From Candidatus Saccharimonadota bacterium (lineage in GTDB: Bacteria > Patescibacteriota > Saccharimonadia > Saccharimonadales > Saccharimonadaceae), in assembly GCA_028286365.1 (NCBI GenBank), contig JAQBRR010000001.1, positions 124,001 to 188,000 of the forward strand: a stretch of DNA of 64,000 bases, in the 5' to 3' direction. Numbering within the stretch: position 1 is the stretch's first letter; each line of letters starts with the position of its first letter. The notes under the pieces were generated by a model. That model had not been told where the DNA came from and made no database searches. It saw nothing but the letters and a program-made list of their open reading frames with translations. Positions 1 to 64,000 of this stretch are shown piece by piece. Made by a program: the position numbers and the translations under genes.

Positions 1-32
1 GTAAGGCCTTATACCAAAAAAGTGCATAAAAT

Positions 33-671
33 CTAAGCAAAGGGATTAGCGTTACGAAAATCCGTATTGTCGTTGGCCGTAGCTGCATCAGAGTACATTT
101 TCTTGCTCCATTCTCTAAATATCATCTCTCCAGATGTACTTCTGCTTGTAAAATAGTATCCCATTAGAGTGTGATCTTTGCCTGTAGCAATATAGAGATC
201 ACAAACCCCTGAATGTCTGTCACTCTGTTTTCTAAGCGATTGACGGGGTGTATTGGAGTAGGTGAACGTTAGTCTCCAACGTCCATCGGACTCTTTAATG
301 AGCTTGCTAAGTTCGGTTACTGACGAGGACTCACCTGTAAATAGTGTGACTAAGATAGAGGAATCTGTTTGTTTAATACGAATGATAGTAGGAATAGGAT
401 CGATTGTTTTTCCATCTCTTTGGAAGTCACTCTGAAGGCTCCCTTTCCACGTCCCATTTAACCTCGGTTTACCAGTAAATTTTCTTACTAACTTCCACCC
501 CCAAATCCATCTGTCATAGGCTAATACAAGTAGGGTAGTGACTGATCCTGCGACAGAGACTGTACGCAACGCTACCAATGATTGATCGCCATTTCCTGCC
601 ATAAGAGCGACTATCAGCCATACGACAGCAGCGATCCCGATAATAATTCGTATTTGGATAGAACTGACCAT
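33..671 (-). CDS. cap15: Cap15-like CBASS effector (two-TM, beta-rich domain)
   Basis: This is a 212-residue protein with two predicted membrane segments (about residues 7-26 and 34-56). They are followed by a beta-rich cytoplasmic domain beginning LNGTWKG near residue 71 and ending near GYYFTSRSTSGEMIF. That layout matches the Cap15 family (SMODS-associated 2TM beta-strand-rich effector), whose beta-barrel binds a cyclic nucleotide signal, oligomerises and damages the inner membrane to abort infection. The start chosen is the ATG at 671, one base after the upstream stop, with GAGAGGAAG just upstream; a longer frame reaching 737 lies inside the upstream gene. It is the distal gene of a two-gene operon with a CD-NTase, which strongly supports the assignment. 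The family call rests on motif recognition, not on a search. Confidence 0.8.
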   Translation of the reverse strand: MVSSIQIRIIIGIAAVVWLIVALMAGNGDQSLVALRTVSVAGSVTTLLVLAYDRWIWGWKLVRKFTGKPRLNGTWKGSLQSDFQRDGKTIDPIPTIIRIKQTDSSILVTLFTGESSSVTELSKLIKESDGRWRLTFTYSNTPRQSLRKQSDRHSGVCDLYIATGKDHTLMGYYFTSRSTSGEMIFREWSKKMYSDAATANDNTDFRNANPFA

Positions 672-672
672 A

Positions 673-1617
673 TTATTCTTCCTCTCCAAGGTCAAACAAT
701 ACCCATACCTTGAAGGCCAAGTCGTGAGCTTGCTCAATTGTCCACTTTTGACCGCTGCCGAAGAGTGACTTTATTTCGTTTGGTTCTAGCCAGTTTGCAG
801 CAGGTGCATTAGGTGATGTTGTTTGATCGTAAATATACGCAATACATGCGATCAGATCATCTCTAAGGGGGGTGTTGCCTTCGTGATTGAAACGATCATT
901 AGGCACACAGTAAATTAAACACTCCATGAAGTAACTCGGTAACTCGTTAATTTTTCCTGCTAAGACGAGATCATTTTCTGCATTTTTAAGGATACGTACC
1001 ATGTGTTTGTAACGTCCACCTGTAATAACATTTTTCGTACGCCCGTTTTCTAACTGTTGATCAGGATAATTTACTACACTTGTACCGTCAGTCTTAAACA
1101 CTTTTTCACCTACATGGTAGGAAATACTACCTACCGCATCGTAATAATACTTACGAAACGTAAACGCTGGTACAATGTCTGCACTTACGTGTCCGCCATT
1201 CTCTCGAAGCTGGATGGCTGTAGATCCTGTTGTATCACAATTATCACCGAAGTGAGCTTTAATTGAGCTTGCAAGACTATTCCGAAAGAGAATACCTTCA
1301 AGTGGGTAGGTTGTGGGACTTCCTACGGGGCGATGATCCAAATTTAGATCGTCTGCATCGAAATAGTGAAAATCCGTCCGAACCACGGCAATATCAACAT
1401 CACTATCTTGCCTTACATTCGTATTATTTGTATATGAGCCTTTTGGTACGTATTTAATCCTGACCCCATCAGGTGCATCTTCCAGCCACGCATCAACTGC
1501 TTGTTTGACCAGACGGTCTGCGGTTGCTTGTTTCTCCTGCTCAGTGGAGCTTGATGGCTGTCTATACCTATTCAACTTTGATTCTGTTTCTTGTACTGTC
1601 ATTGCGATTTCCCCCAT
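673..1617 (-). CDS. cdnE: CBASS cyclic-oligonucleotide synthase (CD-NTase, CdnE-like)
   Basis: This 314-residue nucleotidyltransferase has the CD-NTase active-site pattern: Gly60-Ser61, then Asp73-x-Asp75 in the DSDVDI motif, and a third acidic residue Asp147 in SADIVPAF. The helical C-terminal half includes VNYPDQQLENG, RYKHMVRILKNAEN and LPSYFMECLIYCVPNDRF. These resemble the clade-E enzymes (Rhodothermus and E. coli CdnE) as I recall them. CdnE enzymes make cyclic dinucleotides, often pyrimidine-containing, during phage infection; the product here cannot be read from sequence. ATG 1617 follows AGGGAG. ATG 1602 follows GGGGGA and is equally possible, costing five residues. It is followed one base later by the Cap15-like effector, and no Cap2/Cap3 or Cap6/Cap7 genes are adjacent, so this looks like a minimal type I CBASS. 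Confidence 0.87.
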   Translation of the reverse strand: MGEIAMTVQETESKLNRYRQPSSSTEQEKQATADRLVKQAVDAWLEDAPDGVRIKYVPKGSYTNNTNVRQDSDVDIAVVRTDFHYFDADDLNLDHRPVGSPTTYPLEGILFRNSLASSIKAHFGDNCDTTGSTAIQLRENGGHVSADIVPAFTFRKYYYDAVGSISYHVGEKVFKTDGTSVVNYPDQQLENGRTKNVITGGRYKHMVRILKNAENDLVLAGKINELPSYFMECLIYCVPNDRFNHEGNTPLRDDLIACIAYIYDQTTSPNAPAANWLEPNEIKSLFGSGQKWTIEQAHDLAFKVWVLFDLGEEE

Positions 1618-1662
1618 GTGTCTCCCTGAAGACCTATTTTGCGTATTGTAATTCTTAATTTA

Positions 1663-1707
1663 ACAAAACGTTATAAACTTGTCAACTCATTCCGTTAAAT
1701 GTAATAT
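1663..1707 (+). promoter_or_regulatory. Promoter of the repressor gene with overlapping candidate operator
   Basis: In the 96-bp divergent gap, TTGTCA (1679-1684) is separated by 17 nt from TAATAT (1702-1707). This is a near-consensus sigma70 promoter reading into the XRE gene. The -10 ends 6 nt before ATG 1714, so the transcript should be leaderless. An AT-rich dyad, GTTATAAAC (1670-1678) inside ACAA-N12-TTGT (1663-1682), overlaps the -35. It is a candidate operator through which the HTH protein could repress both itself and the divergent CBASS operon. The operator role is inference. Confidence 0.5.
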
Positions 1708-1713
1708 AACAAT

Positions 1714-2058
1714 ATGGATAAACAGAAGAACATTGAGATCGGTACACGTATTAAAGATGCTCGCAAAAAGGGCAACTTAACACAAAGTGAGTTAGCTAAG
1801 CAGCTATCATACGGTTCGCCAACGGTAATTTCATTCATAGAATCTGGTGAAAGGAAGCTAAAGGTAGCAGATCTTGAAAAAATAGCGTCTGTACTACATG
1901 TGACGTTGGAGTTTCTGTTAAGCGGAAATACCGTCCGTACAATGCCTACAGTTAAGACAGTGCTTAGAGCCGACAATGACCTCAAGCCTACAGATATTCA
2001 GCGTATTGAGGACTTTATCGAGGCATTAAAAATTTCGAGAACCCGTAGGGATGGATGA
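1714..2058 (+). CDS. capH: XRE-family HTH repressor, CapH-like
   Basis: This 114-residue protein has an N-terminal Cro/C1 helix-turn-helix (about residues 9-65, including RIKDARKKGNLTQSELAKQL and SPTVISFIESGERKL) and a short C-terminal helical tail. It overlaps the following ImmA/IrrE-type metallopeptidase gene by 8 nt and is divergent from the CdnE/Cap15 operon. That is the arrangement known for CapH/CapP, where CapH represses CBASS and CapP cleaves CapH after DNA damage. Generic ImmR/ImmA pairs on mobile elements look similar, so the CapH name depends on the neighbourhood. Translation is probably leaderless, because the -10 box lies 6 nt upstream. Confidence 0.75.
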   Translation: MDKQKNIEIGTRIKDARKKGNLTQSELAKQLSYGSPTVISFIESGERKLKVADLEKIASVLHVTLEFLLSGNTVRTMPTVKTVLRADNDLKPTDIQRIEDFIEALKISRTRRDG

Positions 2059-2581
2059 AGATAGCGACGATCAACAGCAAGGTCCTCGATTAAAAGCTGC
2101 AAGACATGCAGCGAACGGTCTGCTGAAATCCGCAAATCTTAACGTAATCCCCATTCGAATTAACGATTTATGTAAACAAGTTAGCAATGACTTCAATCTA
2201 GTCGTTGAAGGTGCAGGGGAGCAAGTAACGGGTAAAAAAATTGATGCTGTGACAAAAAAAATGGATGATGGGCAAATCTTTATTATCTACAATAAAGATC
2301 GTCATGTGCATAGGATGCGATTCTCTGTTGCTCACGAATTAGGCCACCTTTATATGGGACATATGCATGGCAACTCGAGTATTGATCTTGGTTCCGAGAA
2401 CTTCGATGAGATCGAAGCGAACCAATTTGCGGCACAAATACTCATGCCTCCGAGTATTCTAAGAGCAGACATCAAAAGTGGAATTAAGGACGTTGATGCT
2501 CTAGCTGAAAAGTATCAGGTAAGTAATCTTGCTATGTGGTGGCATATTGAAAAGTCAGGTATGTTGAGACTACTCGCATGA
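2051..2581 (+). CDS. capP: ImmA/IrrE-family zinc metallopeptidase, CapP-like
   Basis: This 176-residue protease has the zincin motif HELGH (His95, Glu96, His99) within RFSVAHELGHLYMGH. A downstream EANQFAAQ segment contributes a third candidate zinc ligand, Glu122. This is the ImmA/IrrE (M78) fold, whose members cleave XRE repressors. Its start lies inside the end of the repressor gene, so translation is probably coupled. Next to a CD-NTase operon the best reading is CapP, a protease reported to be stimulated by single-stranded DNA and to release CBASS from CapH repression. A generic mobile-element anti-repressor remains possible. The gene ends in TGA, showing that TGA is a stop here. Confidence 0.8.
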   Translation: MDEDSDDQQQGPRLKAARHAANGLLKSANLNVIPIRINDLCKQVSNDFNLVVEGAGEQVTGKKIDAVTKKMDDGQIFIIYNKDRHVHRMRFSVAHELGHLYMGHMHGNSSIDLGSENFDEIEANQFAAQILMPPSILRADIKSGIKDVDALAEKYQVSNLAMWWHIEKSGMLRLLA

Positions 2582-2592
2582 AGCCCCAATTG

Positions 2593-2627
2593 ATTAAAAC
2601 GAGTGACTGGCGGTCGCTCGTTTTAAT
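2593..2627 (+). terminator. Stem-loop terminator after capP
   Basis: A 15-bp stem (ATTAAAACGAGTGAC pairing with GTCGCTCGTTTTAAT, one G-T pair) closes a TGGCG loop and runs into a T-rich tail 12 nt after the protease stop. Confidence 0.7.
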
Positions 2628-2628
2628 T

Positions 2629-2680
2629 TGGGGGGAGGGCGAGGTTCGAACTCGCGGTGAGTTGCCCACGACGGTTTTCA
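2629..2680 (-). pseudogene. 3'-half remnant of a tRNA-Ser gene
   Basis: Read on the minus strand, this stretch begins TGAAAACCGT, continues through a serine-type variable arm and a T arm (GCGAGTTCGAACCTCGC), and ends in CCA. It closely parallels the 3' half of the intact tRNA-Ser(UGA) at 5138-5225. Similarity starts exactly at the anticodon; the sequence upstream of it (AACCCTA) is unrelated, so there is no D arm or 5' acceptor strand. Integrases often use the anticodon-loop to 3'-end segment as an attachment core. The best reading is an att-type scar or a tRNA gene disrupted by insertion, immediately beside the CBASS locus. Confidence 0.75.
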
Positions 2681-2728
2681 TAGGGTTAATTTTGCCATAA
2701 TTCGACTATTGCATAAGCAATATAAACT

Positions 2729-2784
2729 CCAAATAAAAAAGACGAGCATAAAAACTCATCTTTTTTATTTGGTGAACTCGGCAA
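2729..2784 (-). repeat. Hairpin plus duplicated tRNA-Arg 3' tail
   Basis: A long stem-loop (arms 2729-2746 and 2755-2772, one mismatch) runs directly into TGGTGAACTCGGCAA (2770-2784). That is identical to the last 15 nt, including CCA, of the tRNA-Arg gene at 2976-3052 on the same strand. The intact tRNA is likewise abutted by a palindromic hairpin (2937-2978). The block looks like a duplicated tRNA 3' end with its terminator, and is consistent with a second integration scar 200 bp from the functional gene. Confidence 0.65.
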
Positions 2785-2785
2785 T

Positions 2786-2935
2786 GTATCGCAAGTCCGT
2801 ACTCACTTTTTGTGAAGTAGCGGATTGCTCCTCCGTTCACTCGCAAAAATATGTAAACACATTTTGTGCTCCGTTTACTACACCGAACCTTCTTTTGCCT
2901 TTAGCAAAAGCCAGGTTCAAATCGTGTCAAAACCA
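2786..2935. other. Intergenic block with serial stem-loops, function unknown
   Basis: No convincing gene is seen between the two tRNA-Arg 3' ends. The 150 nt contain three successive potential stem-loops: GTGAA/TTCAC (near 2814-2842), GTAAAC/GTTTAC with an inner CACA/TGTG (near 2852-2880), and GAACCT/AGGTTC enclosing CTTTTGC/GCAAAAG (near 2884-2918). The last also resembles a degenerate T-arm. Either a structured RNA or decayed mobile DNA would fit. Confidence 0.35.
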
Positions 2936-2936
2936 G

Positions 2937-2978
2937 CCAATTAAAATATCCCACATGAATGTGAGATATTTTAATTGG
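2937..2978 (-). terminator. Palindromic stem-loop at the 3' end of tRNA-Arg
   Basis: Arms of 19 nt (2937-2955 and 2960-2978) pair with one mismatch around a 4-nt loop. The right arm includes the CCA end of the tRNA on the minus strand, so transcription leaving the tRNA immediately forms this hairpin, with A/T-rich flanks. It probably acts in termination or 3' processing. Confidence 0.55.
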
Positions 2979-3052
2979 TGAACTCGGCAAGATTCGAACC
3001 TGCGACCTTTGGCTCCGCAAGCCAACGCTCTATCCAGCTGAGCTACGAGTCC
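2976..3052 (-). tRNA. tRNA-Arg, anticodon GCG
   Basis: On the minus strand this folds as a complete cloverleaf: acceptor GGACTCG with CGAGTTC, a D arm (GCTCAGC...GAGC), anticodon stem TTGGC/GCCAA, loop TTGCGGA, T arm with GGTTCGAATC, discriminator A and an encoded CCA. The loop gives anticodon GCG, reading arginine CGC and by wobble CGU. Most bacteria use an A34 (ACG) gene edited to inosine by TadA, so the G34 form is unusual. Confidence 0.9.
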
Positions 3053-3058
3053 ATAATA

Positions 3059-3080
3059 ACGCGCCCGTAGGCGCGTTTTA
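3059..3080. terminator. GC-rich stem-loop between tRNA-Arg and the PH-like gene
   Basis: ACGCGCC (3059-3065) pairs with GGCGCGT (3070-3076) around a CGTA loop. T-rich sequence lies on the plus-strand side and a weaker TATTAT on the minus side. It may terminate the minus-strand gene at 3164-3799 before the tRNA. Confidence 0.5.
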
Positions 3081-3163
3081 TTGTAACTAGAAGGTGCTTT
3101 CGGCCTCAAAAAATGAAGCGAACATCGGCTATTGTACCATAGATAGCACTGAGGTGGGTAGTG

Positions 3164-3799
3164 TTAGAGACGTAGCCTACGAATGACTGTATCGAGAAAA
3201 TCAAGCTTGAGTGGGCGCATTGGCAATCGAACACCAAGAATATCAACTATTTCCTCACCAGATTCCTCAGGAAAGTAGACCGAGACGCCAGGCGCAAAGC
3301 GTTTAGTAGGGATCAGCATGATTGAGTGGTGTTCGCCATCCTTGAGTAGTCCAAAGGCCTTAAAATCCTCAAAGCTATAAAGTCGCTCACCGATATATAG
3401 TCCGTGATTCTCGCTAAGGGTATACTGCATCGTGCGTGGTGGGCGTCGAGTGTAGATGATCAATGCTACAGCCATGACAATGACAAGTGCCGAGAAAGTA
3501 TAGGATTTAAGAACAAAGACGTCGAGGGTGATCAAACCTAGGACAACCAACGCAAAGAGGATATACCACAAGCCATTTTTCTCGATATGAATGTATTCGC
3601 TCGCCGTCCAGTGAACGAGACTGCCAGGATCATCTTCGGGCTCCTCCTCCTCTTCGACTGGCTCAGGATCAGTTGACTCCTGCTCGACAGGCGCCTCCTC
3701 GGTTGGCTCTGGCTCCTCACTAACCTCAGCAGTCGGCACTTGCTCGGCTGGCTCGCCTGGATTTTGCTCCCAGTAGTTTTCTTTCTGGTCATCGCTCAT
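3164..3799 (-). CDS. Membrane protein with acidic N-terminus and PH-like C-terminal domain
   Basis: This 211-residue protein is not assigned a function. Residues 1-75 are a low-complexity Glu/Pro-rich cytoplasmic region. Two adjacent hydrophobic segments follow (about 88-105 and 108-125). Residues 130-211 form a beta-rich block ending in a basic helix (MQYTLSENHGLYIGERLYSF ... LDFLDTVIRRLRL), which resembles bacterial PH-like domains of small two-TM proteins. It is transcribed away from folC, with about 55 bp between the two starts. The domain call is tentative; existence as a gene is well supported by length and composition. Confidence 0.75.
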   Translation of the reverse strand: MSDDQKENYWEQNPGEPAEQVPTAEVSEEPEPTEEAPVEQESTDPEPVEEEEEPEDDPGSLVHWTASEYIHIEKNGLWYILFALVVLGLITLDVFVLKSYTFSALVIVMAVALIIYTRRPPRTMQYTLSENHGLYIGERLYSFEDFKAFGLLKDGEHHSIMLIPTKRFAPGVSVYFPEESGEEIVDILGVRLPMRPLKLDFLDTVIRRLRL

Positions 3800-3854
3800 A
3801 CGACAAGTATAACATGAGCACGATGCAGAGGAGCTCTGTTAAGGTACAATTATT

Positions 3855-5117
3855 ATGATGCGTTATTTAAAGAATTTTTCAGATGTACACGAGGCACTTA
3901 GCCGCTATATTCCACTAGTGCCATCGTCTAAACCCTACACACTCGACACGATCAAGAAGTTGATGGACTATCTGGGTAACCCCCAGGATCAGTTGAAGGT
4001 TATTCACGTCGCTGGAACCTCTGGCAAGACATCGACTGCTTATTATTTAGCAGCTCTATTAGATGCTGCGGGCTATACAACTGGACTGACTGTTTCACCT
4101 CATATCGACGAGATCAATGATCGCACTCAGATCAATCTACAGCCACTACCAGAAAAAGAATATTGCGCAGAAATCGCCGAATTCCTTGACCTGGTTGATG
4201 CAAGCGGACTACAGCCATCACATTTTGAAGTCCTGGTAGCATTCTCATATTGGGAATTCCACAAAAAGCAGGTAGATTACGCAGTTGTCGAGGTGGGCTT
4301 GGGCGGACTGCTTGACGGCACTAACGTCGTCAACCGAGCAGACAAAGTATGTGTCATCACTGATATCGGTCTCGACCACGTCGATGTTCTAGGCGACACA
4401 CTTGACAAAATAGCTGCACAAAAGGCCGGCATTATTCAGACTAGCAACACCGTATTTATCAATAAACAACCATCTGAAATCATGGACGTCATCCGTGAGA
4501 CTGTCGTCAAGAAACAGGCAGAGCTAAACGTCGTCGAGCAGCAATTAAATAGTGGGCTAGAGTACTTACCGACGTTCCAACAACGTAACTTTTCGCTCGC
4601 CGTACACGTGATAACCACAACTATCGACAAAACCCTGACCGATTCACAAATACAGGAGGCCGCACATGCCTATATTCCAGCACGTATGGAAATCGTTTCA
4701 TATCGAGGCAAAACTCTGGTTATGGACGGCGCACATAACGAGCAAAAAATCACAGCCCTTGTACAGGCGATGAAGCAGCGGTTTCCTGATCAATCGATTG
4801 GATTGCTTGTTAGCTTTGGCCAAAACAAGCAATCAAGCGTAAAGGAAAGCTTCGAAATCCTCCGTCAATTAGGTGATGCTGTTATTATTACTACATTTAA
4901 GAAAGGCCAGGATGAAATCCGTCTGTCGATGGACATCGACGAACTGGCCGAATTTGCCAAACAGGCAGGTTTCACGAATGTTACTACTGAACCAGATCAG
5001 TTAAAAGCACTCAACCTGCTCGAGCAATCGAACAATGCTATTGGGCTCATTGCGGGTTCGTTCTACCTACTCGAGAGCTATCGTCCACATATTTTTATAG
5101 ATAAAACAAAAAGATAA
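3855..5117 (+). CDS. folC: Dihydrofolate synthase / folylpolyglutamate synthase
   Basis: This 420-residue Mur-ligase-family enzyme adds glutamate to dihydropteroate or folates. The P-loop VIHVAGTSGKTSTAYYL lies near residues 50-66. The family signatures SPHIDEINDRTQIN and VVEVGLGGLLDGTNVV follow, then DIGLDHVDVLGDTLDKIAAQKAGII and, in the C-terminal domain, MDGAHNEQKI. Length is typical. TACAAT at 3845-3850 lies 4 nt before ATG 3855, so the message is probably leaderless; a second ATG follows at once (3858). Polyglutamylated folates would supply the formyl donor needed by the sugar formyltransferase at 37721. Other folate genes are not in the window. Confidence 0.92.
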   Translation: MMRYLKNFSDVHEALSRYIPLVPSSKPYTLDTIKKLMDYLGNPQDQLKVIHVAGTSGKTSTAYYLAALLDAAGYTTGLTVSPHIDEINDRTQINLQPLPEKEYCAEIAEFLDLVDASGLQPSHFEVLVAFSYWEFHKKQVDYAVVEVGLGGLLDGTNVVNRADKVCVITDIGLDHVDVLGDTLDKIAAQKAGIIQTSNTVFINKQPSEIMDVIRETVVKKQAELNVVEQQLNSGLEYLPTFQQRNFSLAVHVITTTIDKTLTDSQIQEAAHAYIPARMEIVSYRGKTLVMDGAHNEQKITALVQAMKQRFPDQSIGLLVSFGQNKQSSVKESFEILRQLGDAVIITTFKKGQDEIRLSMDIDELAEFAKQAGFTNVTTEPDQLKALNLLEQSNNAIGLIAGSFYLLESYRPHIFIDKTKR

Positions 5118-5138
5118 CTCTACTAGAGTTATCTTTTT
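5108..5138. terminator. Bidirectional terminator between folC and tRNA-Ser
   Basis: AAGATAACTCT (5111-5121) pairs with AGAGTTATCTT (5125-5135) with a T run on the plus side and an A/T run on the other. It starts just before the folC stop and ends at the CCA of the convergent tRNA-Ser, so one hairpin can serve both. Confidence 0.8.
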
Positions 5139-5225
5139 GGCGGAGAGGGCGAGATTCGAACTCGCGGTAAGTTGCCCCACGACGGTTTTCAAGACCGTTA
5201 CCTTAAACCACTCGGTCACCTCTCC
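5138..5225 (-). tRNA. tRNA-Ser, anticodon UGA
   Basis: An 88-nt gene with acceptor GGAGAGG/CCTCTCC, discriminator G, encoded CCA, anticodon stem ACGGT/ACCGT with loop CTTGAAA (anticodon TGA), a long variable arm typical of serine tRNAs, and T arm GCGAGTTCGAATCTCGC. Its 3' half is duplicated in diverged form at 2629-2680. Confidence 0.95.
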
Positions 5226-5265
5226 AAATGTGATTACGAGCACCATCATAACAGATACAGCGGGG

Positions 5266-5934
5266 CTAGTCGAGGGTCTGATAGGCTATGGCAGCAACCA
5301 TCACCTGGGACGCACCCATATCTTTGAGTATTTTGGTTACATAAATAAGCGTCGAGCCAGTCGTTGCGACATCGTCAATCAACAGATACGGATGATTAGG
5401 AATTGTCACATGACCACGTGGCATAAAGGCAGCCTTTGCTTGTTTATGCCGAACAGATGCCGAGGCATGGCGTTGAATCGTTCGAGTGCGCCTTGCCAGT
5501 AGCTGACGTAGCTGCAGACCTCGCTTCTTGGCGATATAGTCTGCAATCAGGAGCGTGTGGTCATAACCACGTTGTCGAATATGCGAACTAACCGTAGGTA
5601 CAGGCACGATTATGGTATCGGCGGGAAGATCTGGTAGTATCTCGATTAACAGATCACCAAGCACCCTGTAAGCTTCACGAGCGTACTTAAACTTATAGAG
5701 CCCAATCAACCTCTGCAGCGTGTCCTTGCGCTCCCCAACACTCCAGGCCCCATCGTAAGGGAGGCGACATGTTCGACATGAACCACTCGACCCAATAGGC
5801 TTCTTGCATACCAAACAGACCATTTGCTGGTCATGAATGATGTCATATTTACAATTAATACATAGCAGGCTACCAATACTACCACACCCACAACAGTAGT
5901 GGGGGGCGATAAACGAAAGTAGATTGTCGATCAT
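5266..5934 (-). CDS. comF: ComF-family phosphoribosyltransferase-like protein
   Basis: This 222-residue protein begins with two zinc-ribbon cysteine pairs (CCGCG with CINC near residues 14-28, and CLVC with CRTC near 41-57). A type I phosphoribosyltransferase fold follows, with the PRPP loop LLIDDVATTGSTL near 187-199 and the ComF hallmark VPVPTVSSHIRQRGYDH near 111-127. In competent bacteria ComF acts with the DNA-uptake motor ComFA in the cytoplasm after single strands enter. No other com genes are adjacent, although epibionts of this group commonly keep competence genes. A minus-strand TATAAT near 5970-5975 provides a promoter back-to-back with that of hsp20. Confidence 0.92.
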   Translation of the reverse strand: MIDNLLSFIAPHYCCGCGSIGSLLCINCKYDIIHDQQMVCLVCKKPIGSSGSCRTCRLPYDGAWSVGERKDTLQRLIGLYKFKYAREAYRVLGDLLIEILPDLPADTIIVPVPTVSSHIRQRGYDHTLLIADYIAKKRGLQLRQLLARRTRTIQRHASASVRHKQAKAAFMPRGHVTIPNHPYLLIDDVATTGSTLIYVTKILKDMGASQVMVAAIAYQTLD

Positions 5935-5965
5935 TGTGTTTTTTACGTTTACCCCACCTAATTAG

Positions 5966-5995
5966 TTGCATTATACCGCATATGATGGTTATAAT
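5966..5995 (+). promoter_or_regulatory. Promoter of the small heat-shock gene
   Basis: TTGCAT (5966-5971) and TATAAT (5990-5995) are separated by 18 nt and followed by a leader of about 40 nt with GGAGG at 6033-6037. The comF promoter overlaps on the other strand. No CIRCE-type inverted repeat is visible. Confidence 0.6.
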
Positions 5996-6042
5996 GTGAG
6001 AGACTACACGGATAGTAGAGCCTAGAGAAAGTGGAGGATATC

Positions 6043-6510
6043 ATGGCCCGGAAACAAAACGACGATTTATTGATTGAGGATGAGCTGGCAGCAGCTTTCC
6101 TTAACGACGATGACCTAGCGGTTACCGAAACAACAACCGCAGCTGCACCTGCTGACGAAGCATGGGACGACACCGAAGAGGAATTCCCAGGCCAATTAGC
6201 TGTTGACGTCTACGAGACTGAAGACAAGCTCGTTGTGAAGGCTCGCACGGCTGGCGTAAACAAAGAAGAACTTGATGTTAGCATCAGCGACGGTATTTTG
6301 ACCGTTAGCGGTACTCTATCAAGTGGTGACGAGACTGACGCAACTAACTGGCACATCCAGGAATGTTACTGGGGCGAGTTCAGCCGAACATTGGCATTAC
6401 CAGTTAGTGTAAAGGAAGATGAAGTAGAAGCAGTTCTAAAAGACGGCGTACTCTCAATTACTTTCAACAAAGTAAAGCAAGAACAAGCAAAGAAGATCCA
6501 AGTTCTCTAA
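6043..6510 (+). CDS. hsp20: Hsp20/alpha-crystallin small heat-shock protein
   Basis: This 155-residue chaperone has an acidic, poorly conserved N-terminus (residues 1-45) and an alpha-crystallin domain (about 50-155). The domain begins LAVDVYETEDKLVVKARTAG and includes GVNKEELDVSISDGILTVSG and VEAVLKDGVLSITF. Such proteins hold unfolding proteins in the cytosol without ATP. GGAGG at 6033-6037 sits 5 nt before ATG 6043, which decides the start; an in-frame GTG at 6031 overlaps that ribosome site and is not used here. A C-terminal IXI-type motif is reduced to KIQVL. The gene is monocistronic, with its own promoter and terminator. Confidence 0.92.
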   Translation: MARKQNDDLLIEDELAAAFLNDDDLAVTETTTAAAPADEAWDDTEEEFPGQLAVDVYETEDKLVVKARTAGVNKEELDVSISDGILTVSGTLSSGDETDATNWHIQECYWGEFSRTLALPVSVKEDEVEAVLKDGVLSITFNKVKQEQAKKIQVL

Positions 6511-6523
6511 TAACTTGCACATG

Positions 6524-6561
6524 AAATAAATACGGCCTCTATAACGAGGTCGTATTTATTT
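6524..6561 (+). terminator. Terminator after hsp20
   Basis: AAATAAATACGGCCTC (6524-6539) pairs with GAGGTCGTATTTATTT (6546-6561) around a 6-nt loop, a strong hairpin with a T-rich arm 14 nt after the stop. Confidence 0.85.
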
Positions 6562-6582
6562 GATTTATATTCAAAATATAGT

Positions 6583-6618
6583 CTGCAGAGGACGGACCTT
6601 TGCTCAGTTTATTTTAAG
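6583..6618 (+). repeat. REP-like hairpin, left flank of RAYT gene
   Basis: The 36-nt unit contains GCAGAGG-ACGGA-CCTTTGC, a 7-bp stem with one G-T pair, followed by TCAGTTTATTTTAAG. The same unit recurs inverted at 7360-7382 (core only) and at 31297-31332, the latter matching over the whole 36 nt with one change. Confidence 0.85.
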
Positions 6619-6667
6619 TTTTATAATGACTATTTACTAAGTAAAGATTATTGTTTATATTAAATTT

Positions 6668-7285
6668 ATGCCGGGTAGGAACATACTAAAACAGGATGTG
6701 GCAGACAGTTATTATCATATTTACGCGCGTGGCGTAAATAAACGGGGAATATACCCTGATGCCACCGATTACACTTTCTTCTTGTCGCTCATAAGGCGCT
6801 ATCTCTCAAGATCTGAGACTAAATCAGGCCGTGGTGCCAACTATCCAAAACTATACGATGACATTGAGCTGTTGGCATATTGCTTGATGCCAAACCATTT
6901 TCATCTACTCATATATCAGGTTAAGCCAGGTTCTATGCAGAACTTGATGCGCAGAATTATGACGTCGTATAGTGGTTACTTTAATAGAAAATATGATCGA
7001 TCTGGACCACTATTCGAAAGCCGATATCGCGCGTCAATGGTCACAAGCGACAGCTACCTGCTACATATCAGCCGCTATATTCATCTCAATCCAGCGAAGT
7101 GGCGCGAATACAACTACTCCTCGTTACGTGCATACCTTGGGAAGACGCCGCCCGATTGGTTATCGATCTACAAAGTTTCACGGTTTTTTACCTCACAGGC
7201 CCATTATTTAGAGTTTTTAGAGGACTATCAAGAAACACGTAACGACCTCGCTATCATCAAGAACGAATTAGCTGACAGTAAATAA
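6668..7285 (+). CDS. REP-associated tyrosine transposase (RAYT, Y1_Tnp family)
   Basis: This 205-residue single-domain HUH nuclease has YYHIYARGVNKRGIY near the N-terminus, the metal-binding HUH motif in CLMPNHFHLLIY (His-Phe-His near residues 78-80), SGPLFESRYRA, and the catalytic-tyrosine helix HISRYIHLNPAKW near 136-148. RAYTs mobilise REP hairpins as single-stranded DNA but usually do not move themselves as insertion sequences. It is framed by inverted REP-like hairpins about 85 nt upstream and 75 nt downstream, as expected. The frame is intact with all key residues, so it may be active. It sits between hsp20 and the pilin operon. Confidence 0.9.
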   Translation: MPGRNILKQDVADSYYHIYARGVNKRGIYPDATDYTFFLSLIRRYLSRSETKSGRGANYPKLYDDIELLAYCLMPNHFHLLIYQVKPGSMQNLMRRIMTSYSGYFNRKYDRSGPLFESRYRASMVTSDSYLLHISRYIHLNPAKWREYNYSSLRAYLGKTPPDWLSIYKVSRFFTSQAHYLEFLEDYQETRNDLAIIKNELADSK

Positions 7286-7359
7286 ACCGCATATCATAGT
7301 TCTTCCTCATAGATTCAAGGTAGGGTAGTTTATGTTTATTTTAGTATTCTGAGAATTCG

Positions 7360-7382
7360 CTGAGCAAAGGTCCGTCCTCTGC
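7360..7382 (-). repeat. REP-like hairpin, right flank of RAYT gene
   Basis: CTGAGCAAAGGTCCGTCCTCTGC is the exact reverse complement of the core of the left unit, so the RAYT gene lies between inverted copies. The remaining part of 7286-7448 shows no gene. Confidence 0.85.
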
Positions 7383-7448
7383 ACAGCTAGGCTTCAGATT
7401 TTGGTATATTACCCTCTTTAAGAAAAGTGCTGAACAAGAGCACGGAGC

Positions 7449-7478
7449 AAAAAAATGACCCTTCAACAGGGCCATTTT
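7449..7478 (-). terminator. Terminator of the pilin operon
   Basis: Arms 7452-7462 and 7468-7478 (10 of 11 pairs) precede a run of seven T on the minus strand, about 22 nt after the last pilin stop codon. Confidence 0.8.
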
Positions 7479-7499
7479 GATATATGAACAACAACGATT

Positions 7500-7901
7500 T
7501 TATGCCAGGCTAGTAAGGACCCAGTTAACGACTGCGTACGCCAGGAAGGCAACAACAATACCGATAATTGCGTACAGAATTGTGTTCTTAGCCGCGGTAA
7601 CTTCACTCTCTTTACCTGCGGATAGAGTATAGCGAATACCACCAATGATCAGCATAACAACCGCAACGGCACCAATGATGAATAGTAGGATATTCACGAT
7701 CTTGGTAAAGATCGAATCAGGGCCAAAAAGTGTACCGGTCGCGCCTGTTGGCTGAGAACATGCCGCTCCACCAGCTAAGGTCTGATTAGTAGGGTCACAG
7801 GCAGCTGACGCGGGCACAGCAATCGGTACGACTAGTGCGCTAAGCGCTATAACAGGAGCAGCCAATAACCCCGCAAGTACTCTTTTAAATGTTTTGGTCA
7901 T
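7500..7901 (-). CDS. VirB2/TrbC-like pilin candidate 5
   Basis: This 133-residue secreted membrane protein has a signal peptide (MTKTFKRVLAGLLAAPVIA ... VPASA), a short Cys-containing loop, and two hydrophobic helices (IVNILLFIIGAVAVVMLIIG and a second ending YAVVNWVLTSLA). Between them is the small polar turn RYTLSAGKESEVTAAKNTIL. That is the TrbC/VirB2 prepilin layout. ATG 7901 is preceded by AAAGGAATT; upstream in-frame starts lack this. It has a 67-nt gap from the preceding gene. The C-terminal half is very close to the next pilin upstream (AKN-IL-YA--G--VAF-AYA-INWVL), showing tandem duplication. Confidence 0.82.
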   Translation of the reverse strand: MTKTFKRVLAGLLAAPVIALSALVVPIAVPASAACDPTNQTLAGGAACSQPTGATGTLFGPDSIFTKIVNILLFIIGAVAVVMLIIGGIRYTLSAGKESEVTAAKNTILYAIIGIVVAFLAYAVVNWVLTSLA

Positions 7902-7968
7902 TATGTTAATTCCTTTCTTACGAATCTTCTTACTATTGTTATAGCAGATCCGCTTGTGTTTGTTAAGT

Positions 7969-8349
7969 TTATCCGAACGCTTTGAGCACCCAGTTAATGA
8001 TTGCGTACGCCGAGAAGGCAACAACAAGGCCAACAACAGCGTACAAAATCATATTCTTGGCACGTGTGATTGCTGCAGCTTCGCCCGATGATGTCACATA
8101 TATAAAACCAGCGATAATAATCACGATAACCGCCGCAAGCCCTAATAGAAACAACAATGTATTTACAACGGCACCTGTGATAGATCCCACATTATCATTC
8201 TGACTCTTACAGATAACGCTATCCTTATTGGCAGGATCGCTACATGTATCGCTAATTGCGCTAACAGCACCAACAGGTACCGCAAATGTCACGAGACCAA
8301 ATCCACCGACTAAGATTGCGGCTACAATGAGTTGTTTAATCTTGTTCAT
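7969..8349 (-). CDS. VirB2/TrbC-like pilin candidate 4
   Basis: A 126-residue protein with a signal peptide (MNKIKQLIVAAILVGGFGLV ... VPVGA), a loop with two cysteines (CSDPANKDSVIC), and two transmembrane helices separated by YVTSSGEAAAITRAKNMIL. GGGAGGATC lies upstream of ATG 8349. The start overlaps the stop of the preceding gene by 4 nt (ATGA), indicating coupled translation. It is a paralogue of the gene at 7500-7901. Assembly into a T4SS pilus is inference from topology and from the neighbouring VirB4/VirB6 genes. Confidence 0.82.
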   Translation of the reverse strand: MNKIKQLIVAAILVGGFGLVTFAVPVGAVSAISDTCSDPANKDSVICKSQNDNVGSITGAVVNTLLFLLGLAAVIVIIIAGFIYVTSSGEAAAITRAKNMILYAVVGLVVAFSAYAIINWVLKAFG

Positions 8350-8636
8350 TTGATCCTCCCGATAAAAAACCACGTTACGGCAAATGCTGATAAAATTACA
8401 ACGAGTCCTATAACCGAATAAAGGATAGTATTCCTAGCCTTCTTGATCGCCTCTGGTTCGCCACCATTCGTGACAAGTGTGAAACCTGAAATAATAATCA
8501 TAACAACGGCAATAATTCCTGCAATAAAGTAGGCAATATTAAGACCAGCCGCTAATACCTGATTGGCGCTTCCATTCGGAACGTTCGGGACGTCCGTAGA
8601 GGTTAGTAATGCTGCGAGAGAGGTGAATATACTCAT
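8346..8636 (-). CDS. VirB2/TrbC-like pilin candidate 3, without signal peptide
   Basis: The smallest paralogue (96 residues): a short N-terminus (MSIFTSLAALLTSTDVPNVP) followed by two hydrophobic helices around LVTNGGEPEAIKKARNTIL. No classical cleavable signal peptide is seen, and it lacks the cysteine loop of its neighbours. It overlaps both adjacent genes by 4 nt, so all three are translationally coupled. The gapped conservation with its neighbours (helix, Gly-Glu turn, KAR/AKN-IL, helix) supports a common origin. Confidence 0.8.
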   Translation of the reverse strand: MSIFTSLAALLTSTDVPNVPNGSANQVLAAGLNIAYFIAGIIAVVMIIISGFTLVTNGGEPEAIKKARNTILYSVIGLVVILSAFAVTWFFIGRIK

Positions 8637-9115
8637 GGGTTATGTATTAGTATACCCGATAGTAAGTTAATTACGGCAATGGATGCAATAGATATACCGA
8701 GACCAATTGTCGCATCAAGGATAGTCTTACGAGCTTTTGCGGCAGCGTCTGGACTACCCTGGCTAGTTAGGAACAAGAACCCACCCCACAGGATGAAACC
8801 TGCTGTTAGATAGCCGACAATCTGCAAGCCGATTTCAATACAGTTGAGCACAATATGCCAAATAAAGGGACTAAGCTCGCCGGACTTAGGTTGATTAATC
8901 ACGCATTCATACGTCCCGGGTGTTGTCTGCTTGACGTGAACGAGCCCACGATACCATGTTGGAAAAGTCAAAAAACTAGCCGAGCAATCAGAATCTTTGG
9001 ATGAGGAAGTAATTGTGGCAGCAAAGGTTATCTCAGGCGCCACAACCGCTACTAATGTTCCCGCTGACAGAACGCTCATACCTAATGCTAATGCGATTTT
9101 CTTAAATTTGTTCAT
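8633..9115 (-). CDS. VirB2/TrbC-like pilin candidate 2, with extended periplasmic loop
   Basis: A 160-residue protein with a signal peptide (MNKFKKIALALGMSVLSAGT ... TFAA). An unusually long extracytoplasmic region of about 55 residues holds two cysteines and an aromatic patch (FLTFPTWYRGLVHV). Two membrane helices follow, flanking FLTSQGSPDAAAKARKTIL. The turn and KARKTIL motif match the other pilin candidates. The larger loop could make it a specialised tip or adhesin subunit, which is speculation. It lies 2 nt after the stop of candidate 1. Confidence 0.8.
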   Translation of the reverse strand: MNKFKKIALALGMSVLSAGTLVAVVAPEITFAATITSSSKDSDCSASFLTFPTWYRGLVHVKQTTPGTYECVINQPKSGELSPFIWHIVLNCIEIGLQIVGYLTAGFILWGGFLFLTSQGSPDAAAKARKTILDATIGLGISIASIAVINLLSGILIHNP

Positions 9116-9117
9116 TA

Positions 9118-9543
9118 TTAGAATAACCCCCCTGGGATGATGAAATTTAGGAACGCAAACATTAGTGCATACGCAACAATACCAATAATTACGTTGCGAA
9201 TAAACTCGATAGCCTTCTTAGTCTGGTCTGCGTTACCCCCGGCACTTGTATACAGGATTGAACCGTAGACAATACCACCAACCGCCGCGATACCAACACC
9301 AGCAGTTAGAATATTAATTACCGTCAGAAGAAGTGACCACACCCCATTATTGGTGGTTCCGCCCTTTGAGACGTCAACATTATCACAGCTAATAATTGCA
9401 GTATCTACTGCACATCCGTTGTTACACTTAACTGTGCCGTTTGCGCAAACAGCTGATACCGAAAGAGGGGTTACAACTGCGAATATTCCAGTGATAAGTG
9501 CAATAACCAATATGAAGTTTTTAATTTTTTGTTTTATTGTCAT
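9118..9543 (-). CDS. VirB2/TrbC-like pilin candidate 1, first gene of the operon
   Basis: A 141-residue protein with a signal peptide (MTIKQKIKNFILVIALITG ... SVSA), a loop with four cysteines (CANGTVKCNNGC and ISC), and two helices around LYTSAGGNADQTKKAIEFI. ATG 9543 is preferred because the only longer in-frame start is TTG 9564 and the resulting seven extra residues would distort the signal peptide. No Shine-Dalgarno is visible for either, so the message may be nearly leaderless. It is divergent from the lipoprotein gene at 9678 across a 130-bp promoter gap. Confidence 0.8.
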   Translation of the reverse strand: MTIKQKIKNFILVIALITGIFAVVTPLSVSAVCANGTVKCNNGCAVDTAIISCDNVDVSKGGTTNNGVWSLLLTVINILTAGVGIAAVGGIVYGSILYTSAGGNADQTKKAIEFIRNVIIGIVAYALMFAFLNFIIPGGLF

Positions 9544-9677
9544 GCTATCTATAAAATACGACAAACATCGATTATCTGCAAGTATTCATTGGTCGGGTAT
9601 TGACTTTATTAACCATAAATGCTATAGTTCGCATATACACAAATGTTGAATTAAGTAATTTAATATAAGGAATCATT

Positions 9678-10643
9678 ATGTTACCAACAAGCAACGAGCA
9701 CACTATCGAAACACCAATTGACACAACAACCGATCAAGACGTAGATTATTCTGCCTTTAATGGGGGTTATGAGTATAGCGAACCAGAGTACGTTCCTAAA
9801 GGAGCTAAATCTATTGACGTTGATCCTGAAACTATTGCTGAAATCGAAGCTGCTGCCGGTAATCTACTTGATACGGATCCAAATGTACGTAAAAAATTCG
9901 CAAGACTACTTGCTACAGCCGGTGGAGCTGTTGCCCTATCATTCCTTCTAGCGGCCTGCGGAACAAACGCTACGCCATCTCCAACTCCTACCGTGAGCGC
10001 ATCAGACGTACCTACCCCTATAGAGACACAGGTACCTAATACGGCGAATCTATTCACTGGAGAATTAGCCACAACTCCTGATCAAATTAGCAAATATAGT
10101 AATATGTCTTTTGCTGACTTCAAGGCATTACAACCATCAGAACGAACGGCTTTCTTCCTAGATAAGGCCAAAGACCCACAAAAAGGTTTGGCTGCATACG
10201 CTAAACTATACACATACGTTTCAGGTAATAGTCTTGATGCATTACCTGCGACCATTTCAGTCGACAACACCCCTCAAGAGATTCTATCGATCGCAACGTA
10301 TGGTCAGCGTTTCGCAATCTCCTTTGATCAGCCTACTGCTGAAAAACTTCTTGCAGGAACAATACCTGACCTTACGTCTAATTCTTATCGAACTATGGAT
10401 GGTGTTTTGCAACAATATGCACCGATTAGCGCCCGAGTACTGGGTGCAGAGAGTACAGATGGACATGGAGTTCTTGCTGGTACCTTTGTAAGTGCAAGCG
10501 AGAAGAAGAAAGATGCCAGTGGCACCTATATTGATATAACTACTCAACTTCAAGATGGTAGTAAAGTGACTGCTCCATACTACTACGTTACAAATGGTAC
10601 ATCGGGTATGTGGGAAATGAGCGGAAGCGAAGCTGTTAAATAA
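9678..10643 (+). CDS. Atypical lipoprotein with long cytoplasmic N-terminal extension
   Basis: A 321-residue protein of unknown function. Residues 1-70 are acidic and hydrophilic. A basic stretch (VRKKFARLL) then precedes a hydrophobic segment ending in LLAACG, a clear lipobox with its cysteine near residue 94. After a Pro/Thr-rich linker, residues 125-321 form a soluble extracytoplasmic domain. Normal lipoproteins begin a few residues before the signal, and no in-frame start exists close to the lipobox here; AAGGAA precedes ATG 9678. Either the N-terminus stays in the cytoplasm and the cysteine is not processed, or a long leader is tolerated. Its position between pilins and VirB6 suggests a role in the apparatus. 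A terminator follows. Confidence 0.8.
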   Translation: MLPTSNEHTIETPIDTTTDQDVDYSAFNGGYEYSEPEYVPKGAKSIDVDPETIAEIEAAAGNLLDTDPNVRKKFARLLATAGGAVALSFLLAACGTNATPSPTPTVSASDVPTPIETQVPNTANLFTGELATTPDQISKYSNMSFADFKALQPSERTAFFLDKAKDPQKGLAAYAKLYTYVSGNSLDALPATISVDNTPQEILSIATYGQRFAISFDQPTAEKLLAGTIPDLTSNSYRTMDGVLQQYAPISARVLGAESTDGHGVLAGTFVSASEKKKDASGTYIDITTQLQDGSKVTAPYYYVTNGTSGMWEMSGSEAVK

Positions 10644-10658
10644 GCTTGCGATAAAATA

Positions 10659-10687
10659 TAAAAGCCCTCTACTATAGAGGGCTTTTA
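10659..10687 (+). terminator. Terminator after the lipoprotein gene
   Basis: TAAAAGCCCTCT pairs with AGAGGGCTTTTA around ACTAT, ending in a T-rich arm. It separates the lipoprotein transcript from the VirB6-like gene, whose own TATACT -10 box lies at 10697-10702. Confidence 0.85.
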
Positions 10688-10728
10688 TTGTTGGCTTATA
10701 CTAGTTGTGCTTAAATAGTCGTAGCATT

Positions 10729-13700
10729 ATGCTACGTCGTTTATCTTTACCTTTCAAGCTAAAGCCACTCTTTATTACGGGAGTGGTCCTATTATCGTTT
10801 GTAGCGAGCGCAGCAACATCACTATTACCAACATCAACCGTCTCTGCAAAAGCAGGTACGTATGCCGCCGAAACAGACCTATCAACCGTCATGAAGGCGA
10901 TTAAGTATATAAATGCTATCGCTTATTGTGTTGATAGTAATGGGCCAGGAGGTTTCAAGACCACAATAGCGGGGGATACTATTAGCAATGGACCCCGTTG
11001 GTGGGTATATGATAGTCCACTTGCTGCAACTTTAACTATAGGAAAGCAGCTTGATCAATGGGGTGATAAGAATGGGATTGCAAAGTGTAACGGAGAAACT
11101 GACAGCGAACCTGGATGGATTAACGATGCCCTAACATTCTTTGGCATTAATGTCAGAAATAGCGATAAAGGCAACCGTGACAAAAGCCTGGAAGAGCTTG
11201 GATATAAATGTACTAAAAGTGGTACGGACATATCTTGTGAAAACGATAACGCAAATGCTGACTCTTCAACTAAGGGCAGCATATTATACATATTGCGTAA
11301 TCTACCGTATTTACATGGAGCTAATTTAGTAAACCTCACTGCGACGGATCCAAAAATAATGGCAGCATCGTATTATGCTGCCATGAGTGACTATACAACT
11401 CTTTGTAAAGCAACGGCCGATGGCGGAACAAGTAATTTGACTAATATCTGGGTAGTTGATAAGGGCACTATTACTAAGCAGCAGTGGGGAGGAGGCAAGT
11501 CATCAATTGATGCGGGATTAGGTGAGGTTGCGTTGACGGCAAATAATCCAGGTGATGGAAATGGCTGGATAGGCTCTAACTCCATAGAAAATGGCTGTAC
11601 AAATATCGCAAACTACTTAAACAAAGACTATGCGACGGCATATTTAAAATTCATAACGACGAGTGCTTGCAGTACGCAGTTTACTGACTCCGCTCAAGCC
11701 GCAGCCTGCGTTGAGGGATCTAACCATTTAACTGATCTGGGTTACTGTACTACTCATTACCAAACTGGCTACCAGGGCTCAACATTAGTGAATAAAGTTC
11801 CCGAACGTTTGGCGTGTTATATAGGTCAAGGAAACCAAGGTGAAGAAGATTGTGTCGTAAAGTTAAAATACGATCTTAATGCACCCCCTGATGCAAGTAC
11901 GAACCCAACTGGAATTAGCAACCAATTACTATTACAGGCATGCATAAAAGGTGCGCAAAATAGCGATACAACCTTCTGTGCAACGCAGTATGGTGACGCC
12001 TACCAGGGCTCAACGCTCGTCAATAATGCAGCTTTACGTTTGGCATGCGTAGACGGGCAGAAGTATCCTGCAGCGGGGGGGCTTACTACAGGTTCAGCGA
12101 TCTGCGTACCTGGTTCAACAGCTGCAGCCTGCGTAGTCAAAGCTGACACTAAGACTTCCTGCGTAGTCGATGGCATTGGCTGGTTAGTGTGTCCTTTAAT
12201 GAACGCACTCGGTGGGCTGAATGATGCGATGTACGGCTGGGTACAGAGCGTATTAGTTCTAAACCCTTTAACACAAACTGACAGTAGCGGAACAGCTACG
12301 CCCCAATATCAAAATTGGTCAAATATTCGTAATATCGCAAACGTAATGCTGGTTATCGGGTTCTTGGCTATTATATTCTCGCAGATTAGCAGTATCGGCA
12401 TTAGTAATTATGGCGTCAAGAAAATGCTACCACGTATTATAATGATCGCTATTGCTATCAACTTGTCGTGGACTATAATGACCCTTTCGGTTGATGTAGT
12501 GAATATCATAGGAGTTGGATTACATAGTCTCCTTGACGCAACAGCTGTTAATGCCACGGCAGATAATTTAAATACAGCAAGTACAGTTAACGCCTTGCTC
12601 ACTGGCGCCGGAACGCTAGCGGTTGGTGGAATAACTGCAATTATTGCGTTACCTGCAGCAGAAATAGGGCTAGGAACGTTAGTGCTCCTCGCATTGCCAT
12701 TCATCCTGGGGGCGGCCCTCGCATTATTTGCAGCAGTCGCAACATTATTTGTCAGGAATGCACTCATAATTGTGCTGGTTATTATTTCGCCTGTAGCAAT
12801 TGCAGCAGCACTGCTACCTAACACCGAACAGTACTTCAAGAGCTGGCGCAAAATGTTCATACAGATGCTGATGCTATTTCCTATGGCGGCATTATTATTC
12901 GCTGGTTGTAAATTTGCTGCATACGTTGTCCTAACCTCCAATCAACCGATGGCTATCATCGCAGCACTATTTATTATGGCTGCACCTCTTGGGATGTTGC
13001 CATGGCTCGCACGTTCATCAGGCGGCATTATGGCTGCAGTTGGCGGACGATTGCAGGGTATTGCGAAGAGTAGTCAGGGCGCATTAAAAAGAGGCCTGCA
13101 GCCTCGTGTTGATGCATCAAAGAGTACGTATGGATCCGGTAAGAAAAACTGGTGGGGCGTAACAAGAGGTAAGCTAACGCCAGCCCTCAACCCAGATGGA
13201 ACACCTAAGATGAGAAACGGAAAGCCTGTTACCTACCGCGCCATGCCAGTAGGCAAAAACGGAAAACCAAAAACTACCATGGGTCAGAAATGGGCTAATT
13301 CTGGACAAAGAGTCGCTCAAAGAGACAAGAATAACAAACGAGTGATTATTGAGAACTGGAAACAGATTGGTCTAAATGGTGAGGGCAGAGGTGCACGAAA
13401 AACTAGAAGCCTGCTCGACGAAGAACAGACTATAGGGCTACAAGAAAAATCTACCTCAGCTCAATACTCGGCGCGTCTTGAAGAACGACAACTTAACGCG
13501 AGTACACCTGAACACCTGATAACGAAAAATCTGGAAGACGCCGAGGCAACGAGTAAAGGTTTCCAGGGCAGGCTTAAGCAAGAACAAGCTGAACGCATTA
13601 GGGACGGCGCTGGAAATACGGTAGCAGGCTCTATAGGCGCCGAAGGTATTTTGAACCTGCGCGATGTTAGTCAACAGGCCTATGTTGCCGAGGCAGGTGC

Positions 13701-15597
13701 TGCTGCTGCAGAGGCAGAAAATACTGAGCTCAACATCAACTCGAAAGCCGCTGATGACTTTATCCAGATTGAGCACGAAGCAAAGGAAGGTATCAAAGTG
13801 AGAGAAACTGAACAGGAAGCTGACTTTAAGGAACACCAGAATGAGCGTGCGAGACAAAATACACTCGACCGCGAGACTGACTCTACCGTAGAACTTGACA
13901 ACACATTAAAGCAGAACGCTCAGGATCGTCGAGTTGAGACAAATGAAGCCGAGATTAAAGAGCGACAGGAAACAGTTGCGCATAGCGATGAAGAACTTGA
14001 GGCGTTAGAAGAACGCAAGCAAAAAGCAGAAGAAGGAGTTACAACACTACACACAGCTGAAGAGGCGAAACTTGCTGCCCGACGATCGCCAACAGGCGGG
14101 CCACTAGATGCCGATGGCAATCCGACAGCTGGTGACCTGTATGGACTAACGAGGCAGCAAGAAGAAAGCAAACTAGAGAAGGAAACGTCCGAGGCTGAGC
14201 AGAAAAAAGCATTTGGAGATCGGCTAGGTGAGGCCGATACCAGCCGAGGAGGCCTGCAAGAATTAGCCGAAAGAAAAGCTGCACTTGAAGAGGCAGCAGC
14301 AGGCGGAAGCGCTCGTGCAAAAGCAAGGATTGACGCCGCCAAAGCAGGAATTAGAGACCCAGTAACCGGGGAACTTAAAGAGATCCCTGGTATGGATGAA
14401 GACGTTCGTGAACAACTAGCACAGGCTGGTCGAGAGCAAGCGATTGCAGCACGTAACAGTTCGCTCGCAGGAGGTATTGCTGAGGTTGTCCGTGGTAAAG
14501 AAGTTAACTACGAGCCAGACGGGGAACTTGCTCGCGACATGGCAGGTATCGACTTAGGCCTGTCACCCAACACGAACCTTGAAGCAGCGAATGCAGCAAG
14601 GGTCACGGAAGCCGACTTAGAAGCCGACAGAAAAGCATACGACGATTTACACAAACGAAGAGGTCTTAGCTCCACGCAGCTCTATAGTGATGTACTTGGC
14701 GTACCGGATCCGGCGGGTGTCATCACAATCAGGTCCAGTGATGACATGCCACTAGCCGAAGAACTTTCTGCAGTAGGACAGATTATACAATTCGGTGGTG
14801 CTGATGACCAAGATAACTTATTCAATTATAGTTCAGAGTTAACGAGGGCTGCTATACAGGCTGAGAAAGATTCTGCGAACGTGCAGGCTGATTCGACCGC
14901 TTCAGAAGAGGCTAAGAAAAAAGCAAGAGATGATGCTGCGGCAGCAAGGTTTAGGTCAAAAACAATCCACTCTGCAATGCAGCGTGGATGGGCTCAGTTC
15001 GGAGGACAAAGGCCAATGCAATACGGTGGATCAGTCGAGCAGACCCTGGCTCAAGATACTGAAACTCGAACTAAGAACCAAATTCAAGCAGATAGGCTTG
15101 GTGGCGGTAAATATGATCATACCGTTGGTACTCAAAATATCGATCGTATAAATGCCCTTAGGAGACAGATCAAATCTTACGAAACAAATCCCGGACAACT
15201 CACCACTGACTTTACGGAAGCCTACAGAGTTGGTGCAGAGTACACTGCGACTCAAGTTGAGGGCATACCATCTGGTACTCCTGCGTGGAACACTAGAGTT
15301 GCTGAGCTTATAGCGAAAAAGGTTACTGCAGCACCTGACAACTTAGCTATGTTTGTAACACAGCTAGACAAGGCACTGGATGACCCTAGATCTCCTGCAT
15401 TATCACCAGAAAAAAGAGCAGCCCTAACAGATACTCGTGAATCCCTGTTAACGGTATTAGATACTGCTGGTATTTCGAGACCCGAAGTTCCTATGGTGGA
15501 TCCAACATCTCAGAAGCAACTCTTTAATCCTGATGGCAGCATGCAAATGGGACCATATCGACGAAGAACCCCAAGCGAATATAACCCACAAGGCTAG
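10729..15597 (+). CDS. Giant VirB6/TrbL-like T4SS membrane protein with Cys-rich ectodomain and coiled-coil tail
   Basis: This 1622-residue protein has an N-terminal hydrophobic segment (about residues 12-32). A secreted Cys-rich region (about 45-510) contains two related units built on YQGSTLVN followed by RLAC (about residues 345-365 and 425-445). A multispanning block of six or so helices (about 527-764) with a VirB6/TrbL-like character includes NALIIVLVIISPVAIAAALL. It is followed by about 860 hydrophilic residues, very rich in Ala, Glu, Gln and Arg, predicted coiled coil (about 885-1290). VirB6 normally forms the inner-membrane channel of a T4SS; the ecto- and endo-domains here are much larger than in classical systems. 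ATG 10729 gives the natural signal segment; GTG 10705 is possible. The C-terminal tail could be a scaffold. It heads the PrgI-VirB4 gene run. Confidence 0.82.
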   Translation: MLRRLSLPFKLKPLFITGVVLLSFVASAATSLLPTSTVSAKAGTYAAETDLSTVMKAIKYINAIAYCVDSNGPGGFKTTIAGDTISNGPRWWVYDSPLAATLTIGKQLDQWGDKNGIAKCNGETDSEPGWINDALTFFGINVRNSDKGNRDKSLEELGYKCTKSGTDISCENDNANADSSTKGSILYILRNLPYLHGANLVNLTATDPKIMAASYYAAMSDYTTLCKATADGGTSNLTNIWVVDKGTITKQQWGGGKSSIDAGLGEVALTANNPGDGNGWIGSNSIENGCTNIANYLNKDYATAYLKFITTSACSTQFTDSAQAAACVEGSNHLTDLGYCTTHYQTGYQGSTLVNKVPERLACYIGQGNQGEEDCVVKLKYDLNAPPDASTNPTGISNQLLLQACIKGAQNSDTTFCATQYGDAYQGSTLVNNAALRLACVDGQKYPAAGGLTTGSAICVPGSTAAACVVKADTKTSCVVDGIGWLVCPLMNALGGLNDAMYGWVQSVLVLNPLTQTDSSGTATPQYQNWSNIRNIANVMLVIGFLAIIFSQISSIGISNYGVKKMLPRIIMIAIAINLSWTIMTLSVDVVNIIGVGLHSLLDATAVNATADNLNTASTVNALLTGAGTLAVGGITAIIALPAAEIGLGTLVLLALPFILGAALALFAAVATLFVRNALIIVLVIISPVAIAAALLPNTEQYFKSWRKMFIQMLMLFPMAALLFAGCKFAAYVVLTSNQPMAIIAALFIMAAPLGMLPWLARSSGGIMAAVGGRLQGIAKSSQGALKRGLQPRVDASKSTYGSGKKNWWGVTRGKLTPALNPDGTPKMRNGKPVTYRAMPVGKNGKPKTTMGQKWANSGQRVAQRDKNNKRVIIENWKQIGLNGEGRGARKTRSLLDEEQTIGLQEKSTSAQYSARLEERQLNASTPEHLITKNLEDAEATSKGFQGRLKQEQAERIRDGAGNTVAGSIGAEGILNLRDVSQQAYVAEAGAAAAEAENTELNINSKAADDFIQIEHEAKEGIKVRETEQEADFKEHQNERARQNTLDRETDSTVELDNTLKQNAQDRRVETNEAEIKERQETVAHSDEELEALEERKQKAEEGVTTLHTAEEAKLAARRSPTGGPLDADGNPTAGDLYGLTRQQEESKLEKETSEAEQKKAFGDRLGEADTSRGGLQELAERKAALEEAAAGGSARAKARIDAAKAGIRDPVTGELKEIPGMDEDVREQLAQAGREQAIAARNSSLAGGIAEVVRGKEVNYEPDGELARDMAGIDLGLSPNTNLEAANAARVTEADLEADRKAYDDLHKRRGLSSTQLYSDVLGVPDPAGVITIRSSDDMPLAEELSAVGQIIQFGGADDQDNLFNYSSELTRAAIQAEKDSANVQADSTASEEAKKKARDDAAAARFRSKTIHSAMQRGWAQFGGQRPMQYGGSVEQTLAQDTETRTKNQIQADRLGGGKYDHTVGTQNIDRINALRRQIKSYETNPGQLTTDFTEAYRVGAEYTATQVEGIPSGTPAWNTRVAELIAKKVTAAPDNLAMFVTQLDKALDDPRSPALSPEKRAALTDTRESLLTVLDTAGISRPEVPMVDPTSQKQLFNPDGSMQMGPYRRRTPSEYNPQG

Positions 15598-15650
15598 AGT
15601 TATTAAGGCAAGATGTTACTCAAATATACGTCTGTTATACTATAAGCACT

Positions 15651-16643
15651 ATGGCGCAGTATAAAGTACCCCAGGACGTAGAGGCGGACGACAAGCTCAT
15701 TGGTCCGTTTAGCTTTCGTCAGTTCGTGTACCTCATTATCGTCGCGTTATCGGGTGCTGCTGCCTGGGCCTTGTATCAATTATTCCCGCTACTAATCATC
15801 ATTCCGTTACCTATCATTGTGTTCTTTGGCGCACTTGCATTACCACTTCGTAAGGACCAGCCGATGGAAGTATACCTCGCAGCGATGGTATCGTTTTACC
15901 TCAAGCCTCATAGACGTTTATGGGATCCCGATGGAATTGATTCACTAATTGAAATCACCGTTCCAAAAGTCGTCGAGATACAACGTACCAAGGATATATC
16001 ACAAGGTGACGCACAACAGAGATTTGGCTACTTGGCTGAGATTGTCGATAGCCAAGGTTGGGCAATTCGTGGACAAACTAATGGTACCGTTCAGGCGCCA
16101 AATAGTGCCATGAATACGGAGGCATATTACTCTGCACAGCAGGCAGAGGATATCCTAGACAGCAACTACGGCGTCGCGCAGTCGCTCGATTATATGATCA
16201 GCCAGACAGATAATCGCAGGCGTCAGGAGATGATGGATCGCATGCGTGCAATACCAGAAGAGCCCGCTATCGTACCTGAACCAGCAACGACTACAGCTGT
16301 AGCTGCACCGACAGCCACCTCTAGTCCTGTCGTTACTCCAGCGCCAGCTGCTGCCCCACAAACACCTGCACAGTCTGGTGTAAAACCTGCACCAAACCCT
16401 TTTAATTTCTTTGCGTCACAACCTTCCTTAACTACTGATTCAAACAATCCATACCCTCCCAATATGCAACAAAAAGTTATCCAGCCACTTGACCCCACAA
16501 ACACTAGCGGAAAGGTGGTATCAGCTGATATAATGAACCTTGCAAACGATGCCCAATTATCTATCGAGACAATTGCCCATGAAGCCAATCGTATCAACCA
16601 ACGTGATGGTACAAGCGGTGAGGTCATAGTCTCTCTACGATAA
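15651..16643 (+). CDS. prgI: PrgI/VirB3-like T4SS inner-membrane protein
   Basis: A 330-residue protein. Residues 1-85 match the PrgI family: KVPQDVEADDKLIGPFSFRQ, two adjacent membrane helices (about 28-46 and 48-65), and PMEVYLAAMVSFYLKPHRRLWDPDG. This family replaces VirB3 in Gram-positive-type T4SSs and recruits VirB4 to the membrane. The remaining 230 residues are cytoplasmic, with a Pro/Ala-rich linker (about 200-250) and a C-terminal helix. TATACT at 15636-15641 ends 9 nt before ATG 15651, so a promoter with almost no leader can drive the prgI-virB4 genes. The VirB4 N-terminal gene follows after 55 nt. Confidence 0.87.
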   Translation: MAQYKVPQDVEADDKLIGPFSFRQFVYLIIVALSGAAAWALYQLFPLLIIIPLPIIVFFGALALPLRKDQPMEVYLAAMVSFYLKPHRRLWDPDGIDSLIEITVPKVVEIQRTKDISQGDAQQRFGYLAEIVDSQGWAIRGQTNGTVQAPNSAMNTEAYYSAQQAEDILDSNYGVAQSLDYMISQTDNRRRQEMMDRMRAIPEEPAIVPEPATTTAVAAPTATSSPVVTPAPAAAPQTPAQSGVKPAPNPFNFFASQPSLTTDSNNPYPPNMQQKVIQPLDPTNTSGKVVSADIMNLANDAQLSIETIAHEANRINQRDGTSGEVIVSLR

Positions 16644-16698
16644 CGGTTCACCAGAGGTGAAATGGCATTAATAATGAGGGAGTGGGAAGCTTAGTCAA

Positions 16699-17559
16699 AT
16701 GCCACCAAACAATCAATTTGGTCCTGTTGCCCCAATCATATCGAGTTCGGGCCCCGTTCCTCCTGTCATGCCTCCTGCAATGACACCTGTTACGAGTGGG
16801 CCAGTACCAGCTGGACAACCAGTAGCAAAGCCTGTCGTTAAAAACGCCAACTCAACCCAGAATACACTTCTATTTTCTGAGATCCGCGACGACCTTGTCA
16901 TTATGGCTGACGGATCATTTAGGGCAGTCGTGGTATGCAAGTCAATCAACTTTGACCTGATGAGCGCAACCGAACGTGAAGGCGTTGAATTTAGTTATCA
17001 AAATTTTCTAAACTCACTCAATCATCCTGTTCAGATCTTGATTCGCTCACAACGCGTTGATATAGGACCGTATATCGACCTATTAGGCGGCATCCGCAAG
17101 AACCAGGACAATATGTTACTGGGTGTATTGATGGATGATTACATCAACTTTATCGACGTATTGTCCCAGCAGGCAAATATCATGAACAAATCGTTCTTTA
17201 TCGCGATTCCGTATTATCCTAACGGCGATGCAGCGGGCTTGATCGAGCAGAGTAAGGGCTTCTTCACTAAATTATTCGCACCGCCAAAAAACACAGCAAC
17301 TAAGATCGACTCAGCCGCATATCAAAAAGCCAAGGACGAGTTAAGCACTCGCGTCGAAGGAGTTACATCTGGACTTTTTCAGTTGGGTGTACAAAGTGTA
17401 CAGTTAAATACCAAGGAACTTGGAGAGCTGTATTACAACTCGTATAATCCCGATACGGCAGTGCGCGAACCACTTGGTAACTTTGAGAACATTACAGCTA
17501 CATACGTTAAAAAAGGTGTCGGTGATGCCATTGCAGCTGAGCTAGGGAAGACTACCTAA
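16699..17559 (+). CDS. VirB4 N-terminal-domain protein (split VirB4, first part)
   Basis: A 286-residue protein with a Pro-rich N-terminus (1-45) and then an alpha/beta domain starting NTLLFSEIRDDLVIMADGSF, with YQNFLNSLNHPVQILIRSQ and SFFIAIPYYP. It resembles the N-terminal, non-ATPase part of VirB4/TraC proteins, which contacts VirB3/PrgI. It has no Walker motifs. Its TAA stop overlaps the ATG of the ATPase gene by one base, so the two halves are made together. In most T4SSs these are one polypeptide. The family call is from pattern and position. Confidence 0.75.
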   Translation: MPPNNQFGPVAPIISSSGPVPPVMPPAMTPVTSGPVPAGQPVAKPVVKNANSTQNTLLFSEIRDDLVIMADGSFRAVVVCKSINFDLMSATEREGVEFSYQNFLNSLNHPVQILIRSQRVDIGPYIDLLGGIRKNQDNMLLGVLMDDYINFIDVLSQQANIMNKSFFIAIPYYPNGDAAGLIEQSKGFFTKLFAPPKNTATKIDSAAYQKAKDELSTRVEGVTSGLFQLGVQSVQLNTKELGELYYNSYNPDTAVREPLGNFENITATYVKKGVGDAIAAELGKTT

Positions 17560-19430
17560 TGGCAAAGAAACCACAGCTAGACGCTGCAGCGCAGGCCCAG
17601 GCTTTAGAACAAAGCCAGGTTGAACAAGCATTCTTGAAGGGAATGACTACTTTGCGCGACCTGATTGCACCAAGTAGTATCGAAATCCATTCATCGTATT
17701 TTCGCCTTGGTACCAAATATGGACGAACTATTTATATTTACGGCTATCCACGCGAAATTTATACCGGTTGGCTCAGCTCACTGATTAATATTGATGAAGT
17801 TATTGATGTTAGTATGTATATTTACCCTGTTGATACACAGGTAGTGCTAAATAACCTACGTAAAAAAGTAACCCAGCTAGAAGCAACGACTTCAATCAGT
17901 AACGAAAAGGGCAAAGTACGTGACCCAGGTGTTGAAGCGGCTATTAGCGACGCTGAAGAGCTACGTGACCAACTGCAGGTAGGGGCCGAGCGTTTCTTCC
18001 GTTTTGGTCTGTACGTCACGATGTTCGCTGATAGTCTCGATGAGTTAAGTTTTGTACAACATAAGATCGAAACAATGTTCGGTCAGCAGTTGATCTTTAG
18101 TAAGGTTGCAAGCGGTCAACAAGAGCAAGGTATGAACAGCTCGATTCCTCAAATGACCGACCAGTTGCAAATTCGCCGCAATATGAATACGGGTGCAATC
18201 AGTACGAGCTTCCCGTTCACCAGTGCCGATCTGACACAGGAAAAGGGCGTATTGTACGGCATCAACATGCACAATAATGGTCTGGTTATTTTCGATCGTT
18301 TTTCTCTTGAGAACGCCAATATGGTGGTCTTTGCAAAGTCTGGTGCAGGTAAGTCATTTACCGTTAAGCTTGAGGCACTCCGTAGCATGATGACAGGCGC
18401 AGAGGTGATTATTATCGATCCAGAAAACGAATACCAGAAACTTGCCGATGCGGTAGGTGGTAGTTATATTCGACTGAGCCTTAATGCCGATACTCGTATT
18501 AATCCGTTCGATCTCCCTAGGGTTATCGATAGCGACGAGGCCGATGATGCCCTGCGCGCCAACCTCGTAACACTCCATGGACTATTCCGACTCATGCTCG
18601 GCGGTACTCAGGTGACCGCTGCAGGCGTACCGATGTCATCATTAAATCCAGCAGAGGAAGCAGACCTTGACCAGGCACTTATCGACACTTACGCACGCGC
18701 TGGTATTACAAGTGACCCACTCACACACAACTCTCCTCCGCCAACAATCGCGGATCTATACGACACACTCCTCCATATGGGAGGTAGTGGGCCATCACTT
18801 GCGCAGCGTCTCCGTAAATATACAACTGGAACGTTCGCGGGAATTTTCTCCCAGCAATCTAATATAGACATTAACAATGCTATGGTTGTGTTCAATATTC
18901 GTGACCTCGAGGATGAACTGCGGCCTGTTGCTATGTATATTGTCTTGTCGCACATTTGGAACATTACCAGGACTGATCAGAAGAAACGCATGTTGATTGT
19001 TGATGAGGCATGGCAACTGATGAAGTACGATGACTCAGCTAACTTCTTGTTCTCGCTCGCAAAGCGTGCACGTAAATATTACCTAGGCCTGACAACGATT
19101 ACTCAGGACGTTGAAGACTTTATGGGTAGTAAGATGGGCCGCGCGATCGTTGCCAACAGTTCAATGCAGCTACTCCTCAAACAATCCTCAAGTGCCGTTG
19201 ACGTCCTATCTGACGTATTCAAGCTTACCGAAGAGGAAAAGAAGCGTCTTGCCAACTTCCCAATTGGACAGGGCTTGTTCTTTGCCGGGCAAAACCATGT
19301 CCATATTCAGATTGTTGCAAGTGAGACTGAACAAGAACTCATTACGACTAACCCGCAGGCAATCGCCCAAGAAGTTATCGAAGAAGAAGCCCAAGCAGCA
19401 TCGACTATCAGCCCAGGTTCGGCAGTCTAG
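17559..19430 (+). CDS. virB4: VirB4-family T4SS ATPase (ATPase part)
   Basis: A 623-residue ATPase. Residues 1-235 include a second alpha/beta region, and the motor domain follows with Walker A AKSGAGKSFTVK near 265-276, IIIDPENEYQKLADAVGG, Walker B RMLIVDEAWQLM near 477-488, and a conserved Gln in LTTITQDVEDF. VirB4 hexamers energise pilus assembly and substrate transfer at the inner membrane. It starts on the last base of the preceding gene's stop. No VirD4 coupling ATPase or VirB11 is nearby, so this is the only visible motor of the system. Confidence 0.93.
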   Translation: MAKKPQLDAAAQAQALEQSQVEQAFLKGMTTLRDLIAPSSIEIHSSYFRLGTKYGRTIYIYGYPREIYTGWLSSLINIDEVIDVSMYIYPVDTQVVLNNLRKKVTQLEATTSISNEKGKVRDPGVEAAISDAEELRDQLQVGAERFFRFGLYVTMFADSLDELSFVQHKIETMFGQQLIFSKVASGQQEQGMNSSIPQMTDQLQIRRNMNTGAISTSFPFTSADLTQEKGVLYGINMHNNGLVIFDRFSLENANMVVFAKSGAGKSFTVKLEALRSMMTGAEVIIIDPENEYQKLADAVGGSYIRLSLNADTRINPFDLPRVIDSDEADDALRANLVTLHGLFRLMLGGTQVTAAGVPMSSLNPAEEADLDQALIDTYARAGITSDPLTHNSPPPTIADLYDTLLHMGGSGPSLAQRLRKYTTGTFAGIFSQQSNIDINNAMVVFNIRDLEDELRPVAMYIVLSHIWNITRTDQKKRMLIVDEAWQLMKYDDSANFLFSLAKRARKYYLGLTTITQDVEDFMGSKMGRAIVANSSMQLLLKQSSSAVDVLSDVFKLTEEEKKRLANFPIGQGLFFAGQNHVHIQIVASETEQELITTNPQAIAQEVIEEEAQAASTISPGSAV

Positions 19431-19449
19431 GGTATAATGTGGGGTAATT

Positions 19450-22011
19450 ATGGCTCTGAGAACTCCTGATAAGACAGACGACAAGCTCAATCCCGGACAG
19501 GCCGATTACAATCGCAAGTTTAATGACATAGCCAACCGCGAAGAAGCGGGTACTTTTGGTGATATTGCAAAAAACTACAACAAAACAGCAGATCCATCTC
19601 AGGAAAACGCCAATATCGCAAAAGCCCACAGTAAAGAGACGAACCCCGCAGGAGATTGGGATACAAAGCTCAGCGCAGCAAAAGACATAGCTCTAGCGGC
19701 TGCAGGTGGTAAACCCAAGGGGAGTAAAAGTCCTCTCGTCGCAATCCTTATAATCATTTTTGGTGGTGGATTTAGTTTTGGCGGACTATTCGGTGCGTTC
19801 AGTCTGCTGCCAATCGACGTTGTTGCACAGTTTTTCAACAAGGAGGATGCTCAAAGTACGAGTTTTAGTATCCGTACAGACAAAATCATTAATTCGAAGA
19901 TATCAAAGGACGTCACGAGCGGATACTGCAGTCCTGATAAATCCCTACTCTGTAAATACGAAAAACCCTCAAATAAGCTACTGAATGCACTCGAAAAAGA
20001 GGGAGTTCAAGCTTTCGATAAAGCCGGTAATGTCATAAAGGGGACTGGCATACTTCCGAATGCGAGACCTGATCACTTTACTTTCAAAGGCGAGAAGATT
20101 AATGCTACGGATTTTGCATCGAGACTAGCGAGTGATCCTGAGTTTAGAGCGGCCTTTCATAATGCTTATACACCTCGTTTTGTCAGCTTTGCAGATAATA
20201 TATTTAAATCAATAAAGACGCGGTTTGGTTTTACTGTTGATGACAAAAATGCAAAAGCCAAGAGTAGTGAAGAGCTTTCAAAAAATCTTGACCAGGCATC
20301 AAAGGGACCTGAGACAGGCGCATCGGCCGCGGCGAAAGAGGGCGCAACTGCAGCTGATGGAGTCGCCGAAACACTTATTGAAGATGCTGCAGCGAAAGAA
20401 GTTAAAGGAGTAGCCTCATCTGGTAAAGGTAATGCTGTTGGTCTTATTGCAGGAGTGGCGTGTGGTATTGGTGACATACCAGGTTTAATCGTTAGTACCG
20501 CGAGAGCGTACCAAATGGCACAACTTGTAACCTATGCGGTGACTGTAGTGACGTCAATTGAGGCATGGAAGGCAAACCAAGCAACGCCCGACGAGATAAC
20601 CTCACTTGGAAGTCTTCTAACAACAGTAGTTGCCGGTAAATCAGCTATGGATTCATTCGGTATGAAAAATGTACTGTTTGGCGATACCACAACAACTGAC
20701 ACTAGTTGGAAGAACTTCTCACCTGGCGGCAGCGTCGCTGATGGTATCGCGGGTCAAATAGCACAATTTACGAGCAGCCCGATCAAAAAGGATGTTTGCT
20801 CTGTAGCAACAAATCCAGCAACAGGTGCGGCAATTGACGCCGCAACTGCGGATACAGGTGTTGGTGTGGTTGTTGCAGCGGCAAACCTTCTTGGAGGATT
20901 ACTAGGAAGCCTTGCACTAGAGCAGTGGGGGCCAACCCTTGTTAAGTATGCGGTCGGCTTTATACCACCTGGTGTTATGCAATCAGTTTTGAAGTTCTTC
21001 TTAGGTGATCTAACCCAAGGATTGGTCGGACAAGATGTCGGTAATGCACTAACAAGCGGCTTAGTCCACTTGATGGGTCAAACTGCAAACAAAGGAGGCA
21101 ATATGGCGCTTACTATAAAGCAGAAGCTTGCCTATGATAACGCAACCGCACAGGTTAACCTTGCCTACGCCCAGGAAGACCGTGCAACACATAGCCCACT
21201 CGATGCAACAAACCCTAATACGTTCCTCGGTAGCCTTGTCGGCGGATTGTTACCATATTACTCGAGTACCGGATCGCTAGGTGGCGTCATATCTTCACTT
21301 GGTAGTATTGTTACAGGTTCACTTGGGTCACTATTCAAACAAGCGAGTGCTGGTGCAGTTGCAGACGACGGATCAGAATATACACTATGTCAGGATCCCG
21401 CTATAACTGGCTCAGGTACGGGTACTGATGCGTTAGCGGCTGGTCCTTTTTGCGATATTCAGTATGGCATTCCACCTGATTATCTCAATAAAGATCCGGA
21501 AGTCGTGGCGAATGACCTAATAGCAAGTGGTGATATAAATCCTACGACAGGCGATCCAATTGTAAAACCAGATCCCGTCATATCTCTTACTGACACATCC
21601 TCGCAAGCAAAGAGCAGTTTAAGTGGGTGGACCAGTTTATGTGGTGACGGATCAACCGCACATGCCACTGACTGTGCTTTAACTCCCGCTAATATCACAG
21701 CAAACCCTAATATTGTTGATTACGCTCTGTATACAATTGACCACCGTGTCCAGACAACAATGGATGGCGAGGACCAAACACTAGACCCACCAGCCACAGA
21801 CCCATCAAGCAGCTCAACATCAACTAGTACACCTGCGGCAACAACCACAACCGACACGACAGCTCCGTCTACCGATACAACTACAACAACCCCAAGTACT
21901 CCCGCAGCTTTTATTCCTCAGACTAAAAGCACAGCCAGTTACGCAATTAATTTGTCTAATTTGTTTGCGTATATCCTTCCTCCAAAGAAATTCGAGGGAA
22001 TAACAATATGA
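19450..22011 (+). CDS. Large membrane-anchored T4SS-associated protein, unknown function
   Basis: An 853-residue protein with a hydrophilic N-terminus of about 90 residues and one strong membrane segment (about 96-118, SPLVAILIIIFGGGFSFGGL). It then has a long predicted extracytoplasmic region with Ala/Gly-rich amphipathic stretches, several cysteines, further hydrophobic patches near 330-380 and 470-520, and a Ser/Thr-rich tail (about 775-825). No family is recognised. TATAAT at 19433-19438 lies 11 nt before ATG 19450, so it can be transcribed from its own promoter as well as with virB4. It overlaps the hydrolase gene by 4 nt. A structural ectodomain or substrate of the T4SS would fit. Confidence 0.8.
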   Translation: MALRTPDKTDDKLNPGQADYNRKFNDIANREEAGTFGDIAKNYNKTADPSQENANIAKAHSKETNPAGDWDTKLSAAKDIALAAAGGKPKGSKSPLVAILIIIFGGGFSFGGLFGAFSLLPIDVVAQFFNKEDAQSTSFSIRTDKIINSKISKDVTSGYCSPDKSLLCKYEKPSNKLLNALEKEGVQAFDKAGNVIKGTGILPNARPDHFTFKGEKINATDFASRLASDPEFRAAFHNAYTPRFVSFADNIFKSIKTRFGFTVDDKNAKAKSSEELSKNLDQASKGPETGASAAAKEGATAADGVAETLIEDAAAKEVKGVASSGKGNAVGLIAGVACGIGDIPGLIVSTARAYQMAQLVTYAVTVVTSIEAWKANQATPDEITSLGSLLTTVVAGKSAMDSFGMKNVLFGDTTTTDTSWKNFSPGGSVADGIAGQIAQFTSSPIKKDVCSVATNPATGAAIDAATADTGVGVVVAAANLLGGLLGSLALEQWGPTLVKYAVGFIPPGVMQSVLKFFLGDLTQGLVGQDVGNALTSGLVHLMGQTANKGGNMALTIKQKLAYDNATAQVNLAYAQEDRATHSPLDATNPNTFLGSLVGGLLPYYSSTGSLGGVISSLGSIVTGSLGSLFKQASAGAVADDGSEYTLCQDPAITGSGTGTDALAAGPFCDIQYGIPPDYLNKDPEVVANDLIASGDINPTTGDPIVKPDPVISLTDTSSQAKSSLSGWTSLCGDGSTAHATDCALTPANITANPNIVDYALYTIDHRVQTTMDGEDQTLDPPATDPSSSSTSTSTPAATTTTDTTAPSTDTTTTTPSTPAAFIPQTKSTASYAINLSNLFAYILPPKKFEGITI

Positions 22012-23393
22012 TATCGTTGGGATCATTCCGTAAGCTTGGTTTTCGTATTGTTGGTGGTTTTATTATTATAATTTCTGTAGTCCAGCCTTTGGACGTATTC
22101 GCAGCCGCGACATATGACCCGGATTTTTTTTCGAAAAATGACATTAATCTCTATAACCCAACAGATGTTGGCTGTTCAACTAGTACTAACATAGCACCCG
22201 CCGGACTTTCTGGTAGTGACAACGAGCAAAAAATTTATAATTTCTGGATAGGCAGTGGACTAAGCCCTGCACAGGCAAGCGGCATAACAGGAAGTATACA
22301 GGCCGAAAGTGGATTTAGCCCATTCAGACAGGAGACGACTCAAACCTGGGATGGTGGTGGATATGGCATTGCCCAATTTACAGGTGGTCAGCGTGTTGCC
22401 GTAACAGGTATTTTAAAAGCAAACCTTAAAGATGTATTTACACAGTATTACGTAGACATATATGGAAGAGGTGTAACCCAGGCCAATGGGTTTGTCCCTG
22501 TGGGTATACCTATCCCTATAAATGATAGCTTTTTACTTAATGAGTTAACTTACCTATCAACTTACGCTAGTAGTTTTGCTCCAAGTACAATACACCAGCG
22601 CACAGATGGACTCACGAAAGATTATGGTATCACTATACAAAAAGATCAAAAATTGCTCGATTTCATAAAAACATTAACGTCGGCTGGTGATGTAGCCAAA
22701 GCATGGACCTACCTATACGAGTACCCTGGGGACATAAAAGCAACTGCTGCTGCCAGAGCAGCAAATGCTAATACTGTCCTTGCCAAATATTCGGCTCAAT
22801 CTGACGGGTCTAGTTGTACGACAGGTGGTGTAATCAGTTGTCCGGGGAGTACGAGTACATCAATATCAAAAGGTGATGGCTCAATAGCAGCAATAATCAG
22901 TACCGCAAAGTGTATAACCATACAACCACCGGCTGGTTCAAATAGTTCGAGAACTCTAGGCTACAAAGCTTGTAGTGATGGCGGATGTACAAAAGGTCCT
23001 CCTACGCCAGCAAATTACGCTGCTGCACGGAGGCAATTTAAGACTGCTGGGCCGAGAGGTACGAACGATGCCTTTGATACATATGGGGCTGATTGCGGTA
23101 ATTTTGTTTCAACCGTCATGCGTATGTCTGGAGCGGATCCTAATTATCCGATCAGCGGTGTTATTAATATGTATAACTATATGTCAGCTCATCCCGAAAA
23201 ATATAAAAAAATTACGACAACATCTAGCACTAAGGATATGGTCGGGGGTGATATAGTTACAGAAGTTGGCAATGGGCACATTATTCTATATACAGGTGGT
23301 GGACAAATAGCGCAGGCTTCTCAGGCTCAGCAAATGCCCGTACAAGAACCTGCCTGGGGTATGAGCGGTGTTGTTTGGAGGATGATAAAATAA
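22008..23393 (+). CDS. Two-domain peptidoglycan hydrolase (phage-tail-lysozyme plus CHAP/NlpC-like), VirB1-like role
   Basis: A 461-residue secreted protein with an N-terminal signal or anchor (about 12-32, ending VFAAATYD). A lysozyme-like domain (about 72-260) starts QKIYNFWIGSGLSPAQASGI, includes IQAESGFSP with a candidate catalytic Glu, and continues into GGGYGIAQFTGG; this is the pattern of phage tail lysozymes. After a linker, residues 320-461 resemble a CHAP/NlpC cysteine peptidase, with YGADCGNFVSTVMR (Cys) and GNGHIILYTGGG (His). Such enzymes open the wall for T4SS assembly. In an epibiont, action on a host wall is an alternative. The start ATG lies in the ATGA overlap with the preceding gene. 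Confidence 0.82.
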   Translation: MISLGSFRKLGFRIVGGFIIIISVVQPLDVFAAATYDPDFFSKNDINLYNPTDVGCSTSTNIAPAGLSGSDNEQKIYNFWIGSGLSPAQASGITGSIQAESGFSPFRQETTQTWDGGGYGIAQFTGGQRVAVTGILKANLKDVFTQYYVDIYGRGVTQANGFVPVGIPIPINDSFLLNELTYLSTYASSFAPSTIHQRTDGLTKDYGITIQKDQKLLDFIKTLTSAGDVAKAWTYLYEYPGDIKATAAARAANANTVLAKYSAQSDGSSCTTGGVISCPGSTSTSISKGDGSIAAIISTAKCITIQPPAGSNSSRTLGYKACSDGGCTKGPPTPANYAAARRQFKTAGPRGTNDAFDTYGADCGNFVSTVMRMSGADPNYPISGVINMYNYMSAHPEKYKKITTTSSTKDMVGGDIVTEVGNGHIILYTGGGQIAQASQAQQMPVQEPAWGMSGVVWRMIK

Positions 23394-24046
23394 TGACAGA
23401 TTTTTATAACACAGAACCTATCAAAGTTGTCTCGAAGTATAACAAACGAAGAATATGGTTGATTGCATTTGCTTTTTTTGTTGTTTTTGTCGGTGTTTTG
23501 TTAATATCTGGTTACTATATTTGGTATAACAATACATACAACGCTACTATATCTCTGTCGTACGCACCCGTAAGTGCCGCTGCAACAATGGATGGTAAAC
23601 CGATTAACGCGGGTGATACAAAAGTAGAGCCAGGTTCGTATACTATTGTCGTCAAAAAATCAGGTTTTACTGATAACACTTCAACTGTTGTTGCAAAAAA
23701 AGATCAGTCTACCCCAGTTATTATTGCACTTACGCCGAACAGCCCTTCTACGGCGAGTTGGTATAGTAATAACCCTCAAGATCAAAAAATCAATGAAGCT
23801 ATTGGAGCAAAAAATGCAGCAAGTTCTGCGGTAGAGCTTCAAGACACATTCCCGGTTGCTAATGTTTTGCCACTTACTGGCCCATCATACCAGGCCGATT
23901 ATGGTACATCGCCAACTAAAAAAGGTCAGTTTGCAATATTCGTGACCTATTATACAACTACTGGTCAGCAAGACGCACGAGATGCCCTTGTGTCATTAGG
24001 TTACAACCCGAGCGATTATGAGATTATTTATATAAATGGTATGTAG
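23393..24046 (+). CDS. Membrane-anchored PEGA-domain protein
   Basis: A 217-residue protein with one membrane helix (about 25-47, WLIAFAFFVVFVGVLLISGYY). A PEGA-like beta domain (about 55-110) carries AAATMDGKPINAGDTKVEPGSYTIVVKKSGF, shown here only by its key YTIVVKKSGF part. The C-terminal domain of about 100 residues has a YETDYG-like aromatic patch and resembles small binding domains. GGAGG at 23378-23382 precedes ATG 23393, whose first base is the last base of the hydrolase stop. It is the last gene of the plus-strand T4SS run and converges on recF. PEGA domains often bind cell-wall components; the role here is unknown. Confidence 0.75.
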   Translation: MTDFYNTEPIKVVSKYNKRRIWLIAFAFFVVFVGVLLISGYYIWYNNTYNATISLSYAPVSAAATMDGKPINAGDTKVEPGSYTIVVKKSGFTDNTSTVVAKKDQSTPVIIALTPNSPSTASWYSNNPQDQKINEAIGAKNAASSAVELQDTFPVANVLPLTGPSYQADYGTSPTKKGQFAIFVTYYTTTGQQDARDALVSLGYNPSDYEIIYINGM

Positions 24047-24049
24047 TAT

Positions 24050-25093
24050 TTAGAGTGTTATGTGTTTGTAGTTCTTCTTACCAGGAACAACGTCAGTACT
24101 TGTAATAATAATCTGATGGGCTCGAATAGTGTCACTGAGTGCTTTTTGGCGAGTTGCGTCAAGTTCAGAGAATACATCGTCCAGTAATATAAGTGGTGGA
24201 TTGCCGGTCATTTTTTCTATAATATCAACTTCTAGGAATTTAAGTGCTAGTACGATCGTCCGAACTTCACCACGTGAGGCAGACGACACAGCAGGGGAGT
24301 TATTAAATTTAAAAACAACGTCGTGCCTATGCGGACCTATACTCGTACTGCCTAATATTTTGTCACGTTCACTATTTGCGTGGAGTTCGTTTAAAACTTT
24401 TTGTTTAATGTCACCAATAAACGTGTGTGAGTAGTGAATTGAAACTGTATCTTTTACCCCTGCGATAGAGTCGTATGCTTCATTTAATTTGGTGTTTATT
24501 TCTTCAATAAAGGCAATTCGTTGTTCAATAATATACGCCCCGTATTCACTGAGAGCCACATCCCATACAAAAAGCTCATCATTATTAACAACCTGCTTTT
24601 TAAGTAAGTTATTACGCTGCCTGAGGGCTCGTTCATATTTATGTAGTATCGACGAATACAGAGGGTTTAATTGGCTAATAAAGCGATCTATGAATTGGCG
24701 ACGTCGAACAGGAGAACCGTTTAATAATCGAAGATCATCGGGTTCAAATAAAACGATTGGGTATTTATGCTTTTGAGGTAATCTGTACGTTGTAATTCCA
24801 TCAACAATAAATTGTTTTTTACTTTGTTGTTTTTCTGGATTAAAACTAATTGTTCGTTTTGTTTCATTATCTAGAACAATATCGATACGCCACCATGGGG
24901 AATCCGTGCGGAGTAGATCACTATCGCTTCCTCGGAATGAACTGCCCTGTAGAGCGATATAGATAGCCTCCACAAGAGATGTCTTACCACTTCCGTTCTG
25001 TCCGGTAATAACCGTTACTTTTTGTGATAAGTCTGTTGTAAAGCTTTGGTGTGAGCGAATGTTTTGGATTGATAGTTTTGTAATCGCCACCAT
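24050..25093 (-). CDS. recF: DNA replication and repair protein RecF
   Basis: A 347-residue SMC-like ATPase with the N-terminal ITKLSIQNIRSHQSF and Walker A ITGQNGSGKTSLVEAIYIAL (about residues 29-48). The ABC signature region is SSASRGEVRTIVLALKFLE, and Walker B is PLILLDDVFSELDATRQKAL near 300-320. RecF loads RecA at gapped DNA with RecO/RecR. It follows dnaN by 7 nt in the conserved dnaA-dnaN-recF order. Length is slightly below the usual 360-370 residues. Confidence 0.95.
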   Translation of the reverse strand: MVAITKLSIQNIRSHQSFTTDLSQKVTVITGQNGSGKTSLVEAIYIALQGSSFRGSDSDLLRTDSPWWRIDIVLDNETKRTISFNPEKQQSKKQFIVDGITTYRLPQKHKYPIVLFEPDDLRLLNGSPVRRRQFIDRFISQLNPLYSSILHKYERALRQRNNLLKKQVVNNDELFVWDVALSEYGAYIIEQRIAFIEEINTKLNEAYDSIAGVKDTVSIHYSHTFIGDIKQKVLNELHANSERDKILGSTSIGPHRHDVVFKFNNSPAVSSASRGEVRTIVLALKFLEVDIIEKMTGNPPLILLDDVFSELDATRQKALSDTIRAHQIIITSTDVVPGKKNYKHITL

Positions 25094-25100
25094 TATCGTA

Positions 25101-26201
25101 TTAGCTTTTTAGAGGCATAATTATATGGTAATAGTTTGTATTTTTATCGGTTGATTTAATAATACATGGTGAAATCTTGCCACTAAAGCTAAATTCTATT
25201 TCATCACCTTCAATAACAGAAAGGGCCTCTGTTAAATAACGAGAGTTGAGTGTAATTTGACCACTTCCTTTTACGACAACTGTTGCTTCTGATGTATTTT
25301 CACCAAGTTGAGATGCAATTGAATGTATTGAAAGATTTTTATTATCCTCATCGGCTGTTAGGTTGATACTTCCGCCGGATTCACGAGCAAATAATCCAGC
25401 GATTTTCACAATTCGAACAAATTCTGGTTTTGCAATCGTTATTGATGTATCTGATTTTTTTGGTATTAATTGGCGATAATCTGGGAAATTACCATCAATT
25501 AAACGGCTAATAATTTCAGCTTCGTTGATCCTAAATCGTACTTGGGTTTCATCAAATAAAATATCAACCTCTTCGCCGTCATCTGTAATTGTTCGCATAA
25601 CCTCTTGGAGTGTCTGTGTTGGAATAATCGCCGATACTTCACTTGTTGTCGCTACAAGTTGGCGTTCTGATAACCTATAGCCATCTGTCGCTGCAAGAAC
25701 TAATTGACCCTCATGTGAATGCCAATACACCCCCGTAAGAACAGGCCGTGTTGAGTCGTTACTTGCGGTAATAATTGTTTGAGATACAGCTTGTTTAAAA
25801 TCTTCTGTTTTAACACTATATCTAATCGATGATGATTCGTTAATTGTAGGAAGTTCGGGAAAGTCATCAGCTATTACACCATTAATAATTGACGAGTAGT
25901 TACCACTTTTAATATGGAGGTTATCGTTTGTAACTTTTAAATCAACTGAGCCGCTTGGGAGGTTTGATATAAATTCAGACACAAGACGAGCGGGGATTGT
26001 AATCGCGCCTGGTTTTACAACTTTTGCACCAATATACTGGGTTGTGGCAATTTCAAGGTTTGTTGCTGCGATAAGAAGTCTATTTTTATCAGTTCGAAGA
26101 AGTATATTACTAAGAATAGGTAACTGTGTTTTTGTACTTGCTACTCGACCAACGGCTGTTAGGGCGCGGGCAAGGTTTTCCTGTGTTACTGTGAGTTCCA
26201 T
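25101..26201 (-). CDS. dnaN: DNA polymerase III sliding clamp, beta subunit
   Basis: A 366-residue clamp with three repeated domains. It begins MELTVTQENLARALTAVGRV and contains LPILSNILLRTDKNRLLIAATNLEI, RPVLTGVYWH and the C-terminal YYHIIMPLKS, matching the universal MPMRL-type end. It forms the ring that tethers Pol III to DNA. AGAAAGG lies upstream of ATG 26201. The gene is separated from dnaA by 279 bp. Confidence 0.96.
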   Translation of the reverse strand: MELTVTQENLARALTAVGRVASTKTQLPILSNILLRTDKNRLLIAATNLEIATTQYIGAKVVKPGAITIPARLVSEFISNLPSGSVDLKVTNDNLHIKSGNYSSIINGVIADDFPELPTINESSSIRYSVKTEDFKQAVSQTIITASNDSTRPVLTGVYWHSHEGQLVLAATDGYRLSERQLVATTSEVSAIIPTQTLQEVMRTITDDGEEVDILFDETQVRFRINEAEIISRLIDGNFPDYRQLIPKKSDTSITIAKPEFVRIVKIAGLFARESGGSINLTADEDNKNLSIHSIASQLGENTSEATVVVKGSGQITLNSRYLTEALSVIEGDEIEFSFSGKISPCIIKSTDKNTNYYHIIMPLKS

Positions 26202-26480
26202 TTATTATTACCTTTCTTTCAAATTCTCTTTAATGGACTTAATAGTAGTGCCTGTGGATTGTGGGTATAAGGATGATTTAACAGATATAAAAACGGGTTT
26301 ACTGAAGTGGAAAACCATGTAGGTTGTAGGGGGAAAGTTGGTTGGATAAATACCACTTTTCCGACCAACAGCACATAGCTACGAACACTAATTTTATTAA
26401 TAGGGGATAGTAAAACACTCTTAACCCCACCACCTATTCGCTGCTTGTTCACATTTTTTACCCATGCAAATAACATAAAT
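26202..26480. promoter_or_regulatory. dnaA-dnaN intergenic region with weak DnaA-box-like motifs
   Basis: These 279 bp hold no convincing gene; a 100-codon frame across them has unlikely composition. TGTGGATTG and TGTGGGTATAA near 26255-26270 and a TTGTTCACA near 26447 resemble degenerate DnaA boxes. The region must hold the dnaN promoter and could add to origin function. Confidence 0.4.
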
Positions 26481-27857
26481 TTAGGCATACAATTTCTCCC
26501 GTATTGAGGCAACTTGTTCACGAATAAGAAAATCTAGCTTAATTGCTTTCTCTATCTTTTCAACCGAGTGGATTGCGGTTGTATGGTCTTTACGACCAAG
26601 TTCACCTGCAATCTTTGGAAAACTAAGATGTAGCTCACTTCTTAGAAGATACATGGCGATTTGACGCGGTACAACAATATGTTTATCCCTTTTAGATCCA
26701 CACACCTCATCAACCTGAAGTTGGAAATGTTTTGCTGTTCGTTCAATAATTTGCTTGCTCGTTATATGCTGTGGACGAGAATGACGAACGTTACCAAGTA
26801 GGCCCTCGGCGGTTGAGATATCTGGGCTAATCCCACGCATTTCTGCATAAGCGAGTAGTTGGTTGAGTGCACCCTCGAGCTCACGCACGTTCGTTTTGAT
26901 ATTATTTGCGAGATATTCAACTGTTTCTTGACCTAATTCAACACCCGACAAGGAAGCCTTAGCTTTTAGGATTGCACAACGAGTTTCAAAATCTGGCATT
27001 TGAACGTCGATTGTCATACCCATTTCAAAACGACTTCGTAAACGTTCAGTCAGGGTTGGGATACTCTTTGGCGGTTTATCACTACTAATAATAATTTGCT
27101 TATTATTCTGGTGAAGGTGGTTAAAGGTATGGAAGAACTCTTCTTGGGTTTTTTCTTTACCTGCGATAAACTGCATATCGTCAACAATAAGAACATCGAC
27201 ATTGCGATATTTATCAGAAAACCCCTTCTTCTTAAATCGAATATGATCAAGGAATTCATTAACGAACGTTTCACTGCTTATATATACAACCCGTGTGTCT
27301 GGTTGATTTTTTACAATCTCATTACCAATTGCCTGCATAAGGTGGGTTTTACCAAGACCAACACCGCCATAAAGATATAGCGGGTTATATTTTACACCAG
27401 GGTTTGCTGCGATCGCCTGACTGGCAGTATAGGCAAGGTCATTACTTGATCCAACGATAAAGTTATCGAAGGTGTAACGGGGGTTAAGTCCACCAACCTG
27501 CGCAGTTTGGGTGTTTCTTGTACTGGTAGATCCTGTATGGAGAGAAGTTGGCAAAAGGTCATCGGCAAGAATACTAGACGGGGTTGTTTCACGGCTAACG
27601 CGAGTTTTCTTGCCATTTGTAATAATCGTATAGGTAATTTGTTTAGGTGTAACGCCGTTTTTAGCGAGTACACCTTTAATTTGATCGTTGAATTTTATTT
27701 CGAATTGTTTCTTTGCGAAGATATTAGGGACAGCGATTACTACACCAGACTCGTTTTGATCAACAAGTTCGGTGTTTTTAAACCACGTTGTGAACGTTGC
27801 ATGCGAAACCGATAGTTCGATTTCACCGAGCACACTTTGCCACAACGCGTGATGCAT
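26481..27857 (-). CDS. dnaA: Chromosomal replication initiator DnaA
   Basis: A 458-residue AAA+ initiator. Domain I starts MHHALWQSVLGEIELSVSHA. The AAA+ core starts NPRYTFDNFIVGSSNDLAYT, with Walker A YGGVGLGKTHLMQAIGNE, Walker B VLIVDDMQFIAGKEKTQEEF and sensor motifs. Domain IV has the DNA-binding GRKDHTTAIHSVEKIEK helix-turn-helix. ATG 27857 is chosen because AGGGAG lies 6-7 nt upstream and it gives the family N-terminus; the open frame extends another 70 codons with no similarity. It is divergent from rpmH across the candidate origin. Confidence 0.97.
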   Translation of the reverse strand: MHHALWQSVLGEIELSVSHATFTTWFKNTELVDQNESGVVIAVPNIFAKKQFEIKFNDQIKGVLAKNGVTPKQITYTIITNGKKTRVSRETTPSSILADDLLPTSLHTGSTSTRNTQTAQVGGLNPRYTFDNFIVGSSNDLAYTASQAIAANPGVKYNPLYLYGGVGLGKTHLMQAIGNEIVKNQPDTRVVYISSETFVNEFLDHIRFKKKGFSDKYRNVDVLIVDDMQFIAGKEKTQEEFFHTFNHLHQNNKQIIISSDKPPKSIPTLTERLRSRFEMGMTIDVQMPDFETRCAILKAKASLSGVELGQETVEYLANNIKTNVRELEGALNQLLAYAEMRGISPDISTAEGLLGNVRHSRPQHITSKQIIERTAKHFQLQVDEVCGSKRDKHIVVPRQIAMYLLRSELHLSFPKIAGELGRKDHTTAIHSVEKIEKAIKLDFLIREQVASIREKLYA

Positions 27858-28113
27858 ATTTAACTCCCTTAAAACTTCATTAACGTACCTATAACTATAC
27901 AACGGAGCAATTGTTTTCCACAACCTCAAACTCTTTGAACGAGAGTAGGGGAGTATAGGGGTGTGAGTTATACACAATAACAAGACACCCCTGCTAATGT
28001 GTGGATAATGTAGGATTTTGTGGGGATAAGTTTTTAATATCAAATAATCGATATGACTAAAATTCAAATTATGTCTTGCTAAAAAGGGTTAATTTAGGTA
28101 AACTGGACAGACA
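27858..28113. other. oriC: Candidate chromosomal origin (oriC) between dnaA and rpmH
   Basis: The 256-bp gap carries DnaA-box-like 9-mers: TTTCCACAA (27915-27923), TTATACACA (27968-27976) and TGTGGATAA (28000-28008, the reverse complement of TTATCCACA). TGTGGGGATAA follows nearby (28020-28030), and an AT-rich stretch at 28030-28090 could serve as an unwinding element. Genes diverge from it on both sides. The dnaA and rpmH promoters must also lie here. Confidence 0.75.
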
Positions 28114-28251
28114 ATGCCAAAAAGAACATTCCAACCACACACCCGTCACCGCGCCCGAACGCACGGTTTTCGTGCTCGTATTGCGACCAAAGCAGGACGT
28201 GCTGTTATTAAACGCCGCCGCATTAAAGGCCGATCTCTCTTAACTGCTTAA
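28114..28251 (+). CDS. rpmH: Ribosomal protein bL34
   Basis: A 45-residue basic protein starting [19 protein letters not shown] and containing [17 protein letters not shown], with the standard L34 pattern (normally 44-46 residues). It lies next to rnpA, as in almost all bacteria, and is divergent from dnaA. It is too short to stand out as an ORF but is certain from sequence. A TAAACT box lies 12 nt upstream of the start, suggesting a very short leader. Confidence 0.97.
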
Positions 28252-28253
28252 TT

Positions 28254-28280
28254 TAAACGACAACTACAGGTTGTCGTTTA
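28254..28280 (+). terminator. Stem-loop between rpmH and rnpA
   Basis: TAAACGACAAC pairs perfectly with GTTGTCGTTTA around TACAG, directly after the rpmH stop. The T run is weak, so it may attenuate or mark a processing site that keeps L34 expression above RnpA. Confidence 0.6.
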
Positions 28281-28290
28281 TACTAACTAT

Positions 28291-28644
28291 ATGATTCCTT
28301 TTGCTCTCAGATTCCACGGTCATAATAGCCTGCGTTATGTATACAAAAACGGCCAAGCGGTACGCACACATTTTGCGACCCTTAAATCTAGTACAAATCC
28401 TCACAGAAAAAACCCGAGAATTGCGGTTGTTGTTGGCAAGAAAATCCTGAAAAGCTCAGTTGGTCGCAATCGAATTCGTCGTCGTATATATGAATATATT
28501 CGTCAGCAAATTCCACGTTTTAGTCAGAATTTTGACGTTGTTGTTATTGTCTCAAGCAGTGAATTTTTAACAATGCCAATATCAGACTTAGTAAACCAAA
28601 TCGAAGACCTATTTGTACGCTCAGGTCTGTATAAAACCCCCTAA
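28291..28644 (+). CDS. rnpA: Ribonuclease P protein component
   Basis: A 117-residue protein with the family core KNPRIAVVVGKKILKSSVGR and the RNR motif GRNRIRRRIYEYIRQQ (about residues 58-70). It binds RNase P RNA and helps mature tRNA 5' ends. Its position between rpmH and yidC is canonical. Confidence 0.95.
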   Translation: MIPFALRFHGHNSLRYVYKNGQAVRTHFATLKSSTNPHRKNPRIAVVVGKKILKSSVGRNRIRRRIYEYIRQQIPRFSQNFDVVVIVSSSEFLTMPISDLVNQIEDLFVRSGLYKTP

Positions 28645-28697
28645 AACTGATATAATACAAAGTAGTTTCGTATTATTTTGGAGTTTAGATACACCCT

Positions 28698-29648
28698 GTG
28701 AACATTTTTGACGTGCTTATTGTCCAGCCAATTTTTAACCTGCTCGTAGGTCTTTATAGTCTTATACCGGGCGGTGATTTTGGTATCGCGCTGATTATCT
28801 TCACGGTCCTGGTGCGTTTTGCATTGTGGCCACTCGTCAAGCGTCAACTGCACCAAGTAACAGCAATGCGCAAACTTCAGCCAGAACTTGCGAAGATCAA
28901 GAAAAACTCTGGTGGCAACAAGCAGCTCGAAAGCGTGCAAATGATGGATCTATACAAAAAGAACGGAGTTAATCCGTTCCGTTCCATCGGTATTTTGCTG
29001 ATCCAACTACCTATTTTTATCGCACTTTACCAAGTGATCCAGATCTTTACCCTTCATCGCGATCAGGTAGGTAAATATACCTATGATTTCCTCGAAAACA
29101 TTGGTCCAATCAAACAACTTATTGCTCATCCAGAAAACTTTCACGAAAAGCTATTTGGCTTCATTGATCTGACACAGCACGCTATCGGAACGAACGGTAC
29201 AATTAACCTCTTCCTTGTTGCGATTGCGCTTATCGCAGCTGGTATGCAATACATTATGTCAAAGCAAACAATGCCACAGAACACAGGTAAAAAACGCCTC
29301 CGCGACATTATGAACGAAGCAGCTGATGGCAAAAAAGCCGATCAAGCTGAGATGAATGCGATCGTTACTGGCAAGATGATTAAATTCCTGCCATTCCTGA
29401 TGCTATTTGTCATGTTGAATCTGCCAGGCGCCCTCGCCCTTTACTACGCAGTATCAAATATTGTGGCTGTCCTTCAACAAAGATATATACTTAAGAAGGA
29501 CGTAGATGAAATGGAAGAAATGGTTGAGGAAGCGCCAAAGGTTATAGGCAAGAAAGCAACCGCTAAAGCCCGAGCAAAGGCGGCAACCGAAGGAAACGTT
29601 ATTCGTATCACCGCCAAAGACTCACGTCCACGTAAAGAGAGGTCATAA
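28698..29648 (+). CDS. yidC: YidC/Oxa1-family membrane protein insertase
   Basis: A 316-residue insertase of the short (Gram-positive-like) type without the large periplasmic domain. Membrane segments are near residues 6-22, 28-48, 103-125, 173-195 and 235-262. The cytosolic loop carries LQPELAKIKKNSGGNKQLES, followed by MMDLYKKNGVNPF. The C-terminal tail is very basic and may contact the ribosome. It starts with GTG 28698 after GGAG, and a TATAAT box lies at 28651-28656. It overlaps the jag gene by one base. Confidence 0.95.
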   Translation: MNIFDVLIVQPIFNLLVGLYSLIPGGDFGIALIIFTVLVRFALWPLVKRQLHQVTAMRKLQPELAKIKKNSGGNKQLESVQMMDLYKKNGVNPFRSIGILLIQLPIFIALYQVIQIFTLHRDQVGKYTYDFLENIGPIKQLIAHPENFHEKLFGFIDLTQHAIGTNGTINLFLVAIALIAAGMQYIMSKQTMPQNTGKKRLRDIMNEAADGKKADQAEMNAIVTGKMIKFLPFLMLFVMLNLPGALALYYAVSNIVAVLQQRYILKKDVDEMEEMVEEAPKVIGKKATAKARAKAATEGNVIRITAKDSRPRKERS

Positions 29649-30109
29649 TGGATCAAGAAGAATCAATCACCTTTGCCAAGAAATACCTTGAGGACTTGTT
29701 ATCATTCTTTAGTGCCAACCTTACGGTCTCATCAAGCTGTGATGACGATGTCATTGAACTATCTGTACCATCAAGTGAATTCAACAGCCTCCTTATCGGT
29801 CGCAATGCCGAAACACTCCGAAGTCTTCAATATATTGTGAGCACGGTGTTGCGCAATAAAGACGCAGCCCTAACGCGCGTTAATATCGATATCGCAGATT
29901 ACAAAAAGCAACGAGCAGATCGCGTTGCCGTTCAAGCTCGTGAATGGATTGAACAGGTTCGCCGTACTGGTGATTCATTCGTCGCAACGCTTAACGCCGC
30001 TGATCGTCGCATTGTTCACCACGTCGCTAGTGAATATAGCGATATTCGTACGTTTTCTGATGGTGAAGGCCGCGAACGCAAGATCACGATCGCCCAAGGC
30101 AGCAGCTAA
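29648..30109 (+). CDS. jag: Jag/SpoIIIJ-associated RNA-binding protein (KH plus R3H)
   Basis: A 153-residue protein with a KH-like domain (about 35-80, LLIGRNAETLRSLQYIVSTV) and an R3H domain (about 90-150, including RRIVHHVASEYSDIRTFSDG and ERKITI). The N-terminal Jag domain is absent or very short. In other bacteria KhpB/Jag binds RNA with KhpA and affects cell-wall synthesis. It is coupled to yidC and converges on the GT4 gene; their stops overlap by 4 nt. Confidence 0.9.
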   Translation: MDQEESITFAKKYLEDLLSFFSANLTVSSSCDDDVIELSVPSSEFNSLLIGRNAETLRSLQYIVSTVLRNKDAALTRVNIDIADYKKQRADRVAVQAREWIEQVRRTGDSFVATLNAADRRIVHHVASEYSDIRTFSDGEGRERKITIAQGSS

Positions 30110-31203
30110 GTTTCTTTTTCTAGCGCATCCATATAGATTTGATGTGTTTGCCTGGCAGTTTTGCTCCATGAATACTTTTTAAATTGTGCATGACCTTCTT
30201 TGATTAGCTCGATTCGTAGGATGTGATTATCAAGCACTTCGTCGATTGCACGTGCCATATCGGTTGTATCATTAGGGTTAAAGTAGTGGGCCGCATCACC
30301 GTACACTTCAGGTAAACTTGTAGTGTTACTACTCACAACCGGCGTGCCGTGTCCCATAGCCTCGAGTCCTGGCAGGCCAAAACCTTCCATAAGCGACGGG
30401 AATACATAGGCGTCTGTCTCTTTATAGAGCCAATTTAACTGCGCATCTGACAAAAAGCCAGTGAATACGATATTCTTATAGTTTTTATCGATGAATAACT
30501 CTTCGTTCATTTCGGCGCTTGCGTTTTTTGAGCCAACGAGGACAAGTCCTAACTCGGGGTATTTCTTGATGAGGCGTTGATGAGCTGCCGCCAGGCGCGG
30601 TATGTTCTTGTAATCACTCTGTTGCCCAACATATAACAGGAACCTGTTAAACGGTAGTTCATATGGCTCAGGAGCTTCTTTTGATAGGTCGGCAGCCAAA
30701 TGGGTGGTCGTTATCTTTCCTTCGGCGCGGTGGTCAAATTCAATAATTTCGTTTTTACTATAGTCAGAAGGCGTGAGGATATGCGTACTCGTCGCGATGA
30801 CACGCTTAAATACAAAATGACCAACCATTTGTTTAAAGTGATATACTAACCAATTTTTGTCCGAATTATATACCTTGAGTAGTGTTAGATCATGGATTGT
30901 CGTAACTTTATTACCTTTATATTGTATTGGCTGTTGGGGCATAGTAAAGTGAACTAAGTCGGGCGCAAGATCATCAAGTAATCGCTTAAGTCCAGTTTGC
31001 TCCGCCACAGAATATTGGTCGAAATCAGCCACTAACGTACTAAAATTATCGGCCGTCGGTGTCCAGTAGTTTTTATCTTTTTCAAGGACCAGGACAGTGT
31101 ACTTATTTGTGGTGTCGATATCCTGCAGGTAGTGAAGAAGGCGCTCGACATATCGCCCGGTCGAAGAGTTGATAATCCGCGCATCGATAGCAATGTGACT
31201 CAT
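30106..31203 (-). CDS. GT4-family glycosyltransferase
   Basis: A 365-residue GT-B enzyme. The N-terminal Rossmann half starts HIAIDARIINSSTGRYVERL. The C-terminal half has FLLYVGQQSDYKNIPRLAAA, LVLVGSKN and the nucleotide-sugar-binding segment YVFPSLMEGFGLPGLEAMGH, with the conserved Glu pair near residues 276-284. It resembles mannosyltransferases that act on lipid-linked glycans in the cytoplasm. Donor and acceptor cannot be assigned. Confidence 0.88.
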   Translation of the reverse strand: MSHIAIDARIINSSTGRYVERLLHYLQDIDTTNKYTVLVLEKDKNYWTPTADNFSTLVADFDQYSVAEQTGLKRLLDDLAPDLVHFTMPQQPIQYKGNKVTTIHDLTLLKVYNSDKNWLVYHFKQMVGHFVFKRVIATSTHILTPSDYSKNEIIEFDHRAEGKITTTHLAADLSKEAPEPYELPFNRFLLYVGQQSDYKNIPRLAAAHQRLIKKYPELGLVLVGSKNASAEMNEELFIDKNYKNIVFTGFLSDAQLNWLYKETDAYVFPSLMEGFGLPGLEAMGHGTPVVSSNTTSLPEVYGDAAHYFNPNDTTDMARAIDEVLDNHILRIELIKEGHAQFKKYSWSKTARQTHQIYMDALEKET

Positions 31204-31296
31204 TACCTTCAGTATACCATCACTCTGTTGTTCTCTGTTATGTCCAATAATTCTTTGGTATTATTCCCCAGGCCAAATGTTATTCTCGATCATAAC

Positions 31297-31332
31297 CTTA
31301 AAATAAACTGAGCAGAGGTCCGTCCTCTGCAG
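31297..31332 (-). repeat. Solitary REP-like element distant from the RAYT gene
   Basis: On the minus strand this is CTGCAGAGGACGGACC-T-CTGCTCAG plus TTTATTTTAAG, matching the left RAYT-flanking unit (6583-6618) over 36 nt with one difference. Its core GCAGAGG-TCCGT-CCTCTGC is a perfect 7-bp stem. It lies in the 234-bp gap between divergent glycosyltransferase and gtrA genes; the rest of the gap shows no gene. Confidence 0.87.
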
Positions 31333-31437
31333 AGAATATATTGGGGTGATTGTAAAGTTAAGCCGAAGATTAAGCTGTAAAATCGGAAAGAAAGACGGGG
31401 TATTTGTAAACGGAATGGCATCGGTTACTATATAAGG

Positions 31438-31911
31438 GTGTCAGAGCCAAAAAAACGTGATCTTAAAATTGTTATTTTCAGCCTAATCGGCATCTTTAAT
31501 ACGGTGTTTGATTTGGTGCTCTATGTTATTTTCCAGAATCTTACCCATTCGATTCTGATCGCGAACATTATTGCGACATCAGCAGCGCTTATCGGTAGTT
31601 ATTTTCTTAATTCCCGTCTGACGTTCAAGTCAAAGAAGTGGACATTCAAAAACTTTTTGCTATTTGTTTCTGTAACGATTTTTGGACTGTGGTTCCTACA
31701 AACAGGCTTTATATATCTCGTAACGCCACTGATGAGTGTTATTCCGGAGTTCTTGTGGCATATTACTGGACCGTTTGAGGCTACCGCCAAGATCGTCGCA
31801 CCAAAGATTTTGTCGGTCGTTGTCACATTTGCGTGGAATTTCATTTGGTACAACAAGGTAATCTTTAAAAAAGATTCAACTGCAGATCAAGTTATTGCAT
31901 CACTCGAATAG
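31438..31911 (+). CDS. gtrA: GtrA-family membrane protein
   Basis: A 157-residue protein with four transmembrane helices (about 10-30, 37-57, 75-95 and 120-142) and the family signatures FNTVFDLVLYVIF, SAALIGSYFLNSRLTF and FAWNFIWYNKVIF. GtrA-type proteins help move or present lipid-linked sugars. It converges with the GtrB-like gene, their stops being adjacent, so the two probably work as a pair. It starts with GTG 31438; a TATATAAG box immediately upstream suggests a near-leaderless message. Confidence 0.88.
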   Translation: MSEPKKRDLKIVIFSLIGIFNTVFDLVLYVIFQNLTHSILIANIIATSAALIGSYFLNSRLTFKSKKWTFKNFLLFVSVTIFGLWFLQTGFIYLVTPLMSVIPEFLWHITGPFEATAKIVAPKILSVVVTFAWNFIWYNKVIFKKDSTADQVIASLE

Positions 31912-32856
31912 TTAGCGAGATTTCTTAGTCTTTGCGTGATATTCCTGTACGAAATAAAGGGGTCGTTGTTTGGTCTCATTAAAGATTCGGCCAATGTATT
32001 CACCAATAACTCCAAGTGATAGTAACTGTAAACCTCCGAGGAACAAGATTACGGCCATCATAGATGGATAACCGGCTAGGTCGGTTCCGAAGAAGATTGT
32101 ACGAAACACGAGGTAGACAATATAAATAAACGCTACGACGGATACGATAATGCCAAATATTGATGATATGCGCAGTGGTGCGGTTGTAAATGATGTCAGG
32201 CCGTCAATTGCGAAGTTAATAAGCTTGGGATAGCTCCAGCCAGTCTGACCGGCCGCGCGAGGGTCACGGTCATAGGTAATTTCCTTCTTTTTGTAGCCAA
32301 TCCAGCTAAACATGCCTTTTGTATATCTTTGTGATTCACGAATTTGTTTCAGTGCATCGACGCAGACACGATCAAGTAAGCGAAAATCCCCAGTGTCCTG
32401 TTGAATAGGGATATTAGTTGCCCTTTGTAGGATTCGATAATAAAACTTTGACGAGGCTTTCTTGAGCCATGATTCGCCAGCGCGGCTGTTGCGCTTGGCG
32501 TAAACGTCCTGGTAGCCATCTTCCCAGTATTTGATCATTTTAGGGATTAACTCTGGTGGATCCTGAAGGTCAGCGTCAATAATAACAATTGCATCACCAG
32601 TTACGTGATCAAGCCCCGCAATCATAGCGATTTCTTTACCGAAGTTACGCGAGAGATCAATATACGACACTCGTTCGTCCTGCTCGGCGAAATCCTTAAT
32701 GATGCTGATTGTTTTGTCGCGGCTACCGTCATTCACGAATAGGAACTCAAAATCATACGATTTGTTGTCGTTGGCGAGCTTGCCAAGGCGTTGATAAAGC
32801 GGCTCTAACACTTCTTGTTCATTATAGGCAGGGATCAGAATACTAATCTTTTTCAT
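31912..32856 (-). CDS. gtrB: GtrB/DPM1-like polyprenyl-phosphate glycosyltransferase (GT2)
   Basis: A 314-residue enzyme with a GT2 domain (ISILIPAYNEQEVLEPLYQR, FLFVNDGSRDKT, DAIVIIDADLQDPPELIPKM) and two C-terminal membrane helices (about 235-258 and 268-290). This is the layout of enzymes that move a sugar from a nucleotide donor to undecaprenyl phosphate at the cytoplasmic face. It is paired with the convergent gtrA. Confidence 0.92.
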   Translation of the reverse strand: MKKISILIPAYNEQEVLEPLYQRLGKLANDNKSYDFEFLFVNDGSRDKTISIIKDFAEQDERVSYIDLSRNFGKEIAMIAGLDHVTGDAIVIIDADLQDPPELIPKMIKYWEDGYQDVYAKRNSRAGESWLKKASSKFYYRILQRATNIPIQQDTGDFRLLDRVCVDALKQIRESQRYTKGMFSWIGYKKKEITYDRDPRAAGQTGWSYPKLINFAIDGLTSFTTAPLRISSIFGIIVSVVAFIYIVYLVFRTIFFGTDLAGYPSMMAVILFLGGLQLLSLGVIGEYIGRIFNETKQRPLYFVQEYHAKTKKSR

Positions 32857-32928
32857 TTGCTATTAGTATATCACTAAGGTTGATACAGCCTAAATTCGAG
32901 TACAATAGGTACAAGAAGAGGAGACCAT

Positions 32929-33477
32929 ATGGCTGATTTAAAAAGCAAGCTAGAGACATTGAATTTTGCGTCATATCGAACAAAAGAAGAAGTCGTTAAG
33001 GATATACGGGAATGCATTAACAATGCGGGTTTTAACCTCGTAGAAGAAGACACCAGTCGCCCATGGGGCGCATTTTTTCGACTCAATAACAATAACGCTG
33101 ACGAATTTGTTGAGGACTTTTTTACTGATCTTAGCTTAGAACAAGCTCGTCTAGGAAATTCAAGTGCTGAACTAAGTCCAAAGATCCTACTTGTTTCGCC
33201 TGGTCAACGGCTTAGTTGGCAATACCATCGCCGTCGTGCGGAATTATGGAAGTTTATTAATAGCGGTGGGTATCATCGTAGCCTTACAGATACACCGGGA
33301 GAACTTTTGCACAGTAACTCAGGAGACATAGTCCAATTTCAGACGTCTGAGCGTCACCGTCTTGTAGGTGATCCAGATCATTACACGATTGTTGCTGAAA
33401 TATGGCAACATACAGATAGTCAGCAAACATCCGATGAAGCCGACATTGTTCGCTTACGGGATGATTACAAACGGTAA
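32929..33477 (+). CDS. Cupin of the phosphomannose isomerase type II family
   Basis: A 182-residue protein with the ManC/AlgA C-terminal isomerase-like cupin: TSRPWGAFFRL (RPWG), LLVSPGQRLSWQYHRRRAELW and GDIVQFQTSERHRL, then TIVAEIWQ. The separate mannose-1-phosphate guanylyltransferase at 55728 lacks this domain, so the two could together supply GDP-mannose. The usual HxH metal pair is partly altered (YHRRRAE), so activity is uncertain. AGGAGA precedes ATG 32929. Confidence 0.75.
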   Translation: MADLKSKLETLNFASYRTKEEVVKDIRECINNAGFNLVEEDTSRPWGAFFRLNNNNADEFVEDFFTDLSLEQARLGNSSAELSPKILLVSPGQRLSWQYHRRRAELWKFINSGGYHRSLTDTPGELLHSNSGDIVQFQTSERHRLVGDPDHYTIVAEIWQHTDSQQTSDEADIVRLRDDYKR

Positions 33478-33479
33478 CC

Positions 33480-34487
33480 CTATTTCTTAGTAAAGAATTT
33501 GCGTACTTTGCGTAGGCCGGTTTGGTCAGGCGGGAGGTCATTCCACAGGATACCTTTGATGTAGCTGATCGGCACGCGTTTTGTTTCTTGGATGTGTCTA
33601 CGCTCGCCTAGCTTCTTGAACCCAAGCACCCAACTCATCGCTGCGCCTTTAATTGCTGGCCAGCCGTTTCCATGGACAATAGCATTACCAAGAATGAGGT
33701 AATAGGCAACGTAAAAGCGAACGCCAATCGATAGTAGTAGCCTAGATGGAACGTCCTTTAGAAATAGCATTGGCAAGTTTTTAAATGTTTGGTAAATGGC
33801 AAAACCAGGAATCTTTTTGGTGGTTCCTCCCTGTTCGTGATAGGCGATTGCCTCTGGTGTGTAGGTGACTTTCCAGCCAGCCAGTTGTGCGCGGAAGCTA
33901 ATATCTGCGTCCTCGTAATAGGCAAAGAAATCTTCGTCGAATAATCCAATGTCCCGTAGTAGCTCGGTTTTATAGAGACTAGCTCCACCACTCGCACCAA
34001 AGACAAATCCAGCCTCGGGTGCTTTGGCTGCCTTGTCTCCGCGACCCCTTGGGAAAGCTAATCCCCATTTCGAGAACCAGTCACCGGTACTATCGATAGT
34101 TTTGCCGTCAGCATGCAGTAATAATCCCGTTGCGATGCCAATTTCTTTCGGCTGAATGACATCAACCAGGCTTTGCAGCCACTTCTTGTCAGCACGCGCA
34201 TCGTTATTAAAGAGTGCAACGTATTCGTATTCCTCGTTCAGCGCCCATTCGATACCGGTGTTAACACCACCTGCGAAGCCAAAGTTAGCAGGATTATAGA
34301 CGACATCAATATCTTCTTTGTGTTGGGACTGGTACTCATCCAGTAGTAGCTTAGAGTTATCAACTGATCCGTTATCAACAACCAGGATGTGTGCGTGTTT
34401 GTATGACTGAGCTAATAGGGAGTCGAGACACTCTAAAGTATCGCTTATTCCGTTCCAGTTAAGTACGACGATGAGTGTGCTGTTCAT
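33480..34487 (-). CDS. GT2-family glycosyltransferase, rhamnosyltransferase-like
   Basis: A 335-residue GT-A enzyme with STLIVVLNWNGISDTLECLD, LVVDNGSVDNS, VALFNNDARADKKWL (DxD-type), FGASGGASLYKTELL and EDADISFRAQLAGWKV. This pattern is typical of WbbL-like rhamnosyltransferases and related enzymes. dTDP-rhamnose would come from the rfb genes at 51876-55157. The C-terminus is amphipathic and may lie on the membrane. Confidence 0.88.
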   Translation of the reverse strand: MNSTLIVVLNWNGISDTLECLDSLLAQSYKHAHILVVDNGSVDNSKLLLDEYQSQHKEDIDVVYNPANFGFAGGVNTGIEWALNEEYEYVALFNNDARADKKWLQSLVDVIQPKEIGIATGLLLHADGKTIDSTGDWFSKWGLAFPRGRGDKAAKAPEAGFVFGASGGASLYKTELLRDIGLFDEDFFAYYEDADISFRAQLAGWKVTYTPEAIAYHEQGGTTKKIPGFAIYQTFKNLPMLFLKDVPSRLLLSIGVRFYVAYYLILGNAIVHGNGWPAIKGAAMSWVLGFKKLGERRHIQETKRVPISYIKGILWNDLPPDQTGLRKVRKFFTKK

Positions 34488-34566
34488 AATCTTCCTCTAT
34501 CTTATAACATCTTTATTCCGAGCGCCGCATTGTTAGATCAATCTGATATAATTAACTTCAAGACTT

Positions 34567-35376
34567 ATGAAAATTTCGAACATATTTAGCAGACGAAATC
34601 GTATACTTTTGCGCGAGTTAGTAATCACTGACTTCAAGCTTCGTTACCAGGGATCGGTGCTCGGATATGCCTGGTCACTACTTAAACCTTTGTTTCTTTT
34701 TGCTATTATGTACGTGGTTTTTGGATTCTTGATTAAGCTCGGTTCAGTAGAACACTACGCGGTGTACTTATTATTTGGAATTGTCCTTTGGAACTTCTTT
34801 GCTGAAGCTACAGGACAAGGAATGGCATCTATTGTATCTAGGGGTGATCTACTTCGTAAGATAAGTTTTCCAAAATATATCATTGTATTGTCTACGACTA
34901 TATCGGCATTAATCAACCTTACCCTCAACTTAGTTATAGTTGCGATTCTCATGGTAGTTAACGGTGTACATCTAAATGTGTCGGCTCTCATGGTACCGGT
35001 GTATATTGTTGAGATTTACGCGCTTGCTTTAGGCTTTGCATTCTTCTTAGCTACTCTAAACGTTAAATATCGAGACACGGGTCACATTTGGGAGATTATT
35101 ATGCAGGCCGCTTTCTATGCAACTCCAATTATTTATCCATTGACGCTTGTTCTGGCGAAGAGTGCTTTGGCAGCGAAAATACTGCTACTAAACCCCGTTG
35201 CGCAGGCTATTCAGGATGCACGGTATAGTCTGATTACCCATGAAACCATAACAATGGGCAGTATTTCTAAAAACATTTTGCTAACAGCCATCCCCTTTCT
35301 GATCGTTATTGTTGTATTAATAGTTGGCGTACTGTATTTCAGGAAGAATTCTAAGTTCTTCGCGGAGAATATTTAA
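34567..35376 (+). CDS. wzm: ABC-2 polysaccharide export permease (Wzm/TagG-like)
   Basis: A 269-residue protein with six predicted helices and the typical start LRELVITDFKLRYQGSVLGYAWSLLKPL followed by FGIVLWNFFAEATGQGMASI, here cited only by its RYQGSVLGYAWS and LVLWNFFAEA-like cores. Wzm with Wzt exports undecaprenyl-linked polysaccharides or teichoic-acid-like glycans across the membrane. It is coupled to the ATPase gene by a one-base overlap. TATAAT lies about 15 nt upstream of the start. Confidence 0.93.
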   Translation: MKISNIFSRRNRILLRELVITDFKLRYQGSVLGYAWSLLKPLFLFAIMYVVFGFLIKLGSVEHYAVYLLFGIVLWNFFAEATGQGMASIVSRGDLLRKISFPKYIIVLSTTISALINLTLNLVIVAILMVVNGVHLNVSALMVPVYIVEIYALALGFAFFLATLNVKYRDTGHIWEIIMQAAFYATPIIYPLTLVLAKSALAAKILLLNPVAQAIQDARYSLITHETITMGSISKNILLTAIPFLIVIVVLIVGVLYFRKNSKFFAENI

Positions 35377-36539
35377 TGAGTGAAAATTCCGAAGTAGCAA
35401 TTAGTGTTAAGGATCTTTATAAGACATTTAGGCTTCCGCATGAGCAAAGCTCTGGCCTAAAGCAAACGATCATTAATGCCGTTAACAGAAAGAAAGGCTA
35501 TGAAATTCAGAAGGCCTTGGAGAATATCTCTTTTGAAATAAAACAAGGCGATTTCTTCGCGATTGTTGGCCGTAACGGAAGTGGAAAGAGTACGCTGCTT
35601 AAACTACTTGCGGGCATCTACATTCCCGATAAAGGCTCCGTCACCATCAATGGTAGTCTAACTCCATTCATTGAACTCGGTGTAGGCTTTAACCAAGAAC
35701 TTACAGGCCGTGAGAACGTATTCTTAAATGGTGCACTTTTAGGTTTTAGCAAGAGAGACATGCAAGGCATGTACGACGATATCGTAGAATTTGCAGAACT
35801 AGAACGCTTTATGGATCAAAAACTTAAAAATTACTCATCAGGTATGCAAGTTCGACTCGCATTCTCGATTGCTATTCGCGCAAAAACAGATATTCTTTTA
35901 CTTGATGAAGTTCTTGCAGTTGGTGACGCAGCATTTCAACAGAAGTGTTATGACTATTTTGAAGAACTAAAAAAACAAAAGAAGACAGTTGTCTTTATCT
36001 CGCATGATATGGGCGCAATCAGACGATTTTGTAACAGGGCAGTCTATGTCGATAACGGAATATTAACACACGAAGGTACACCGTCTGAAATAGCCGACAT
36101 TTACCTAGAAGAGAACATGGAGCGTGTTCGTGAAGCAGCGGATAAGCAAAAAGATGGACCAAATTTACTCTCTGACAAACACAAAATAACTGGTAAAGTA
36201 CTAAAACAAGCTGAGAAAGATCTTGTTTTTGAAGTTTCTTATAGCGCTCAAGATGATGATGAAATGTACGTTGGAATATCGATTATGAAAGAAGGTGTTT
36301 CAGTTGCTGAAATTAATACATTACCAGATAAGATTTTAACCGGTAAGGGAAAACTTACGTACACACTTGATACAGGTATGTTCAATAATGGCATCTATCA
36401 ACTAGATGCGGCGCTATTTAAGTTGCAGAATAAACAACTACTGGAGTTTACTAAACGTAAGTCAGAGTTCGTTATTAAAGGTGAAGATATTACGCGGGGT
36501 GCAGCACTAAAAATTAAAAATACTTGGAAGATTGATTAG
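35376..36539 (+). CDS. wzt: ABC polysaccharide export ATPase with C-terminal domain (Wzt-like)
   Basis: A 387-residue protein. Residues 1-240 form the ABC ATPase with Walker A IVGRNGSGKSTLLKLL, signature NYSSGMQVRLAFSIAIRAK and Walker B ILLLDEVLAVGDAAFQQKC. Residues 250-387 are a beta-rich extension like the Wzt carbohydrate-binding domain that recognises a terminal modification of the chain. The presence of this domain suggests a chain-end cap; the N-formylated sugar predicted downstream is one candidate. That link is inference. Confidence 0.93.
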   Translation: MSENSEVAISVKDLYKTFRLPHEQSSGLKQTIINAVNRKKGYEIQKALENISFEIKQGDFFAIVGRNGSGKSTLLKLLAGIYIPDKGSVTINGSLTPFIELGVGFNQELTGRENVFLNGALLGFSKRDMQGMYDDIVEFAELERFMDQKLKNYSSGMQVRLAFSIAIRAKTDILLLDEVLAVGDAAFQQKCYDYFEELKKQKKTVVFISHDMGAIRRFCNRAVYVDNGILTHEGTPSEIADIYLEENMERVREAADKQKDGPNLLSDKHKITGKVLKQAEKDLVFEVSYSAQDDDEMYVGISIMKEGVSVAEINTLPDKILTGKGKLTYTLDTGMFNNGIYQLDAALFKLQNKQLLEFTKRKSEFVIKGEDITRGAALKIKNTWKID

Positions 36540-36599
36540 ACATTTAACCCGAATACCCCCTGTTAATGTTATGATATAAGGTGAAGGAAGAACATAAGT

Positions 36600-37724
36600 A
36601 TGCCCAAATCTATACCTTTTATCAAGCCAAAGTTTCCTGCGCCCGAAGATCTCGCAAAAGACCTAAAACGTATATATGAAAATAACTTCTACTCAAATAA
36701 CGGGCCAGTCTATTTTGAATTTAAGGAAAAACTTGAGGCCTATCTAGGTCAGGGTCTTCATGCTGTCATTGTTTCAAATGCAACAATGGGTTTAATGTTA
36801 GCCATTGAGGCAATTATGGGTGAGCAAAAAAATAAAAAGAAATATATCGCTATACCTGCTTTCACTTTTGCAGCCGGTCCACTTGCGATCAGATGGTGTG
36901 GTTTCGAGCCTTTGTTCTTTGACGTCGATCCAGTCAGTGCTCAACCAGATCTTAAAAGTTTTCAAAAAGTACTCGATGTATATTCAGATGAACTAGCGGG
37001 CGTTTTGCTGATAAATGACTTTGGCATCGGTAATGGAGAAGTTGATGAGTGGGACGAGCTGCTTACAAGTAAAAACATACCGTACATTATTGATTCAGCA
37101 CCAGGATTTGGATCAACATATGAAAACGGTGAATTTATAGGTGGCAGAGGAGCTTGTGAAGTCTTTTCTTTTCACGCTACCAAACCTTTTGGGATTGGTG
37201 AAGGTGGTCTCATAACTACTAAAGATGCAGACCTAGCTGATAGGTTAGAGATCCTAAAGAATTTTGGCTTCGATGATTCAAAGCGAACAGTTGGTGCGGG
37301 CACCAATGCAAAGATAACTGAACTTGATTGTGCAATAGGGTTGCGCATTTTAGCAAAATACCCAGAAACATTAACGGATAGGCGAAAAACGTATGCCCGA
37401 TTTGAGGACAATTTAAAATCACAAAATATAACGTTCCTACCTCGAGCTGCTACAGCTGCAATACAATTTGCAACAATAGTTGTGCCTCCTAAATATCAGC
37501 AAATGCTTATTGATAAACTTAAAGTTGGAGGTGTTGAGGCTAGGACATACTATGCTCCCGCAGTGCATACTTTCCCGTACTTTTCGGACGCGCCAAAGGT
37601 GGATTTATCAAATACCGAGCTATTATCCCAAAAAGTTATTTCTCTGCCCGTGCACCCAGATATGGATCCAGTTACTGTTGACTATATTTGCGACATTATT
37701 ATTAAAAACCTTGAGAAAGCATGA
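36600..37724 (+). CDS. DegT/DnrJ/EryC1/StrS-family sugar aminotransferase (VioA/FdtB-like)
   Basis: A 374-residue PLP enzyme with VSNATMGLMLAIEA near residues 60-73, AIPAFTFAAGPLAIRWCG, and the PLP lysine in VFSFHATKPFGIGEGG near 200. It should convert a keto-deoxy nucleotide sugar to an amino sugar. dTDP-4-keto-6-deoxyglucose, made by RfbB (54159), is the likely substrate. The next gene, overlapping by 4 nt, is an N-formyltransferase, which narrows the product to an N-formylated amino sugar. Confidence 0.9.
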   Translation: MPKSIPFIKPKFPAPEDLAKDLKRIYENNFYSNNGPVYFEFKEKLEAYLGQGLHAVIVSNATMGLMLAIEAIMGEQKNKKKYIAIPAFTFAAGPLAIRWCGFEPLFFDVDPVSAQPDLKSFQKVLDVYSDELAGVLLINDFGIGNGEVDEWDELLTSKNIPYIIDSAPGFGSTYENGEFIGGRGACEVFSFHATKPFGIGEGGLITTKDADLADRLEILKNFGFDDSKRTVGAGTNAKITELDCAIGLRILAKYPETLTDRRKTYARFEDNLKSQNITFLPRAATAAIQFATIVVPPKYQQMLIDKLKVGGVEARTYYAPAVHTFPYFSDAPKVDLSNTELLSQKVISLPVHPDMDPVTVDYICDIIIKNLEKA

Positions 37725-38476
37725 TGCCATTTAGCTCTATACTGGTTGTCTCTGACAATGAAATAATTTTGACTGAATTTATTAACCTTTTAGATCATAT
37801 GCCAGATCTTAAAGAGCAACGAACATTCAACTTTGCTTGTCATCCCGACAATGAAGCACTGAAGTATAAGCAATTTAGTGACTATACGATAGAACCACTC
37901 AATATTAAAACTGATTACAAAAGTATTGGTGAGCAATACGACTTAATAATATCAGCTCACTGTAAACAGATATTTCCTGTTGAGCTCGTTAACTCAGTAA
38001 AATGTATTAATATTCATCCTGGCTATAATCCATATAACAGAGGTTGGTATCCTCAAGTATTTGCAATACTTAACCATAGCCTCCTCGGCGCTACAATCCA
38101 CGAGATAGATGAAGATTTAGATCATGGAAGGATTATTACGAGAGAGATAGTTGAAGTCAAATCTAGCGATACGTCACTGACTGCATATAATCGAGTTCAA
38201 GCAAAAGAAGTTGAACTGATGGAAAAGAACCTTCAAAATATTCTGGATGGAACATATGAAACAATAATGCCTGAAGGCGAAGGAAACATTAACTCTAAAA
38301 AAGACTTTAACGATTTACGAGAGATAAATTTAAATGAAAGAGTAACTTTCAAAGAAGCGATAGATAGGCTAAGGGCTTTGAGCCACCCTCCTTTTAAAAA
38401 TGGATATTTTATTGATCCAGATACAAACCAAAAGGTTTGGATAGAAGTAACTTTACAGTCTGATGAGGGCAAATAA
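37721..38476 (+). CDS. Sugar N-formyltransferase (VioF/FdtF-like)
   Basis: A 251-residue protein with the formyltransferase catalytic triad region: Asn and His in CINIHPGYNPYNRGWYPQ (near residues 92-109) and the Asp in LGATIHEIDEDLDHGRIIT (near 122-140). These correspond to the Asn-His-Asp of methionyl-tRNA formyltransferase and of VioF. The N-terminal Rossmann half is typical of nucleotide-sugar formyltransferases rather than of Fmt, and the C-terminal anticodon-binding domain of Fmt is missing. The donor would be N10-formyl-tetrahydrofolate. It is linked to a DegT aminotransferase and to the export genes. Confidence 0.85.
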   Translation: MMPFSSILVVSDNEIILTEFINLLDHMPDLKEQRTFNFACHPDNEALKYKQFSDYTIEPLNIKTDYKSIGEQYDLIISAHCKQIFPVELVNSVKCINIHPGYNPYNRGWYPQVFAILNHSLLGATIHEIDEDLDHGRIITREIVEVKSSDTSLTAYNRVQAKEVELMEKNLQNILDGTYETIMPEGEGNINSKKDFNDLREINLNERVTFKEAIDRLRALSHPPFKNGYFIDPDTNQKVWIEVTLQSDEGK

Positions 38477-39546
38477 TGGCTCATTCACCAAGAGTTAGTG
38501 TTATATGCGTAACTTATAATCAGGAGCGCTACATTCGGCAGACTCTAGACGGTTTTTTGGCACAGAAGACGAAATTTCCCTTTGAGGTTATTGTGGCGGA
38601 TGATTGCTCTAATGATGGGACGCCGACAATTATAAAAGAATATGCTAAATCTTATCCGAATATCTTCAAGCCTATTCTTAGAAAAAAGAACGTTGGTATT
38701 TTAGACAATTTTTATGATTCGATGCGTACAGCAGATGGAGAGTATTTAGCTATCTGTGAAGGTGATGATTATTGGACAGATCCGCAGAAATTACAGAAAC
38801 AGGTTGATTTTCTAGATAAAAATACAGAGTATTCAATGTGCTTTCACCCGGTTAAGGTACATTTTGAAAATGGTGACAGTAAAGACTATATCTCGCCCGA
38901 CCCTGAAGTAAAAAAAACCTTTACTCAGAAAGAACTCATAGAGCGTAATTTTATACAAACAAATTCTGTAATGTATCGCAGGCAGTCATATGATGCTATG
39001 CCAAAAAAGATGATGCCAGTTGACTGGTATCTACATCTTTACCATGCACAATTTGGCAAAATAGGCTTTATTAATGAGGTCATGTCAGTATATCGTCGTC
39101 ATCCCGGAGGTGTGTGGTGGGGCTCGCAGGCTAATTTGAATAAAACAATCATAAAACACGGTACTGGTTGGCTCGGTCTTCACGCAAATATACTAAAGTT
39201 GTATTCTAAGAATCCAGATTATCGAAAGATAATAGAAGGATCAATAATTAATACTTTTCGTATGTTCGTAGAGTCAGATAAAAAGTATCATAGTGCATTG
39301 GTTCTTCAGGCTTTAGTTGAATTTCCAGAGACTGGCGAAGTATACATCAATGACCTACTTAAAGAAGTAACTACATTATCTGCTCACTCTATCGAGCAAG
39401 CGAAGATAATTGATCATTATGTAAGTTTAAGCCAGAAGCTAGAAGCAGAAAATAATTACTTAGCTATTCACCCACTAAAAAGATTTAGAGGTGAAGTTAG
39501 ACAGCGTCTAAAGCGCGTGCTAAGACCAGAAAATAAGAAAGGCTAA
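38476..39546 (+). CDS. GT2-family glycosyltransferase
   Basis: A 356-residue enzyme with VSVICVTYNQERYIRQTLDG, VIVADDCSNDGTPTIIKEYA, GEYLAICEGDDYWTDPQKLQ (DxD-like EGDDYW) and a His-Arg acceptor region YRRHPGGVWWG. The GDDYWTDP form is typical of GT2 enzymes in capsule and O-antigen clusters. It overlaps the formyltransferase stop by one base and has a C-terminal amphipathic basic tail. Confidence 0.9.
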   Translation: MAHSPRVSVICVTYNQERYIRQTLDGFLAQKTKFPFEVIVADDCSNDGTPTIIKEYAKSYPNIFKPILRKKNVGILDNFYDSMRTADGEYLAICEGDDYWTDPQKLQKQVDFLDKNTEYSMCFHPVKVHFENGDSKDYISPDPEVKKTFTQKELIERNFIQTNSVMYRRQSYDAMPKKMMPVDWYLHLYHAQFGKIGFINEVMSVYRRHPGGVWWGSQANLNKTIIKHGTGWLGLHANILKLYSKNPDYRKIIEGSIINTFRMFVESDKKYHSALVLQALVEFPETGEVYINDLLKEVTTLSAHSIEQAKIIDHYVSLSQKLEAENNYLAIHPLKRFRGEVRQRLKRVLRPENKKG

Positions 39547-39551
39547 GTTTT

Positions 39552-42095
39552 ATGACGAAAGATAATATTAAAAAGCGATGTATTGTATTGTCTCAGGGTC
39601 CTGTGCCTACTCCTGAACACACACAAGTCGAAGGTGGGGGGTTGCGTTGTTGGGGGATTGCCAAAGGTCTTGTCGCAAATAACGATGGCCTAGAAGTTAC
39701 TGTTGCGTATCATGAAAGCTATCGCAAAGAAAAGTTTACGTCAAATTTTGAAGGCGTTCAAGTTACAACCTGGAATCATGTCGACATCGCAAAATTGATT
39801 AGTGATTACGATAGCGTGGTAGTGAGTTACTGCATGGGTGAGCTATCCGTTGAAGTTGCTAACAGTGTTCGACCTAATCAACAACTCATCCTTGATTGTT
39901 ACGTTCCAATTTATGTTGAAGTCTCTGCTCGTGAAAGCCCAGATCTTGAGGGAGAGTATCGTGCGTTTGAGACAGATGTTGAAAAATGGAGACACGTATT
40001 ACGACGCGGTGATTTATTCTTATGTGCGAACCCTGCTCAAAAGAATTTCTATCAAGGTGTATTAGCTGCGGTCGGTAGAATTAATCCTGTGACTTACTCT
40101 GACGACATGATAATGATCGTCCCTTATGGTGTATATCGAGATGAGCCAATTGCACACAATAAGCCTATTACAAAACTCCTAGGTGGTGATAGAGATAATG
40201 TTCTAAAGATTATGTGGTTCGGCGGCATCTATCCTTGGTTTGACGTGCGTAATTTAGCTGATGCGGTTAAAGAAGTGAACAAAACACAACCTGCAAAACT
40301 TATTGTTGTGGGAGCTAAAAATCCATTCAATAAGCATCCTGATTTTATCGCCAGGTACGATGAGTTTATTGAGTACGTATCAACAAAGGAAATGAAACAG
40401 TATGTTGTTGTACAAGATTGGATTGATTTTAACGACCGTGCAGATTGGTATCTTGATGCCGATGTTGTCGTTGTATTCAATAAGATTGGAGAAGAGAACA
40501 AGCTAGCCTGGAGAACGAGACTGGTTGACTTTATGTGGGCTGATCTTCCAGTTTTAACCAATGGTGGAGATCCATTAGGTGAAATTATGCTTTCTCATAA
40601 CGCTGCGGTAAAAATGGATTCTTTAGAAGCGAAAGATATTGCCTCGTCAATTATCAAATTCCTTGGTAATGATAAATCCAAAATTGCTCAGCTAAAAAGT
40701 AATATGCACGAAGTGAAAGCAGACTTTTATTGGGACACTGTCACTAAAGAACTTAGTCGTAAGATTCAGCAACACAGTCGCGCAAAAGATCTTGAGCATA
40801 TAGGTATTTTTTCTATTGCTACAGGTAAAACAAAAACAGCGAGATCACCTCTCGGTAAAGTAATAGCAAAGTCAAAAAAAGTGCCTGCGTACGCTAAAAA
40901 GTATGGATATAAAGCAACGGGACTGGCTATTGCTGAACTTATCCGAGGAAATATAGGATCAAGAATTTTAGGTGGTCCGACACGCAAGTCTCCAGCTTAC
41001 GTTTTTGTTTCACATCAACTTGATATGTCCGGGGCTCCGTTCATAGCGATAGATATGGCGCTCGAGTTTAAGGCCTCTGGAAAGAGTGTGGAGTTCTATA
41101 CGTACCTTCCTACTCACAATCAGAACTTTGCAAAGTTAAATAAAGCAGGAATAAAACCTCACGTAATGATGAACAAAGACATGGTGCCCAGCTTTATCCA
41201 AGGCGACACAGTAATTCTAAACACAGTAGCTCATTCAGAAGTTTCGAAGGAGGCTGTATTCTCAGGTGCCGAAACGGGTAAACTTAAACAGATAATCTGG
41301 TACTTACATGAAGATGATCCCGAACTTCTATTTCGTCCGGATGAACAGAAAAGAATCAAAAAGATGCTTGCTTCGGGGAAGATAAAACTACTGGTTCCTG
41401 CTCATAAAATATGGAAAAACTACGTTAAGTATTTTGAAACGGAACAAAATATAATACTTCAGCCCTACAAGCATACCGTGCCACAGAAATATAAGCGTGT
41501 CTTGAAGGCCAAGGACTTTGAAGATAAGCTGACGTTTAATCTACCGGGAACAGTCGGTGACGGTCGCAAAGGACAACTACCAATCTTCTATGCATTTGTG
41601 CAGTTTTATGAAACATACTATAAACCACATCCAGAAAACTATCGTGATTTTGAGCTCGTTTTTGTTGGAGTATCGACTGATTTTCTGTCACGACAGATCT
41701 TAGACCATGCTCGTGCGCTCGATGGACATTTTTCTACTTACGGTAAAGTCACCTGGATACAGAACCTTGATATTGGTGCAAAGGCAAACTTTACAATCTG
41801 TTACTCGATTAGGGAAGCGTTGCCGTTATTTGTCTTTGAGGGTATGGCTGCGGGGCATCCAATACTTCGTAATGACTCCTCAGGTATGGAAGAGCAGCTT
41901 TTCCCTGGTAAGAATGGGTATCTGCTCGACAGTGACGACTACGATCAAGTTGTCAAAACTATAGAGAGCGTATTGAATAAAGACACTACAAGCAATGCAA
42001 TGCTTGCCGCTATGTCTGCATATTCAAGCAAGATTGCTTTGCGGCAAGAAAATAACAGTTACACGCAAGTTTTGAATGACAAAGCCTCCAATTAG
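39552..42095 (+). CDS. Double GT4-like glycosyltransferase fusion
   Basis: An 847-residue protein made of two GT-B-like halves. The first (about 1-420) has LKIMWFGGIYPWFDVRNLAD, LIVVGAKNP and WRTRLVDFMWADLPVLTNG. After a basic linker (about 420-470), the second half (about 475-847) begins YVFVSHQLDMSGAPFIAIDM and contains CYSIREALPLFVFEGMAAGH with a conserved Glu, then LRNDSSGMEEQLFPGKNGYL. Two transferase domains in one chain often build a disaccharide repeat or cap. It lies between a GT2 gene and an epimerase gene in the export operon. Confidence 0.85.
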   Translation: MTKDNIKKRCIVLSQGPVPTPEHTQVEGGGLRCWGIAKGLVANNDGLEVTVAYHESYRKEKFTSNFEGVQVTTWNHVDIAKLISDYDSVVVSYCMGELSVEVANSVRPNQQLILDCYVPIYVEVSARESPDLEGEYRAFETDVEKWRHVLRRGDLFLCANPAQKNFYQGVLAAVGRINPVTYSDDMIMIVPYGVYRDEPIAHNKPITKLLGGDRDNVLKIMWFGGIYPWFDVRNLADAVKEVNKTQPAKLIVVGAKNPFNKHPDFIARYDEFIEYVSTKEMKQYVVVQDWIDFNDRADWYLDADVVVVFNKIGEENKLAWRTRLVDFMWADLPVLTNGGDPLGEIMLSHNAAVKMDSLEAKDIASSIIKFLGNDKSKIAQLKSNMHEVKADFYWDTVTKELSRKIQQHSRAKDLEHIGIFSIATGKTKTARSPLGKVIAKSKKVPAYAKKYGYKATGLAIAELIRGNIGSRILGGPTRKSPAYVFVSHQLDMSGAPFIAIDMALEFKASGKSVEFYTYLPTHNQNFAKLNKAGIKPHVMMNKDMVPSFIQGDTVILNTVAHSEVSKEAVFSGAETGKLKQIIWYLHEDDPELLFRPDEQKRIKKMLASGKIKLLVPAHKIWKNYVKYFETEQNIILQPYKHTVPQKYKRVLKAKDFEDKLTFNLPGTVGDGRKGQLPIFYAFVQFYETYYKPHPENYRDFELVFVGVSTDFLSRQILDHARALDGHFSTYGKVTWIQNLDIGAKANFTICYSIREALPLFVFEGMAAGHPILRNDSSGMEEQLFPGKNGYLLDSDDYDQVVKTIESVLNKDTTSNAMLAAMSAYSSKIALRQENNSYTQVLNDKASN

Positions 42096-42111
42096 TGAGA
42101 TAATTAAAGAC

Positions 42112-43032
42112 ATGTTAACGTCTGGGAAATGTTTAGTCATAGGAGCTAATGGGTTTGTTGGTAGTCACTTAGTGGATGAACTAGCCGAGGCAGGATACGC
42201 GGTACGCGCATTTGATCGCTTCAGTGGTCCAGCGCAATTTAAAAAGTCTGATCAAGTCGAAGTATTTGTGGGTGATATATTTGACGATCAGGCGATACAT
42301 GAAGCTTTGGACGGCATTGACTATGTATTTCACTCTTTCTCCGCAACGACACCGTTTGCTTCAGATAATGATCCGTACGGCGATATCACTCTAAATATGT
42401 TGCGCAATGTTCAGATATTTGAACAATGTGTGGAAGCAAAGGTTAAGAAAGTTATGTTTATGTCTTCGGGTGGTGCGGTATATGGAACACTCTCTGAACA
42501 TAAAGAGGCAAATGAAATGGATGCGCCAATTCCTGTTTCTCCATACGGTATTGGTAAGCTCGGTACGGAATACTATTTAGCGTACTTTAACCGCAAATAC
42601 GGCATGAAATCTATATCATACCGTTTAACTAATCCGTACGGTCCTAGGCAGCCTTCACACAGCAAGCAGGGCGTCATACCTATCTTTATAGGCAAGATTA
42701 AAGCCGGAGAAGATCTAACTGTCTACGGCGACGGTACAAGCTCTCGCGACTATATCTACATTCGTGATGCTACGAAAATGATTGTCGAATCTTTCGTTAA
42801 AGCAGAGCACCACACCTATAATATTGGCAGTGGTCGTCAAACGAATTTGAATGAAATTATTGAATCAATCGAAGAAGCAACTGGACTTAGTGCAAAAGTA
42901 TCGCATCTTGAAGCACCAAAGACTTTCTTGCAGAACGCACAGGTGAGCATCAATAGATTTACTGAAGAATTCGGCGTAGTATCTAATACTGCATTGACCG
43001 ACGGTCTGAAAAAGATTATTAGCAACCTTTAA
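42112..43032 (+). CDS. NAD-dependent nucleotide-sugar epimerase/dehydratase
   Basis: A 306-residue extended short-chain dehydrogenase: CLVIGANGFVGSHLVDELAE (NAD-binding GxxGxxG), MSSGGAVYGTLSEHKEANEM, catalytic SPYGIGKLGTEYY (YxxxK), and RLTNPYGPRQP. It resembles GalE-like and UDP-glucuronate epimerases; the substrate cannot be read. ATG 42112 gives the normal N-terminus 16 nt after the preceding stop. An in-frame ATG at 42076, overlapping the preceding gene, would add 12 residues. Neither has a clear Shine-Dalgarno site. Confidence 0.88.
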   Translation: MLTSGKCLVIGANGFVGSHLVDELAEAGYAVRAFDRFSGPAQFKKSDQVEVFVGDIFDDQAIHEALDGIDYVFHSFSATTPFASDNDPYGDITLNMLRNVQIFEQCVEAKVKKVMFMSSGGAVYGTLSEHKEANEMDAPIPVSPYGIGKLGTEYYLAYFNRKYGMKSISYRLTNPYGPRQPSHSKQGVIPIFIGKIKAGEDLTVYGDGTSSRDYIYIRDATKMIVESFVKAEHHTYNIGSGRQTNLNEIIESIEEATGLSAKVSHLEAPKTFLQNAQVSINRFTEEFGVVSNTALTDGLKKIISNL

Positions 43033-43033
43033 T

Positions 43034-44395
43034 TTACTGAGTAGAGAATGCAGGGCCTTCAAGACTATAGCCAGCACTGCTCTGTAGAGAAGTAGCTGCT
43101 TGTGGGGTAAGAACTGGTCCTAGGACATGCTGATACGTCTTAGGGTTATAATACGATATAATCGAATTAACGCCCGGCATGGTTGACTGTGCTACGTAGA
43201 ATACGATACCAGCTTCTTGTTGATATCCACTACCACTTGTGAGCAGTTGGGCAGGGGTACTAAGGGTAGGACTCCATACATGCAACCCGGTGCTCGGGTT
43301 GTAATATCTGTATATTGGCACTGCCCAAGGCGCCGTTGATGGGGTTGTGTTGAATACTGCGCCCTCGTTGACGTATCCAATATTCTTCAAGAAGTTAATA
43401 TCACAATCATAGGCAGAGTAAAAATGCTCAAAGGTCCGGGTGTTATAAAAACTTCGAACAAAACTATTCGGTGACTCTGTGCCCGAACAGGCACCTGCTA
43501 TCTGCGTGCTACCGAACCAGTCGGTAAAGTAAGAATAGAAATTTAAGTTACCGTAAGAGGAACACATATCACCGCCATTAAAAGCTGCTGAGTTTGGTTG
43601 ATATGGTGTGTAATCGTAGAGAGCCTGAGTGGCTTTATTTTGGATGTTAATGGTAGTCGCTCCACAATATTGAATATCTCGACTACTACCGAATCTTCCA
43701 TAATATGTCTGAGTTGTGCTATTGAAAGGGCCTGGGTTATAGTAGATCGTATTGTTGCCAAGCACGTAAGGTGAATACCAAGTCGTGCTACTGGTCTCGA
43801 TCGCATGGTACATTTTAGCAGCCCAAGTCACTTGATTGGTAAATCCATAATACTGAGTGTCACACACAGCGTTATCTGGACAGCCATAACCAGTTGCTGA
43901 GCGATACTCACTTGGAAGTGGCCAAGTATCTGTGACGAGACCCTGCTCTTTCTGTAAAAGGACAATAAGGACTTCAGGATTAATTTGATACTGCTGGGCT
44001 ACGCTATATATGATTTGTGCCGCGCTTAGTCCATTTTCTGAATAGTCTCTCAAGCATGTATAAGGTGGTGCCGCCCATCCCTTTAAGGCCGCGAAATCCT
44101 TATGGCTCAGATCTGGTCGCCCCCATTCTGAAGCTGGAAGAAGCCCACTAGTATCGCAAACAGGAACCTTACCAACAAGGAAGGCTTGAATTTGGCTTGC
44201 TGACATTGTACTGCTCGCAGTCATGACCGAGTCAGTAAGAATGTTGCCCGCATCCCACCCAGCAGTGCTGGCGCTTACTTTGGTGTTTGTGAGGATAGTG
44301 TGACCAGTTACAATACCCAATACTAACAAGACGATTATAGGGATAATACCTAGGCCAACCCCCCACAGTTTTTGTTTGGATATACGAAGTATCAT
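43034..44395 (-). CDS. Secreted protein with lysozyme-like region and three DUF5648-type repeats
   Basis: A 453-residue protein with an N-terminal membrane anchor (about 10-32). A helical region (about 110-190) contains QQYQINPEVLIVLLQKEQGL and YGFTNQVTWAAKMYHA and resembles lysozyme-like wall-binding domains of actinobacterial exoproteins. Three C-terminal repeats of about 45 residues each (about 315-453) are built on YN-P-T---H-(FYS/VWS/VLG) and GY--EG--F, as in DUF5648. Such repeats are common in surface proteins. ATG 44395 overlaps the upstream stop by 4 nt. Attachment to the wall of self or host is a reasonable guess. Confidence 0.78.
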   Translation of the reverse strand: MILRISKQKLWGVGLGIIPIIVLLVLGIVTGHTILTNTKVSASTAGWDAGNILTDSVMTASSTMSASQIQAFLVGKVPVCDTSGLLPASEWGRPDLSHKDFAALKGWAAPPYTCLRDYSENGLSAAQIIYSVAQQYQINPEVLIVLLQKEQGLVTDTWPLPSEYRSATGYGCPDNAVCDTQYYGFTNQVTWAAKMYHAIETSSTTWYSPYVLGNNTIYYNPGPFNSTTQTYYGRFGSSRDIQYCGATTINIQNKATQALYDYTPYQPNSAAFNGGDMCSSYGNLNFYSYFTDWFGSTQIAGACSGTESPNSFVRSFYNTRTFEHFYSAYDCDINFLKNIGYVNEGAVFNTTPSTAPWAVPIYRYYNPSTGLHVWSPTLSTPAQLLTSGSGYQQEAGIVFYVAQSTMPGVNSIISYYNPKTYQHVLGPVLTPQAATSLQSSAGYSLEGPAFSTQ

Positions 44396-44976
44396 TGAAC
44401 TGCGACCGTTCCTGTAGCAGAGCTTGTTGTCGAACCGGAAGTAACATCTATCGTGATAGTCCAAGTACCTGAGGCAATACCATACTGCGAAAGTGATACA
44501 TCAAATCCTTGACAGGTTGAACTGCTTGGACCTGCTTGGACGCCGACTGAAGGAATTGTAGTAATTTTCGTCGAGCCTTTTGATAAGGTAAGTGTACAAG
44601 TTCCGGAGCTCTCAATATCTGCAATTAGTGTTCTAATAGAGAGAGTATCACCATTTTGACCGCTTGAGATTATGCTGACATTGGATGAAGTGGGTGATGA
44701 GCTGGAAGTGTCTGGTGAACTATTTTTTGTCGTTGCACCAGTACTTGACACGGTTGTAGTGCCTGTTGCCTTAGTACCAACAGGTGCAGACTGAGTCCCC
44801 GAAGAAGCAGAAGAAGAGCTAGATTTTACAGTAGTTATAACAGAATTGCTCTTGAATGGCCAAATTTTTACAGCGTGAGCGGTAATAGTATATGCAGCGA
44901 CAGCCACAAGAATGATTCCAGTGATTAAGAGGACTTTTGGGAACTTTTTTGTGGTGGTTTTAGAGATACTCTTCAT
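44392..44976 (-). CDS. Membrane-anchored Ser/Thr-rich surface protein
   Basis: A 194-residue protein with a basic N-terminus, one membrane helix (about 15-35), a Ser/Thr-rich stalk (about 45-105) and a small beta-sandwich-like C-terminal domain (about 108-194). The domain has two cysteines (SGTCTLTLSKGS and STCQGFDVSL) and a TGTWTITIDV-like strand. No family is recognised. It is co-transcribed with the DUF5648 protein, so the two probably act together at the surface. Confidence 0.72.
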   Translation of the reverse strand: MKSISKTTTKKFPKVLLITGIILVAVAAYTITAHAVKIWPFKSNSVITTVKSSSSSASSGTQSAPVGTKATGTTTVSSTGATTKNSSPDTSSSSPTSSNVSIISSGQNGDTLSIRTLIADIESSGTCTLTLSKGSTKITTIPSVGVQAGPSSSTCQGFDVSLSQYGIASGTWTITIDVTSGSTTSSATGTVAVQ

Positions 44977-45052
44977 GTTGGTTTTACGCTTCGTTACGAT
45001 AAACCTATTTTACGCTAAAACATAAGAGAAATCAAACTGTCTACCGAGGAAA

Positions 45053-46969
45053 CTATTTTCTGATCCAGACCGTTTGTTGTCCAAAGCCAGTGAACGGCAC
45101 GTAGTCTTTATCTAGGACACTATAAACTTCAGGGAAACGTGTCGGATTAGGCACGTAGTCAAAGTCACTTGTCCAGTTGTTATTTGTTACAACATATTTA
45201 ATATTTGTACCTTTATCTAGTTGACTGGCTATTATGTCTCGTTGATCTTTTGTAAATGCATACCAAATGACAGGATATTTTATCGGTGATGGTTTACCGA
45301 CAAAGTAATACCATGAAGCCTCTGAGGTTAGTGTTACGAAACTTTCATTTCCTTTAAGGTTTTTCTTTAGATAATTGGCTGTTTGAATATAGTCCGTTCG
45401 CATGAAATCGCTATCGGGGATATTAACTGGAAATGTATCAGTACGAATATCGATACCTTTTACACCGGATATATAAAATATCAAGAAACAACCTAGTAGT
45501 ACTACGGCAACGAAATTGATGACTTTTTCTTTATTTTTGAAAATATAGTAGAAGTAAGTTATGCCTACATATGTAAGTAACAAGTACAGCCACTGCACGC
45601 TATAAACCCAGTGGCTAGGATCTGCTCTACCAACTGCGCTTCGTAAGAAAATTAAACCAGTCGCCGCCAATAGTATAGTAATGCTATGTTTTTGCACTAA
45701 TGGCATAATACGAATTCGTAGAGCATGTAGGTTGGTTTTTAGATTAGTTCTTTTAGGTGCAGATTTGCCTAGTGTATTGATGATAACTGCGCCAAACGCA
45801 GTGATAATTCCAGCGCTAATCAGCAAAATAATTGTAATTGGGACATTGGGACGAGTAAAAATAGTACCATCCAAATATTCCTTATATTTAGAGATAGTCA
45901 GGAGATAGTTGATAAAGTCACTAAATGCCCATTTAATCGCTAAGCCAACGACAGGAATTCCGATCACCGCACCAATAACATAAGGAAGGAATATGGCTTT
46001 AAGGAATGACTTTGCTGGACTAATTATATAGGCGAGAATCAACCAAACAACAGAAAGTGCTGCGATAAATATTGCACGGTCGATGGAATTAGCAAAACCT
46101 GCAATAACTATAAAACCAATAATAAGGCTGGCGGCGGCGAGCTTTTTCTTGTGGTTTTTAGGAATGAGCCGGAAGCCAATAATTGCAGTTATGAGGAACA
46201 AAATTGTGGCAATATCACGGAACGGCAGCAAAACTCCGTAAATGTAGTTGCCTATAATTGGGAGAGTACCAAGTGGCAGCATGAGTAGTGCAAGTATGAA
46301 CAGGGCTATAGCTGATTTAAATATATTGCCACGAAATAGAACGAGTAGTAGGGCGTAGTAAGCGAGGACGGCGATAATTCCTAAAATAACAGCAAATGCT
46401 CGAGCTGCGCCAATACTTGTCCCAAAAAGCTTAAAAGCAATTACGGTTCTAAGGGCGTCTTGGAAGACACCATGAACTATAACAAAGTTACGGTAAGGAG
46501 CTAGGTTTGGCTGTTCATAGGATATTGCCGGACCTAAGGTTTCACCTTCGTGGAAAGTATCAATAAGTGCGTAAGAGTAAGGGCCGCCGTAGGTATCTGT
46601 CGGATTATTCGCTGGGTTTGTGCTGTTTTGTACGATGCCCATTGCAACACATAGTAAAACGCACGCAGTGACTACCACAGCAGCAAGAGTGACACGAATC
46701 CAGCGTAGACGGTGATATGTATCCCATAATTTCTTCGGTTGTTTATGGATAATCATCCAGGCAATGAGGCAGACCAAGGGTGGAAGGAGAATGGCAAGTA
46801 AAAAACGCAATATATTATCAATAGGATTGTATCCAAGTTCAGGCAGTGAACTAATAATACCTGTTGGGACGTGAGCGGGAAGTTTAATCGCATTCCATAT
46901 CAGCCAAACACCGTAATAACTAAGGATAATAATGTACAGATAAGGGGTGCGAATTATTTTCTTGAACAT
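45053..46969 (-). CDS. Polytopic GT-C-like membrane glycosyltransferase
   Basis: A 638-residue membrane protein with about 12 predicted helices. The first large extracytoplasmic loop carries ALIDTFHEGETLGPAISYEQ (near residues 136-155), an acidic motif typical of GT-C enzymes that use polyprenyl-phosphate sugars. The C-terminal 130 residues are soluble and extracytoplasmic. With the GtrA/GtrB genes nearby it could transfer lipid-linked sugars to an exported acceptor. The family is inferred from topology and the acidic loop only. Confidence 0.7.
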   Translation of the reverse strand: MFKKIIRTPYLYIIILSYYGVWLIWNAIKLPAHVPTGIISSLPELGYNPIDNILRFLLAILLPPLVCLIAWMIIHKQPKKLWDTYHRLRWIRVTLAAVVVTACVLLCVAMGIVQNSTNPANNPTDTYGGPYSYALIDTFHEGETLGPAISYEQPNLAPYRNFVIVHGVFQDALRTVIAFKLFGTSIGAARAFAVILGIIAVLAYYALLLVLFRGNIFKSAIALFILALLMLPLGTLPIIGNYIYGVLLPFRDIATILFLITAIIGFRLIPKNHKKKLAAASLIIGFIVIAGFANSIDRAIFIAALSVVWLILAYIISPAKSFLKAIFLPYVIGAVIGIPVVGLAIKWAFSDFINYLLTISKYKEYLDGTIFTRPNVPITIILLISAGIITAFGAVIINTLGKSAPKRTNLKTNLHALRIRIMPLVQKHSITILLAATGLIFLRSAVGRADPSHWVYSVQWLYLLLTYVGITYFYYIFKNKEKVINFVAVVLLGCFLIFYISGVKGIDIRTDTFPVNIPDSDFMRTDYIQTANYLKKNLKGNESFVTLTSEASWYYFVGKPSPIKYPVIWYAFTKDQRDIIASQLDKGTNIKYVVTNNNWTSDFDYVPNPTRFPEVYSVLDKDYVPFTGFGQQTVWIRK

Positions 46970-47123
46970 ATTTTCAACCTGCCCGTCAGAATTACTGCTA
47001 ATACAGTCTTTATAATAGTAGGAAACCTCAATTGCTGCAATTTAGAGATGTTCCAAAAGTGTTTAATGGTATTATTGTAGCTAGACTCTTTAATGAGAAA
47101 ATCTACTTAATGGAGGACAGAGT

Positions 47124-47597
47124 ATCAAAATTTCAAAGGATTTATTGTCTGGCTTTTATCAGAAAGGCCGCTCTAAAGGCTTGCAGCTATTTCTAGAGTC
47201 TATTCAATTGAAGCCGACAAAAAACGTCACGGTCCAAGTTATCCGTAGTTTGGTTGTTTCGGTCATTGCCTTCATTTTTGACTTTGGATCGCTGATTATA
47301 TTTAAAGAATTTTTTGGAATTAATTATTTGTTGGCAGCCACTCTTAGTTTTGGACTGGGAGTAGTCGTAAACTATACGCTAAGTGTTCTATGGGTCTTTG
47401 CTGATAGAAAACTTGCAAGTCGACGTGCCGAATTTATAATCTTCTTAATTATATGTGCGATAGGTCTTGGCCTTAACTTGGTTATTATTGCAGGTATGGT
47501 TCAATTCTTGAGTGTTGATTATCGAATTGCAAAAATTGTTGCAACAGTTGTTGTATTTTTCTGGAACTTTATCGCCAGAAAGAAGATTCTGTATTAA
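47124..47597 (+). CDS. Second GtrA-family membrane protein, probable non-AUG start
   Basis: A four-helix GtrA-like protein with VVSVIAFIFDFGSLIIF, LSFGLGVVVNYTLSVLWVF and VVVFFWNFIARKKILY. No ATG or GTG is available in frame. GGAGG (47112-47116) lies 7 nt before an ATC codon at 47124, giving 157 residues. TTG 47145 behind AAAGGA is the conventional alternative and gives 150. The gene precedes an FAD enzyme and is divergent from the GT-C-like gene. Confidence 0.78.
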   Translation: MKISKDLLSGFYQKGRSKGLQLFLESIQLKPTKNVTVQVIRSLVVSVIAFIFDFGSLIIFKEFFGINYLLAATLSFGLGVVVNYTLSVLWVFADRKLASRRAEFIIFLIICAIGLGLNLVIIAGMVQFLSVDYRIAKIVATVVVFFWNFIARKKILY

Positions 47598-47644
47598 GCT
47601 AGTAATAGTAGTTTTATGCGAGAGTAATTTAGAGTAGGAGATTT

Positions 47645-49102
47645 ATGGCTAAGAATATTAAGAGTGTTGCTGTCATCGGTGCTGGACCTGCCGGAGCGAC
47701 AGCTGCGTACATGCTTGCGAAACGCGGCGTTAAAGTAGATTTATATGAAACAGCACCATATGTTGGTGGTATGTCCCGTTCAATAGAGTTATGGGGACAA
47801 ACGGTTGATATCGGCGCACACCGATTCTTTAGCAGTGACCCGCGCGTTAATAAGCTTTGGCTTGAAGTTGTTGGTAAGGATTACAAGATGGTTAATCGCC
47901 TCAGCCGTATTATGTACAAAAACAAATTCTATAATTACCCAATCAAGGTAACTAATGTCTTGGAAAATCTAGGATTAAAGGAATCTGTCTTTTCTGTTTG
48001 TAGCTACATCTGGCAGCGCGTAAAGCCAGGCGGTCGTGATTTAGGTACGACTTTTGAATCATGGGTTGAAGCACGTTTTGGTAAACGCTTGGCTCGTCAT
48101 TTCTTTAAAACATATGCTGAAAAACTATGGGGTATTCCCACTTCAGAACTTGATGCAGAATTTGCGGCGCAGCGTATTAAAAAACTGTCACTATGGGAAG
48201 CCGTTAAAGGCGCACTCTTTGGTGGCGGTGGTGACAAGCATAAGACACTTGTTGATCAGTTTGCCTATCCAGTTCAGGGCACAGGAGAGATTTATGAGCG
48301 CATGAAGACTTCAATTGAGAAGAACGGCGGAAGAGTTCTTCTAAAAACGCCCGTTCAAGCAGTTGTAACTCACGGTAAAATAGTCACTGGTGTGGAATTA
48401 GAGTCTGGTGAAGTTCGCAAGTATGATGAAGTTATTTCGTCGATGCCAATAACTCAGCTCGTTAGTCGCTTAAAGGACTTACCTGCAAAAGTAGAGAAAG
48501 CAGCCGGCACACTACGATTTCGTAACACCCTGATTGTTTATCTGCAGCTCAAAGGCGGAGAAGTATTTCCTGATAACTGGATTTATCTTCACAGTCCAGA
48601 GCTAAAAATGGGTCGTATTACAAATTTCCGCAACTGGGTCCCAGAAATTCTTCATGGTAAAAAAGAAACTATTCTCGCTCTTGAGTATTGGTGTTTTGAT
48701 GAAGATGATTTTTGGCACTGGAGCGACAAAAAATACATAGAGCTAGCGAAGAAAGAGCTTATAAGCACTGGGCTTGTTGAAGCATCACAAATTTTAGATG
48801 GTAAAGTTATGAAAGTTCCTAAATGTTACCCGGTATACTCACACGGTTACCGCAAGCCACTAAAAGTTGTCGAAACATACTTACGAGAGTACAAGCACCT
48901 GCAGTTTATTGGTCGTTACGGATCATTCAAATACAATAATCAAGACCATAGCATTCTAATGGCTATGCTGGCGGTTGAGAATCTTCTTGATAACGGTAAG
49001 AATGATCTATGGAACGTTAACAGCGACGATGAGTACCAAGAGTCTTCAAAGATTACTGCAACAGGCCTAGTTATAAAAGAAACAGCACCTGAATCTGAGT
49101 AG
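47645..49102 (+). CDS. FAD-dependent oxidoreductase, UDP-galactopyranose-mutase-like
   Basis: A 485-residue flavoprotein. The dinucleotide fold is SVAVIGAGPAGATAAYMLAK near residues 7-26, then VDLYETAPYVGGMSRSIELW, GQTVDIGAHRFFSSD and a C-terminal FAD motif GRYGSFKYNNQDHSILMAM. This subgroup sits in polysaccharide clusters beside GtrA/GT2 genes and resembles UDP-galactopyranose mutases and desaturase-like oxidoreductases. The substrate is not known. AGGAG precedes the start. Confidence 0.85.
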   Translation: MAKNIKSVAVIGAGPAGATAAYMLAKRGVKVDLYETAPYVGGMSRSIELWGQTVDIGAHRFFSSDPRVNKLWLEVVGKDYKMVNRLSRIMYKNKFYNYPIKVTNVLENLGLKESVFSVCSYIWQRVKPGGRDLGTTFESWVEARFGKRLARHFFKTYAEKLWGIPTSELDAEFAAQRIKKLSLWEAVKGALFGGGGDKHKTLVDQFAYPVQGTGEIYERMKTSIEKNGGRVLLKTPVQAVVTHGKIVTGVELESGEVRKYDEVISSMPITQLVSRLKDLPAKVEKAAGTLRFRNTLIVYLQLKGGEVFPDNWIYLHSPELKMGRITNFRNWVPEILHGKKETILALEYWCFDEDDFWHWSDKKYIELAKKELISTGLVEASQILDGKVMKVPKCYPVYSHGYRKPLKVVETYLREYKHLQFIGRYGSFKYNNQDHSILMAMLAVENLLDNGKNDLWNVNSDDEYQESSKITATGLVIKETAPESE

Positions 49103-49120
49103 ATAGAGCTTCGCTGTTTT

Positions 49121-49936
49121 CTAAATGTGGTCTATCGCTGTTTCTAAATAGGTTAGATCTGCAGAAATAGGTACGTGATCTGAGAGTTTTAAGTCTCGAT
49201 GCACCTTATAGTTATTTGCATGGATCACGTTTCTTGTTACGATATGGTCTATTTGGGCTACGTTATGAATTGTTGATCGTTTACGGGGGTCTATATCAAA
49301 CAATCCGTGCTCGTTAGCAAGTATTTTCAGTGTTCTACCATCAGCCATTCGAACCAGTCGTTGCGCAAGACTTTTAAAACGTTCAGTCCTCTTAGTTGTA
49401 ATTTTAAAATCCGTATTAACTTCCTGAAATTGCTCAGTGACAGGTTTTAATAACCGTAAAATACTAGCAATAGGTGCTGACCTATGCATGGCATTTAAAT
49501 CACCTATAAGAACATCTAGATCGGGTAGTTCTGTAATTTGTTTGAGTCTTTCATCTTCGTTACGATCGTCGAGATGTATACCACCAACTGTAATATTTCT
49601 ACCAGATTCACTATCATGAACACACGCGAGAAATCCTCGTCTAGTTCCTGCCTGCATGACTGAACCAGAGCCTAGCCCCGGACGAACGATACCAATAAAG
49701 CCATTGCGATCTGTCCTTGGACTGGTAATAACATCAGTGGAACCCTGAGTTACTTCATAACCTAGATCGCATAGTACTGTGACTGATTTGTGAACATTAG
49801 ACATATCCTCATCTTCTCGATATGCCTCTGCGAAAAACGCCACATCTGGCGATTCGGTATGAATAAAATCAATCAGAGCATCACTGCGATTTTTGTCGCC
49901 AAAACTTGCAAGTGCATTGTAGGATAGAGCTTTAAT
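49121..49936 (-). CDS. Endonuclease/exonuclease/phosphatase-family protein, probable AUU start
   Basis: An approximately 271-residue EEP-fold hydrolase. Conserved blocks are KALSYNALASFGDKN, SPDVAFFAEAYRE (metal-binding Glu), ITVGGIHLDDRNEDERLKQI, DVLIGDLNAMH (Asp-Asn), QIDHIVTRN and LSDHVPISADL (Asp-His). The usual start at GTG 49843 would remove the first conserved block. Upstream in frame, before the stop, there is no ATG/GTG/TTG, but AGAAGG (49944-49949) sits 7 nt before ATT 49936, exactly where the family N-terminus begins. The substrate may be nucleic acid or a phospho-ester; it lies between two glycan genes. Confidence 0.8.
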   Translation of the reverse strand: MKALSYNALASFGDKNRSDALIDFIHTESPDVAFFAEAYREDEDMSNVHKSVTVLCDLGYEVTQGSTDVITSPRTDRNGFIGIVRPGLGSGSVMQAGTRRGFLACVHDSESGRNITVGGIHLDDRNEDERLKQITELPDLDVLIGDLNAMHRSAPIASILRLLKPVTEQFQEVNTDFKITTKRTERFKSLAQRLVRMADGRTLKILANEHGLFDIDPRKRSTIHNVAQIDHIVTRNVIHANNYKVHRDLKLSDHVPISADLTYLETAIDHI

Positions 49937-50078
49937 TGAGAGGCCTTCTTTAGGATAATTTTCTATATTTTAATAATTTATATTGGTTTTGTCAATATTA
50001 CAATTTAAAAGCTGAAGATAAGCCCAGATATGTCTATGAAACTGTTAAAATAGATACCAATGAGAGGGTACTTATAAT

Positions 50079-51236
50079 TTGAAAAATATTTTTAGTATAG
50101 ATTTTGGTACTAAGAGAGTTTATGGGTTAGACATCTTACGGGCGCTTGCTATTATCATCGTTCTTTTTTCCCATGGAGGTACGCTGCTTCCTGTAGGGCT
50201 TGCTAATATTCAAGCAAACTTCTTAGTTGATGGGGTTTTTCTCTTCTTTGTTCTGAGCGGTTTCTTGATTGGTGGAATACTCATAAAGGTTCTTGAACAA
50301 AAGAAGGCAACAATTAAGAATTTATTTGGGTTTTGGGTAAGACGTTGGTTTAGGACAATCCCAAACTACTTTCTAATTTTAACGGTGCTTATCATTATTG
50401 GTTTTACCGTTCACGGTGGTATAGAAGGTGCTAATCCTTTACAGTATTTCTTATTCTTTCAAAACTTCAGTTACCCGCACCCACAGTTTTTTTCTGAAGC
50501 GTGGACGTTGAGCGTTGAAGAATGGTTTTACATAATGATTCCAATTCTATTATTTGTACTAGTTGGTGTCTTTAAAATGGTACCCAAAAAAGCAATATTA
50601 ACTACGGTTATCGCTATTGTAGTGGCATCAATAACACTAAGGCTTTGTAAATACTCGCTGCATCCTGTGATGTCTGTCAATGAATGGGATAGTAACTTTC
50701 GAAAAGAAGTTATTACTCGTATGGATAGTTTGATGTTCGGTGTCCTTGGTGCGTATTTTGCATATTACTTTAAATCTTTATGGGTTAAACATAAGGTCTT
50801 ATTATTTTGGATAGGACTTGGCATTGTATCAATTTCACAGGTTGTCTCAGTATATATCGCACAGGGTTCACGTATTGCTGAGACTGGCTATGGTCTGTAT
50901 TTATCAGTTTTTTCATTTACAGTGATAGCGATTGGAATACTACTACTATTACCTTTTCTTAGTGAGCTAAAGACGGGCAAAGGAAGGGTATATAAGGCAC
51001 TTACATCTATTAGTATTGCATCGTACTCCATGTATTTGATACATGTATCGTTAATTCAGCCATTTATCTTCGGTCTAATTGTACAGGGCACTACATCCCA
51101 TTTCTTGATGATAGTTCGCTACGCACTTTACTGGTTGTTAACAATCGGGGTTGCGATTCTTCTGTATAAGTATTTTGAAAAGCCGACAACTAATCTGCGC
51201 GAAAAGATTGAAACAAAGAAGGCTCTTGAAGGCTAA
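50079..51236 (+). CDS. Acyltransferase 3 family membrane O-acyltransferase (OafA-like)
   Basis: A 385-residue protein with about ten helices and the family start VYGLDILRALAIIIVLFSHG (catalytic His). It continues with FLVDGVFLFFVLSGFLIGGI, RRWFRTIPNYF and FSEAWTLSVEEWFYIM. Such proteins O-acetylate or otherwise acylate exported glycans. It begins with TTG 50079 after GAGAGGG. Confidence 0.9.
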   Translation: MKNIFSIDFGTKRVYGLDILRALAIIIVLFSHGGTLLPVGLANIQANFLVDGVFLFFVLSGFLIGGILIKVLEQKKATIKNLFGFWVRRWFRTIPNYFLILTVLIIIGFTVHGGIEGANPLQYFLFFQNFSYPHPQFFSEAWTLSVEEWFYIMIPILLFVLVGVFKMVPKKAILTTVIAIVVASITLRLCKYSLHPVMSVNEWDSNFRKEVITRMDSLMFGVLGAYFAYYFKSLWVKHKVLLFWIGLGIVSISQVVSVYIAQGSRIAETGYGLYLSVFSFTVIAIGILLLLPFLSELKTGKGRVYKALTSISIASYSMYLIHVSLIQPFIFGLIVQGTTSHFLMIVRYALYWLLTIGVAILLYKYFEKPTTNLREKIETKKALEG

Positions 51237-51238
51237 AG

Positions 51239-51823
51239 TTAATATTGTCTGAAGTTTGCTAGCGCTTTAGCAATTTCTTCTGCATGACCATCAACTAGCT
51301 GAAAATCATCAGGACGTGCAATCAGCGCAGAGGCATCAAAAAATTCTCCACCAATGGGTTTAGCAAATGGAGTAGTAGTATCTACTTTTGTCCATGCTAG
51401 GACAACCTGTTCGCTCCCTCTTACTCCAGTACGTTGTCGAACATCAAATATTTGCACGTTTTCGTCTGTGCGTTCTACGCTACGACCAAAGTCATCATAA
51501 AGTACACCATCAACAGGCTCTCTGTAATCACTATTAGTCGTATAGTCTGTTCTACCTGGAGGAAATTGGACGGAGCCAGGGAGACTTCTCGTATTTGGCC
51601 ACCATTCTTCTGTCTGAGCTCTTTCGGCTATCAGTATCTCAGTCTTGCCAGAGGTTACTCGTAAGGGTACGACTTCAACAATACTTAACATTGTAAGTCT
51701 AGCCATCTCTTTAAAGAGAGCGGGCGGTTGCATACCAGGTTTAAGCTTTGCCAACGCTTCTGCGGCTATTTGTGCTAGCTCAGCAGGTGTAGCACCTTCA
51801 AGACCGGGAACATTAAAACTCAT
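51239..51823 (-). CDS. Divergent NUDIX-like protein
   Basis: A 194-residue protein. The central region STRSLPGSVQFPPGRTDY ... REPVDGVLYDDFG resembles a NUDIX box placed after a beta-rich start, but the signature Glu-rich REXXEE core is degenerate (REPVDGV). The N-terminal 50 residues are helical. It may be an inactive or altered NUDIX hydrolase; alternatively only the fold is shared. It lies between the acyltransferase and the dTDP-rhamnose genes. Confidence 0.6.
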   Translation of the reverse strand: MSFNVPGLEGATPAELAQIAAEALAKLKPGMQPPALFKEMARLTMLSIVEVVPLRVTSGKTEILIAERAQTEEWWPNTRSLPGSVQFPPGRTDYTTNSDYREPVDGVLYDDFGRSVERTDENVQIFDVRQRTGVRGSEQVVLAWTKVDTTTPFAKPIGGEFFDASALIARPDDFQLVDGHAEEIAKALANFRQY

Positions 51824-51875
51824 TATAATATTATAACCAATAAACTATATAATGTCAAATTATATCTAAGAATTA

Positions 51876-52727
51876 CTACCGAGCTAAGTATTTTCCGTAA
51901 CCAGATTTTTTGAGCGGTTCGGCAAGTTTATTTATCTGCTCACTGTTAATAAAACCCTCTTCGAATGCTACACCCTCTGGACTGCCGATAACTTGACCAG
52001 TACGAGTTTGAAGAACGCGTACATAGTCACTGGCGTCAGTCATAGAGTCAATTGTACCGGTATCTAGCCAAACGTCACCCTGATTCAACGTTGTGACAGC
52101 TAACTTACCACGGTGAAGGTATTCTTCGTTGATTGAAGTGATTTCGATCTCACCACGATCACTAGGCTTAACATTCTTCGCAATTTCTACGACATCGTTA
52201 TCATAAAAGTAGAGTCCTACAACGGCGTAGTTCGATTTTGGGTTAGTAGGTTTTTCTTCAATAGAGACAGCACGATTTTGTTCGTCGAAAGCAACTACAC
52301 CATAACGCTCTGGATCAGATACTTCGTAGGCAAAGACGATACCGCCATCTGGATCAACGCAGGTTTTGAGTGATTCGCTGAGCTTTTGACCGTGGAAAAT
52401 ATTGTCACCAAGTACGAGTGCGACTTTGTCTGTACCAATAAATTCCTCGCCGATAATGAAGGCTTGTGCGAGGCCATCCGGTGTTGGTTGGACTGCATAG
52501 GATAAGTTAATTCCCCATTGGGTTCCATCGCCGAGTAGGCGCTTAAACTGGGATTGATCCTCTGGGGTTGTGATGATCAAGATATCCTTTATACCTGCTG
52601 ACATCAGTGTCGTAATTGGGTAGTAGACCATCGGCTTGTCATAGATTGGCATCAGCTGCTTGCTAATTCCCTTGGTTATTGGCCATAGTCGTGAGCCTGA
52701 TCCACCAGCTAAAATGATACCTTTCAT
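51876..52727 (-). CDS. rfbA: Glucose-1-phosphate thymidylyltransferase
   Basis: A 283-residue enzyme that makes dTDP-glucose. It has [20 protein letters not shown] (nucleotide-binding GGxGxRLxPxT), PMIYYP-like [21 protein letters not shown] and [10 protein letters not shown]. It is the last gene of the rfbB-C-D-A operon, starting in a 4-nt overlap with rfbD. Confidence 0.96.
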
Positions 52728-53587
52728 GATTCCTCCGCAGTCTTTTTAGTAAGATATTCTGATAATGCTTCACGCCAATCGCGTGGCACGAAGCCTGTAG
52801 CTTTTATTTTATCAAGACTGAGCGTACTTTGTAAGGGGCGAGGCGCAATGCCTTCCTTGCCGCTGTAATATTCAGCCGTTGTGACGCCTGTGACGTCACC
52901 TGCCGCGTGGCCTGTCGTGTCATAGACGATTGATGCAATATCTGCCCAACTAACACTGTCGCCATCGTTAGTGAAGTTGTACGTACCGTACGCTTCATTG
53001 TTATAAAGAAGGTGGGCAATGGCATTGGCGAGGTCTGATGTAAAGGTAAGTCGACCAATCTGGTCGTTAACAACACTTGGCTTAATACCTTGGTCGGCTA
53101 AGGACCTCATTGTCAGGACGAAGTTTTTGCCTTCACCGATGACCCATGAGGTACGGAGTAAATAATTCTTAGGGGCAAGACTAACGACAAGATCACCAGC
53201 CGCTTTGCTCTGTGCATAGACGCCAAGCGGTGAGAGGTCTTCGGTCTCGAGGTGAGGATTAACGGTACCATCGAATACGTAGTCACTTGAAACGTGCACA
53301 ATAGTAATATCATGGGTGATTGCAGCCTTAACTAGATAGCCAACTGCTGTCGCGTTAACTTTCCATGCAGCTACTCGGCCCTCAGGTGTTTCTGCTCCAT
53401 CAACGTTGGTGTAGGCAGCAGCGTTTAAGATGAATTTTATGCCGCTCCAATCAAAGTCAGCAACAGATTCGCTACTGGTAATGTCTAATTCATCAATATC
53501 AGCAGATTTGGCGTTTGGGTAGAGAACACGCAGTGCCGTGCCGAGTTGTCCATTCGCACCGACAATAAAGATTTCAGAGTCATTCAT
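52724..53587 (-). CDS. rfbD: dTDP-4-dehydrorhamnose reductase
   Basis: A 287-residue short-chain dehydrogenase: [19 protein letters not shown] (NADPH motif), [24 protein letters not shown] and catalytic [11 protein letters not shown] (YxxxK). It catalyses the last step to dTDP-L-rhamnose. It begins on the base where rfbC ends. Confidence 0.95.
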
Positions 53588-54158
53588 TATGCTACCTTCA
53601 TTGGTTCTACGTCCTTAAGCTCTGGATGGTTACGGTCGCGGTCACTAACAGTGGCCTCTTCGAGATTAACGGGCCATTGGACGTTAAGGGTTGGATCAGC
53701 CAGGTTAACGAATGAATACTTGTCGTAGTTATCAGCACTCCAGTGAGCGTTTACACTATAAAGATAATACGTGTCGGGTTCGAGAGTCTGAAATGCATTG
53801 GCAACACCTTGAGGTAGAAAAACCGCAGTGTTAGGAGTGATTTCTAAACTTACAACTCTACCAAATCCCTCGCCCACTCGTAGGTCAACATAGGCAGCAA
53901 ATACTTTACCTGTAACAACTGATATATATTTATCCCAAGGTTCAGCGTGGAAACCTCTCGTGACGCCAATCTCTTTATTGTAGGAAATACTATTTTGAAC
54001 GATGTTAAAGCTTTCGGGTAGACCAGCGGCAACTAGTTTGGCCTTCTGGAATTTCTCTTGGAAATAACCTCGTTCGTCGCCAACGGATGTGACGTCAAAG
54101 ATAAGTAGTCCGGGAATATCAGTTTCGTGAGCAGTATATTCGGTTGTTGCGACAGCCA

Positions 54159-54159
<1 letters not shown>
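53587..54159 (-). CDS. rfbC: dTDP-4-dehydrorhamnose 3,5-epimerase
   Basis: A 190-residue cupin. It has DERGYFQEKFQK, the catalytic base in GVTRGFHAEPWDKYI, and AVFLPQGVANAFQTLEPDTY, with Tyr in YYLYSVNAHWSA. The usual GLHYQ is GFHAEP here, as in a side branch of the family. The context with rfbB and rfbD makes RmlC function likely. Confidence 0.92.
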
Positions 54160-55707
<1,548 letters not shown>

Positions 55708-55727
55708 GGGATGGTAAACTGATACAT

Positions 55728-56774
55728 ATGATTACTGTCATTATTGCCGGCGGGTCCGGAACTAGATTATGGCCCTTGTCTACGTCGGACTATCCGAAGC
55801 ATCTTCTTAACTTGACGGGTGACCGTACACTGTTACAAATGGCATATGATCGCGCCAGAAGCGTTGGTGAGAAAATCTATATCGTCACTGAGCAAAGTCA
55901 TTCCGACCATGTAAAATCTCAGTTACCAGACCTACCAGAAGATGCTGTATTAATTGAACCAGGCAGGCGTGGGACAGCGCATTGTATTATCTTGGCACTC
56001 GACGTCATTGCTCGCACGGGCAACAAGGATGAGCCAATCGCCTTTATTCACTCTGACCATTTCGTCCGTGATGTTGAAGGCTTTGCGCGTTCAGTCCATA
56101 CGGCTGGTAAAGTTTCGAGTGAGCAAAATGAAATTACACTTGTTGGCATTGAGCCAACCTTTCCAGCGACTGGCTTTGGCTACATTGAACGCGATGGTGT
56201 GATTGATGAAGAAAGTGGCGCATATCGGGTCGCAAGCTTTAAGGAAAAGCCAGATTATGACACTGCACAGAGCTTTTTGGCATCAGGCAACTACCTATGG
56301 AACTGCGGCTATTTTGTTGGCTCAGTCAACACATTCTGGAATGAAATTAATGCCAGCGCTCCCGAGCTGCAGGCGAGTGTCGAAAGACTGAAATCGGTTG
56401 AGGGTTACCCGTCGGATGACTACAATAATACCTATCTATCACTTGATACTCAAATCATCGATTACGCACTGAGTGAGCGATCGAATAATTTAGCGGTCGT
56501 CGCAGCGAGCTTTGATTGGATGGACATCGGATCATTCAAGGACTTACATGATATTGTCGACAAAGATGAACAAGGTAATTACTTTAAGGGTGAGAATATT
56601 CACGCGCTTGACGACGAGAATGTCTATATCCGAAACGAAGAATCAAAACCAATCGCAGTTATTGGCCTCGATAATATTGTCGTCGTGAATACCCCAAATG
56701 GTATTTTGGTCGCCCGTAAAGATGTTAGTCATCGAACTGGCGAAGTTGCTAAGTCATTAAGTGAGAATAGGTAA
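55728..56774 (+). CDS. manC: Mannose-1-phosphate guanylyltransferase
   Basis: A 348-residue nucleotidyltransferase: ITVIIAGGSGTRLWPLSTSD, YPKHLLNLTGDRTLLQMAYD, IEPGRRGTAHCIIL, FIHSDHFVRD and FKEKPDYDTAQSFL. It makes GDP-mannose. It lacks the C-terminal isomerase cupin, a form of which is found separately at 32929. TAAACT at 55715-55720 ends 7 nt before ATG 55728, so the message is probably leaderless. It heads the manC-aclB-aclA-glmS run. Confidence 0.93.
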   Translation: MITVIIAGGSGTRLWPLSTSDYPKHLLNLTGDRTLLQMAYDRARSVGEKIYIVTEQSHSDHVKSQLPDLPEDAVLIEPGRRGTAHCIILALDVIARTGNKDEPIAFIHSDHFVRDVEGFARSVHTAGKVSSEQNEITLVGIEPTFPATGFGYIERDGVIDEESGAYRVASFKEKPDYDTAQSFLASGNYLWNCGYFVGSVNTFWNEINASAPELQASVERLKSVEGYPSDDYNNTYLSLDTQIIDYALSERSNNLAVVAASFDWMDIGSFKDLHDIVDKDEQGNYFKGENIHALDDENVYIRNEESKPIAVIGLDNIVVVNTPNGILVARKDVSHRTGEVAKSLSENR

Positions 56775-56778
56775 GATT

Positions 56779-57954
56779 ATGCCACGTCGAAAACTCTCAG
56801 AATATCGCGCGAAAACCCTCGTTAACAAGGCAATTGGTGAGGACTATGTTGGCTGGTCTATTCTTGACCTCGACGATATTAAGAAAGTTGATGGATATAA
56901 AAGTTACGTCGTGAAAGTTGACCAGGCGGTTAAAGGCCGGTTCAAAAAAGGACTAGTTCTGCTAAATGTCGAGCATAAAGATCTAAAGACAAGCGCCAAG
57001 CAGTTAATGAACGAAGGCTACAGCTCGCTACTAATCGAACCGTACGTAGAACATGTTGATCAGTCCGAGCGATATTTTGCACTGAATCACGGTAGGGGCG
57101 GTTACACGATTGCCTATAGTCGTAACGGTGGTGTTAATGTCGAACAGAACGCTGATTCAATCGAGTACTTTGCGATTGATGATGGTTTTGATTGGGAAAA
57201 CTTAGCAACAATTACCAATATTGAAACTGATAAACTACAAGCACTTGTAAAACTATTCAAGGAAAACCACTTTGCATCACTTGAGATTAATCCGTACGTG
57301 GCCGATCGACGATCACTGAATATATTAGATGTTGCTGTTGAGATTGATGATGCCGGCCAGTATTTTACCAGGTTATGGAATGAAAGTGATATTCGCTCTC
57401 CACGTAAGTTAAGCGAGTCCGAAGAACAGATTCACGTCTTAAATGACAATTCACCTGCCTCATTCAGTCTGAGTGTCCTTAATCCAAATGGATCAATCTT
57501 TTTGTTACTGTCAGGTGGCGGTGCCAGTATCGTGATTGCTGATGAAGTCTATAACCAAGGCCTCGGTGACGAGCTCGCTAACTACGGTGAGTATAGTGGT
57601 AACCCGAATACCGAAGAGACGTATATCTACACCAATGAGCTCATTAAATTAATTGTTGATTCCAAAGCACCCAACAAAATCTTATTTATCGGCGGCGCTG
57701 TGGCTAACTTTACTGATATTGCCAAGACGTTTGCGGGTATTATACACGCACTCGATGATCAGGCGGCAGTACTCAAAAAACAGCATCTCAAAGTATACGT
57801 ACGTCGTGGTGGTCCTAATCAAGAGATTGGCCTGGCGAAGATTAAACAAGCGCTCGAGGGTCACGGAATCCTCGGTGGGGTTTATGCGCCTGATGTATCG
57901 ATTAGTGATGCGCTTGGTTTTGCACTTAAGGGATTAAAGGACGAAGAGAAATGA
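56779..57954 (+). CDS. aclB: ATP-citrate lyase, small (ATP-grasp) subunit
   Basis: A 391-residue protein. The ATP-grasp part has LLIEPYVEHVDQSERYFALN and FASLEINPYVAD. The succinyl-CoA-synthetase-like part has LSGGGASIVIADEVYNQGLG, ELANYGEYSGNPN, LFIGGAVANFTDIAKTFAGI and VYVRRGGPNQEIGL. These blocks line up with the N-terminal part of human ACLY and with Chlorobium AclB in order and spacing, and the length agrees (about 398). ATG 56779, 4 nt after the manC stop, gives MPRRKLSEYRAKTLVNKAIG. It overlaps aclA by 4 nt. It supplies the ATP-binding half of the citrate-cleaving complex. Confidence 0.92.
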   Translation: MPRRKLSEYRAKTLVNKAIGEDYVGWSILDLDDIKKVDGYKSYVVKVDQAVKGRFKKGLVLLNVEHKDLKTSAKQLMNEGYSSLLIEPYVEHVDQSERYFALNHGRGGYTIAYSRNGGVNVEQNADSIEYFAIDDGFDWENLATITNIETDKLQALVKLFKENHFASLEINPYVADRRSLNILDVAVEIDDAGQYFTRLWNESDIRSPRKLSESEEQIHVLNDNSPASFSLSVLNPNGSIFLLLSGGGASIVIADEVYNQGLGDELANYGEYSGNPNTEETYIYTNELIKLIVDSKAPNKILFIGGAVANFTDIAKTFAGIIHALDDQAAVLKKQHLKVYVRRGGPNQEIGLAKIKQALEGHGILGGVYAPDVSISDALGFALKGLKDEEK

Positions 57955-59720
57955 TAGACATTAAAATACTACGAGATAATGCAAACGTGGTGATCCTGGG
58001 ATCACATGCTGAAGTTATTCAGTCGATGCTCGATTATGACTTTCTAGCGGGCAAGTCAAAGCCAAGTATTGTTGCAATTATCGCAAGTGGTCGCAAGCAA
58101 GAGAGATACTTTTGGGGAGAAACCGAAGTTACCATACGAGTTTTCGCTAATCTCGAGCTAGTACCGGAAGTGATTAAGAACGGTATTACTGCCGCACTGA
58201 ACGTTCAATCAGCTCGGCGTATTCTCTCCTCGACAATGCAAGCTGTTGAACTATTACCGAACCTACAGGTTGTTGATATCTTTGCTGAGCAGACTCCGGA
58301 ATCTCATAGCCTAGAACTTATTAAATTAGCGGCAACGAAGAACGTTTTAATTGTTGGTCCAGCCTCTGTTGGTGTATTAATCCCAGGTTTTTTGAAGCTT
58401 GGTGCAATCGGGGGCACTCGTCATCCACAAATATCGAGTGCTGACATATTAGAGATGGGTGATACGGCCGTTGTATCAACATCTGGTGGCATGGTCAACG
58501 AACTCATCCACACGGTAACTGGCGTTGGTTTTGGTATTTCATTTGCGATGGCATTAGGTGGTGATCGTTTTCCGATTACGACGCCTGCACAAGCATTGCA
58601 GTTGGCTGAGGCTGACAAGCACACCAAGCGCATCGTTTACTTTGGTGAACTTGGTGGATCAGATGAGTATGAGATTGCACAGTTAATAGATGAAGGTAAA
58701 ATTACCAAAGAATTAATTGTTTATATTGCTGGTACGGTTGCTGAGCTATTTGAAGAACCACCACAATTCGGTCATGCCAAGGCCCTGGCTCAGACAAAAG
58801 ACGAATCGGCGACCGCCAAGAAGGACGCACTCAGAAAAGCTGGTGCGATTGTTGCCAACACATTTGCTGACGTCCATAAAGAATTGGCTAAACGAGTCAT
58901 TGAAAAGCGCGTCGTGCGAGAGCCAAAGATTGGTGCACGTAAACATAGTATGATTGTGAGCCATATCTCGGGTGAGATAGACGAGAATGTCGTTCTACTT
59001 GGTAAAGACCTGATGGAAACGGTTGAGAATAATTCAATTGCTTCACTAGTTCTGTCATTACTACTCGGTGAGCAAGTTGAGTCCAAGAAGGCAATCTCGT
59101 TTGTTGACTTTGTCTTTAAGCTACTGGTTGACCACGGTCCCTACGTATCAGGGGCGCTTAATACAATCGTGTCGGCGCGTGCGGGCAAGGACTTGGTATC
59201 AAGTCTCACGGCAGGGCTCATGACGATTGGTCCACGATTTGGCGGTGCAATTAATGGCGCTGCGACTGAATGGGTGCAGGCTGTTAAGGATGGTGTTTCC
59301 CCGCAAGAGTTTGTTGAAGCCTTCGCAAAACGTGGTGGCATTATTCCAGGTATTGGCCACAAAAAGTACACGATTGATATGCCTGATCCACGCGTTAAGG
59401 CTCTCAAAACCTTTGCAAAAAATACCAACGGTGATCGTTATTTGCAGTTTGCATTAGGAGTTGAAGCAATCACGACGACCAAGAAGACTAATCTCATCTT
59501 GAACGTTGACGGCACAATTGCTGCAGTTCTACTCGACATCCTAGAATCAGAATTTAACTACGATCAACAGCAATTACTTGAGCTATCTGAGATCGAATTC
59601 TTTAATGCACTATTTGTCCTTAGTCGGTCTATTGGCTTTACGGCGCACTATCTTGATCAAAGGCGTCATGATGAGGGATTACTAAGACTATCACCAGATG
59701 ATGTTAGGTATATCGAGTAG
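57951..59720 (+). CDS. aclA: ATP-citrate lyase, large (catalytic) subunit
   Basis: A 589-residue protein. The CoA-binding part has VVILGSHAEVIQSMLDYDF, FYWGETEVTIRVF-like YFWGETEV, and VSTSGGMVNELIHTV. The phosphohistidine motif PQFGHAKA has His275. The citrate-synthase-like C-terminal domain (about 340-589) has DHGPYVSGALNTIVSARAGK, GPRFGGAINGAATEW, GIGHKKYTIDMPDPRVKALK, LILNVDGTIAAVLLDIL and RSIGFTAHYLDQRRHDEGL. All catalytic blocks of ACLY/AclA are intact. The enzyme converts citrate, CoA and ATP to oxaloacetate and acetyl-CoA. No other TCA or lipid genes are in the window, and it is 2 nt from glmS. Confidence 0.93.
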   Translation: MIDIKILRDNANVVILGSHAEVIQSMLDYDFLAGKSKPSIVAIIASGRKQERYFWGETEVTIRVFANLELVPEVIKNGITAALNVQSARRILSSTMQAVELLPNLQVVDIFAEQTPESHSLELIKLAATKNVLIVGPASVGVLIPGFLKLGAIGGTRHPQISSADILEMGDTAVVSTSGGMVNELIHTVTGVGFGISFAMALGGDRFPITTPAQALQLAEADKHTKRIVYFGELGGSDEYEIAQLIDEGKITKELIVYIAGTVAELFEEPPQFGHAKALAQTKDESATAKKDALRKAGAIVANTFADVHKELAKRVIEKRVVREPKIGARKHSMIVSHISGEIDENVVLLGKDLMETVENNSIASLVLSLLLGEQVESKKAISFVDFVFKLLVDHGPYVSGALNTIVSARAGKDLVSSLTAGLMTIGPRFGGAINGAATEWVQAVKDGVSPQEFVEAFAKRGGIIPGIGHKKYTIDMPDPRVKALKTFAKNTNGDRYLQFALGVEAITTTKKTNLILNVDGTIAAVLLDILESEFNYDQQQLLELSEIEFFNALFVLSRSIGFTAHYLDQRRHDEGLLRLSPDDVRYIE

Positions 59721-59722
59721 CC

Positions 59723-61540
59723 ATGTGTGGCATTGTTGGATACGTTGGTAGTAAAAAAGCGCAGGAATATTTAGTTACGGGTCTTCACAGACTGGAATAT
59801 CGAGGGTATGACTCGGCTGGTATTGTGACAATTGACGATCATGAGGCAACACTTCATCGGGCAAAAGGTAAGGTTGATGCGCTTGATCAACTTACGACCG
59901 CAAATCCTTCGAGCGGCACAATTGGTATTGGCCACACCAGATGGGCAACGCACGGCGAGCCATCAGAAACAAATGCGCACCCGCAACGTTCAGGCGATGT
60001 GTATTTAGTTCATAACGGCATTATTGAAAATTATCGAGAATTAAAAGCAGAACTTAAAAACCATGAATTTAAAAGTGAGACTGATACGGAAGTACTGGCA
60101 GCCTTAATCGACTCGTTCTACGATGAGGATACAAAACTAGTTGATGCGGTTATTCAGGCACTACAACTATCAGTTGGTACTTATGGAATTGCTGTCGTAT
60201 CGACGCGTGAACCTGAACATATTGTGGTAGCCCGTTCGGGTAGCCCGCTTATTATTGGTGTCGGAGAAGGTGAAACCTATATTGCGAGTGATGCCTCAGC
60301 TCTCGTTGGCTATACCGACCAAGCTGTCTACTTGAATGATGGTGAAGTTGCAGTCTGTAGTAGCCAGGGAATCGACGTCGTTGATCTCGCATCTCAACCT
60401 CTAACAAAAGAAGTCGAGACTATAGAAGTGGATATGCAAGCTATTCAAAAACAAGGCTATGACCATTTCCTCCTTAAGGAAATCAGCGAGCAGCCACAGA
60501 CCCTTCGTTCAACCCTAAATGGCCGTGTTGATGTTGCCGATAAGCGTATTAAGCTGGGTGGTCTCAATATGACCGATGATGAGCTTAAGGAGATTGAACA
60601 TATTACGATTATTGGGTGTGGCACGGCGTACTATGCGGGATTATTAGCATCGTATTACTTGGAGCAAATTGTTGATGGACTCACGATTGACGTAGCAGTT
60701 GCTTCAGAATTTCGTTATCGATCGTTCCACTTACCAAAAAATACTGTCGCGCTAGTGGTATCACAATCAGGTGAGACAGCTGATACACTTGCCTGCCTAC
60801 GCGAGATTAAAAAACGCGGCGTCAAAACGCTTGGCATTATTAACGCCGTTGGTTCAACTATCGCACGTGAAGTCGATGGTGGTATCTATGTCCACGCTGG
60901 TCCTGAGATCTCTGTTGCCTCAACCAAAGCATTCACGTCACAAGCTGCTGCGATGATCATGTTTGGTTTGGTTATCGCCCAGGCCAAAGGTGCTGACCTC
61001 AAAGACACGCTGCCATATATCGAAGAGCTCGCTGAACTACCAACCGAGATTGAAAATGTCATTAAGAATAATCAGACTGAAATTGCCGAGATTGCCAAGC
61101 GCTACGGTTCATATAATCATGCCTTGTTCTTTGGCCGGGATACCGTCTATCCAGTTGCGCTCGAGGGTGCTCTAAAGCTAAAAGAAATTTCATACATTCA
61201 AGCCGAGGGATACGCAGCGGGTGAATTAAAACACGGTCCGATTGCGCTCGTCGATGATAACTTCTTTGAGGTAGGGCTACTACTTGATAACTGGTTATTT
61301 GATAAGACGCTCAGTTCACTGTCTGAAGTAAATGCGCGCGGTGGACATATCTTTGCAATTACCAATAGTGCAAAGACGATTGATGCCGAGACAGTTCTAC
61401 ACGTTGATACAAAGCTGAAGTTACTTGCACCACTCGTCTTAAATGTTGCACAGCAATTATTCGCTTACTACATAGCAGTAGCTCGTGGCAACGATGTTGA
61501 CCAACCACGCAATCTGGCTAAGAGTGTGACTGTAGAGTAG
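59723..61540 (+). CDS. glmS: Glutamine-fructose-6-phosphate aminotransferase (isomerizing)
   Basis: A complete 605-residue enzyme. The N-terminal glutaminase domain starts with the nucleophile Cys2 (MCGIVGYVGSKKAQEYL) and has GLHRLEYRGYDSAGI and IGHTRWATHGEP. Two SIS domains follow (GCGTAYYAGLLASYYLE and SQSGETADTLACLRE), and the family C-terminus is VDQPRNLAKSVTVE. It makes glucosamine-6-phosphate for UDP-GlcNAc, the entry to peptidoglycan and glycans. It is the fourth gene of the manC operon. Confidence 0.97.
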   Translation: MCGIVGYVGSKKAQEYLVTGLHRLEYRGYDSAGIVTIDDHEATLHRAKGKVDALDQLTTANPSSGTIGIGHTRWATHGEPSETNAHPQRSGDVYLVHNGIIENYRELKAELKNHEFKSETDTEVLAALIDSFYDEDTKLVDAVIQALQLSVGTYGIAVVSTREPEHIVVARSGSPLIIGVGEGETYIASDASALVGYTDQAVYLNDGEVAVCSSQGIDVVDLASQPLTKEVETIEVDMQAIQKQGYDHFLLKEISEQPQTLRSTLNGRVDVADKRIKLGGLNMTDDELKEIEHITIIGCGTAYYAGLLASYYLEQIVDGLTIDVAVASEFRYRSFHLPKNTVALVVSQSGETADTLACLREIKKRGVKTLGIINAVGSTIAREVDGGIYVHAGPEISVASTKAFTSQAAAMIMFGLVIAQAKGADLKDTLPYIEELAELPTEIENVIKNNQTEIAEIAKRYGSYNHALFFGRDTVYPVALEGALKLKEISYIQAEGYAAGELKHGPIALVDDNFFEVGLLLDNWLFDKTLSSLSEVNARGGHIFAITNSAKTIDAETVLHVDTKLKLLAPLVLNVAQQLFAYYIAVARGNDVDQPRNLAKSVTVE

Positions 61541-61542
61541 AT

Positions 61543-62628
61543 ATGAGTGTGAAGAAGATCTGTTTAATTACGTGCTACAATCAGCCGGATTATATACGCG
61601 CACGAACGCTTCGAGCAGCCCTTGGCTCGATGGATGAAGTTGAATTAATTGTTGTAAAAAATAAACACACTAATATTCTGAGATATCTGGAAGTATTTTA
61701 CAGGGTGCTGGTCGTGCGTTTGAAATATCATCCAGATATTTATTTTCAAACCTTCAGAGCTTATGAATCATTTCCAATTCTAAGGCTAATTACGATTGGT
61801 AAGAAGTTTATCTTTGATGAGTTTATCAATCCTATTGAGCAAGTGGCCTACGAGAATCGTTATATTAAACCAGGTGGCTTACTAGCGACTATCGCACGCC
61901 TAGGCTATAAGTTCTGGCTATTCACCGTCAGTATGATCGTGACCGATACGCCATCACATGCGGCATATTCAGCCAAGTTAATGAAGCTACCAATTGATAA
62001 GTATATGCCTATCATTGTAAGTACTGATGAGCAGGTATTCAAAAAAACGAATATACCAAAAAAGGCGAAAGGCGATACATTTACGGTTTTTTACTATGGA
62101 CTGTTCATGATGCCGCTCCAAGGCCTTGAGGTAATACTTGAAGCTATGCGTCTCGTAAAAGATCAGGATATAAAACTAGTTCTCATTGGCGGTAAACAAT
62201 CAACACTTGAGAAAGTGACTAAGGCACAGGACGATGGTGCGAATATTGAATATAAGAAATATGTGCCATATGAGTCGCTACCAACCTACATGGAATCTGC
62301 CGATCTGTGTCTAGGTGGACCATTCGGTGGAACGGTCCAAGCTCAGTATGTCATTGGCGGTAAGACGTTTCAGTATCTTCATATGGGTCGTCCAGTTGTC
62401 GTTGGCTATAACGAAGAATCACATATCTGGACGGATAAAAAAGACGCACTCATCATCTACCAGGCAGACCCACAAGAGTTAGCAGATGCAATTATTTGGG
62501 CTAAGAATCATCCAATCGAACTACATAAAATTGGCCATGCTGGTCAAAAGCTGTACGATCAAAAACTTTCTAACAAGGAACTTGTAAAAGAACTACGAAT
62601 GCTTCTTGCTGGCAAACGTCTGGCGTAG
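61543..62628 (+). CDS. GT4-like glycosyltransferase
   Basis: A 361-residue GT-B protein. The N-terminal half starts KKICLITCYNQPDYIRARTL. The C-terminal half has TFTVFYYGLFMMPLQGLEVI, IKLVLIGGKQSTL, LPTYMESADLCLGGPFG and KTFQYLHMGRPVVVGYNEES. The usual E-x7-E is replaced by a KTFQYL helix, as in several divergent GT4 groups. It starts 2 nt after glmS, and its 3' end overlaps the convergent flippase-like gene by 36 nt. Confidence 0.85.
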   Translation: MSVKKICLITCYNQPDYIRARTLRAALGSMDEVELIVVKNKHTNILRYLEVFYRVLVVRLKYHPDIYFQTFRAYESFPILRLITIGKKFIFDEFINPIEQVAYENRYIKPGGLLATIARLGYKFWLFTVSMIVTDTPSHAAYSAKLMKLPIDKYMPIIVSTDEQVFKKTNIPKKAKGDTFTVFYYGLFMMPLQGLEVILEAMRLVKDQDIKLVLIGGKQSTLEKVTKAQDDGANIEYKKYVPYESLPTYMESADLCLGGPFGGTVQAQYVIGGKTFQYLHMGRPVVVGYNEESHIWTDKKDALIIYQADPQELADAIIWAKNHPIELHKIGHAGQKLYDQKLSNKELVKELRMLLAGKRLA

Positions 62629-63516
62629 GTGCAAACTACTAGAAACAACAAAAATGATTAGCAGAAAAATTATGTAGAGTGCGCGGTCAAGCACACCTGC
62701 GGCAACGATCGAACTGAGTCCTATGTGATGAAGTGACTGCGAGAAGATAAGGAATGCTTCACGGATACCGATACCACCTGGAGTGAGAGAAACAAACAGG
62801 GATAGATTCGCGCTGGCTGTGTAGGCAATAGTCTGTGCGATAGTGAAGTGCGCTGATGGATCAATGGCACGAAGTTCGCTCGTATAGATAATGATCATGC
62901 ATATAATTTGTACGAGAGTCATAACAAAAACGAGCAATACAAATTTACTGAGTGTTGCTAGTTTTAATAAACGAGTTCCCATAACACCAAGGATGACGGC
63001 GAAGATGAGGCCAATGACTGTTAGCCACCATAGAGTATTAATAAAAAGTAGCGAGATATTAATAACTGCAAATGCTGCGTAGTAAAAGAGCATTGTATAG
63101 GCGTAGTCACGAATACGCAGTCCTATCTTTGTCTTTAAGTATACTGCTCGTACACCTGGTCCACTTTGAAGCGGCCCGAAGAAATTTACGACACTTGAGT
63201 ACATTGTAAGTAATAGTCCACTTTTCGCTGGTAGTGACTTTCCTCGTAGTTTGATAGCTGCATACATAATGGCAAAGTTTGTCAGGATAACACCAAAGTA
63301 CAGAATAAAAATAAGAATGCCAACTAACGGGTTTATATTAAGTACTGTCATAATGACCGAGGGATGCATAGCAATGTAGTATCCGAACAAGAATAAGAAC
63401 GCGAGGATGAGGACTATCCCAATAATCTGTTTGTGGGTAGCAAAAAAACGCGCGATTGGCGAGCTCTTTAGTGACTCAATGTACGCACGCTGTTTTTGAA
63501 ATCGTCTTGTATCCAT
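62593..63516 (-). CDS. Flippase-like LPG_synthase_TM (UPF0104) membrane protein
   Basis: A 307-residue protein with about eight helices. Family motifs are LYFGVILTNFAIMYAAIKLR, FFGPLQSGPGVRAVYLKTK and ASANLSLFVSLTPGGIGIRE (the PGGxGxRE signature), ending ALYIIFLLIIFVV. AglD/MprF-type members act in lipid or lipid-linked sugar modification. ATG 63516 lies 4 nt after the preceding stop. An upstream frame start at 63558 falls inside that gene. Confidence 0.87.
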   Translation of the reverse strand: MDTRRFQKQRAYIESLKSSPIARFFATHKQIIGIVLILAFLFLFGYYIAMHPSVIMTVLNINPLVGILIFILYFGVILTNFAIMYAAIKLRGKSLPAKSGLLLTMYSSVVNFFGPLQSGPGVRAVYLKTKIGLRIRDYAYTMLFYYAAFAVINISLLFINTLWWLTVIGLIFAVILGVMGTRLLKLATLSKFVLLVFVMTLVQIICMIIIYTSELRAIDPSAHFTIAQTIAYTASANLSLFVSLTPGGIGIREAFLIFSQSLHHIGLSSIVAAGVLDRALYIIFLLIIFVVSSSLHLRQTFASKKHS

Positions 63517-63520
63517 AGGG

Positions 63521-64000
63521 TTACTTTTGTTTGTATTGAATCTCTTTAATACGTTCAAGCTCGTCTTCCGTCAGAGTTCGATTAATCCGAAGCAGGTCTG
63601 ATATACCAAGAAGTGCAAATGAAAGTAATGCTCCGACGAGCATTGACGAGCCAAAAATAAGAGACTGAATGTGGCCTCGAGAATCACCTTGAATAACATG
63701 AACGAAGTAGAAAATAAACGGAATGAGCGCAGCGACCAAGAAGATTACACCGAGTATATTGAACAGAATATACGGCTTGAACATTAGGTAACTACGGATA
63801 ATCGCTTCGCTAGATTTAAGCATGTGTTGCCAAATATTTTTAAATAAGCGGGATTCACGAGTCTTGGGGTTTGTCTCAATTTGAATACTAGCAATAGCGA
63901 GGCGCTTATTACCAGCCTGAATGATAGTCTCCATGCAATAACTAAATGACGTAATGATATTAATGCGCATGAGCGCATATCGTGAGTAAGCACGAAAACC
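63521..64000 (-). CDS. GT2-family glycosyltransferase with C-terminal membrane helices (5' end outside window)
   Basis: The frame is open to the right edge and codes for the C-terminal 159 residues. It begins GFRAYSRYALMRINIITSFS and continues YCMETIIQAGNKRLAIASIQ, the acceptor-site region of polyprenyl-phosphate GT2 enzymes. Two membrane helices (about 88-112 and 118-140 of the visible part) and a charged tail follow. The catalytic DxD domain would lie beyond 64000. It is followed 4 nt later by the flippase-like gene, suggesting a lipid-linked sugar pair. Confidence 0.85.
   Translation of the reverse strand, partial: GFRAYSRYALMRINIITSFSYCMETIIQAGNKRLAIASIQIETNPKTRESRLFKNIWQHMLKSSEAIIRSYLMFKPYILFNILGVIFLVAALIPFIFYFVHVIQGDSRGHIQSLIFGSSMLVGALLSFALLGISDLLRINRTLTEDELERIKEIQYKQK

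Follow-up and report, generated by a model that had tools for sequence, protein, structure and literature searches.

The operon at positions 9678 to 24046 of the window, by which we mean the whole analysed stretch of 64,000 nucleotides, is an ordinary member of the type IV secretion system (T4SS) already published for Patescibacteria and not a new kind of system. Judged from its sequence, it is very probably the chromosomal T4SS of this clade, of the monoderm type, derived from MPF-FATA and kept near oriC. The published machine comprises VirB4, TrsD, PrgI, VirB6 and a VirB2 array, is mostly relaxase-free and often lies near dnaA (Quinonero-Coronel 2025, PMC12102498); it has been further described in a 2025 review (PMC12857230) and in PMC11665869 and PMC12592800. 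In Southlakia epibionticum, the equivalent genes SEML1_0006-0019 were essential for epibiotic growth and contained no recognisable coupling or relaxase proteins (Wang 2023, PMC10633639). The preliminary description had been titled as a minimal T4SS-like machine without relaxase, coupling ATPase or outer-membrane core, and this title restates published work: the missing relaxase, the non-adjacent coupling protein, the pilin array and the origin-proximal place are all known.

The source genome (850,738 bases in two contigs, rated 99.98% complete) carried one copy of VirB4 of the origin-proximal type. The interval held eight plus-strand ORFs that nearly touch and form one operon, in the following order:

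9678-10643, plus strand: lipoprotein-like or bitopic slot protein, 321 aa (topology and position conserved in relatives)
10705-15597, plus strand: VirB6-like channel protein, 1630 aa (orthologues match PF04610; 88 BLAST-labelled ORFs in 80 loci)
15651-16643, plus strand: PrgI (VirB3-like), 330 aa (PF12666, E = 7e-13)
16699-17559, plus strand: TrsD, 286 aa, a relative of the VirB4 N-terminal region (NF041427 in 23 of 23 orthologues)
17559-19430, plus strand: VirB4 assembly ATPase, 623 aa (NF045971 over cut-off; PF19044, E = 2e-28)
19450-22011, plus strand: ectodomain protein, 853 aa (orthologues in nearly all loci)
22008-23393, plus strand: wall hydrolase with lysozyme and CHAP/NlpC-like parts, 461 aa (PF18013, 1.3e-20; C-terminal Amidase_6, 0.013, and NLPC_P60, 0.033)
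23375-24046, plus strand: PEGA-domain membrane protein, 223 aa (PF08308, E = 2.4e-4, just over cut-off)

The VirB4 product scored 372.6 bits against NCBIfam NF045971 (cut-off 325), the best curated family for it was CD1110 (MPF-FATA), above cut-off, and its near relatives were overwhelmingly from Saccharibacteria. VirB4 had previously been read as split. We considered a split or frameshifted gene and rejected it: the 286-aa ORF upstream is TrsD in every relative aligned, and since TrsD is a known separate protein, remotely related to the N-terminal portion of VirB4 (PMC12102498), VirB4 is not broken. Many TrsD orthologues matched VirB4 models too, the window copy near profile positions 234-280 of 894.

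The VirB6-like protein, for which an alternative ATG start is possible at 10729, was predicted to have a large extracytoplasmic N-terminal region, a polytopic core at about residues 485-810 and a long soluble C-terminal region. The conserved core contains approximately six predicted transmembrane segments. Alone, the 1630-aa window protein gave no Pfam match, and its identification was supported through its orthologues, as 6 of the 22 that were aligned matched TrbL/VirB6 (PF04610; best 6e-5). Comparison of the VirB6 and TrsD profiles with PDB sequences gave no credible match. The VirB6-like giant, PrgI, the large ectodomain protein and the PEGA-domain protein named in the preliminary description were all recovered. 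The two-domain wall hydrolase held up for its lysozyme domain (Phage_lysozyme2, about 1e-20), which follows a signal or transmembrane segment, while the C-terminal CHAP/NlpC-like Cys-His domain was weakly supported.

The slot protein preceding VirB6 is fast evolving, with a cytoplasmic tail, one hydrophobic segment ending in LLAAC and an extracytoplasmic part of about 220 aa. Most relatives carry a strongly diverged bitopic or lipoprotein gene in this slot, several of them with a lipobox Cys. It is possibly a candidate for the subunit in the VirB8 position; none of the operon proteins matched a VirB8 family, a Pfam search with ten slot proteins yielded nothing credible, and the structure model was uninformative (pLDDT 39). 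The ectodomain protein consists of a cytoplasmic tail, a transmembrane segment at about residues 96-114, an extracytoplasmic body and a Ser/Thr/Pro-rich tail; its fold model (pLDDT 48, pTM 0.51) matched no PDB entry at E < 1. Among relatives, the C-terminus of this protein is swapped between a VanY carboxypeptidase (7 of 20), an M23 endopeptidase (Peptidase_M23, 4 of 20) and no peptidase (alignment A2), and the window copy has neither. The gene was absent from three loci of one genus (L124-L126).

Divergently from the operon lies an array of five T4SS pilin genes, three of them above the Pfam cut-off and two just under it:

7500-8036, minus strand: T4SS pilin 1 (VirB2-like), 178-aa ORF (PF18895, E = 2e-13, over cut-off)
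7969-8373, minus strand: T4SS pilin 2, 134 aa (PF18895, E = 1.3e-10)
8346-8636, minus strand: T4SS pilin 3, 96 aa (PF18895, E = 1.5e-10)
8633-9115, minus strand: T4SS pilin 4, 160 aa (PF18895, E = 1.2e-4, below cut-off; same array position in relatives)
9118-9564, minus strand: T4SS pilin 5, 148 aa (PF18895, E = 4.4e-4, below cut-off; the operon-proximal pilin in many relatives)

The pilins that had been counted among the visible parts are real and belong to the T4SS, but they lie outside 9678-24046, at 7500-9564 on the minus strand. The divergent gap also contains a candidate operon promoter:

9600-9628, plus strand: TTGACT-17-TATAGT with TG before the -10, a consensus match only

A promoter scan of the region found as many sites as in shuffles, with no excess. 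Beyond the array are hsp20 (6031-6510, plus strand) and comF (5266-5934, minus strand). An IS200/Y1-type transposase gene (6668-7285, plus strand) is placed between hsp20 and the pilins, and none of the 114 related loci compared has a counterpart. At 1714-2581 (plus strand), about 7 kb away from the T4SS operon, there is a pair encoding an HTH_3 regulator and an M78 (ImmA/IrrE-like) protease, a type of pair that controls some mobile elements.

On its other side, the operon is directly followed by recF, dnaN and dnaA at 24050-28067. The same gene block was found in 80 named Saccharibacteria loci and in about 105 of the 119 genomes of the order, which indicates that the T4SS locus is inherited with the chromosome. 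In the synteny sample (34 loci from the order plus the 80 named ones, almost all carrying the label Saccharibacteria or unnamed bacterium), the conserved order ran comF, hsp20 and pilins (minus strand), then slot protein, VirB6, PrgI, TrsD, VirB4, ectodomain protein, hydrolase, PEGA protein, recF, dnaN and dnaA. Among the 80 named loci, TrsD was immediately upstream of VirB4 in all 75 that could be tested. VirB6 lay upstream of VirB4 in 52 of 52 loci and was duplicated in 18 of these, a large ORF came next in 66 of 67, and recF/dnaN/dnaA followed downstream in 55 of 60. In about 40 loci, with some genomes counted in two collections, homologues of comF and hsp20 bordered the block on its pilin side; comF near virB4 has been singled out for class ABY1 (PMC12102498). 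The conserved block order and the adjoining recF-dnaN-dnaA agree with the earlier proposal that this envelope machine close to the origin is inherited vertically and is not on a mobile element. One locus from a genome of the same genus (G099, L114:12668-18154) has some six or seven genes for cytoplasmic enzymes (methyltransferases, a reductase and others) between the pilins and VirB6.

Median identity to the window copy fell from 85% for VirB4 to 66% for TrsD, 51% for PrgI, 36% for VirB6 and 25% for the ectodomain protein, a drop from the cytoplasm outward that would be expected if the machine is exposed and faces the host. VirB4 relatives were present in 108 of the 119 genomes, two of which (G025 and G083) had mainly the second T4SS type described below. 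VirB4, TrsD and pilins were all missing from eight genomes (including G019, G031 and G062), three of the eight being about 98% complete. These absences may be real losses, with assembly gaps as another possibility, and the system may therefore not be indispensable everywhere. Three more genomes lacked VirB4 and TrsD only, probably through assembly gaps.

With regard to missing parts, no VirD4, VirB11 or relaxase was found within the operon, and Pfam and NCBIfam models identified no VirB7/9/10 outer-membrane core or VirB11 family among its proteins. An outer-membrane core is not expected in a monoderm, so its absence here is no surprise. The term minimal is to be used with caution, since the machine has pilins and probably also an envelope subunit of bitopic or lipoprotein type. 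The absence of a coupling ATPase applied to the operon and not to the cell, as two unlinked VirD4/TraD-type ATPases, both with coupling-protein domains over Pfam cut-offs, are encoded elsewhere in the genome (the neighbouring topA and gyrA/gyrB were identified from their translated sequences):

L009:9004-11655, contig 2: VirD4/TraD-type ATPase, 883 aa, adjoining a C39-peptidase gene and topA
L010:9115-11928, contig 1: VirD4/TraD-type ATPase, 937 aa, near gyrA/gyrB

At least one VirD4-type protein was found in 116 of the 119 genomes, including all eleven without VirB4, which argues that VirD4 is not strictly tied to the T4SS. Four T2SSE-family ATPases are also encoded in the genome beyond the limits of the window, which would fit type IV pili. 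The relaxase search covered five Pfam families (PF03432, PF13814, PF03389, PF01076 and PF08751), none of which had a match anywhere in the source genome, in line with the reported lack of a relaxase.

A second VirB4, approximately 36-42% identical to the main one, was found in 15 of the 119 genomes. In G104, the second operon (L041:5165-12979) encodes a pilin, a pilin-VirB6 fusion, PrgI, a TrsD-like protein, VirB4, a CHAP hydrolase and an adjacent VirD4 of 858 aa, and inspection by eye recognised no relaxase at this locus. VirD4 was nearby in 9 of 13 second-T4SS loci (L041 and L042-L053), and along most of its length the second-system VirD4 shared 28-29% identity with each of the two VirD4s of the source genome. 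In G051, the second T4SS is next to dnaA, on the side opposite the main system. An apparent diversity-generating retroelement adjoins the second T4SS at L041:1237-4404. It comprises a reverse transcriptase and a type IV pilin-like protein that ends in an FGE-sulfatase/C-type-lectin-like part, and the variable end of this protein occurs again as a near repeat.

How these parts would work together can be sketched as follows. VirB4 and TrsD, a separate partner resembling the VirB4 N-terminal domain, would dock at the membrane via PrgI and drive assembly, with VirB6 as the presumed membrane channel. The lysozyme-like hydrolase, together with the wall-peptidase tails of the ectodomain protein in relatives, could open the peptidoglycan, and the VirB2-like pilins would form a surface pilus or conduit that touches the host bacterium. 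The fast-evolving lipoprotein and ectodomain proteins probably sit outside. The assembled machine would span the epibiont envelope where it meets the host, and its job would be epibiont-host contact.

The machine most likely moves a non-conjugative substrate, and we favour protein export somewhat over import. That the substrate is protein sent outward to the host has a little under an even chance of being right. It is a fairly unlikely but serious alternative that the machine takes in host-derived macromolecules such as DNA, or nucleotides, assisted on the inner side by VirD4-like ATPases or ComF. The lack of a relaxase among the five families in the source genome and the conservation of comF beside the pilin end would fit such a role, as would the lack of nucleotide synthesis in Patescibacteria, for which uptake has been proposed (PMC11665869). 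However, the operon has no ComEC-like protein or import receptor, comEC is dispensable in S. epibionticum where the T4SS is essential (PMC12857230), and MPF-FATA relatives export. The stricter version, a reversed relaxase-free T4SS that takes in host nucleic acids or building blocks and in which the conserved VirD4-type ATPases or comF serve uptake, seems improbable; if true, it would explain why a nutrient-dependent epibiont needs the machine. Similarly improbable is a role in attachment alone, in which VirB4 and VirB6 just assemble a VirB2-like pilus that binds the epibiont to its host and nothing is transferred. The five-gene pilin array, with 2-11 pilins in arrays of other members (PMC12102498), would suit this, as would an operon without a coupling ATPase and the retention of VirD4 in genomes lacking VirB4. 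However, type IV pili already serve adhesion in Saccharibacteria (PMC12857230, PMC11665869), and the wall hydrolases and large channel protein suggest a conduit.

A conjugative element, whether an ICE or a plasmid remnant with its own transfer genes, was considered and rejected as very unlikely. Homology of the MPF-FATA genes to conjugation genes, the sporadic occurrence in the order of a related second T4SS with adjacent VirD4, and Replic_Relax-family genes in 23 of the 119 genomes speak for it. Against it stand the lack of any recognised relaxase of the five Pfam families in the source genome, the conserved syntenic place by dnaA and a GC content of the locus close to that of the window (45.6% vs 42.9%). 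It had been pointed out before that a relaxase and VirD4 set elsewhere, together with variable presence of the locus among strains, would indicate such an element; we looked for both and found that only VirD4 occurs elsewhere and that the locus is conserved.

Among Patescibacteria, one species has been screened, and the T4SS is essential in it. Our analysis sharpens its part list, with VirD4 present but unlinked, TrsD in place of a split VirB4, and interchangeable wall-peptidase tails, and the second system with its own VirD4 offers a possible natural comparison.

Among known systems, the ComB DNA-uptake T4SS of Helicobacter pylori likewise has T4SS parts without a relaxase and is a proposed precedent for uptake (PMC11665869), but it is a diderm system, unlike the locus described here. 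The MPF-FATA systems (pGO1 trs, pCF10 prg, CTn2 and the mollicute ICE) share the CD1110-family VirB4, TrsD, PrgI and the two-domain wall hydrolase with our locus and, as monoderm conjugation systems, also have no outer-membrane core; here, in contrast to them, no relaxase was found, VirD4 is elsewhere on the chromosome, and there is a pilin array and a fixed chromosomal place. S. epibionticum ML1 (SEML1_0006-0019, PMC10633639) and Nanosynbacter lyticus TM7x share VirB4, TrsD, PrgI, VirB6 and the VirB2 pilin array, the lysozyme/peptidase genes just downstream of virB4, and the lack of a relaxase and of an adjacent coupling protein. Compared to ML1, the locus has five pilins instead of the six given in the review, and its ectodomain protein has no peptidase tail; no essential difference between the two was found.
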